In this document: positions 1 through 27,516 of the stretch, one piece after another
Position numbering within the stretch: the stretch's first letter is position 1
How the letters are laid out: every line of letters begins with the position of its first letter
Virus record (IMG/VR): IMGVR_UViG_3300029266_000554
Span: 1 to 27,516 of that record
Source: a virus
Length of the DNA: 27,516 bases
Reading direction: 5' to 3' (one strand)
Made by a program: the position numbers and the translations under genes
The notes under the pieces: model-generated
The model's database searches: none
What the model saw: the letters and a program-made list of their open reading frames with translations, nothing else
What the model was told of the DNA's origin: nothing

Positions 1-467
1 GACTGATCTCCACCTGATAAGGTAGGGTGATCAGCTGCCATAAGTGCTTTTCCGTCTCCTCCTGGGAAGGAGTTTGAAAAACCATTGTTAAGCACGTTTG
101 CTGCTTTCACTTGCTTAGTAGTCGCCATTGATCTGGCTAAAGCTTTTGTGTATCTTGAAGAAAGACTGTCATAAAGGTTGTCCTCTATTGCTTCTTCAGT
201 TAACGCAAATGCTAAAGCTACAGTTTCGTGGCTGTACCTTGCTGTGAAAGTTTCTTGAGCTGTATCATAAGTTACAGATGAGCCTTCGCCTTTGACGGGG
301 GCTTGTCCGAAACCTGATAACATTACTTCTTCCTCAAACGCTCTGTCTGAATTCTCTGTATCAAAGATTTCAGTATGTTCGTTTTCGTATCTATCGTACT
401 CTAGACCAAAAAGTGCATTCAGTCCTGGTTCGAGTTCTTTTACTAATTGAGCTCTGTTAATTGCCAT
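1..467 (-). CDS. Major capsid protein, N-terminal part (cut by window edge)
   Basis: The open frame starts at ATG 467 and runs off the left edge, giving about 155 residues. The start (MAINRAQLVKELEPGLNALFG) is preceded by AAAGGTGAATTACA, a good ribosome site also seen before the next gene upstream. The protein has an N-terminal helix, a stretch around VTYDTAQETFTARYSHETVA, and then 'ALTEEAIEDNLYDSLSSRY', a pattern I know from Mu gpT-like or HK97-fold major capsid proteins of marine phages. It follows the scaffold and a candidate decoration gene in transcription order, which is the expected place for a capsid gene. The fold assignment is by memory and the missing C-terminus prevents a length check. 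Confidence 0.75.
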   Translation of the reverse strand, partial: MAINRAQLVKELEPGLNALFGLEYDRYENEHTEIFDTENSDRAFEEEVMLSGFGQAPVKGEGSSVTYDTAQETFTARYSHETVALAFALTEEAIEDNLYDSLSSRYTKALARSMATTKQVKAANVLNNGFSNSFPGGDGKALMAADHPTLSGGDQ

Positions 468-480
468 TGTAATTCACCTT

Positions 481-1020
481 TTAGCTATTGCCGAAGACAG
501 AAGCTGGGAACGTTACATAGACTCTAGCGTGTTGCCCAATAGTATTATTTGGTTTCTCTGGGAAACCTACTACTGTTGCAATACCACTAGAAGTTGTAAC
601 TGTTACACCTTCTTTTGATCGACCGTTGTTTGTATTACCTGCAGTTGTACTAATAGTATTTGTTGTGCCGATAGATGCTTGAGTAGGAGTCCCAGTAGAC
701 TGAGCCTCATAAACAATATCTGGATCGACATAAACAAATGCTCTAGCATTTGCAGAACCTAAAGTCACAACATCCGCTGTCCACATGTTCGAAAACACTA
801 CTGAACCGTCTGCTGCTTGGTATTCTACACCGTAAAATACGCCTAGTGGGGTGCCTGTAGCAGTCCCTTGTATAACCAAACCACTCGCTAGATTTACTAC
901 GTCGCCTGAAAAGATCGAGGCATCTGTAGCACTTGCTATTGCAAATTCTTGAGGTCTGATTGTACCACCTGACATATGATAAGCTGGTGTGAATCCATCT
1001 GGGGCGTTTATATTTGCCAT
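481..1020 (-). CDS. Putative head decoration or virion structural protein
   Basis: This 179-residue protein is rich in Ala, Gly, Thr, Ser and Val, with many short beta-prone segments and almost no charged helix, as in capsid-surface or decoration proteins. It begins MANINAPDGFTPAYHMSGG and includes a stretch like PLGVFYGVEYQAADGSVVFS. No catalytic motif is visible. Its ribosome site (AAAGGTGAATTAAA) nearly duplicates that of the major capsid gene 13 bases downstream, suggesting the two are made together in quantity. The gene lies between the scaffold region and the capsid gene. The role is inferred from position and composition only. Confidence 0.5.
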   Translation of the reverse strand: MANINAPDGFTPAYHMSGGTIRPQEFAIASATDASIFSGDVVNLASGLVIQGTATGTPLGVFYGVEYQAADGSVVFSNMWTADVVTLGSANARAFVYVDPDIVYEAQSTGTPTQASIGTTNTISTTAGNTNNGRSKEGVTVTTSSGIATVVGFPEKPNNTIGQHARVYVTFPASVFGNS

Positions 1021-1067
1021 TTTAATTCACCTTTATATAAAATAAATTTTATCTAAGCTCTGAATAC

Positions 1068-1547
1068 TTATTCAGAACCACCTTTACCAAATGTAACCTT
1101 AGTTGACCTATTAGGGTTACTAATAGGCATCACTTGATTACTTTCTCTCATAAGATCATTATCAACTGCTTGAATCTGTTGGTTAGCCATATTTTGATAA
1201 TATGCTCTCCTTTCTTCAACAGTCTCCATGGGCATCTTTGCGAGAATTAAGCCACCGACTCCTATAATGCCAGCATGTTTACCTTCATCAACAGTAGGTG
1301 CTTCAAAATCGGGATGATCTTTTGCACTTACGGGTTCCCAACCTTCACGAATACGTTTTGACATATTCGCTGGGTCACTTCGCCCTATCATTGATTCTCG
1401 TATCCATCTGTACACATAGCCCTGTGGTGGTGTAGGTGCGTCTAATAAAGACGGGGGTTGCCATGGTTTTCGGCGAGATACTTTATCTCGACTCTCAGCA
1501 GATCGTGGACTACGATCTGATTCAGTAGTTTTAATTTCATCTACCAT
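1068..1547 (-). CDS. Head-module protein of unknown function
   Basis: This 159-residue protein has a charged, disordered N-terminus, then RKPWQPPSLLDAPTPPQGYVYRWIRESM, a Gly-rich turn (GIIGVGGLILAKMP) and a helical segment VEERRAYYQNMANQQIQAVDNDLM, ending in a basic Gly tail. I recall similar proteins next to scaffold genes in marine phage contigs but cannot name a function. It has a strong ribosome site (GGAGGACTAAAA) and starts two bases after the scaffold stop codon, so it is translated with head-assembly genes. A role in capsid assembly is inferred from position. Confidence 0.6.
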   Translation of the reverse strand: MVDEIKTTESDRSPRSAESRDKVSRRKPWQPPSLLDAPTPPQGYVYRWIRESMIGRSDPANMSKRIREGWEPVSAKDHPDFEAPTVDEGKHAGIIGVGGLILAKMPMETVEERRAYYQNMANQQIQAVDNDLMRESNQVMPISNPNRSTKVTFGKGGSE

Positions 1548-1549
1548 TT

Positions 1550-2452
1550 TTAGTCCTCCTTAACATGCTTAGCATATTCTTCTAGTGGCACACCTAATCT
1601 TTTCGCTATCGCTACTTGACTCGGTGTGAGTTTTATAGTTCTACGTGATCGAGTTCTAGTAGTTCCAACACCTTTGCTTGAACCAACTACATTCTCTTTC
1701 ACTCCTTTTTGAGTATTCCCTAGTTTATGAGGAAACGACTCAGCAAGTCTTTTATCCACTTCCTTGTAATATTCATCGGAAGTTGGATCGTAACCTTCGC
1801 CTTCTGTGAGCTGTCTATGGAACGCAAATGCTGCAGTTGTCATAGCTAGGTCATCCCCAAACCAATCATTTTTATCTGCCCAAGCTTTTGCTTTTGGATC
1901 AGGCTTAATAGCCTCGGCAGGTTGTTGATTATATCTAGGAGCTACCTGTTGCTCTACCTGAGTAACCTGTTGTTGGACTTGAGGTTCTGGTTCATTAGGT
2001 CTTACCCTTTTTAAACTTTCTTCCTCTACCGCCAACTTTGCTAACTCTTTCTGAGATTCCATTAAAGCATCTGTATCACCCGATTCATATGCTTTTTTGT
2101 ATTTCTCTTGAACTGAGTCTAGCTGAGAAGATACTCGTGTACTGTATTCATCATATAGGTTCTTATCAGTTTTTGAAAGTTTATTTTTGGTTTTGTTTAA
2201 TTCCTCTTGAACAGACTGAGCATAATCTATTGCTGCTTGTTCTCTTCTTTCGGATTCTCTAACTTTATAAGTTAGCTTATTGATACGTTTTTTAACGCCT
2301 TCGCTGTAGTCTTCAATCTCGTCTTCTTGTTCTGATTTCTTAACTACTGCTTCTTGTACTTCAGATTCTAGTTCATCAGTTTCACTCTCGGGAAGTTCTA
2401 CTTCAGTACCTTCATCATCTTCTTCTATTGATTGCATAGCTTCTTCTGCCAT
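1550..2452 (-). CDS. Capsid scaffolding protein
   Basis: This 300-residue protein shows the classic scaffold layout: a very acidic N-terminal third, a long charged coiled coil (about residues 50-150), a Gln/Pro-rich linker, a small folded segment around WADKNDWFGDDLAMTTAAF and ESFPHKLG, and a basic C-terminal helix (about 268-296, with TIKLTPSQVAIAKRLGVPLE) of the kind that binds the major capsid protein. No serine-protease motif is visible, so it is not an obvious protease-scaffold fusion. The ribosome site is AAGGAGTAAAAC. It lies upstream of the capsid gene in the late operon. Confidence 0.75.
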   Translation of the reverse strand: MAEEAMQSIEEDDEGTEVELPESETDELESEVQEAVVKKSEQEDEIEDYSEGVKKRINKLTYKVRESERREQAAIDYAQSVQEELNKTKNKLSKTDKNLYDEYSTRVSSQLDSVQEKYKKAYESGDTDALMESQKELAKLAVEEESLKRVRPNEPEPQVQQQVTQVEQQVAPRYNQQPAEAIKPDPKAKAWADKNDWFGDDLAMTTAAFAFHRQLTEGEGYDPTSDEYYKEVDKRLAESFPHKLGNTQKGVKENVVGSSKGVGTTRTRSRRTIKLTPSQVAIAKRLGVPLEEYAKHVKED

Positions 2453-2479
2453 GTTTTACTCCTTGTGTGCGTAATGAAA

Positions 2480-2941
2480 TTAAGCTGATTGTATGTCTTC
2501 GGGATTCGAGACAACAGCTAAAATTTCATCATCGTTTAATAAACGCAGTTCGCCACCCTCAATTTTGAGTCTAGCTCCTGCATACCTTCCAAATATAACC
2601 CAGTCTCTAGGTTGACACCATGGACCTTCAGGGAATTTATTCCCATCACGATATGCGTCTGGACCGAGTGATACCACAAACCCAACATTAGTACCAATAC
2701 GTTCTTTTTCTAGTACTGAGTCTGCTAAATAAATACCGCCTTTTGTTTTCTGTTTAGGACTAAAAGGAAGTATCAATATTCTATACCCTGTAGGTTTAGG
2801 AAGTTTAGATTGTAACTCTTTATCTTCGTGAACACTTTCGGGGTTTACTGTTTCTTGTTTTTCTGTAGGTTCTATAAATCGCTCTACTTTATTTGGAATT
2901 GGTTCTCCGCCTGAACCAAAGGCTTTTATGTTTTTCGACAT
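2480..2941 (-). CDS. GroES-like co-chaperonin (Cpn10 fold)
   Basis: Of 153 residues, about 49-145 match the Cpn10 beta-barrel: PTGYRILILPF, then a mobile loop (63-74, with KTKGGIYLAD, the 'GGI-hydrophobic' tripeptide that contacts GroEL), then VGFVVSLGPDAYRDG, RDWVIFGRYAGARLKIEGGE and NDDEILAVV at the end. The first 48 residues are an extra, probably flexible, extension absent from bacterial GroES (about 97 residues). By analogy with T4 gp31 it would cap host GroEL during folding of the capsid protein; its position inside the head module supports this. The start overlaps the preceding stop by one base (TAATG). Confidence 0.85.
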   Translation of the reverse strand: MSKNIKAFGSGGEPIPNKVERFIEPTEKQETVNPESVHEDKELQSKLPKPTGYRILILPFSPKQKTKGGIYLADSVLEKERIGTNVGFVVSLGPDAYRDGNKFPEGPWCQPRDWVIFGRYAGARLKIEGGELRLLNDDEILAVVSNPEDIQSA

Positions 2942-3114
2942 TATTCTTCATTATCCTTGTGCAGGTCTTTTAATAATGAGAGAGTAAACGACAGACCTGT
3001 AATTTCGCCTACTATCTTTTGGTAACCTTCAAAATTTTGAACACCGCCACCAGCAAGTGCAGTTTTTAATTGCTCTTGTCTTTCTATAATTTGTTTACGT
3101 AACTTATCTAACAT
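2941..3114 (-). CDS. Small coiled-coil protein
   Basis: This 57-residue protein (MLDKLRKQIIERQEQLKTAL...) has an N-terminal heptad-like helix, a short Gly turn (AGGGVQNFEGYQ) and a second helix ending in an acidic tail. The frame extends upstream to a TTG at 3156, but ATG 3114 was chosen: it lies five bases past the preceding stop and has AAGGA upstream, though at a long spacing. It is not recognised as a named family. Its place between portal and scaffold genes suggests a small virion or assembly component. Confidence 0.55.
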   Translation of the reverse strand: MLDKLRKQIIERQEQLKTALAGGGVQNFEGYQKIVGEITGLSFTLSLLKDLHKDNEE

Positions 3115-3119
3115 TTCAA

Positions 3120-3383
3120 TTATTTTTTCCTTGACTTCGCACCTGAACATTTCCAACGCTTACGTGATAGATTGTTAGGAGTGTTAGGGTCATTTTGTTT
3201 CTTTTTAGAAAGTCTTTTTTTGATACCTAAACTCCTCGCACAATATGAATCACCTTTAGAAGTTCCTGGCTTAACTCTGGGTCCACCACCCTTGGCGTTG
3301 CCTGCTTGTCCATAACTAACCTTTTTACCAGACTTAGTTACTTTAACTTTTGCCTTACCTCTTCTTGGTGTTGTTTTAGCCAT
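3120..3383 (-). CDS. Very basic small protein with NNLSRKRWKC motif
   Basis: This 87-residue protein has a Lys-rich N-terminal half (KTTPRRGKAKVKVTKSGKK), then KGDSYCARSLGIKKR and a C-terminal motif NTPNNLSRKRWKCSGAKSRKK. The two cysteines and the PNNLSRKRW block recur, to my memory, in small proteins of marine phages; no function is known to me. ATG 3383 was chosen over ATG 3410 because it gives the 8-base overlap (ATGGCTAA) with the upstream stop used repeatedly in this genome. The strong positive charge fits DNA binding or a virion-internal role. Confidence 0.65.
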   Translation of the reverse strand: MAKTTPRRGKAKVKVTKSGKKVSYGQAGNAKGGGPRVKPGTSKGDSYCARSLGIKKRLSKKKQNDPNTPNNLSRKRWKCSGAKSRKK

Positions 3384-3669
3384 GATTTTGTGATCTTCTA
3401 CGGTTGGCATTACCTGCCATTACTTCTCCGCCTTTATGCATCATCTTAAAATCTTTTCCTGATATTTTACCATCTTTGTTTTTATCTAATTTTTTCTGAC
3501 CACCGTGTAGTTCTCCACCGTGTGATTTCTTAACAGTTTTTGCAGCGTCTTTAAAATTCTGTGAAGTAGGTGCACCTTTAGATCCAGGTTTTCTCATTTT
3601 TTCACCTGAGCCTGCTGCTATTCTTTTACGTTTGGCATCTATGTTCGCGTATAGTCCTGGTCCTGGCAT
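3376..3669 (-). CDS. Basic small phage protein with EF-hand-like loop
   Basis: This 97-residue protein begins MPGPGLYANIDAKRKRIAAG, continues with SGEKMRKPGSKGAPT (a motif I recall from small proteins of marine phages), and contains DKNKDGKISGKDF at about residues 62-74. That segment matches the EF-hand calcium loop pattern (D-x-N-x-D-G-x-I-x-x-x-D). The end repeats AGNANRRR, also present in the protein encoded two genes upstream. The start overlaps the previous stop by one base (TAATG). Function unknown; a calcium-binding virion or assembly factor is only a suggestion. Confidence 0.65.
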   Translation of the reverse strand: MPGPGLYANIDAKRKRIAAGSGEKMRKPGSKGAPTSQNFKDAAKTVKKSHGGELHGGQKKLDKNKDGKISGKDFKMMHKGGEVMAGNANRRRSQNHG

Positions 3670-3851
3670 TATTTGTTAAACCCCTTGCCTTGTGTTGCTG
3701 CTCCGCAACCTCTAGCCATTCCTCTTTTAACTTTACCACCGTTCTCCAATTTGACAACTGGCATCCCATCGTTCATCATTTTGGCTTTGCCTCCGTTCAT
3801 CATCTTTTTCTTTTCGCCACCACGGTTCATTTTTTGCATGCCTCTATTCAT
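3669..3851 (-). CDS. Met/Gly/Lys-rich mini-protein
   Basis: This 60-residue protein is of very low complexity: repeated MNRG, MNGGK and NGGKVK units, then ARGCGAATQGKGFNK at the C-terminus, a tail I recall from other marine phage mini-proteins. The ribosome site AAGGAG lies seven bases before ATG. The start overlaps the upstream stop by one base (TAATG) and the stop overlaps the downstream start in the same way, so three consecutive mini-genes are translationally chained. No known function. Confidence 0.65.
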   Translation of the reverse strand: MNRGMQKMNRGGEKKKMMNGGKAKMMNDGMPVVKLENGGKVKRGMARGCGAATQGKGFNK

Positions 3852-4045
3852 TACGGTCTCCTTAATTGTTTTTTGGTGTCTGTCATTGAACTTCCACCCA
3901 TGTTCATTTTCTTCATTTTTGAATTTTTCATTATAGAACCGTCAGGCATTTTATGATACCCTTTAGGTACTTCTCCACCGTTTTTCATGCGTCTACGATT
4001 AGCGTTACCGCCCATCATTTCTTCAAAGTTAGCTTTATTCAGCAT
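3851..4045 (-). CDS. Mini-protein with GGNANRRR motif
   Basis: This 64-residue protein reads MLNKANFEEMMGGNANRRRM, then KNGGEVPKGYHKMPDGSIMKNS and MNMGGSSMTDTKKQLRRP. The NANRRR motif is shared with the product of 3376-3669, and the NGG/MGG units resemble the product of 3669-3851, so the three look like a family of related low-complexity proteins. The ribosome site is AGAGGTGAAA. It starts just after the portal stop codon. Function unknown. Confidence 0.6.
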   Translation of the reverse strand: MLNKANFEEMMGGNANRRRMKNGGEVPKGYHKMPDGSIMKNSKMKKMNMGGSSMTDTKKQLRRP

Positions 4046-4048
4046 TTT

Positions 4049-6487
4049 TCACCTCTGGGTATTATTGTCAGAATCTCTGACGTCTTTTAGTATATCACGA
4101 TAATCCTTACGCATTTCACCTTTTTCTTTCATTAGGGAATCTTCCCTTTGTTGAGCTATTTTCATTTCAGCTATCGCTTCTGTTGATTGTATCTTAGCTA
4201 CATCAATTTGTGCTCTTGCTTGATCGTTTTGTGATTTCTGTTCTATTTCTGCTTGTTTTAATTGTACCAGAGGTTGAACTTGTGCTTGTTGTGCTTTTAT
4301 TTGTTCTGCTTCTGCTAATGCTTGTGCTTGACCAGTTACTTGTTGTGTAGCTTGTGCTGCTTGAGTTGCAATCTGGTTCATAACTTCTGGAGGCATTTCA
4401 CCTTCACCCATCTCTGGTAATGGTTGACCCATAGCTTGTTCTATCTGTTGTTTATACTTCATAGCTTGATGTTCTTGTATATTAGCTTGAATAGTAGTTT
4501 GAGCAGTTTTGTTTTGTTGAACCATTGGGTTCTGTAAAAAAGAACTATGAGAAGTTATGTACGCGTCATGATTTTGGAATATGTACGCCTGTATAGGCTG
4601 TCCTGTTAGTGCTGATTGTTGCTCAGTAATAGGATCTCGGGCTGGCACTTCCGCTTGAGGAGGTAAAAGACCGTCTATATTTTTAACTTCTAAGGCTTCA
4701 TACATACGTTTGTATGCTTCTCGTAAATCATGTAATTCTGGTGCTGCACGAGCCATTTCAAGCTCTTGTTGGGCTAACATTACCCTTTGTGCCATACTAA
4801 AGATATTTGGGTCACTAACTGGTAAAATGTCTACTTTTGCGTCAAAATCGGTTGATTTTACCTCTCTAGAGGCTCCAGGGACGTCATATGGGTAAACAGG
4901 GGGTAAACTCTTAGAAAATATGTTAGCTAACATTCTAAACTCTTTTTTCTGTGCATAGTGCATACGTTTGTGTATAGCACTCATAACCTTAGTTCCACGC
5001 TCTAACATAGCTACTGTGGTGCCTACTGGTAGCTGTTGAGAGCCAATATCACCTACATTCATGTCCGCAATTGAAGCAAAACGTCTTCCAGAGTCAATAA
5101 TTGTGCCTAAAAGTTGACTTAACACGTTACTAGGCTCTTTATATGGTAAAGGCATCAATGCATCACGTATTACGCCTCCTGGAACGTCAACATCTCTAAA
5201 TTCTCCTGGTCTAAGTGGCTCATCTTCGCCTTGAATCCTCATTCCACGTGCTTTAAACCCTGCTGGTAGGTTACTTAGTGTGCCAGCGTCTACTAATTGA
5301 CGTAAAATTGATGTAGCAGACTTAGTTAGCCCTCCAATCATGTGAATTAAGCCAAAACCGTAAAATCCAAGTCCTGGGAGGAACTTATAGTGTACAAAAT
5401 ACTCTTTTTTGCCGTATAGTTGGTCTTCTTCTTCCCAATTACGTCTTATTGAAAGTATTTCGTTCTTTTCTTCTAAAATTGTTACTACATAAGGTACAGC
5501 AAAACCATATTCGTCGTCTTCACTGAGTTCCAGGTTGACATGCATCTCTAAAACTGAATATTCATCATAATCTGTCATTGAAGGGGATAAACCTTGTAGC
5601 TCATCGATCTTCTCTTTTGCTTCGTTGTAGTCCAAATCTGCGTCTGCGTCACCTATTTCGGTTTCTCGGTAGGTGCCATTCATCTGTAATTTCTTTAAAT
5701 CATTACCAGTCATGGTCATAGCGTGGGTAAAACGTGGGCTGGTCTCTAAATCAGTAGTTTCATAAGCTACCACTAAGTTTTCTGCTTTTACTAAACGGCT
5801 AGTTGCTCTACCTAGTAAGTTGTCGTAGTAGACTTTTTTAAATGCACTACCAGCTAAAGGTAGATAAAATAATAAGCTGTCCATTTCTGGGTCATATTCT
5901 TTCATGACCTCAGTAATTTCATAATTCATGAACTCTTTAACACGTTGGCTCTGTGCCATTATCTCTGGAGTTTCTGCACCCATAGCCCTAGTTTTGACTG
6001 GACCTCCTGGGGGTAATAACTCTTTGTATGATTGTGCTTGAAACTGGGTTGCTGCTTCTGCTAATAGTGGATGGTGGACGCCTGTTGCTCCTGGGAATGG
6101 TTCTTCTCTTTCTGAAGTTTTTATTCCTAGTAAATCTAAACCGTTAGTAAACGTTTCTAGCCAGTCTTTACGTGAATCTTTATCTGAATCGTAAGCGTCT
6201 AAAAGTTCACTAGCTAATGTTGATAAGTCTGAGGGATCTAAAGTTTCTGCAAGATTAGATTGATGATCTACTACTTCTGACTCTTCGTCATCAAATAATT
6301 GTGACACGTTACCTTCATTGTCAAGTTCAAATGATGACATCATTTCACCTTGAATATCCATTTCTTCTGGTAGCATTACTTCAGTTGGTGCTCCTTCCAT
6401 CATAGGTTCAGCAGCCAGTTGCTCCATTATCTCAATATCTATGTTTCCTTCTTGATCAACATTCAACGGTAATTTTTCTATAGCCAT
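4049..6487 (-). CDS. Portal protein
   Basis: This 812-residue protein has an acidic N-terminus, a conserved block about residues 125-215 (EPFPGATGVHHPLLAEAATQ, then LLPPGGPVKTRAMG and DPEMDSLLFYLPLAGSAFKK) and a central region with GRRFASIADMNVGDIGSQQLP. The long Gln/Ala-rich coiled-coil C-terminus (about 650-800) recalls the C-terminal barrel of P22-type portals. It would form the dodecameric vertex through which TerL packages DNA. The gene starts two bases after the TerL stop, in the classic terminase-portal order. It is longer than most portals; the acidic N-terminal 90 residues and the coil account for the excess. Confidence 0.85.
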   Translation of the reverse strand: MAIEKLPLNVDQEGNIDIEIMEQLAAEPMMEGAPTEVMLPEEMDIQGEMMSSFELDNEGNVSQLFDDEESEVVDHQSNLAETLDPSDLSTLASELLDAYDSDKDSRKDWLETFTNGLDLLGIKTSEREEPFPGATGVHHPLLAEAATQFQAQSYKELLPPGGPVKTRAMGAETPEIMAQSQRVKEFMNYEITEVMKEYDPEMDSLLFYLPLAGSAFKKVYYDNLLGRATSRLVKAENLVVAYETTDLETSPRFTHAMTMTGNDLKKLQMNGTYRETEIGDADADLDYNEAKEKIDELQGLSPSMTDYDEYSVLEMHVNLELSEDDEYGFAVPYVVTILEEKNEILSIRRNWEEEDQLYGKKEYFVHYKFLPGLGFYGFGLIHMIGGLTKSATSILRQLVDAGTLSNLPAGFKARGMRIQGEDEPLRPGEFRDVDVPGGVIRDALMPLPYKEPSNVLSQLLGTIIDSGRRFASIADMNVGDIGSQQLPVGTTVAMLERGTKVMSAIHKRMHYAQKKEFRMLANIFSKSLPPVYPYDVPGASREVKSTDFDAKVDILPVSDPNIFSMAQRVMLAQQELEMARAAPELHDLREAYKRMYEALEVKNIDGLLPPQAEVPARDPITEQQSALTGQPIQAYIFQNHDAYITSHSSFLQNPMVQQNKTAQTTIQANIQEHQAMKYKQQIEQAMGQPLPEMGEGEMPPEVMNQIATQAAQATQQVTGQAQALAEAEQIKAQQAQVQPLVQLKQAEIEQKSQNDQARAQIDVAKIQSTEAIAEMKIAQQREDSLMKEKGEMRKDYRDILKDVRDSDNNTQR

Positions 6488-6489
6488 AA

Positions 6490-8004
6490 TTAATAATAAC
6501 TTATTTTACGTTTGTAGTATAGGTCGTCTTCCTCCCAATCACTAGGTAGTTTTACAAAACCACCTTGTCTAAATCTTAACATAGCTTGAGTGGTTGAGTC
6601 CACTAGGTCATCATGATCACCAGCTGGAAATACAGCACACTCTTCTATAACTTCGTTAGCCCATTTAGTGTCAGGTGCCCAAACCATACCTGATTCAAAT
6701 AAAGGGGTACTAGCGTTTACTCGAGCAATCTTATCATTTCCTTTAGAAGGAGTAAAGTTTTGAACGGGAATACCTATATTTCGTAGTTCTTGGGTCAGTG
6801 GTATTCCTGTTGCTTTAGCTTCTATAATTACTGTGTCGGGGTTCCATTCGTGATATTGTTCTAGAGCTACGCCTTTTAATTCAGGGAACGAATATTTACC
6901 TTTAATACAGTCAAGTAGAATAATGTGGGCTGTTCTGCCGTCGTATATATTTTCGCCTATTGTGCCTTCTGGGTAAAATACTCCCCATGTAGTTATAGCT
7001 GAGTAATCTGCAGTAGAACTTTTTAAAAAAGCAGTATCGTAACTTTGTATTAAATAATCACAGGTTGGTGGTTTATCTTTTTCCCATTGTTTCCACCACT
7101 CACGCCTTATTAGTGCACCCTCTTCACTAGTTGGATTCTGCATGTATTGAGCGTGCCATTTAGGACCGCCACGTAGACTAGCTTTTACGCCTTCTAGTTC
7201 TTCAAGTTTCCAGTATTCTGGCCATAGTGGTTTACCACTCGGCAGTATCGCTGGTAATTCTATAACTTCCCATTGATCAGCTTTAGGATCACGTGCTGCA
7301 TCTTTTAATAGTTTACCTGTTAAGTCGTTGATATTCCAACGCGTCATAACGATAACTATGGCTCCTCCTGGCTGTAGCCTCTGACGTGGACCTGAGGTGT
7401 ACCAATCGTAAGTATCTTCCATGGACTTTGGGTTCATGGCGTCTTGTTCACTGTGTGGGTCGTCGATTATGAATAAATCCGCTCCCCTACCCGCTAATGC
7501 TCCACCAACACCTGCAGCATAATATTCACCTTTTAGTTTAGGGTTACTCTTCATTTGAGTTTCCCACTTACCTGCTGCTTTTGAGTCTGGGTTAATTAGT
7601 ACGTCAGGGAATATCTTTTCATAGTCTTCGGTTAACATTAAATCCCTAATCTTACGACCAAACTTAACGGCTAAATCTGCCGTGTGGGTTGCTTGTAGTA
7701 TTTTTAAAGCTGGGTTACGACCTACTAGATACGCAGGAAAGTAATGACTAGCGAACTCACTTTTAGTATGACGTGGAGGCATATTGATAATGAGGCGTTT
7801 TATTTTACCTGTGGCTATACGGTCAAAGGCGTCTGCCATCTTTTTGTGGTGAGCACCGCCAATAAACGATGGCCATTGGTCTATAACAAAGTTCATAAAT
7901 CCACTTTGACAGCGTTCTACTTTTTCTATTTGTTCTAACCTTTCAGCTAGTTCTAGATGTTCTTTTAGTACCGACTCGGGCAGTTCGTTTAAATTAGAGT
8001 CCAT
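6490..8004 (-). CDS. terL: Terminase large subunit (TerL)
   Basis: This 504-residue packaging motor and nuclease has a Walker A-like motif PPRHTKSE (76-83), Walker B LFIIDD followed by PH (about 178-184), and the coupling motif VIVMTRW (217-223). The RNase H-like nuclease residues are D323 (QSYDTAF), E395 (VIIEAKATG) and the D463/D465/D466 cluster (GDHDDLVDS). Length is normal. It overlaps the upstream unknown gene by 11 bases and is followed by the portal. The small subunit is not adjacent; a candidate lies at 16372-16848. Confidence 0.95.
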   Translation of the reverse strand: MDSNLNELPESVLKEHLELAERLEQIEKVERCQSGFMNFVIDQWPSFIGGAHHKKMADAFDRIATGKIKRLIINMPPRHTKSEFASHYFPAYLVGRNPALKILQATHTADLAVKFGRKIRDLMLTEDYEKIFPDVLINPDSKAAGKWETQMKSNPKLKGEYYAAGVGGALAGRGADLFIIDDPHSEQDAMNPKSMEDTYDWYTSGPRQRLQPGGAIVIVMTRWNINDLTGKLLKDAARDPKADQWEVIELPAILPSGKPLWPEYWKLEELEGVKASLRGGPKWHAQYMQNPTSEEGALIRREWWKQWEKDKPPTCDYLIQSYDTAFLKSSTADYSAITTWGVFYPEGTIGENIYDGRTAHIILLDCIKGKYSFPELKGVALEQYHEWNPDTVIIEAKATGIPLTQELRNIGIPVQNFTPSKGNDKIARVNASTPLFESGMVWAPDTKWANEVIEECAVFPAGDHDDLVDSTTQAMLRFRQGGFVKLPSDWEEDDLYYKRKISYY

Positions 8005-8500
8005 ACTTCAACGGCATACTTGCTATTCCACCATAGTTCATCTTCTTGGGGTTTACTAAGTTTTCTAAATAATCATCTAACTTGGAATATGCTTCTTGGT
8101 TCTTACCTATAAGAGTACCTAATCGTCCGCTTGCGTTGGGATTATTCATTATGTCGTTGTTGTAAATATCATCAAGCCTCATTTTATCTTTCATAATTTT
8201 AGGCTTTATTACTTTGAATGCTGCTGTTTGTTCTCCTTTGCCCATGCCTTTTAAAGCGTTAACAACTTTTTGGAGTGCAGGAAATGCCTCTTCTGTATCT
8301 AGACCTTTAGGAAAAAGTTTTAATAGACCTTTAGCTGGACCTGTGAATTTTCCAGGACCCATTGCCATGTTTGCCATTTTATTTACTAGTCCAGGTTCCA
8401 TAGATTGTAAAAGATTATCTTTAGCCAATACTTTATTAAGACGTTGTAGTGCGTCAGAATCTTTTTGAGATTCGTACTTTTCTAAAAAACTTTCAGCCAT
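7994..8500 (-). CDS. Unknown protein upstream of TerL
   Basis: This 168-residue, mostly helical, basic protein contains LQRLNKVLAKDNLLQSM, a Gly/Lys/Phe-rich stretch (AMGPGKFTGPAKGLLKLFPKG) and a C-terminal tail KMNYGGIASMPLKYGL. The GGIAS-type tail is a feature I recall in small marine phage proteins. Its position next to TerL might suggest a small terminase, but it lacks the typical LTPKQ/AGYS signature, which is found in another gene. The ribosome site AGGAG lies seven bases before ATG, and the start overlaps the upstream gene by eight bases. Confidence 0.6.
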   Translation of the reverse strand: MAESFLEKYESQKDSDALQRLNKVLAKDNLLQSMEPGLVNKMANMAMGPGKFTGPAKGLLKLFPKGLDTEEAFPALQKVVNALKGMGKGEQTAAFKVIKPKIMKDKMRLDDIYNNDIMNNPNASGRLGTLIGKNQEAYSKLDDYLENLVNPKKMNYGGIASMPLKYGL

Positions 8501-8849
8501 GGTTTATCTCCTGTAGTTTTATTTTATACTCTTTACGGGCTTTTAGTAAAGTTTCTTTATTTTGCATGATAATACTAGGGACAGGGGTAGAATAATGTTC
8601 GTCGTCAGGATGTGACCAAAACCACTCAGCTTCTGGTCTATCGTCGTTTAGATCTTGGACTATGGCTATAAGGTCATCGCGATTGGTCGAGGGATGACAC
8701 TTGAATAAAACTGCGTCGTAATTGTGTAGTGTCTCATAGTAGACAGATAATAGGGTAGGGTCATAGTCGTACACGAGTAACCGATCTTGGTCGTAGGACT
8801 CTAGTGAGTGAGGACATACGGAATTTATGTGTTCGAAATATTCTCTCAT
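8493..8849 (-). CDS. Unknown acidic protein, first gene of the late operon
   Basis: This 118-residue protein has many aromatic and acidic residues (YDQDRLLVYDYDPTLLSVYY, AEWFWSHPDDEHY) and no motif I recognise. It is the first gene after the noncoding region and so opens the packaging and capsid transcript. A candidate promoter lies 43-70 bases upstream, and GAGG precedes ATG at a short spacing. Confidence 0.55.
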   Translation of the reverse strand: MREYFEHINSVCPHSLESYDQDRLLVYDYDPTLLSVYYETLHNYDAVLFKCHPSTNRDDLIAIVQDLNDDRPEAEWFWSHPDDEHYSTPVPSIIMQNKETLLKARKEYKIKLQEINHG

Positions 8850-8891
8850 AGCCTCTGTAAATTTGCAAAAAATTTTGATGATGAGTCCCTA

Positions 8892-8919
8892 ATTCTAGCC
8901 TATTTAATCAAAAAGTAAA
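8892..8919 (-). promoter_or_regulatory. Candidate late promoter
   Basis: Reading leftward, TTTACT (8914-8919) is followed after 16 bases by TAGAAT (8892-8897), a fair sigma70-like pair. The -35 hexamer resembles those of the accessory promoters, but the upstream element is ATGACT placed directly against it rather than TTGACT four bases away. It would drive 8849 and the packaging and head genes. Confidence 0.4.
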
Positions 8920-9112
8920 AGTCATGGCTTATGGCTCTTTAAATGCGAGCTACGACCAAACTCACAACAACTATGCAATAAGGGGGGTGGGGGGTGATTT
9001 ATAGCGACTTAGGTGGTGGGTCTGTGTGTCGCAGCTGTGCTGCGTGTTGCCCCGCAGGGAACATTTTTCTACTCTCCTTAATCTCTAGTGGGTCTGGGTC
9101 GCCGTCAGGCGG

Positions 9113-9135
9113 TCTGTGTGCCCCGCAGGGAACTT
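9113..9135 (+). repeat. 23-bp direct repeat, copy 1
   Basis: TCTGTGTG followed by CCCCGCAGGG and AACTT. An identical copy lies at 9788-9810, and the core CCCCGCAGGGAAC also occurs at 9050-9062. Both 23-bp copies are preceded by a perfect CGCC-N4-GGCG hairpin and followed by an AT-rich module, so they belong to a larger duplicated unit. Confidence 0.85.
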
Positions 9136-9156
9136 TTTCAGGCAACGTTCTAAGAA

Positions 9157-9208
9157 TTTATGTATAGTTATTATATATAATTTATATATACTTTAATACT
9201 TTACTTTC
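9157..9208 (+). repeat. AT-rich palindromic module, copy 1
   Basis: Starts TTTATGTATAGTTATTA and contains the inverted repeat TATATATAA-T-TTATATATA (9-base arms, one central base), then CTTTAATACTTTACTTT. Related copies lie at 9259-9316 and 9809-9873. Confidence 0.8.
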
Positions 9209-9258
9209 ATACTTATGTATAGTAGTGCGTCCGCCCGTTAGGGTGGTGTGTAGGACAA

Positions 9259-9316
9259 TTTATGTATAGTTTTTATATATAAATTATATACACTTTATTA
9301 CTTTACTTTACTTATA
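9259..9316 (+). repeat. AT-rich palindromic module, copy 2
   Basis: TTTATGTATAGTTTTTA, then a near-palindrome (TATATATAA-A-TTATATACA, one mismatch) and TTTACTTTACTTATA, which supplies the -35 region of the 9397 gene. Confidence 0.8.
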
Positions 9317-9330
9317 TATGTTAGTATCAT
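9302..9330 (+). promoter_or_regulatory. Promoter for the 9397 gene
   Basis: TTTACT (9302-9307), 17 bases, TATCAT (9325-9330). The -35 sits in TTTACTTTACTT, the same string found in the promoters of both paralogous genes (9861 plus strand; 14255-14260 minus strand). The predicted transcript has a leader of about 60 bases. Confidence 0.6.
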
Positions 9331-9396
9331 TAGTGTATAGTAAGTTAAAAGGGTACTTACTATTACTAACTAATTAAACCCTATAGGTAAATTATT

Positions 9397-9639
9397 ATGT
9401 CAAATACTAATAATAAAAAGGTTGCTACTACTAGCGTTACTACTAACGTCAGTACTAGTGTTTCTACTAATACTAAACTAACTTACGTTACTAAGGGCGG
9501 GGCTAGTCACAATATTAATAGGGCTAGTAAGGTAAGCGGTACTACTTACGCTAACGCTTTAGCTACGTATAAAACGTTAGGCTACGGTAAGGCAGATTTA
9601 AACTACGATATTAAGGGTGGTAGGCTAACGCTAGGTTAA
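9397..9639 (+). CDS. LNYD-family small protein A
   Basis: This 80-residue protein has a Thr/Ser/Asn-rich, low-complexity N-terminus (residues 1-28) and a compact C-terminal module: SHNINRASKVSGTTYANALA, then KADLNYDIKGGRLTLG. The module is shared with the products of 9957-10190 and 13919-14185 and with the C-terminus of the 18162-18737 product. It is one of only two plus-strand genes, with its own promoter, an AGGTAAATTATT leader before ATG and a strong terminator. The family is not recognised; a small nucleic-acid-binding or regulatory role is only a guess from its basic charge and separate control. Confidence 0.8.
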   Translation: MSNTNNKKVATTSVTTNVSTSVSTNTKLTYVTKGGASHNINRASKVSGTTYANALATYKTLGYGKADLNYDIKGGRLTLG

Positions 9640-9656
9640 TACCTAGTTACTAAATG

Positions 9657-9678
9657 GGGGGCTTACGCCCCCTTTTTT
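9657..9678 (+). terminator. Rho-independent terminator of gene A
   Basis: Stem GGGGGC/GCCCCC (9657-9662, 9667-9672) with loop TTAC, followed by six T (9673-9678). Just upstream, CTAGGT-TAAT-ACCTAG (9631-9646) forms a perfect hairpin over the stop codon. Confidence 0.9.
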
Positions 9679-9731
9679 ATTACCCAAGCACCAACAACCA
9701 AGACGATCGTGATCATGATGCAAGATCTGTT

Positions 9732-9767
9732 GTCTTTGTGTCTTTGTCTTTGTCTTTGTGTCTTTGT
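9732..9767 (+). repeat. TCTTTG tandem repeat
   Basis: About five TCTTTG units, some spaced by TG, form a pyrimidine-rich run; shorter copies recur at 10281-10295. The whole 9640-9956 gap has no gene: it contains terminator A, this run, a GTCGCC-GATA-GGCGAC hairpin (9770-9785), the second 23-bp repeat, the third AT module and the promoter of gene B. Confidence 0.8.
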
Positions 9768-9787
9768 GTGTCGCCGATAGGCGACGA

Positions 9788-9810
9788 TCTGTGTGCCCCG
9801 CAGGGAACTT
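9788..9810 (+). repeat. 23-bp direct repeat, copy 2
   Basis: Identical to 9113-9135. It is preceded by the GTCGCC-GATA-GGCGAC hairpin (9770-9785) and followed at once by the third AT-rich module. Confidence 0.85.
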
Positions 9811-9873
9811 TATGTATAGTTTTTATATATAAATTATATATACTTCTTTTTAGATATTACTTTACTTTACTTA
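9809..9873 (+). repeat. AT-rich palindromic module, copy 3
   Basis: TTTATGTATAGTTTTTA followed by the perfect inverted repeat TATATATAA-A-TTATATATA, then TTTACTTTACTTATAG, which forms the -35 region of gene B. Confidence 0.8.
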
Positions 9874-9890
9874 TAGATCAGGGTTATAAT
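9861..9890 (+). promoter_or_regulatory. Promoter for the 9957 gene
   Basis: TTTACT (9861-9866), 18 bases, perfect TATAAT (9885-9890). It shares TTTACTTTACTTATA with the gene A promoter. Confidence 0.7.
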
Positions 9891-9956
9891 AACCTAATGG
9901 TTAGGTAATAAGGCTTACTAATCATTGCTAACTAACTAAGCCTCATGGTAATTATT

Positions 9957-10190
9957 ATGAATAATACTAAAACTAAATCCGCTTCTGCGGTGGTCACTCC
10001 TAAGGTGGCTCTTCAATCCCTTACCTATATCTCAGGTAAGTCACGCGCAGAACATAATATCAAGCGTGCTAAAGCTGTCAATGGTATGTCCGTTGAAAAT
10101 GCTTTGGCTCACTATGGTACTCTGTATGCTAAAGGTGCTCAAACTCACCTTAACTACGATCTTAAAATCGGTAGTTTAGTACTCAGGTAA
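9957..10190 (+). CDS. LNYD-family small protein B
   Basis: This 77-residue protein starts MNNTKTKSASAVVTPKVALQ and carries the family module EHNIKRAKAVNGMSVENALA, then THLNYDLKIGSLVLR. The frame extends to an ATG at 9945, but ATG 9957 aligns with gene A: both follow a GGTAA[A]TTATT leader. Codon use differs visibly from gene A (more CT-ending codons, fewer ACT runs) although the module is conserved, which argues for old duplication followed by divergence. It has its own promoter and terminator. Function unknown. Confidence 0.8.
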   Translation: MNNTKTKSASAVVTPKVALQSLTYISGKSRAEHNIKRAKAVNGMSVENALAHYGTLYAKGAQTHLNYDLKIGSLVLR

Positions 10191-10204
10191 ACTGGGCTAT
10201 GGTC

Positions 10205-10229
10205 GGGGGGCGTTAGCCCCCCATTTTTT
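10205..10229 (+). terminator. Rho-independent terminator of gene B
   Basis: Perfect 7-base stem GGGGGGC/GCCCCCC with tetraloop GTTA (10205-10222), then A and six T (10224-10229). Near copy of the gene A terminator. Confidence 0.92.
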
Positions 10230-10242
10230 GTGCATGAATAAC

Positions 10243-10309
10243 AGATCATGATCTAGAACATCACGATCATGATCCATGGTTCTTTGTCTTTGTCTTCACG
10301 ATCATGATC
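10243..10309. repeat. GATCATGATC palindrome cluster
   Basis: The 10-base palindrome GATCATGATC occurs at 10244-10253 (extended to AGATCATGATCT), 10265-10274 and 10300-10309, with a one-mismatch copy at 9711-9720. The last two are within a 14-base direct repeat, TCACGATCATGATC (10261 and 10296). Confidence 0.85.
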
Positions 10310-10353
10310 TAGATCTGTGGACTATTGATCGTATTGGCTAATGGTGCGTTTTC

Positions 10354-10426
10354 TTTGGTTCTTGTGTCTTCAACCATGGTTCATGGTCAATGTAATATAG
10401 CTGTAGGTTTTTGGTTCTTGTGTCTT
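10354..10426. repeat. 17-bp direct repeat pair
   Basis: TTTGGTTCTTGTGTCTT occurs at 10354-10370 and 10410-10426, each followed within a few bases by CATGGTT-type sequence. Confidence 0.75.
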
Positions 10427-10692
10427 AGCTCATGGTTTCTTAGTTCTTTACTATAAGGGATCAGTGGAGATGCTATATGTCTTCCTTAATCCTACCCCAT
10501 GCTTTATTTAAACTAGTACCATGAACCACCCATTAACTACCCTATTACCTCTTCTTTGCTAATAGCCTCGTAATACATCAGCCAATAACCCCAACAAAAG
10601 GACCATGAGAGATGCTTCATACACTCTCACCTATTGCCCTATTGGCTAAACACCTAGTAAATTCGTTTTTGTTTTTTCTTTTTTCCACAATA

Positions 10693-11166
10693 CTATATAG
10701 GTAACAGCTTATACGTCTGCAAATCAAAATCAAAAGTTAAAGTGAACTTATAATATTCAGTCAAGGCACTAGCTAAACTACAACCGTTCATAGATAAAGC
10801 TACATACACATCACGGCTTTTAGTTTCTTCATCCCATTTAGCGTAGCCTGTTTCAACAATATTGTACCCAGTATCAGGAACACAGTTAAGTAGTGAACTG
10901 TCATACACGGTTCTTAAACCTTCAACAGTTCCCCAGATTTTATAGAACTCATCAGAATCCATAAATCCTTCACGACCGTTATGGTCTTCAGAAAAATAAT
11001 AACTAATCTCATCAGGAGCATAAGTAAGTAAGTCTTCAAGAATATCAACCAACCTATCTTGTTCCTTACCATCATCGCCGTCACGAGAAGTAATATCTTT
11101 TATATTCTCACTCACTAGACCTTTGGGAATAATCTCCCAACCGTCAACAACTTTATATTCATTCAT
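10693..11166 (-). CDS. Unknown acidic protein
   Basis: This 157-residue acidic protein has a repeated D/E-rich surface (DITSRDGDDGKEQDRLVDIL, YYFSEDHNGREG) and a beta-rich C-terminus (YYKFTLTFDFDLQTYKLLPI). The ribosome site AAGGGATAATT precedes ATG, and the gene starts two bases after the 58-residue gene upstream. It is the last gene of the accessory block before the noncoding region. It matches no family I know; acidic mini-proteins of this kind can be host-protein inhibitors, but nothing in the sequence proves that. Confidence 0.6.
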   Translation of the reverse strand: MNEYKVVDGWEIIPKGLVSENIKDITSRDGDDGKEQDRLVDILEDLLTYAPDEISYYFSEDHNGREGFMDSDEFYKIWGTVEGLRTVYDSSLLNCVPDTGYNIVETGYAKWDEETKSRDVYVALSMNGCSLASALTEYYKFTLTFDFDLQTYKLLPI

Positions 11167-11168
11167 AA

Positions 11169-11345
11169 TTATCCCTTGGCGATGCTAGCAGTTAGTTGTT
11201 TGATGGTAAGCTTAGCATGGAATCTCCAACTTTTATTGATATAACTATCACCATTAGCTATAGCCTCATCTTGGTCTAGCTTTAGGCGTTTGAGATAATC
11301 TAGGTATTGTTGTTTTTGTTCTAAATCCATATATTCTATATTCAT
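11169..11345 (-). CDS. Small helical protein (58 residues)
   Basis: A short gene starting MNIEYMDLEQKQQYLDYLKR and ending KLTIKQLTASIAKG. It is highly helical and charged. It is supported by a GGAG ribosome site seven bases before ATG, by an accessory-type promoter directly upstream (11380-11418), and by a two-base gap to the next gene. Function unknown. Confidence 0.75.
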   Translation of the reverse strand: MNIEYMDLEQKQQYLDYLKRLKLDQDEAIANGDSYINKSWRFHAKLTIKQLTASIAKG

Positions 11346-11379
11346 AATTCGCTCCGTATATTATTTATTAACTATATTA

Positions 11380-11418
11380 ATAATAGGCGGGATGCCCTAC
11401 ATGGTAAAGCATAGTCAA
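11380..11418 (-). promoter_or_regulatory. Accessory-type promoter 1
   Basis: Reading leftward: TTGACT (11413-11418), ATGC, TTTACC (11403-11408), 17 bases, TATTAT (11380-11385). It drives 11345 and 11166. Confidence 0.75.
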
Positions 11419-11423
11419 AGGGT

Positions 11424-11777
11424 TTACGCCCTACCATCTTCTAGATTATAAGCACTTTGAACGTACCTATAATCTTCCGCAAATAGTTCATGAGCCACAG
11501 CTTTAAGTAGAAATTCATCGAACTTACCTTTAGTAACCGACCAGTGATGAGCCTGATAACCACCGTTAACATGAGAGTAAGTAAACCAATTAGGATCGTT
11601 AACGCTACCCTTATTGAATTCATAATAGGTGATACTTATACGATGTTTATTACTACCCAGCAGTAATTCATTAAGTTCTTTAGGGTATTCGATATTGAAT
11701 AAATACCCAGTCTCATGAGGGCGATCGTCAGGTTGACATTCTTCAAAATCTTCGGCTTTTACATTCTCGTTAATCAT
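11424..11777 (-). CDS. Unknown acidic protein
   Basis: 117 residues from ATG 11777 (MINENVKAEDFEECQPDDRP...). The frame is open to 11843, but that region is the coding sequence of a 37-residue membrane protein in another frame, and ATG 11777 overlaps its stop by one base (TAATG), so translation is probably coupled. Visible features are an acidic start, aromatic clusters (NWFTYSHVNGGYQAHHW) and a helical end. No recognised family. Confidence 0.65.
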   Translation of the reverse strand: MINENVKAEDFEECQPDDRPHETGYLFNIEYPKELNELLLGSNKHRISITYYEFNKGSVNDPNWFTYSHVNGGYQAHHWSVTKGKFDEFLLKAVAHELFAEDYRYVQSAYNLEDGRA

Positions 11778-11890
11778 TATAACCACCACACAACCACACA
11801 TAGTAGTAACGCTATTGGTTTTAGTATAAACCAGCTGAACCATTCCACACCTTGCATATTCCTGAAATATTCTTTATTAGTGACTCTCAT
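11777..11890 (-). CDS. Single-pass membrane mini-protein (37 residues)
   Basis: Starts MRVTNKEYFRNMQGVEWF, continues with a hydrophobic segment SWFILKPIALLLCVVVWWL and stops with TAA shared with the next ATG. The ribosome site AAGGAG is seven bases before ATG, and an accessory-type promoter lies 35 bases upstream. The topology (about 18 polar residues, then one transmembrane helix at the very C-terminus) resembles tail-anchored phage mini-proteins. It could act on the host membrane; no holin signature beyond the single helix. Confidence 0.75.
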   Translation of the reverse strand: MRVTNKEYFRNMQGVEWFSWFILKPIALLLCVVVWWL

Positions 11891-11924
11891 AATTTTCTCC
11901 TTATATTATTTAATTACTAAGGTA

Positions 11925-11963
11925 ATTTTAACGTTGATCACCTACATGGTATAGGAGAGTCAA
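11925..11963 (-). promoter_or_regulatory. Accessory-type promoter 2
   Basis: TTGACT (11958-11963), CTCC, TATACC (11948-11953), 17 bases, TAAAAT (11925-11930). It shares ATGTAGGTGATCAA after the -35 with the promoter at 12875-12913. Confidence 0.72.
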
Positions 11964-12032
11964 AAGAAAAACACTAGGTATATAGGACCAGAGAACAGGA
12001 TACATAATAAAAATAAAGTCTCAAAATCATCA

Positions 12033-12245
12033 TTACTCATCTTTAGTTACACCATTTATACGATTAAGAGTTTTAGCCTGTTTGTTACAATTATCTAAGT
12101 TTAAAGGATTAGAGAATGTAAAAATAATCTCTTCATCTCCTCTTGGTCTTTCGATTATGTTTTGGTTACTCCAACCATTCTTTTCTTTGGTCCAGCAAAT
12201 CTTCTGATTTTTTTCTAATATGTCTTTTCCTGTTATTTTACTCAT
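12033..12245 (-). CDS. Unknown small protein
   Basis: 70 residues from ATG 12245 (MSKITGKDILEKNQKICWTK...). This start gives the recurrent 8-base overlap (ATGAGTAA) with the upstream gene; longer in-frame starts would overlap it by about 90 bases. It contains GWSNQNIIERPRGDEEIIFTF and ends VTKDE, similar to the ETKDE end of its neighbour. Function unknown. Confidence 0.6.
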   Translation of the reverse strand: MSKITGKDILEKNQKICWTKEKNGWSNQNIIERPRGDEEIIFTFSNPLNLDNCNKQAKTLNRINGVTKDE

Positions 12246-12444
12246 CTTTAGTCTCCCATTTATATAAAAGCTTAAACATTTCATCTTCAAATGATTGGTA
12301 CTCCTCATCTTCGGGTAACCAGTTACCATCTAAGTCTAGTATCTTTAATACTTCATCTGCTAAAAACTTAGCCAGTCGCCACCTAGCAATCTGCTCATCT
12401 AGTTTGGTAGTAGTGCGTATTGTCATTAAATCTTCTGGCTTCAT
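12238..12444 (-). CDS. Unknown helical acidic protein
   Basis: 68 residues: MKPEDLMTIRTTTKLDEQIA, a helical KFLADEVLKILDLDG and an acidic end (LPEDEEYQSFEDEMFKLLYK). The start overlaps the upstream zinc-ribbon gene by four bases (ATGA). No known family. Confidence 0.6.
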   Translation of the reverse strand: MKPEDLMTIRTTTKLDEQIARWRLAKFLADEVLKILDLDGNWLPEDEEYQSFEDEMFKLLYKWETKDE

Positions 12445-12623
12445 AAGTAATCCCTCCCGAAAACTTTACCTGTAGCTGAAAGCCACAATGGTGTAACAAC
12501 TTCATACTCACACGATTGACAATGACCACCTTCCTTAGCACCTATTTCTGGGTTTATTGCTACAAAAGATTCATGGTCTTTGCACTCTGGGCAATCAATG
12601 TATGGGTTTATATATTTTTTCAT
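12441..12623 (-). CDS. Zinc-ribbon mini-protein
   Basis: 60 residues with two CxxC knuckles: C11-PE-C14 and C35-QS-C38 (GGHCQSCEYE), spaced as in a small zinc ribbon. Such proteins bind nucleic acid or host transcription proteins, but no specific target can be read. The start overlaps the upstream gene by four bases (ATGA), and it belongs to the promoter-3 operon with 12844 and 12444. Confidence 0.7.
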   Translation of the reverse strand: MKKYINPYIDCPECKDHESFVAINPEIGAKEGGHCQSCEYEVVTPLWLSATGKVFGRDYL

Positions 12624-12844
12624 ATTAACCCCTCTACTAAATCACCTTCACCTAATGAACCCGCACCCCATAACTCTTTACCTAACATACAGTAAATAGT
12701 AATAAGTCCTGGTTTATTGGTAAGGTCGGTGTAGACTTCCTCGTCTAGTGAGTTAGCTTTATAGACTAAGAATCTAGTAGCTTGGTTTATAGACCATTCT
12801 TCTAATAATTCGTTATTAGTAGTTGGCCATGTAACATTATTCAT
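12620..12844 (-). CDS. Unknown small protein
   Basis: 74 residues from ATG 12844 (MNNVTWPTTNNELLEEWSIN...). The open frame continues to 12964, but ATG 12844 has AAGGAG seven bases upstream and follows the promoter, while the extension would run through the promoter itself. It contains VYKANSLDEEVYTDLTNK and ends GSLGEGDLVEGLI. No family recognised. Confidence 0.65.
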   Translation of the reverse strand: MNNVTWPTTNNELLEEWSINQATRFLVYKANSLDEEVYTDLTNKPGLITIYCMLGKELWGAGSLGEGDLVEGLI

Positions 12845-12874
12845 ATTAATACTCCTTTTATTTAATATACCTAT

Positions 12875-12913
12875 ATAATAGTTTTGATCACCTACATGGT
12901 AAAGCATAGTCAA
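12875..12913 (-). promoter_or_regulatory. Accessory-type promoter 3
   Basis: TTGACT (12908-12913), ATGC, TTTACC (12898-12903), 17 bases, TATTAT (12875-12880). Drives the operon 12844-12033. Shares ACATGGTAAAGCATAGTCAA (plus-strand reading) with promoter 1. Confidence 0.78.
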
Positions 12914-13034
12914 AAAGATAAAAAACTGGTTATAGAGTCGAGAAATAATAAGAACATGGTCCATAGAGCTACTTTAATAATTCTACGATCAGTACGATCC
13001 ACACTAAATCCTTGTTATATTTATATAACCTATA

Positions 13035-13337
13035 TTATAAAATTGATGGTAATTTGGGTAAAGGAAGTTCTTTAACCCATGCTAGTATAACCACTTCAGG
13101 TATGTTATTTATAACACTATGCACTGAGCGATGCCTAGTAAATCTACCACTGTCATAGCCTGTATAATGTAATATCACATATTTATCGCCCAGCCATGTT
13201 ACAGATTTATTAGCATCAGTAAAACTTAATTCGAATGATAAAACCACCTTTGGTGCTATATGTACTACTCCTCCTTCACTAAAGGGTAGATCTGATATAG
13301 CATTTATTAATATACTTTTACTCTCTTCTATATTCAT
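13035..13337 (-). CDS. Unknown small protein
   Basis: 100 residues: MNIEESKSILINAISDLPFS, a beta-rich middle (GGVVHIAPKVVLSFELSF) and a basic segment GRFTRHRSVHSVINNI. The start overlaps the upstream gene by four bases (ATGA). It is the last gene of the promoter-4 operon. No recognised family. Confidence 0.6.
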   Translation of the reverse strand: MNIEESKSILINAISDLPFSEGGVVHIAPKVVLSFELSFTDANKSVTWLGDKYVILHYTGYDSGRFTRHRSVHSVINNIPEVVILAWVKELPLPKLPSIL

Positions 13338-13717
13338 GAGATGGGAACATACTCCATATATGGTGACTGTACATAACCGTCAGGTTTAAAGTTTATGGTA
13401 GAACTATGATAATCGTAAGCTTCTTTATCTATACTGACTGTATCACCTGTTTCCTCGTCAAAGGAAACTATAACAGCACGTCCTGCTAAAGGTTGTGGTA
13501 TTTCGTGTAGTTTAAAGTATCTTTGAGTTACTTCGTTAAATAGACCCTCGTCATCTACTATAACCATATGTTTAGGATGTAAAGTCACTATATCTACGGG
13601 ACTAGTGATACCCATCACATCTTTACAGTGGTCTATAAAGTTTTCTTTAGGTAATTGTATTCTTACTACTGACTCACTGAATGGGTCAACAAGTAAACAG
13701 TTATATAAGTTACTCAT
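13334..13717 (-). CDS. Conserved phage protein, GLFNEV/PLAGRAV type
   Basis: This 127-residue protein has the pattern MVIVDDEGLFNEVTQRYF, then IPQPLAGRAVIVSFDEETGD. I recall this 'DDEGL...PLAGRA' signature from many phage early proteins (similar to the DUF3846 type), usually of unknown function. It overlaps both neighbours by four bases (ATGA), so it is translated with the zinc-ribbon gene upstream and the 100-residue gene downstream. Confidence 0.6.
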   Translation of the reverse strand: MSNLYNCLLVDPFSESVVRIQLPKENFIDHCKDVMGITSPVDIVTLHPKHMVIVDDEGLFNEVTQRYFKLHEIPQPLAGRAVIVSFDEETGDTVSIDKEAYDYHSSTINFKPDGYVQSPYMEYVPIS

Positions 13718-13899
13718 ACTTTTAACCCCATTAAAGACATTCTTAAAGGTAAAACAAAGACAGCGTTACACATAGCACAACATCTACCTTCTTTGTACGG
13801 CTCAGCATTTTCACCTGAGTCCCAGTAGACTTTGCCTTCTGGGGTTTTTTTCTGTTCAATGTCACCTTTACAAATGACACACTCTTTTGGTTTTGACAT
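13714..13899 (-). CDS. Zinc-binding mini-protein
   Basis: 61 residues with C7-VI-C10 and C40/C41-AM-C44, separated by an acidic linker (YWDSGENAEPYKEGR): a probable treble-clef or zinc-ribbon site. The ribosome site AGGAG lies seven bases before ATG. It follows the LNYD-family gene by 19 bases without a visible terminator, so both are probably on one transcript. Confidence 0.7.
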   Translation of the reverse strand: MSKPKECVICKGDIEQKKTPEGKVYWDSGENAEPYKEGRCCAMCNAVFVLPLRMSLMGLKV

Positions 13900-13918
13900 A
13901 ATTTACTCCTATAAATTA

Positions 13919-14185
13919 TTAAGTTACTATCTCTAAGGTTTTAATCTTATTGATATCATAGTTAAGGTCAGTAGCAGTATATAAACCACCAGCTAATGCC
14001 TCTTTTATAGTTCTACCATTAACCGATTTAACTCTTGCGTTATTCTCGTCACTGGTTACTTTTTTGCCTGTCGCTCTTAATTTAGCGTCAGGATGAAATT
14101 TACCAAACTTCACATTAGGTGTAGTCTTGGCTGTTTTTACTTGGCTTTTTACCAATGTAGATTTTTTTGCTGTAGCTTTTGTCAT
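13919..14185 (-). CDS. LNYD-family small protein C
   Basis: 88 residues with a Lys/Thr-rich N-terminus (MTKATAKKSTLVKSQVKTAK) and the family module NNARVKSVNGRTIKEALAGG, then TATDLNYDINKIKTLEIVT. It is on the opposite strand from genes A and B. Its promoter has the same TTTACTTTACTT string but also the TTGACT box of the accessory promoters. The ribosome site is AAAGGAGGG. Unlike A and B it has no own terminator and leads an operon of four genes. Function unknown; the basic N-terminus fits a nucleic-acid-binding protein. Confidence 0.8.
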   Translation of the reverse strand: MTKATAKKSTLVKSQVKTAKTTPNVKFGKFHPDAKLRATGKKVTSDENNARVKSVNGRTIKEALAGGLYTATDLNYDINKIKTLEIVT

Positions 14186-14231
14186 ATTATTTGCCCTCCT
14201 TTAAAAGGTTAGTTATTAAAGTTACTAGATA

Positions 14232-14270
14232 ATAATAGGTTAGATCAAAAGTAAAGTAAACCATAGTCAA
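14232..14270 (-). promoter_or_regulatory. Accessory-type promoter 4 (hybrid)
   Basis: TTGACT (14265-14270), ATGG, TTTACT (14255-14260), 17 bases, TATTAT (14232-14237). The TTTACTTTACTT string links it to the plus-strand promoters of genes A and B, the TTGACT box to the other accessory promoters. Confidence 0.75.
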
Positions 14271-14280
14271 AAGGTTTTAA

Positions 14281-14640
14281 ATGAGGTGTTTGGTGTGTTA
14301 TTAAAGTCAATTTTGGAGCCCCTCACGAGGAACTTCAACAACTCAATCCGCCACCAAACGAGCGGATAAAATATTAACCCTCGTGAAGAGAAATAGGGTG
14401 GCATTGGCTCAGTAAAAACACCAAGCACTAGCCACTTGGAAGTCTAGTAGTTTAGAGTCACTTCTCGGGATAACTTCCTCGCACCCGATGGCTGACTTTG
14501 CAAGTTTTCTAAGATTAACCAGTTTTATTATGAAGTTTAAAAAGCTGTCTAAAACTTTTTAAACAAGCTCTACTCTCTGGTGTCGCACACATCCTAGAAT
14601 GATTTCGCTGTGTACTTACGGAACAGCTGTTGTTTGGCGA
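14281..14640. other. Noncoding region with many stems; candidate structured RNA
   Basis: No open frame is convincing in either direction. Perfect stems: TCACGAGG 14323-14330 with CCTCGTGA 14379-14386, enclosing ATCCGC/GCGGAT (14346-14351, 14362-14367); CCAAG/CTTGG (14421-14439); TCGGG/CCCGA (14465-14488); GTTTAAAAAG/CTTTTTAAAC (14535-14564); GTGT/ACAC (14580-14590); the palindrome AACAGCTGTT (14622-14631). Nested and serial stems suggest a structured RNA or a cis-acting DNA site. Not recognised as tRNA, tmRNA or RNase P RNA. Confidence 0.5.
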
Positions 14641-14653
14641 GTAAAGCCGAACA

Positions 14654-14839
14654 TCATGAAAATAATTTTACTAAACTTTCGTATCTTTCTGTGGGAACAT
14701 GTTGTAAGTGCGTAGGTCTAGGACGACTATCTAAGTAGTGTCTCACACCACAGTCCTCGCACTCCATAACACTATCTAAAGTTCCTTTTGAATTGATATT
14801 TATACTATTACGCCAGTCATGTTTACAAGCATCATCCAT
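14654..14839 (-). CDS. Zinc-ribbon mini-protein
   Basis: 61 residues from ATG 14839 (MDDACKHDWRNSININSKG...). Possible metal ligands are C5 and H7 in CKH, and C27-ED-C30 (ECEDCG). The frame is open upstream to 14881, but ATG 14839 has GGGGA six bases before it and gives the recurrent 8-base overlap (ATGGATGA) with the previous stop. It resembles the short zinc-ribbon proteins common in phage accessory regions. Confidence 0.65.
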   Translation of the reverse strand: MDDACKHDWRNSININSKGTLDSVMECEDCGVRHYLDSRPRPTHLQHVPTERYESLVKLFS

Positions 14840-15038
14840 TATAATCCCCATTAACAACCCTATTATTAATAGCTTCAGCAAGCTCTATATGTGATTCTAC
14901 ACATAATTTAATTTGTATAAAAGCACCATAGTTAGCTAAACTGCCTTCTATGTCATTAGAGTCATTCATACTCGCGTCCATTACTTTATTTATAAGGGCT
15001 AAAGATTTTCCTAGCTCCTTTTTAGTTTCTTCATCCAT
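14832..15038 (-). CDS. Unknown small helical protein
   Basis: 68 residues, mostly helix: MDEETKKELGKSLALINKVM, then SNDIEGSLANYGAFIQIKLC and HIELAEAINNRVV. The ribosome site is AGGAG before ATG. It is first in the operon driven by the promoter at 15073-15111. No known family. Confidence 0.65.
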   Translation of the reverse strand: MDEETKKELGKSLALINKVMDASMNDSNDIEGSLANYGAFIQIKLCVESHIELAEAINNRVVNGDYNG

Positions 15039-15072
15039 ATATATCTCCTATATATTATTAATTACTAAGTAA

Positions 15073-15111
15073 ACTATAACTAAGATCTTTTACTCGGTAT
15101 AGGATAGTCAA
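15073..15111 (-). promoter_or_regulatory. Accessory-type promoter 5
   Basis: TTGACT (15106-15111), ATCC, TATACC (15096-15101), 17 bases, TATAGT (15073-15078). It lies over the 3' end of the upstream gene (stop at 15080), so the promoter is embedded in coding sequence. Confidence 0.72.
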
Positions 15112-15388
15112 AATCTTTTATATCTAGATCAAAATGGTCAATCTGCCTAGCGAATAAAGTAGGTGTTGGTACTTCTGGAGTTGTATAGGCTTCGTTGGTA
15201 AAACTTTCTTCTAACGTTACCTTTCTTACTATGCCGTCGGTAAAACCTTTATTAGCTCGGTCAACTGCGTCGTCTAGTGAGTTGGCTTTAACAGGGTACA
15301 TCTCTACGTGTATAGTGGTAAGGGGAATATAATATGTCTTCAAGTTAGGGTTATTACTAACTAATTTTAGTTTTGTTTTGTCTTTCAT
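15080..15388 (-). CDS. Unknown small protein
   Basis: 102 residues: MKDKTKLKLVSNNPNLKTYY, a segment HVEMYPVKANSLDDAVDRAN of a kind often seen in small phage proteins ('a-x-s-x-d-e-A'), then an acidic end. GGAGC precedes ATG. It is a single-gene unit between promoters 6 and 5; its last codons carry promoter 5. Confidence 0.6.
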   Translation of the reverse strand: MKDKTKLKLVSNNPNLKTYYIPLTTIHVEMYPVKANSLDDAVDRANKGFTDGIVRKVTLEESFTNEAYTTPEVPTPTLFARQIDHFDLDIKDFDYPIPSKRS

Positions 15389-15488
15389 ATACGCTCCTAA
15401 TTAAGTGGGTAGTTATAGTGATACCCACACTCGAACATTACCTTTTATAGTCACCGAACGCCTGACTAGTTACTAACTAACTAAATAT

Positions 15489-15517
15489 ATTAAAACTTAC
15501 ATCCCTAACATAGTAAA
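15489..15517 (-). promoter_or_regulatory. Accessory-type promoter 6 (weaker upstream box)
   Basis: TTTACT (15512-15517), 17 bases, TTTAAT (15489-15494). At the place of TTGACT is ACGATT (15522-15527), which keeps only part of the box. It drives 15388; the gap 15389-15519 holds nothing else. Confidence 0.5.
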
Positions 15518-15519
15518 GC

Positions 15520-16218
15520 TTAATCGTATGCACCTAGTAACCAAAAAACCAGTAGATACCTATCACCTTTGTCTACTTTAAGACCACGGTGCATGTGTGT
15601 AAAACTAGGGAAAAATAACGCATGTCCTCGTGGTAAAGGGGGTACAACTCCTCGACCATGAAACTCAGTACCTCCGCCTTGATACTTACCTGTGTTTAAA
15701 GGTACAACTACGCTTATATCAGCACTAGCGTCGTGATGCCACTCTCCCTGCTCTCTTTTAGCTAAATTATAGTTGGCTAACTGTATTGAATTAATTTTTA
15801 AACTGTAGCGTTGCCATACTGCGGTGAATAAAGGGTTCATGTGATTTAATACCACGCTGTGTAGATTTTCAGATAACTGTGGGATGTTATCTTGTAGAGT
15901 AACTTCAGGGATCTGTCGTAACTCATCCTCGTCATCATTTTCGGTAAAACCTAAATAATGTTCGATGTTTTTTATTTCGTCTAACATCATATCGCAGAAA
16001 TCTTCCGTAAACAGAGGCACTGAGTAAACGTCAGGTAGTTCTTCTTTTATATATTCTTGTAAAGGTATATTTAATTCTTGAGTACCATCTCCCGCATGGA
16101 ATTTTATAATTTCAAGCTCAGAGTCTTGTATTAATGCTAATGTGGTTTTATCTATCATCCAATCTGACTGTATAGCTAACATAGTGTTTTTAATTCTATA
16201 GGGTTTTGATCTATCCAT
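15520..16218 (-). CDS. 2OG-Fe(II) oxygenase (prolyl-hydroxylase-like)
   Basis: 232 residues. The C-terminal half is a double-stranded beta-helix dioxygenase: iron ligands H161 and D163 in EWHHDASADISVVVPLN, GGGTEF (about 181-186), the distal His in FTHMHRGL (H210 most likely, H208 possible) and R220 in VDKGDRYLLVFW for 2-oxoglutarate. The N-terminal about 110 residues are unlike known parts. Similar genes are common in marine phages and are thought to hydroxylate proteins; modification of nucleic acid is possible given the DNA-modification genes upstream but is not shown. The ribosome site is AAGGATAAATA. Confidence 0.85.
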   Translation of the reverse strand: MDRSKPYRIKNTMLAIQSDWMIDKTTLALIQDSELEIIKFHAGDGTQELNIPLQEYIKEELPDVYSVPLFTEDFCDMMLDEIKNIEHYLGFTENDDEDELRQIPEVTLQDNIPQLSENLHSVVLNHMNPLFTAVWQRYSLKINSIQLANYNLAKREQGEWHHDASADISVVVPLNTGKYQGGGTEFHGRGVVPPLPRGHALFFPSFTHMHRGLKVDKGDRYLLVFWLLGAYD

Positions 16219-16379
16219 TATTTATCCTTTTTAAATAATTTGTCCGCACTTTTTTGTAACGAACGCTCTAATAATTTATCTGCTAACTTACTGATCTTCG
16301 GTGTCTTTTTGAATATTCTATCCCAGCTTTTGAGTATCTTGTTAGTATTTTCAGGACGTCGCTTACTACCTTTACTCAT
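16218..16379 (-). CDS. Small basic protein, MSKGSKRRP...WDRIF type
   Basis: 53 residues: MSKGSKRRPENTNKILKSWD, then RIFKKTPKISKLADKLLE and a Lys-rich end. The GSKRRP...WDRIF pattern is one I recall from very small proteins in marine phages, function unknown. It is supported by an 8-base overlap (ATGAGTAA) with the small terminase and a one-base overlap (TAATG) with the oxygenase gene downstream. Confidence 0.7.
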   Translation of the reverse strand: MSKGSKRRPENTNKILKSWDRIFKKTPKISKLADKLLERSLQKSADKLFKKDK

Positions 16380-16848
16380 CTTCTATTTCTCCTTCTATGA
16401 TTTTACCTGCTGGTAGTATTCCGCCAGTATCATAATACATTTGTTTCATTCTATCTAACACTTCTTCTTTTGACATAGTGTCAACTCTATTAACTGTTAA
16501 CTCACTACGATTAACATAAAGTCCTGCTGCTTTACCCCTAGCAACTTCAGCAGTTACCGCAGCAGACCATGCACCATTACGTACAGCACCTTCTCTTATA
16601 TCTCGCAGATCAGTAAGATGGGTAGCTAAGTTGAGCTCAACTTTATTTGCAGCTTTTTCTTGTAATGCTCCTATTCTTTGTTTAACAAGTGGGTTAGCCT
16701 CTGAGTCTAATAAATACCCAGCACGTGTAGCGTTTTTCTCACTGTACCCTGCATCAACTGCAGCATCTTTCTTTTTCATGCCTTTGGCTACGTTTTGCGC
16801 ATATTTTTCTTGTTTAGGAGTTAGTTTTTTTGCTTTTTCTTTTGTCAT
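16372..16848 (-). CDS. terS: Terminase small subunit (TerS)
   Basis: 158 residues. The N-terminal HTH region (about 9-60) has the typical signature LTPKQEKYAQNVAKGMKKKD, then AAVDAGYSEKNATRAGYLL and NPLVKQRI; a helical oligomerisation region follows (LATHLTDLRDIREGAVRNGA). This matches the terminase_2 type of DNA-recognition subunit. It would recognise the packaging site and recruit TerL, yet it lies 8 kb away in the accessory block instead of before TerL. It overlaps the zinc-finger gene upstream by 35 bases. Confidence 0.85.
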   Translation of the reverse strand: MTKEKAKKLTPKQEKYAQNVAKGMKKKDAAVDAGYSEKNATRAGYLLDSEANPLVKQRIGALQEKAANKVELNLATHLTDLRDIREGAVRNGAWSAAVTAEVARGKAAGLYVNRSELTVNRVDTMSKEEVLDRMKQMYYDTGGILPAGKIIEGEIEDE

Positions 16849-17305
16849 TTTGTTTCCGTTGTGCGCATCTGTGGTATTCTAAACGCTCTTTATATTTTTT
16901 ATCATTCTTTTCTTTTAGCCTACGATAACTTGCCGTAGCTAATCCAACACCACAATGTTCTTTATGGGAAAGTTGTAGTTGTTCAAAACCGTCATATATT
17001 ACTAAAAGTTCATGTTCTATTTTAGCTTCTTGCTGAAGGTCGTGATTATGAATAGCCACATTTAGTATATCTTGGTCTATAGGGTAGTCATCAAGAGTGC
17101 CAAAAATCATATTAACACCACCAAAAATCTCGTCGTGCTTAATAGAACTAGATCCACTCATTGCTTTTATTCCACCTGTGTTGTTAAAAACATTTTTGTA
17201 CATTTTTTGATTGCTTTTATTCTGCATCTTATATGTACAACGGTCGCTACAGTAAATACTTTTTTCTCGACGTTGTTTTACACATTTAACATAGGCACAA
17301 AGCAT
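16814..17305 (-). CDS. Protein with N-terminal zinc finger
   Basis: 163 residues. The N-terminus has C3-x4-C8-x10-C19-SDR-C23 (YCSDRCTYK), a treble-clef-like zinc site; the middle is acidic and helical; the C-terminus is very basic (RRLKEKNDKKYKERLEYHRC, KRKSKKTNS). A basic tail plus zinc finger suggests DNA or RNA binding. It is placed immediately upstream of, and overlaps, the small terminase gene, so a role in packaging-site recognition or nicking is possible, but no HNH catalytic His-Asn-His set is visible. Confidence 0.65.
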   Translation of the reverse strand: MLCAYVKCVKQRREKSIYCSDRCTYKMQNKSNQKMYKNVFNNTGGIKAMSGSSSIKHDEIFGGVNMIFGTLDDYPIDQDILNVAIHNHDLQQEAKIEHELLVIYDGFEQLQLSHKEHCGVGLATASYRRLKEKNDKKYKERLEYHRCAQRKQNDKRKSKKTNS

Positions 17306-17309
17306 TAGA

Positions 17310-17546
17310 TCAAGACTGTCTCCATATTCTAAGTATGAAAGGTACTTCTTCTTTATACGTTCTAGTGACCATAGTTTTATTATTTCTTATGCCATAATTG
17401 CTGGCTGCTACGCGTATCTTCGCTGCTTCTTTAGGCTCATTGTATTCAATGTCCATGTGATCACCTATATTTAATTTATAGAAATGGTATTTCTGATGAG
17501 CAGTTTCTGATCTGTCTGGGATAGGTATTTGAGCACTATTTTCCAT
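17310..17546 (-). CDS. Small phage protein, GDHM...AASNYG...RIWR type
   Basis: 78 residues: PIPDRSETAHQKYHFYKLNI, GDHMDIEYNEPKEAAKIRVA, ASNYGIRNNKTMVTRTYKEE and a final RIWRQS. I recall this pattern (F-x-x-L-x-x-GD, then AAxxYGxRNxxxFxTR, then R-x-WR) as a frequent small protein of marine phages; its function is unknown to me. It overlaps the upstream gene by 11 bases and is followed four bases later by the zinc-finger gene. Confidence 0.65.
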   Translation of the reverse strand: MENSAQIPIPDRSETAHQKYHFYKLNIGDHMDIEYNEPKEAAKIRVAASNYGIRNNKTMVTRTYKEEVPFILRIWRQS

Positions 17547-17751
17547 TTACAAGTACCTCTCCACCTTTCCAGAAATATGCATCTTGGGTTTTATCATCTG
17601 GTCTTGTGAACACATAAATAGTTTCTGGGTTAAACCTTTTATCTAAAACGTTACACCATACTTCTGATTCACTCTCGTCGCAACAGAGTACTTCTGACCT
17701 ATTGTCAAGTGATTTAGTGCCGTAACTTACTACCCAAGTCTTTTTTGTCAT
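17536..17751 (-). CDS. Unknown small protein
   Basis: 71 residues: MTKKTWVVSYGTKSLDNRSE, then two cysteines (VLCCDESESEVWC) and IYVFTRPDDKTQDAYFW. The ribosome site AGGAG is before ATG, and the promoter at 17780-17818 makes it the first gene of the operon that includes TerS and the oxygenase. No family recognised. Confidence 0.65.
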   Translation of the reverse strand: MTKKTWVVSYGTKSLDNRSEVLCCDESESEVWCNVLDKRFNPETIYVFTRPDDKTQDAYFWKGGEVLVNGK

Positions 17752-17779
17752 AATTAACTCCTATTAATATATACCTTAT

Positions 17780-17818
17780 ATAATATAAATGTTCGGTATA
17801 TAAGTAAAGGATATTCAA
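17780..17818 (-). promoter_or_regulatory. Accessory-type promoter 7
   Basis: TTGAAT (17813-17818), ATCC, TTTACT (17803-17808), 17 bases, TATTAT (17780-17785). It precedes the TerS-containing operon. In the gap to 17912, a weak GGCT/AGCC stem (17898-17912) may end the previous transcript. Confidence 0.7.
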
Positions 17819-17911
17819 AAAGTAATATATAAGTCGAGACCGTTTGATTTACTAGGTAAGGCGTTAGTATTTAACTAAGTAATCAAAGGCTTAAAACGGC
17901 TCACAGTAAGC

Positions 17912-18184
17912 CTAAATAACCTTAGAATAAAAAGGTATTTTTTTAACCCTAACAAATCGAAACTTACTTTCTCCAGTAGAGTTTTTCGATGCTTTAAATA
18001 TTGATTTACTTATCTGATCTCTATAGACTTCCAACCAGTTAGGCAAATCAAATTTGTGCATACTTGAAGTCTCAGACAGATCTACTTGTATATCTAATCT
18101 TATTGGTCCGTGTATGTTTGCGTCAGGGTTGTAGTAAACTACTTCAGCTATAGAGACAAAATTATTTGTATTTTTTCTTATCAT
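17912..18184 (-). CDS. Unknown small protein
   Basis: 90 residues with a beta-rich N-terminus (SIAEVVYYNPDANIHGPIRL, DIQVDLSETSS) and a basic C-terminus (SKSIFKASKN, KFRFVRVKKIPF). It overlaps the upstream LNYD-fusion gene by 23 bases. No recognised family. Confidence 0.55.
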   Translation of the reverse strand: MIRKNTNNFVSIAEVVYYNPDANIHGPIRLDIQVDLSETSSMHKFDLPNWLEVYRDQISKSIFKASKNSTGESKFRFVRVKKIPFYSKVI

Positions 18185-18737
18185 TTACTATTCGGTAAGC
18201 TTTGATGTAACCTAATTTAATATCATACTTAATATCGTTAATGTTTAGTTCGGTAAATTTTAATATTGCTTCTATAGTGGGTTTACCTTTATTAACGTCT
18301 ATGTAATTAGATAACCTATTTTTTATTTTTTGACTTAAAGGGTTTTTATCAGTACGTTCTATTAACCAGTCTATATCCCAAGGGTCACGACCACGTACAG
18401 TTTTACAATGGTTATCTGGTTTAGGTATATCTACTTTTTGTTGTTTATATAAATTTTTCATATCATCCTCGGTTATAGGTTTAGCTTTCTTCATTAATAC
18501 TTTGTATAAGGCAAACTGTCCACACTTAGCCGTATCAAATTTCTTAGCTTTACCTGTGTATTCTTTATACCAACGTTCAGCTTGTACTATGCCTAAAGAC
18601 GGTGACATCATCATAGGATCTCCTATATGAACACCACCACCTTTGACTTTATGCATCTCAGTCATATTGAACTTCACTACCCGACTAGGAGAGTCAGGTA
18701 AGAAGTAAACAAAGTTTATATTATACGCTGGGTGCAT
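18162..18737 (-). CDS. LNYD-module fusion protein D
   Basis: 191 residues. The N-terminal about 140 residues are unlike anything I know (MHPAYNINFVYFLPDSPSRV; GGGVHIGDPMMMSPSLGIVQ; RGRDPWDIDWLIERTDKN). Residues about 148-182 carry a version of the small-protein family module: VNKGKPTIEAILKFTELN, then INDIKYDIKLGYIKAYR. This matches the spacing of VNG-x-t-x-x-(n/e)AL...DLNYD in the three stand-alone proteins. The conserved GDPMMMSP region could be catalytic or binding, but nothing proves it. It overlaps the upstream gene by 17 bases. Confidence 0.6.
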   Translation of the reverse strand: MHPAYNINFVYFLPDSPSRVVKFNMTEMHKVKGGGVHIGDPMMMSPSLGIVQAERWYKEYTGKAKKFDTAKCGQFALYKVLMKKAKPITEDDMKNLYKQQKVDIPKPDNHCKTVRGRDPWDIDWLIERTDKNPLSQKIKNRLSNYIDVNKGKPTIEAILKFTELNINDIKYDIKLGYIKAYRIVNDKKKYK

Positions 18738-18987
18738 TATTAGTGTAGTGATCGTAGATACCTGCTTCTACTAACTGGTCGTATGCTGCTTTTTTACTTT
18801 TCTTAAGACCATGAAAGTATTCTTTTAAAACCTTAAAGCTAGATATTCTAGTAAACTTAAGACCTTTAGAATTAGCCTCTAGCCTTAACCCTATTAAAGC
18901 TGTGACCATACGCATAGTATGCATCTTCTCTAAGTAGTGCCCTCCGTCCTCTGCAGCTTTCCATATATCACCGTTTAATTCTAACAT
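18721..18987 (-). CDS. Unknown small helical protein
   Basis: 88 residues: helical with GDIWKAAEDGGHYLEKMHTM, RMVTALIGLRLEANSKGLKF and TRISSFKVLKEYFHGLKKSK. I recall a frequent marine phage family with 'LR.E...GLK.T...S....K..fG.k..K...y.q', to which it may belong, function unknown. The ribosome site is AAAGGAGAAAAAT, and a promoter lies at 19016-19054. Confidence 0.65.
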   Translation of the reverse strand: MLELNGDIWKAAEDGGHYLEKMHTMRMVTALIGLRLEANSKGLKFTRISSFKVLKEYFHGLKKSKKAAYDQLVEAGIYDHYTNNAPSV

Positions 18988-19015
18988 ATTTTTCTCCTTT
19001 AAATTAACTATATTA

Positions 19016-19054
19016 ATTAAACTATAGGTCGTTAATCTTTACTAGCATAGTCAA
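19016..19054 (-). promoter_or_regulatory. Accessory-type promoter 8 (divergent -35)
   Basis: TTGACT (19049-19054), ATGC, TAGTAA (19039-19044), 17 bases, TTTAAT (19016-19021). The TTGACTATGC box is perfect but the second hexamer is poor; an alternative -10 is TATAGT (19021-19026), 22 bases after TTGACT. Confidence 0.55.
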
Positions 19055-19061
19055 AATAAAC

Positions 19062-19358
19062 TTAATATTTACCTTTAATAAGCCGTATATCCTGAAGGTT
19101 TAACCACTCTCTTAATTTAGCAGTTCTTTCTGCTGAGTCTATTTTAGGTGTGTTGTCTATTTCAGACTTTTTATCCATGTACATCTTATAACCTTTGTAA
19201 TAATCTCCTTTGCCTAGATGGTTAAACCTAACAATCTGCCAAGCACGTTGTTTACTGATCCCATACTTGATACCCATCTCTTCTAGTGTCATTCCGCTGT
19301 TCATGGTGTGCATGAATATTTTAAAATACATCTCATCTTTTTCTGTACGTCTACTCAT
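19062..19358 (-). CDS. HTH protein resembling sigma70 region 4
   Basis: 98 residues. The segment MTLEEMGIKYGISKQRAWQIVR (about 23-44) matches the sigma region 4 helix-turn-helix ('LTLEEIGxxxGVSRxRVRQI'), the part that reads the -35 element. The rest is a basic linker (HLGKGDYYKGYKMYMDKKSE) and a C-terminal helix. It is the last gene of the replication operon, overlapping the polymerase stop by eight bases (ATGAGTAG), just before the accessory block whose promoters share an unusual -35 region. It may regulate phage transcription; not proven. Confidence 0.65.
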   Translation of the reverse strand: MSRRTEKDEMYFKIFMHTMNSGMTLEEMGIKYGISKQRAWQIVRFNHLGKGDYYKGYKMYMDKKSEIDNTPKIDSAERTAKLREWLNLQDIRLIKGKY

Positions 19359-21237
19359 TAAAAAACTCCTTATAATGTACTGTAGCTTCTCCCCAACTAT
19401 TACCTACCTCTGCATCAACTTTATTGGGGACACATAAAGGTGTGCAATCTGCCATGACCTGCATAATAAGCTCACACTGGTCAGGGTCAGTAACCGAAAT
19501 ATCTAATTCATCATGTACTTGAGTATGAGGGAGTATACCTTCTTTGTATAACTCTATCATAGCTTGCTTAGTCATATCTGCTGCTGAGCCTTGTATTAAT
19601 CTATTCATAGCTTTATAAGTAAAAGCTCTTTTAACTTGACTACCATACTCAGTAACAGCTTTTTCATATGGGTAAGCTGGTTGCCTATCATTCATAGGCT
19701 CGTATAAATTAAATCTACACTTACGACCAGCTATGGTAGTAATGTATCCACGGTTAGCACCAAGCCTAGCACATTGATCACGTAAACCTTTGATAAAAGG
19801 TACTCTTTTATGATATGTATCGAATAATATTTCTGCTTCCTGCATTGACAAATCTAACTGTTTAACTAGTTTGTCTTTACCCATGCCGTAACTTAATCCT
19901 AAGTTTATAATCTTAGCTTCTTTACGACTTATGTTAGCCATGTCTGCTACTACTTGATGGAAGTCTGCGTCTTTATTGCGATAAGCATCTACTGCATCCT
20001 CAGCACCTTCTTGCTCAGTAGCTGACGCGTAGTGTACTGTTAATCTAGGTTCTTGTTGAGAATAATCAAAACACCCCCAGTAATGATCCTTCTCGGGTAT
20101 AAAGATACTACGTATGAGTGGACCAATATAATCATTACGAGCTGGTACTTGCTGTAGATTAGGGTTACTACTACTGAATCTACCTGTTACAGTACCACCA
20201 CGGTCGCTACGTAAAGGATGAAGTTCTCCGTGTATTCTGCCGTTAACATTATGTTCTAGTATCATCTTATCTATAAAGGTAGTTCTAGCTTTATTTAACT
20301 TACGTGCTCTTACTATGTTGTTTGCTAACTTATGGTCATGAGCCTCTAGCCAGTCCCCAGCAAAAGATGGTGCATTAGTTTTAGGTGTACGTGGGTAGCT
20401 TAGTCCTGCTCTATCAAATACTGTAGCTATAGACTGTGCTGCCCATAAGTCAGGCTTCATACCGAACTCTTTATGGATAGAGGTCAAAATAGTATCTTCC
20501 TCTTTCTTTAACTTTTTACTTACTTGTTCCGCTACGTCTAAATCTACTGGTACGCCTGTGTATCTCATATCTAATAAAATAGGTATTAATGATGTCTCTA
20601 ACGCATAAATCTTACTTACGTTCTCTAGTTTAATTAACTCTTTAAATACCTGCCATAACTGTAGTGTTAACCCTGCATCTTTTTCACCATATGGACCAAC
20701 ATACTTAGCTGGTAATTTATACATTTCACTTTTAGGGTTAAGTCCGTAAGCATTTGCTGCCTCAATAAGTAAAGTTTCGTCTTTGGTTTCACCGCAATAT
20801 TTTTCACCAAGATTATTGAGTGAGTAACTATATTGATTCTCATCTATAAGAGGAGCAGCAAACATAGTGTCTTGTATTTTACCTTTAACTTCTATGCCAT
20901 AACGTTTAAGCCAACCCATATCATAAAGAGAGTTATGAAATATTTTATCGTTACTGTGGCTCATTTGTTTAGTCATCCATTTAATAACTAAGTCTTTATC
21001 TAAATTACCACCACCTTCATGTTGAATAGGAAAGTACATATTAAAATCTTTAGTGGCTATAGCTATACCAGTTATATACCCAGTATCAGCAAAAGCCCAA
21101 GAAGGACCATGAGACATTAATAGTGGATCATATGTTTCTAAGTCTACAGCTACTTCACTATAATTACTTAGGTCTGGTAGACTACTAGGAGGAGTCCAAT
21201 CCACCTCTGGTATAAATAAACTTACTTGTCTAGGCAT
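19351..21237 (-). CDS. polA: DNA polymerase, family A, with 3'-5' exonuclease
   Basis: 628 residues, phage replicative size, no 5'-nuclease domain. Exonuclease motifs: D32/E34 (VDLETYDP), N102...D106 (HNSLYDMGWL), Y183...D187 (YGEKDAG). Polymerase motifs: A at about 390-398 (FDYSQQEPR), B at 438-451 with R438, K442, L446, Y450, G451 (RKEAKIINLGLSYG), C at 574-578 (VHDEL). L446 aligns with E. coli Phe762, the site used to classify viral family A polymerases; Leu types are reported to be slower and more faithful. It overlaps the nucleotidyltransferase gene by 16 bases. Confidence 0.95.
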   Translation of the reverse strand: MPRQVSLFIPEVDWTPPSSLPDLSNYSEVAVDLETYDPLLMSHGPSWAFADTGYITGIAIATKDFNMYFPIQHEGGGNLDKDLVIKWMTKQMSHSNDKIFHNSLYDMGWLKRYGIEVKGKIQDTMFAAPLIDENQYSYSLNNLGEKYCGETKDETLLIEAANAYGLNPKSEMYKLPAKYVGPYGEKDAGLTLQLWQVFKELIKLENVSKIYALETSLIPILLDMRYTGVPVDLDVAEQVSKKLKKEEDTILTSIHKEFGMKPDLWAAQSIATVFDRAGLSYPRTPKTNAPSFAGDWLEAHDHKLANNIVRARKLNKARTTFIDKMILEHNVNGRIHGELHPLRSDRGGTVTGRFSSSNPNLQQVPARNDYIGPLIRSIFIPEKDHYWGCFDYSQQEPRLTVHYASATEQEGAEDAVDAYRNKDADFHQVVADMANISRKEAKIINLGLSYGMGKDKLVKQLDLSMQEAEILFDTYHKRVPFIKGLRDQCARLGANRGYITTIAGRKCRFNLYEPMNDRQPAYPYEKAVTEYGSQVKRAFTYKAMNRLIQGSAADMTKQAMIELYKEGILPHTQVHDELDISVTDPDQCELIMQVMADCTPLCVPNKVDAEVGNSWGEATVHYKEFFNE

Positions 21238-21623
21238 CTTTTACGCAACTCCGTAGATGAAAACTCATGTTTTCTTTCATTCCAATGTATTTTTTCAACA
21301 CCAAACTCATCACGTCCAGTAAATGGTTTTCTATAGTACTCCTCACCTATTATTCTTATATCCCACTGTACGCCTCTTAATATATTTAATAAGTCTTCTT
21401 CCCTTTCGTAAACTAATATGTCTTCAACATATCTACACGCTTTAACTTGAATCTGTCTTTCAACTATATTTTGTATAGGTACATTTTTTTCTGGTCTATC
21501 TAAGCTTGGGTCTTTTTGAATACAAACTGTTAAATGGTCGCACACAGTTTTAGCTTCAGCCAGCATAAGTATATGCCCAGCGTGAAATAAATCAAACGCC
21601 CCAAATGTTATACCTCTAATCAT
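21222..21623 (-). CDS. Cytidylyltransferase-like nucleotidyltransferase
   Basis: 133 residues from ATG 21623. It has the HIGH-type nucleotide-binding signature GAFDLFHAGH (8-17; H14-x-x-H17) and the C-terminal SSTELR (about 122-127), as in glycerol-3-phosphate or CTP-type cytidylyltransferases (TagD, about 130 residues). These transfer CMP or AMP to a phosphorylated small molecule. The substrate cannot be read; preparing an activated group for DNA modification is a possibility given the neighbours. The frame extends to a TTG at 21647, but ATG 21623 gives the recurrent 8-base overlap (ATGATTAG). Confidence 0.75.
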   Translation of the reverse strand: MIRGITFGAFDLFHAGHILMLAEAKTVCDHLTVCIQKDPSLDRPEKNVPIQNIVERQIQVKACRYVEDILVYEREEDLLNILRGVQWDIRIIGEEYYRKPFTGRDEFGVEKIHWNERKHEFSSTELRKRCLDK

Positions 21624-21909
21624 CGGTGTTGACACAATAAGCTTCAACTAATAACAGATATCTACGTAAATCACGTATGTCATCTAGTATACCATTGGTA
21701 CTAGGATCCATCTCAATAGTTTTAAATACGTCATAATCGTTATCTTTAGCTTGGTTTTCTATCCTATCCCATTTACGAGCCAGCATCATAAAAGCACCTA
21801 CGCCACCTCTCATACGCCAACTATCACCATAACTTTCTTGAGCTTTACGCAAAGCTACTGCATCACCTACACCTAAATCGTGTATTTTATCAAAATCACT
21901 ACCCGACAT
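21616..21909 (-). CDS. Nmad1/DUF1599-like small protein
   Basis: 97 residues with KAQESYGDSWRMRGGVGAFM and MLARKWDRIENQ, then ILDDIRDLRRYLLLVEAY. The YGxSW...K-x-x-RI...D-x-x-x-Y pattern resembles the nucleotide modification-associated domain 1 (DUF1599) that phages often encode beside nucleotide-metabolism genes. No catalytic residues are certain. It starts at the stop of the YfbR-like gene (one-base overlap) and leads into the nucleotidyltransferase. Confidence 0.6.
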   Translation of the reverse strand: MSGSDFDKIHDLGVGDAVALRKAQESYGDSWRMRGGVGAFMMLARKWDRIENQAKDNDYDVFKTIEMDPSTNGILDDIRDLRRYLLLVEAYCVNTDD

Positions 21910-22409
21910 TATATACCTCCGTATATCTTAATAAGATAACCCAGTAACTGTTTACCTTTATTGTTTAAATCGTTTGATGCTAAAAACTCAACACCGTTAC
22001 TAAAAACTTCATTCATATTAGTATTACCTAAACGCCTTTGACGTACACAAAATACTAGTAACTCAAACATGTCCGCCTGTTTACCCAACTTAGTTTCTAT
22101 TGGGTCGAGCTTATAACTAATGCCTATGTCACTTTCATACTTATCTTCTATCCTTTTTAATACTTCTACTAAATCAGGGTTAGCCCACTTGACAGGGGCA
22201 GGAATATCACCAGTAAATAGTTCAGCTACGTCATGAGTTAAAGCTCTTAATATAGCTTCTTTACTTACGTTAGGCTCAAGATATTGTAGTATTATAGCTA
22301 CGCCCCAAGAATGAGAAGCTACTGATTGCTCACCTATAGTTTCTAGTGTGTGGTAACGTTTAATAGTTCCACCACGTATCATATTAAATAAATCATTCAT
22401 ATCTGTCAT
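21909..22409 (-). CDS. HD-domain 5'-deoxynucleotidase (YfbR-like)
   Basis: 166 residues from ATG 22409, which has AAGGAG about 10 bases upstream. HD phosphohydrolase motifs: R18, H33 (SVASHSWGVA), H59-D60 (RALTHDVAELFTGDIPAPVK, E63 and D68 included) and D113 (GKQADMFELL). This is the YfbR pattern, and YfbR removes phosphate from deoxynucleoside monophosphates. In a phage that replaces a base, such an enzyme can deplete the normal dNMP; the substrate here is unknown. An alternative ATG at 22400 would give the 8-base overlap seen elsewhere. Confidence 0.85.
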   Translation of the reverse strand: MTDMNDLFNMIRGGTIKRYHTLETIGEQSVASHSWGVAIILQYLEPNVSKEAILRALTHDVAELFTGDIPAPVKWANPDLVEVLKRIEDKYESDIGISYKLDPIETKLGKQADMFELLVFCVRQRRLGNTNMNEVFSNGVEFLASNDLNNKGKQLLGYLIKIYGGI

Positions 22410-23079
22410 TACACATTTTCTCCTTACCAAAGTAACACCATTTACAACCAAACGTACTAGGTTTAGCTGGGAACTCTGTAGCTGTTGTCATGGCTACGGC
22501 TCTGTCATTTAACTTCTTTTGTTTATGAACTATGTTATCAGCACTATATTCGTACCTATCTATTTTACCATGGTCTAAATACCACAGCTCTGTAGTTATA
22601 GTTTTAATTTCAGGCATACGTTCTAGTACAACCGCACCATATAACTCACACTGTTCTCTATGTGTTTCTTGATTGCCGTCATATCTACCTGTTTTAAAGT
22701 CTATAACTCTAGCGGTATCTGTGCCGTCTATGTGTACAAAAGCATCTACTTTAGCCCTACCCCATGTAGTTTCACCAAACCATGGAGCAGGTTTCCAATC
22801 TTTATCAAAAGCCCAATCACCCTCACATGTCACGTAACTTTTAAGGTGAAGTTCTTTTAATGCATCAAAAGCTTCTTCAAAGTCAGCTAAAGGTTTAGGT
22901 ATCTCATCATAACGACCTCTTATATAATCTTCACACATAGTATGGATATCTTTACCTCTATCCATAGCTTTATTTCCTGGCTCTTTTATACGTTTAATGT
23001 AAGCATAGTGTGCTTTCTTAGGGCACTTTTCAAAAGTACCTAATCTACTATATGACCATTGATGTATTTTATCACTCAT
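22393..23079 (-). CDS. PD-(D/E)XK exonuclease, Cas4/RecB-like with Fe-S cysteines
   Basis: 228 residues. Nuclease residues: H46, D112 (GRAKVDAF), D127 and K129 (VIDFKTG), Q143...Y147 (REQCELYG). The iron-sulphur set is C19 (FEKCPKK) plus C212, C215 and C223 near the C-terminus (GCKWCYFGKEKMC), as in Cas4 and AddB. Phage versions process DNA ends during replication or recombination. No CRISPR locus is in the window, so this is not an adaptation gene. It overlaps the ThyA-family gene by four bases (ATGA). Confidence 0.88.
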   Translation of the reverse strand: MSDKIHQWSYSRLGTFEKCPKKAHYAYIKRIKEPGNKAMDRGKDIHTMCEDYIRGRYDEIPKPLADFEEAFDALKELHLKSYVTCEGDWAFDKDWKPAPWFGETTWGRAKVDAFVHIDGTDTARVIDFKTGRYDGNQETHREQCELYGAVVLERMPEIKTITTELWYLDHGKIDRYEYSADNIVHKQKKLNDRAVAMTTATEFPAKPSTFGCKWCYFGKEKMCNDRYE

Positions 23080-24110
23080 TTAGTCCTCCTCAACAACCAG
23101 TCAAAACCAGCGGTTGCCCAATCAGTAGCAGCACAGTTTTGAACCTCAGACATAGCATCATCAGTATCACCTTGCTTATGTAAAAACCATGCATCTTGTA
23201 AAGGCACAGCTACATCACTAAAAAATACGTCATCAAACTCTATATCTTGAAAAGGTTTACGATCTAAAAATTTTACTAAATCTTTATTCCAATCTTCTAT
23301 GTTATCGCTATTAAACATAGGGAAATAATTAATGGATTTATTATCATATGGGTTCTCAAAATGTTTAATTGAATAGTAGTCAAAAGCGTCAGACTCTTCT
23401 AGCCTAGAATGCATTTCATCAAATACTTTAGTGTATGCGTGAAAACTATCACTAACTTGAGTGTACTCACCTATTTCTACATCTATAGCACTAGCTACGT
23501 ATTCTTGTAACATAGACATATGTACTACGTTAGCCCCGAATGTGCCCCATATAGCGTCGTTAGACCTACAGCAAACTGTCATTAATAACCTGTTATTACG
23601 TATCTTAAAATAAATAGTAGTGTTACAAGGTACATCTACGCCTTTACGATCTAAGTCATTTACGGGATCCCACATCTGTAACACGCATCTTCTATCGGTA
23701 GGATCATTCTTTAGTCTTTCAATAATGATTTCTAACTGGTTGATAGTACCTAAAGCTACACTAGAACCATCACGGAAATAGTCTATCCATCTCCAACCAT
23801 AAGCACCATGTAGTGTTTCACCATCATCACTATAATCACTCATACGATTGTTATACTGTTTAACAAAAGTTAAATCATTACGACCAGCCAACATCCACAA
23901 ACCCTCCATAAAATGAAAGAATGGATTAGCATCTCTTACTTCTTCAAATAAAACTCTTTCCCAAGGTTTATCATATACTGTGCTCACAGCACACTCATGT
24001 TCTACTACGTTACCTACTCGACTTTCTTTTATATCTTCTTGATCAAAAGAAAGCATATCCATAGCTTTTATAAAACCATCATTAACGTTTCTACATCTAA
24101 TTACATCCAT
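23076..24110 (-). CDS. ThyA-family enzyme: thymidylate synthase or dUMP hydroxymethylase
   Basis: 344 residues, longer than bacterial ThyA (about 264). Family residues are present: R140-R141 (DPTDRRCVLQMWDP), nucleophile C162 (DVPCNTTIYF), RSND (182-185), N194 (FGANVVHMS), H224 and Y226 (DSFHAYTKV). The Asn fits dUMP rather than dCMP. At the position of E. coli Trp80/Trp83 (TIWDEW) it has RMSDYSDDG, so both Trp are absent; loss of Trp80 in thymidylate synthase lets the methylene intermediate escape, and hydroxymethylases lack it. With base-modification genes upstream, 5-hydroxymethyl-dUMP synthesis is plausible; plain thymidylate synthesis is the alternative. Confidence 0.85.
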   Translation of the reverse strand: MDVIRCRNVNDGFIKAMDMLSFDQEDIKESRVGNVVEHECAVSTVYDKPWERVLFEEVRDANPFFHFMEGLWMLAGRNDLTFVKQYNNRMSDYSDDGETLHGAYGWRWIDYFRDGSSVALGTINQLEIIIERLKNDPTDRRCVLQMWDPVNDLDRKGVDVPCNTTIYFKIRNNRLLMTVCCRSNDAIWGTFGANVVHMSMLQEYVASAIDVEIGEYTQVSDSFHAYTKVFDEMHSRLEESDAFDYYSIKHFENPYDNKSINYFPMFNSDNIEDWNKDLVKFLDRKPFQDIEFDDVFFSDVAVPLQDAWFLHKQGDTDDAMSEVQNCAATDWATAGFDWLLRRTK

Positions 24111-24892
24111 TAAAATAACTCCCCTGATTGTTTACTTACACCACTATTATATGCTCTTTTCCACTGTACGTTTACATCTTTACGTATGCCACCACCCCAT
24201 GCTGTTTTAGTTTCCTTTTCAACTATTTTAACAAAGTCGGGGTGTAGCTCATGTAGTAATTCAGCACCTTTTGACTGTACTTCTTCAGTACGCCACTCAC
24301 TACAACCGCCAGCAGCATTAGAAGACTTTTGACCTTGAGCATAATAATAACTAATTTTACTACCTTTACCTTGACGCAATAACTGTAGGTTTATATCAAA
24401 ATCTTCCATAACTTCAGTTCTAGCTAACTCAATGCCTTCGAACATATCTAGGTTATACCCTAGTACTCTCATGTACCTAGTATTCTCTACTGATAAGTGC
24501 TCTACTCGGTTATTACCTTCTCTACCACTAACACCTACATGTGCATGGTCATCAAGCCACTTATCCAGTAACCCAAATAAAGCAGGATACTCTTCAGGTT
24601 CCATGTACCTTAAATGCCAGTCTGTAGGAGATTTACGTATATAAAAACGTAGGTCATCATCTAACATAACTATCTTAGGGTCGGTGGTGTTATCGTGTAT
24701 AAATTTACGTTTACCTGATATACCTTTTATAGATGAAGGGATAACCATGTATTTACAATCGTATTTATCTTTGTATAAATGCTCCTCATCATCATCAATA
24801 ACGAGGACTACTTCTTTACGCATCTCCTCTGGAAAAAATGACAGGGTAACTTGATCGTGTGCTCTGCCTCTAGTTGGAATATAAATTATCAT
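24110..24892 (-). CDS. TAGT-like glycosyltransferase (DNA-modification type)
   Basis: 260 residues with a GT-A-type start IPTRGRAHDQVTLSFFPEEM, a nucleotide-sugar/metal motif MLDDDLRFY (D78-D80) and an acidic site EDFDINLQLL (E163-D164). The pattern IPTRGR...R...I...DDD matches the TET-associated glycosyltransferase (TAGT) family that phages use to glycosylate hydroxymethylated bases in DNA. The C-terminus is basic. It sits between the ThyA-family gene and the thymine-pyrophosphorylase-like gene with one-base overlaps on both sides (TAATG), consistent with one pathway. The acceptor base is not shown by sequence. Confidence 0.7.
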   Translation of the reverse strand: MIIYIPTRGRAHDQVTLSFFPEEMRKEVVLVIDDDEEHLYKDKYDCKYMVIPSSIKGISGKRKFIHDNTTDPKIVMLDDDLRFYIRKSPTDWHLRYMEPEEYPALFGLLDKWLDDHAHVGVSGREGNNRVEHLSVENTRYMRVLGYNLDMFEGIELARTEVMEDFDINLQLLRQGKGSKISYYYAQGQKSSNAAGGCSEWRTEEVQSKGAELLHELHPDFVKIVEKETKTAWGGGIRKDVNVQWKRAYNSGVSKQSGELF

Positions 24893-25746
24893 TATAGTAT
24901 GTCCTCCTCATATTCACGTGGTTTATATCTGGATCGTGGTCTACCTTGACCTAAACGTGTCCTCTCATATTTATCAAACTCGCATAAACAATGTTCTATG
25001 TCTCTCATTTCTAGCGGTAATGGTGTGTTATTGAGTAAGGCTAGTAAGTCTCTCATCTCTTGTATAAAGAGGGGCTTCTTTTGTTTACTGTCTAACGTTC
25101 TACCGAATATTCTATTAAGTCCTCTCATAGCTCCTGGTCCAGGATTAGCCCAAGTCATGATATCTGGTGCGTTACGTAACCATTTAGTATGACGTAAATC
25201 AGTAACTACCTCGTAAGACATAAAATCACTAAATCCAGGATAAGGTAAAAAACTTTTCCAACAGTTTTCTATACTACTAAAATCAAAATCACCATGATAG
25301 TTAGCATATAGTGGTGTAAGTATTTTGTCAACTGTTTGTTCTATTTTAGTTCCGCCTAATGTACCTGTTAACATATACGCACCTGTGTAAATTTTCTCAC
25401 CTTTATCTTTACGCTCTTTCATAATACCTTTAATACGCTCTGAGTCAAAAGTATCAGGAAAGCCGATAGCTTCTAAAGTGGGTGGCCAATTGATTTGCCT
25501 AGCCATAGCCATAGCAAAAGGTAGGTTAGGGTGGTCAGCATGTGGCTCTCTCCAGTTTTCTCGTATCCAGATAGTTACTCTGTCTAACTCACGATACACG
25601 TTACAAAAGCTGTACTCAGTAAGAATAGGATCATCGCTCCATGGATAGGGATCATTGTTTAACTCCTTCTTTATAAAAATGTTATGACGCTCGATCATAA
25701 AGTTATTAAAATCTTGTACACGCCTTAAATTAATGTCATCTGTCAT
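24892..25746 (-). CDS. Alpha-glutamyl/putrescinyl thymine pyrophosphorylase-like protein
   Basis: 284 residues. The N-terminal block FNNFMIERHNIFIKKE, PYPWSDDPILTEYSFCNVYR, ELDRVTIWIRENW and MARQINWPPTLEAIGFP matches the signature I recall for aGPT-Pplases (R...PW-x-DDPIL-x-x-Y-x-F-C-N-x-x-R-E-x-D-R). The later YMLTGTLGGTKIEQTVD and the basic C-terminus are also typical. This family was defined from phages SP10 and phiW-14, where it attaches amines or glutamate to pyrophosphorylated hydroxymethyluracil in DNA. The pyrophosphate-forming kinase expected with it is not in this window. Confidence 0.75.
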   Translation of the reverse strand: MTDDINLRRVQDFNNFMIERHNIFIKKELNNDPYPWSDDPILTEYSFCNVYRELDRVTIWIRENWREPHADHPNLPFAMAMARQINWPPTLEAIGFPDTFDSERIKGIMKERKDKGEKIYTGAYMLTGTLGGTKIEQTVDKILTPLYANYHGDFDFSSIENCWKSFLPYPGFSDFMSYEVVTDLRHTKWLRNAPDIMTWANPGPGAMRGLNRIFGRTLDSKQKKPLFIQEMRDLLALLNNTPLPLEMRDIEHCLCEFDKYERTRLGQGRPRSRYKPREYEEDIL

Positions 25747-25747
25747 G

Positions 25748-26080
25748 TTAATCCTTATGTAGTTTAATAAAGTATTCCGCTTCTACTAATACTAATGGTT
25801 TACTTCGGTTACGTTTAATTACGACTAGTGGTTCATATTTACCACAATTACTCTCAGCTTGTTCATAGGCTTTCCATACGTTAACAGCTTCTTGGTTTTT
25901 ACACTCGATTGAATAAGGAAATATGTTCCTAGACTGTTTACCCATTATAATGTCCTCACCTTGACTACCCATAGGTCTACTTTCTAAATCCTCTGGGTCA
26001 AGACCTAGTATCTCTACTAACTTACTAGCAAACCATTGCTGTAGTTTACGACCTTTAGCTTTAGCACTACTAGGACGCAT
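25748..26080 (-). CDS. PD-(D/E)XK endonuclease, resolvase-like
   Basis: 110 residues: MRPSSAKAKGRKLQQWFASK, then SRPMGSQGEDIIMG with D43, SIECKN with E59-x-K61, and VWKAYEQAE with Q74. This is a minimal PD-(D/E)XK core like small archaeal or phage Holliday-junction resolvases and VRR-type nucleases. A role in resolving replication or recombination intermediates fits its place in the replication operon. Confidence 0.75.
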   Translation of the reverse strand: MRPSSAKAKGRKLQQWFASKLVEILGLDPEDLESRPMGSQGEDIIMGKQSRNIFPYSIECKNQEAVNVWKAYEQAESNCGKYEPLVVIKRNRSKPLVLVEAEYFIKLHKD

Positions 26081-26564
26081 GTTGCCACCAGTCTGGTTGC
26101 CTATCAGGTAGTTTATTCCACTGAGCGTAATGCTTTTCGTTAACTACGTAATCACGGTAGGCTTTAACAGGGTCAGTGTTTTTATACTGGTCGGGCATAG
26201 CTTGAGCCATAGGAGTTAAGTTACCGTCTTTAATAGTAAGGGGCATTTCTAATAAGCAGTCTTTTAACTTTACGTAACTAAGGTGTTTTCTACCGTACCT
26301 GTTTTCATACTCCTTAGATAAAGCAAGAAAATGACAGTATAACCAGTGATAGTTTTCACTAGTTTCCCTAGCCCATATACTACATGGGTGATTGATATGA
26401 GCAGTTTTATATAGCCCACGCTCGTTACAGTAATCATCACCACTAAGTACACGGTGTGCAGTACTAAGCATCTGAGCTGACTCTAGAGGCATCTTGACTA
26501 CTAGTTTATCGGGTAAGCACATTGCTGCATAAACAGGGTCTTTGTGTACGTAAAATATATTCAT
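26070..26564 (-). CDS. Conserved phage protein, MNIFYVHKDP type
   Basis: 164 residues from ATG 26564, which has GAGGAATACC before it; the longer frame starts at TTG 26576. The conserved block reads MNIFYVHKDPVYAAMCLPDK, LVVKMPLESAQMLSTAHRVL, then HINHPCSIWARETSENYHWL and EYENRYGRKHLS. I know this pattern (D-K-x-V-V-K-M-x-L-E-x-A-Q...H-x-x-H-P-C...W) from many phages but not an established function. The His/Cys cluster could bind metal. It is immediately downstream of an inverted repeat (26610-26633). Confidence 0.65.
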   Translation of the reverse strand: MNIFYVHKDPVYAAMCLPDKLVVKMPLESAQMLSTAHRVLSGDDYCNERGLYKTAHINHPCSIWARETSENYHWLYCHFLALSKEYENRYGRKHLSYVKLKDCLLEMPLTIKDGNLTPMAQAMPDQYKNTDPVKAYRDYVVNEKHYAQWNKLPDRQPDWWQHAS

Positions 26565-26609
26565 GGTATTCCTCAAAAGTAAAGTATTATTTATAATTTG
26601 TTACTAAAA

Positions 26610-26633
26610 TTTTACTTTACTTGTAAAGTAAAA
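26610..26633. repeat. Perfect 11-bp inverted repeat, operator-like
   Basis: TTTTACTTTAC-TT-GTAAAGTAAAA. It lies in the 75-base gap between the helicase stop and the next start, so it may be an operator or a weak transcription stop. The arm contains TTTACTTTAC, the string shared by the three LNYD-family promoters. Confidence 0.75.
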
Positions 26634-26639
26634 GTAAAG

Positions 26640-27516
26640 TTAAATCATAATAGTAAACTCTTTTCTAGTCCTCCCTTGTACTATGTGTAGGTTCTGTTTA
26701 GCCCGTGTAACACCTACGTAAAACGCTCGGCACTCGTTGTCAGGGCTTCTTATAAGCTCGTCATAAGTTTTGGTAGCTACGTCAGTTAAAAGTATGACGT
26801 TATCACACTCGCCTCCTTTAGTGGCGTGTATAGTATTCATTTTAATTCGTGAAGAGTTTACTTTTTCACCCTTCCTTAAACCACTAATAATGTATTGTTT
26901 ATTTGTATCCCCCAACAGGTCAAAACACTCGTGCCATATTCCATCTACCATAAGACCATAGTCTTTTTTAAGTTGATTGATATTAAAAAAAGCTTCTGGG
27001 TCTGCTTGTTTCATAGTTTTAAAACCTACCTTAACACCTTTACCAGCTTTCATGTAGCCGTAAATCTTTTTAATTCTGTATGCTTCTATACTCGTGCCAT
27101 TACGTAAATTTTCCCAGTCTTTTATAGCCTGTATTAGATTATCAGTAACACTAGGTTTACCACTTTTAGTGTAGAAATACCCAGCATTTCTTACATGCTC
27201 TTCTACTTTAATCAATAGATAATTATTCCTTGCAAGGATCAACCACTCGCCTTCAGATATGTCTATGTGCTCAAAACTTTTATGGTAATTTACTGAACCT
27301 TCTTCTTCTTTAGGTATCCATGTTTTTTGACGCCTGTGTTTTATACGGCTAACTATGTTTAAAGCTACGTCGTGCACTTTTCTGGGGACTCTATAAGATT
27401 GGTCTAAATATATTTCTTTGCCTGCTAAGTTTATAAAATGATTTGTATCTGCACCTGCCCATTTATATATAGCTTGGTCATCATCACCAGCTATATAAAC
27501 ATGGTCTACGTTTTGA
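26640..27516 (-). CDS. UvrD/Dda-like superfamily 1 helicase, C-terminal part
   Basis: The frame is open from the window end to the stop at 26640 (about 292 residues), so the N-terminus with Walker A is missing. Visible motifs: III (VYIAGDDDQAIYKWAGAD), IV (LDQSYRVP), V (NTIHATKGGECDNVILLTD) and VI (ECRAFYVGVTRAKQNLHIV). The order and spacing are those of UvrD-like 3'-5' or Dda-like phage helicases. It would unwind DNA for the family A polymerase encoded downstream. A GTG at 27377 is an internal codon, not the start. Confidence 0.9.
   Translation of the reverse strand, partial: QNVDHVYIAGDDDQAIYKWAGADTNHFINLAGKEIYLDQSYRVPRKVHDVALNIVSRIKHRRQKTWIPKEEEGSVNYHKSFEHIDISEGEWLILARNNYLLIKVEEHVRNAGYFYTKSGKPSVTDNLIQAIKDWENLRNGTSIEAYRIKKIYGYMKAGKGVKVGFKTMKQADPEAFFNINQLKKDYGLMVDGIWHECFDLLGDTNKQYIISGLRKGEKVNSSRIKMNTIHATKGGECDNVILLTDVATKTYDELIRSPDNECRAFYVGVTRAKQNLHIVQGRTRKEFTIMI

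Follow-up and report, generated by a model that had tools for sequence, protein, structure and literature searches.

A phage-specific promoter class in a marine phage fragment and a sigma-region-4-like protein as its candidate reader

Promoter copies in the small-gene block

The window, i.e. the whole 27.5-kb stretch of DNA analyzed here, is a fragment of a marine phage related to the Pelagibacter phages HTVC023P and HTVC027P. It shares its module order with the HTVC023P-type pelagiphages (HTVC023P, HTVC027P, 023Pt_psg01) and phage DSL-LC04, whose terminase and DNA polymerase are 57-62% and 48-52% identical to those of the window, respectively. Phage records contained nothing nearly identical when searched with 10 kb of the window, and no structured RNA from Rfam was matched in the window. 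The fragment, which is incomplete, shows no lysogeny gene.

Nine promoter copies, all on the minus strand, lie ahead of operon starts between 11,345 and 18,987 (Table 1), in a block of approximately 25 small genes. The block, previously described as accessory, also contains the terminase small subunit gene and is not purely accessory. Six copies carry all three parts of the design (TTGACTATSC, TTTAC-type element and -10 element), with exactly 17 bp between the second and the third, as the preliminary description had stated along with their common strand. Its count of eight needs revision: beside the six full matches, the copies at 15527 and 19054 are incomplete, and a ninth (13072) had been missed. 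This additional copy 4 scores 28 bits and is conserved in the relatives L012 and L099. In copy 7, TTGACTATSC is replaced, the score under the family model is still 33 bits, and orthologous copies are found in L008, L031 and L099. Copy 9, in which TAGTAA replaces TTTACY, reaches 14 bits, a value inside the shuffle range; an identical sequence occupies the equivalent place in L008, and the counterpart in L012 and L014 is the related TTGAATATCC-TTTTAA-N17-TATATT. Copy 6 sits within the 3' end of the preceding gene. The nine sites are best read as a single phage-specific promoter class.

Table 1 Promoter copies and candidate reader gene in the window. On the minus strand, the initial T of TTGACT lies at 11418, 11963, 12913, 14270, 15111 and 17818 in the six full copies.
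Feature	Sequence	Position	Strand	Context
Promoter copy 1	TTGACTATGC TTTACC -17- TATTAT	11380..11418	-	Ahead of gene starting 11345
Promoter copy 2	TTGACTCTCC TATACC -17- TAAAAT	11925..11963	-	Ahead of gene starting 11890
Promoter copy 3	TTGACTATGC TTTACC -17- TATTAT	12875..12913	-	Ahead of gene starting 12844
Promoter copy 4	AAGAACTTCC TTTACC -17- TATAAT	13034..13072	-	Ahead of 30-aa GTG-start gene, ~13001
Promoter copy 5	TTGACTATGG TTTACT -17- TATTAT	14232..14270	-	Ahead of gene starting 14185
Promoter copy 6	TTGACTATCC TATACC -17- TATAGT	15073..15111	-	Ahead of gene starting 15038
Promoter copy 7, without TTGACT box	ACGATTAAGC TTTACT -17- TTTAAT	15489..15527	-	Ahead of gene starting 15388
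Promoter copy 8	TTGAATATCC TTTACT -17- TATTAT	17780..17818	-	Ahead of gene starting 17751
Promoter copy 9, degenerate	TTGACTATGC TAGTAA -17- TTTAAT	19016..19054	-	Ahead of gene starting 18987
Sigma-region-4-like helix-turn-helix protein, 98 aa		19062..19358	-	Overlaps end of DNA polymerase gene; candidate promoter reader

Anatomy of the shared site

A position weight matrix built from the six full sites gives 35-53 bits on these training sites, compared to a maximum of 16-18 bits in shuffled sequence. When each site was left out in turn, five of the six outscored every non-training position on both strands; for the copy at 17818, one other position tied or beat its score. The promoter class is confined to the block, since the remaining window reaches at most 12.6 bits on the minus strand and 9.7 bits on the plus strand, in line with the earlier statement that the structural and polymerase modules hold no full match.

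Approximately 150 distinct sites in relatives yield the consensus GAYtATSCTWTACY-n8-SATC-n5-TATAAT, in which SATC, at spacer positions 9-12, forms a fourth conserved element that the first reading had not seen. The -10 element (TAtaaT) at its fixed distance of 17 bp, the optimal spacing for sigma70, matches the standard sigma70 requirement, whereas the upstream element does not correspond to the standard -35 (TTGACA, with G at -33). Base -33 is T in 90%, A in 7% and G in 1% of the family matrix, and a count over TTNAC in gene-bearing phages, i.e. those encoding the sigma-region-4-like protein, gave T 146, A 32, G 4 and C 3; the C at -31 is kept in their promoters. Since -33 is T or A and almost never G, TTTACY is no normal sigma70 -35 element, and of the sigma70 pair TTTACC/TATTAT proposed earlier, the -10 and the spacing stand.

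The conserved upstream bases are GA and ATSC, the latter directly abutting TTTAC. As these run into TTTAC and SATC lies within the spacer, the TTGACT box is not a separate add-on, contrary to its first description as an extra element. Its conservation among relatives had been put forward as decisive; the box is retained in near relatives and not in far ones. The core common to distant relatives is SCTTTAC(TT), while GA..AT and SATC are restricted to the lineage of the window. An operator of the OmpR/PhoB/CtrA type, with 11-bp phased repeats (TTGAC / TTAC / TTGATC), was considered and rejected, as lag 11 is unenriched (z = -0.87). The best lag in the self-similarity of the matrix is 22 (z = 2.55, uncorrected for 19 lags). 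Dyad symmetry was likewise discarded, with no standout center (best z 1.9 among 33).

The sigma-region-4-like protein and its spread with the promoters

The family of the 98-residue protein shows sequence homology to the helix-turn-helix of sigma70 region 4.2, as seen by family profile. Against the PDB, the best match of this profile is region 4 of E. coli RpoD (E = 5e-4, positions 15-42), and 23 of 24 family members match Pfam Sigma70_r4 at E <= 1 (best member 2.7e-5); the window protein by itself stays under the Pfam cut-off (13.1 versus 24.1 bits). Its AlphaFold2 model has a pLDDT of 88. A structure search with it returned generic helix-turn-helix matches, with sigma region 4 chains at Z 3.5-4.6, below DeoR and LsrR, so that the fold neither singles out nor excludes sigma region 4. 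In contrast to sigma70, the protein is free-standing, and no region 2, region 3 or -10-binding part was found in it. It can be aligned with sigma70 region 4 over the helix-turn-helix, is changed at residues governing which base is preferred at -33 (PMC2613000), and has a conserved C-terminal part (GDYYxGY / RxWLxxxxIRLIK). Across 88 distinct proteins, the positions aligned to sigma70 R584, E585, R588 and Q589 are K, Q or A, W, and Q, respectively. In sigma70, R584 contacts -31, and E585Q and R588H loosen specificity at -33 (PMC2613000). L008 and L031 have A at the equivalent of residue 585 with an unaltered motif.

Relatives with at least 9 kb of the polymerase-to-terminase block (about 9-10 kb) carry 5-10 promoter copies each. 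Almost all of these copies lie on the coding strand, and most are 25-60 nt upstream of a start codon that has its ribosome-binding site. The earlier proposal of a shared regulator site built into the promoters of the small-gene block is thus well supported. In every relative with many copies, the sigma4-like gene comes after polA. The HTVC023P-type pelagiphages and DSL-LC04 lack both the gene and the promoter class, with zero copies in HTVC023P, HTVC027P and 023Pt_psg01; wherever promoters are visible in this group, they are of the TTGAC type, which HTVC027P and other outgroups use.

In isolated phages, no homologues of the window protein were found, and a search with the protein of a relative gave chance-level matches alone, several of them in sigma factors. 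Bacterial genome contigs contained one relative; its contig, assigned to a Marinimicrobia bin, has a phage-like gene order. Distant phages found solely via the sigma4-like protein (g287, g313, g333, g335, g322) extend the comparison. In g287, CTTTACTTT or TGCTTTACT ranks among the leading 9-mers in the regions ahead of genes (21 of 84 regions versus 0.3 expected); the same holds for g313, g333 and g335 and more weakly for g322, whereas upstream 9-mers in outgroups without the gene include nothing similar. Most distant phages with the gene have SCTTTACTT promoters. Counted per 10 kb, SCTWTAC-N18-TANNNT occurs before genes 1.29 times with the gene, 0.13 times without it and 0.02 times for scrambled motifs; by these counts, the core is weak or absent in the gene-bearing groups g290, g310, L046 and L081. 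The core persists across phages whose polymerases are approximately 58-67% identical to that of the window. The polymerase tree implies that the gene arose once and was lost once, which means that the gene-promoter association reflects few independent events. In the sister clade that lost it (L058, L226, L264, L225, L229), a few TTTAC promoters remain, and the flanks of some are altered (GGTTTACA); the element can therefore exist without the gene, and a clean co-loss of gene and promoters is ruled out.

Candidate readings of the -35 region

At the level of sequence, these comparisons establish the sites, their consensus, their placement before genes, the clade-wide link to the gene and the sigma4-like character of its product. 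We lean towards a phage promoter class whose -35 region would be read, as a middle regulon, by the phage's own sigma4-like protein. Host RNA polymerase would use the ordinary -10 element, which itself points to that enzyme. The operator GAYtATSCTWTACY with the downstream SATC, spanning about -44 to -19, would take the place of the -35 region and would most likely be recognized by the protein encoded at 19062-19358, at the GAYTATSCTTTAC region. Expressed from the replication operon, the protein would then turn on approximately nine downstream small-gene operons. We infer that the protein binds the operator and that it would act by activation rather than repression; it may replace host sigma region 4 or sit beside it. 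This reading is the best supported explanation. The change at -33 fits the substitutions at 585 and 588 in the recognition helix. The span from GA to SATC (about 26 bp) exceeds what one helix-turn-helix covers, which counts against this reading, as do the unaltered motif in phages with A at 585, the weak or absent core in some gene-bearing groups and the TTTAC promoters kept in the clade that lost the gene. A stricter version, in which a free-standing phage substitute for sigma region 4, changed at 585/588, retargets the holoenzyme from TTGAC to SCTTTAC, is rather doubtful. If correct, it would amount to one-protein sigma appropriation across a large, uncultivated clade of marine phages.

A phage element standing in for the sigma70 -35 is already known from T4 middle promoters (MotA box, AsiA). 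There, as proposed here, a good -10 is kept beside that element, and host RNA polymerase serves a regulon of phage genes. The T4 MotA box (WWWTGCTTtA), centered at -30, lies 12 +/- 1 bp ahead of the -10 and resembles tATGCTTTAC of the promoters of the window (PMC2988021). Identity with the MotA box was nonetheless rejected, as every copy with a similar 9-mer has 19 bp between the end of TGCTTTA and the -10. MotA is, moreover, a double-wing domain, in contrast to the sigma-region-4-like helix-turn-helix of the candidate reader. MotA and AsiA (PF09158, PF09010) had no match in 13 records, many of them fragmentary, and no control genome rose above the cut-off; T7-type RNA polymerase (PF00940) had no match in 13 records, nor in the controls. 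If true, reading by the sigma4-like protein would provide a simpler counterpart to sigma appropriation in T4, and the candidate regulator would bring a rule, namely that the residues equivalent to sigma70 585 and 588 set base -33. To our knowledge, these marine phages are known almost solely from sequence; with a recognizable promoter class, operons and gene timing could be read directly from metagenomic contigs.

The same promoter class might instead have another reader, either a different phage protein or an adopted host regulator, with the sigma4-like gene as a mere fellow traveler. We regard this as a tentative alternative, which the single origin and loss of the gene, the gene-less TTTAC promoters and the length of the site, suggestive of a dimer or a second protein, would accommodate. 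Adoption of a host regulator, CtrA, is known from phages of Alphaproteobacteria, in which its sites are concentrated in one part of the genome, before genes, as here (PMC9437464). The 11-bp repeat structure of CtrA-type sites is, however, missing (z of about -0.9 at lag 11), the core tracks the gene over considerable polymerase divergence, and the change at -33 matches the sigma4-like recognition helix.

It is improbable that host sigma70 uses the sites as ordinary promoters whose weak -35 (TTTACY-N17-TATAAT) lies within a repressor operator, which would switch the block off. The sigma70-optimal spacing, the good -10 and an operator overlapping the -35 would suit repression, yet this requires no loss of G at -33, a base that the gene-bearing clade almost never has; the TTGAC-type promoters of the outgroups and the lack of a visible lysogeny gene, albeit in an incomplete fragment, also speak against it. 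It is hardly credible that the repeats arose by chance, or by recent copying of one promoter segment, and share no regulation: copies 1-3 have the extra bases ATGTAGG in common, which suggests duplication, but motif positions are conserved between diverged relatives and every copy has orthologues with flanks of their own.

Architecture of the recurrent promoters

The window spans an entire IMG/VR record (27,516 bases) that is classed as linear, so it is probably a fragment. Identity to the Pelagibacter phages HTVC023P and HTVC027P, phage 023Pt_psg01 and phage DSL-LC04 is 57-62% for the terminase and 48-52% for the DNA polymerase. No near-identity match to the small-gene block was found among phage records. 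Most genes lie on the minus strand.

A preliminary description had counted eight copies of a promoter design reading TTGACTATSC-TTTACY-N17-TATTAT or a close variant of it. Six carry this full form, two are partial, and a ninth, at 13,072, had been missed. The minus-strand placement holds for all nine, each preceding a start codon with a ribosome-binding site. Using a matrix built from the six strong sites, leave-one-out rank was 0 for five and 1 for the sixth. The motif was refined by iterating the matrix over DNA flanking polymerase and terminase homologues, yielding 151 distinct sites (effective number 58); at the 17-bit threshold, 0.55 Mb of shuffled sequence gave 0-1 matches. With this family matrix, eight window sites score 28-40 bits and the ninth (19,054) 14 bits, while no further window position exceeds 12.6 bits.

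With columns numbered from the initial T of TTGACT, conservation is seen at G2 A3, A6 T7 S8 C9 and T10 W11 T12 A13 C14, then at S24 A25 T26 C27, with the -10 occupying 33-38. Across the 151 sites, TTGACT shows hardly any conservation of its first two T. T12 corresponds to G(-33) of TTGACA, and G occurs there in 1%. The two upstream boxes, initially described as separate, are therefore one continuous element, and the spacer holds another, previously overlooked one (SATC). Two helical turns (22 bp) separate the GA part from SATC, the strongest of 19 lags (z = 2.6 before correction); in the window's lineage, such spacing would fit a second protomer or domain.

A related, weaker site, TGCATTATGC-TTTACT-N17-CTAAAT, is seen in relatives' contigs (L008 190, L014 120, L031 177, L077 1090, L081 1140). 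It precedes a gene of 176-177 aa that lies some 10 kb upstream of polA, past the window end, and is perhaps a further regulon member. Plus-side sites similar to the ATTACTTTACTTTACTTATA copies occur in the related contigs L099 and L103.

Features of the window and of one outgroup contig
Feature	Position	Strand	Remark
Terminase large subunit, portal, other structural genes	left part of window
Small-gene block	middle of window
Helicase, nucleotide and DNA-modification genes, polymerase	right part of window
98-aa sigma-region-4-like protein	19062-19358	minus	gene overlaps polA end
Promoter site	15,527	minus	automatic gene pick is a small GTG frame; likely target the 102-aa gene at 15,388
TGA within TTTTGACT	11963 and 12913	minus	doubles as stop codon of a hydrophobic micro-gene (~26-30 codons) just upstream, as read from the sequence
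ATTACTTTACTTTACTTATA, one copy each	9290-9330 and 9850-9900	plus	before ~80-aa gene resembling the 13919-14185 protein; possibly a promoter variant with 17-18 bp spacing
Non-coding stretch	14275-14655	minus	precedes promoter copy 5
Putative modification gene row	22393-25746	minus	consecutive exonuclease, thymidylate-synthase-type enzyme, beta-glucosyl-HMC-alpha-glucosyltransferase match, phrog_2396
HTH-like frame, 59 aa	L242 8391-8570		distant outgroup, same place after polA; weak profile match (E = 0.014); possibly an ancestral form

Co-occurrence of the promoters and the sigma4-like gene

Where a relative has the 98-aa protein gene and 9 kb or more of the block, it shows 5-10 motif copies; none were found in HTVC023P, HTVC027P and 023Pt_psg01. 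Distant homologues were retrieved by an alignment led by the copy on contig L285. Upstream of genes in these distant phages, CTTTACTTT, TSCTTTACT or close kin rank among the most enriched 9-mers, alongside the ribosome-binding site, an enrichment independent of the window's matrix. In phage group g287 such a 9-mer occurs in 21 of 84 upstream regions (0.3 expected); groups g313, g333 and g335 are also enriched, and g322, g317 and g290 more weakly. Control phages lacking the gene showed no comparable upstream 9-mer. Per 10 kb, SCTWTAC-N18-TANNNT precedes genes 1.29 times with the gene, 0.13 times without it, and 0.02 times for scrambled versions. Strict counts are zero at the gene-bearing loci L046, L081, L211, L219 and L322, which is explained in part by their carrying the variant TTAAC or TTTTA. 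Aligned sites of far groups keep SCTTTACTT and not the GA and SATC parts.

The polymerase tree places the gene-bearing phages in a single clade (100% SH-aLRT), within which the gene was lost once (L058/L226), in agreement with an earlier tree of fewer rows. The loss clade has a different small open frame after polA and only 1-2 sites above 20 with the family matrix. It retains several TTTAC promoters, some with flanks altered to GGTTTACA, whose last base is nearer to TTGACA. Either host sigma has taken over the reading of these promoters, or the sigma4-like protein never was their reader. They constitute the main doubt about that protein, and they keep our confidence in it as reader only slightly above even.

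The candidate reader and its proposed action

The 98-aa protein is the sole good candidate regulator found in the window, where some small proteins are without assignment. Alone it falls under the Pfam cut-off; Sigma70_r4 matches 23 of 24 family representatives at E <= 1 (best 2.7e-5), and the 24-representative family finds E. coli RpoD in the PDB (E = 5e-4). An AlphaFold2 model predicts five helices (pLDDT 88). Structure searches returned generic HTH proteins; these included sigma4 chains, with modest Z scores, and the fold search thus neither proves nor excludes sigma4 kinship. No characterised family member was found in this analysis.

Positions aligned with sigma70 584, 586, 588 and 589 are K, R, W and Q in 88 of 88 distinct proteins, and the 585 position is Q in 72 and A in 16. 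Published genetics tie sigma70 E585 and R588 to base -33, where E585Q and R588H relax choice, and R584 to -31 (reviewed in PMC2613000). In TTNAC promoters, -33 is T 146, A 32, G 4 and C 3 in gene-bearing phages vs T 18, G 19, C 2 and A 3 in pooled phages without the gene, many of these T coming from the loss clade. The altered helix residues and the altered -33 form a correspondence between sequences, not proof; where part of the window's own clade has A at 585, the motif is unchanged.

We lean modestly towards a promoter class read by the phage's sigma4-like protein. Most likely made together with the replication genes, it would bind SCTTTAC, roughly between -38 and -32, either displacing host sigma region 4 or contacting it from an adjacent site. 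With host RNA polymerase anchored at the -10, transcription of the small-gene operons would then begin. T4 AsiA/MotA achieve such a displacement in another way. The window promoters would work like T4 middle promoters but lie outside that class by the tested spacing rule.

The putative modification gene row may endow the phage DNA with a modified, glucosylated base. The non-coding stretch has no Rfam match and is a possible unnamed non-coding RNA: it folds better than shuffles (z = -2.9), with 90% identity in contigs L012/L014 and 76-82% in parts in L099/L015. A 67-nt piece recurs at 91% identity in the distant phage L333 (15074-15140).
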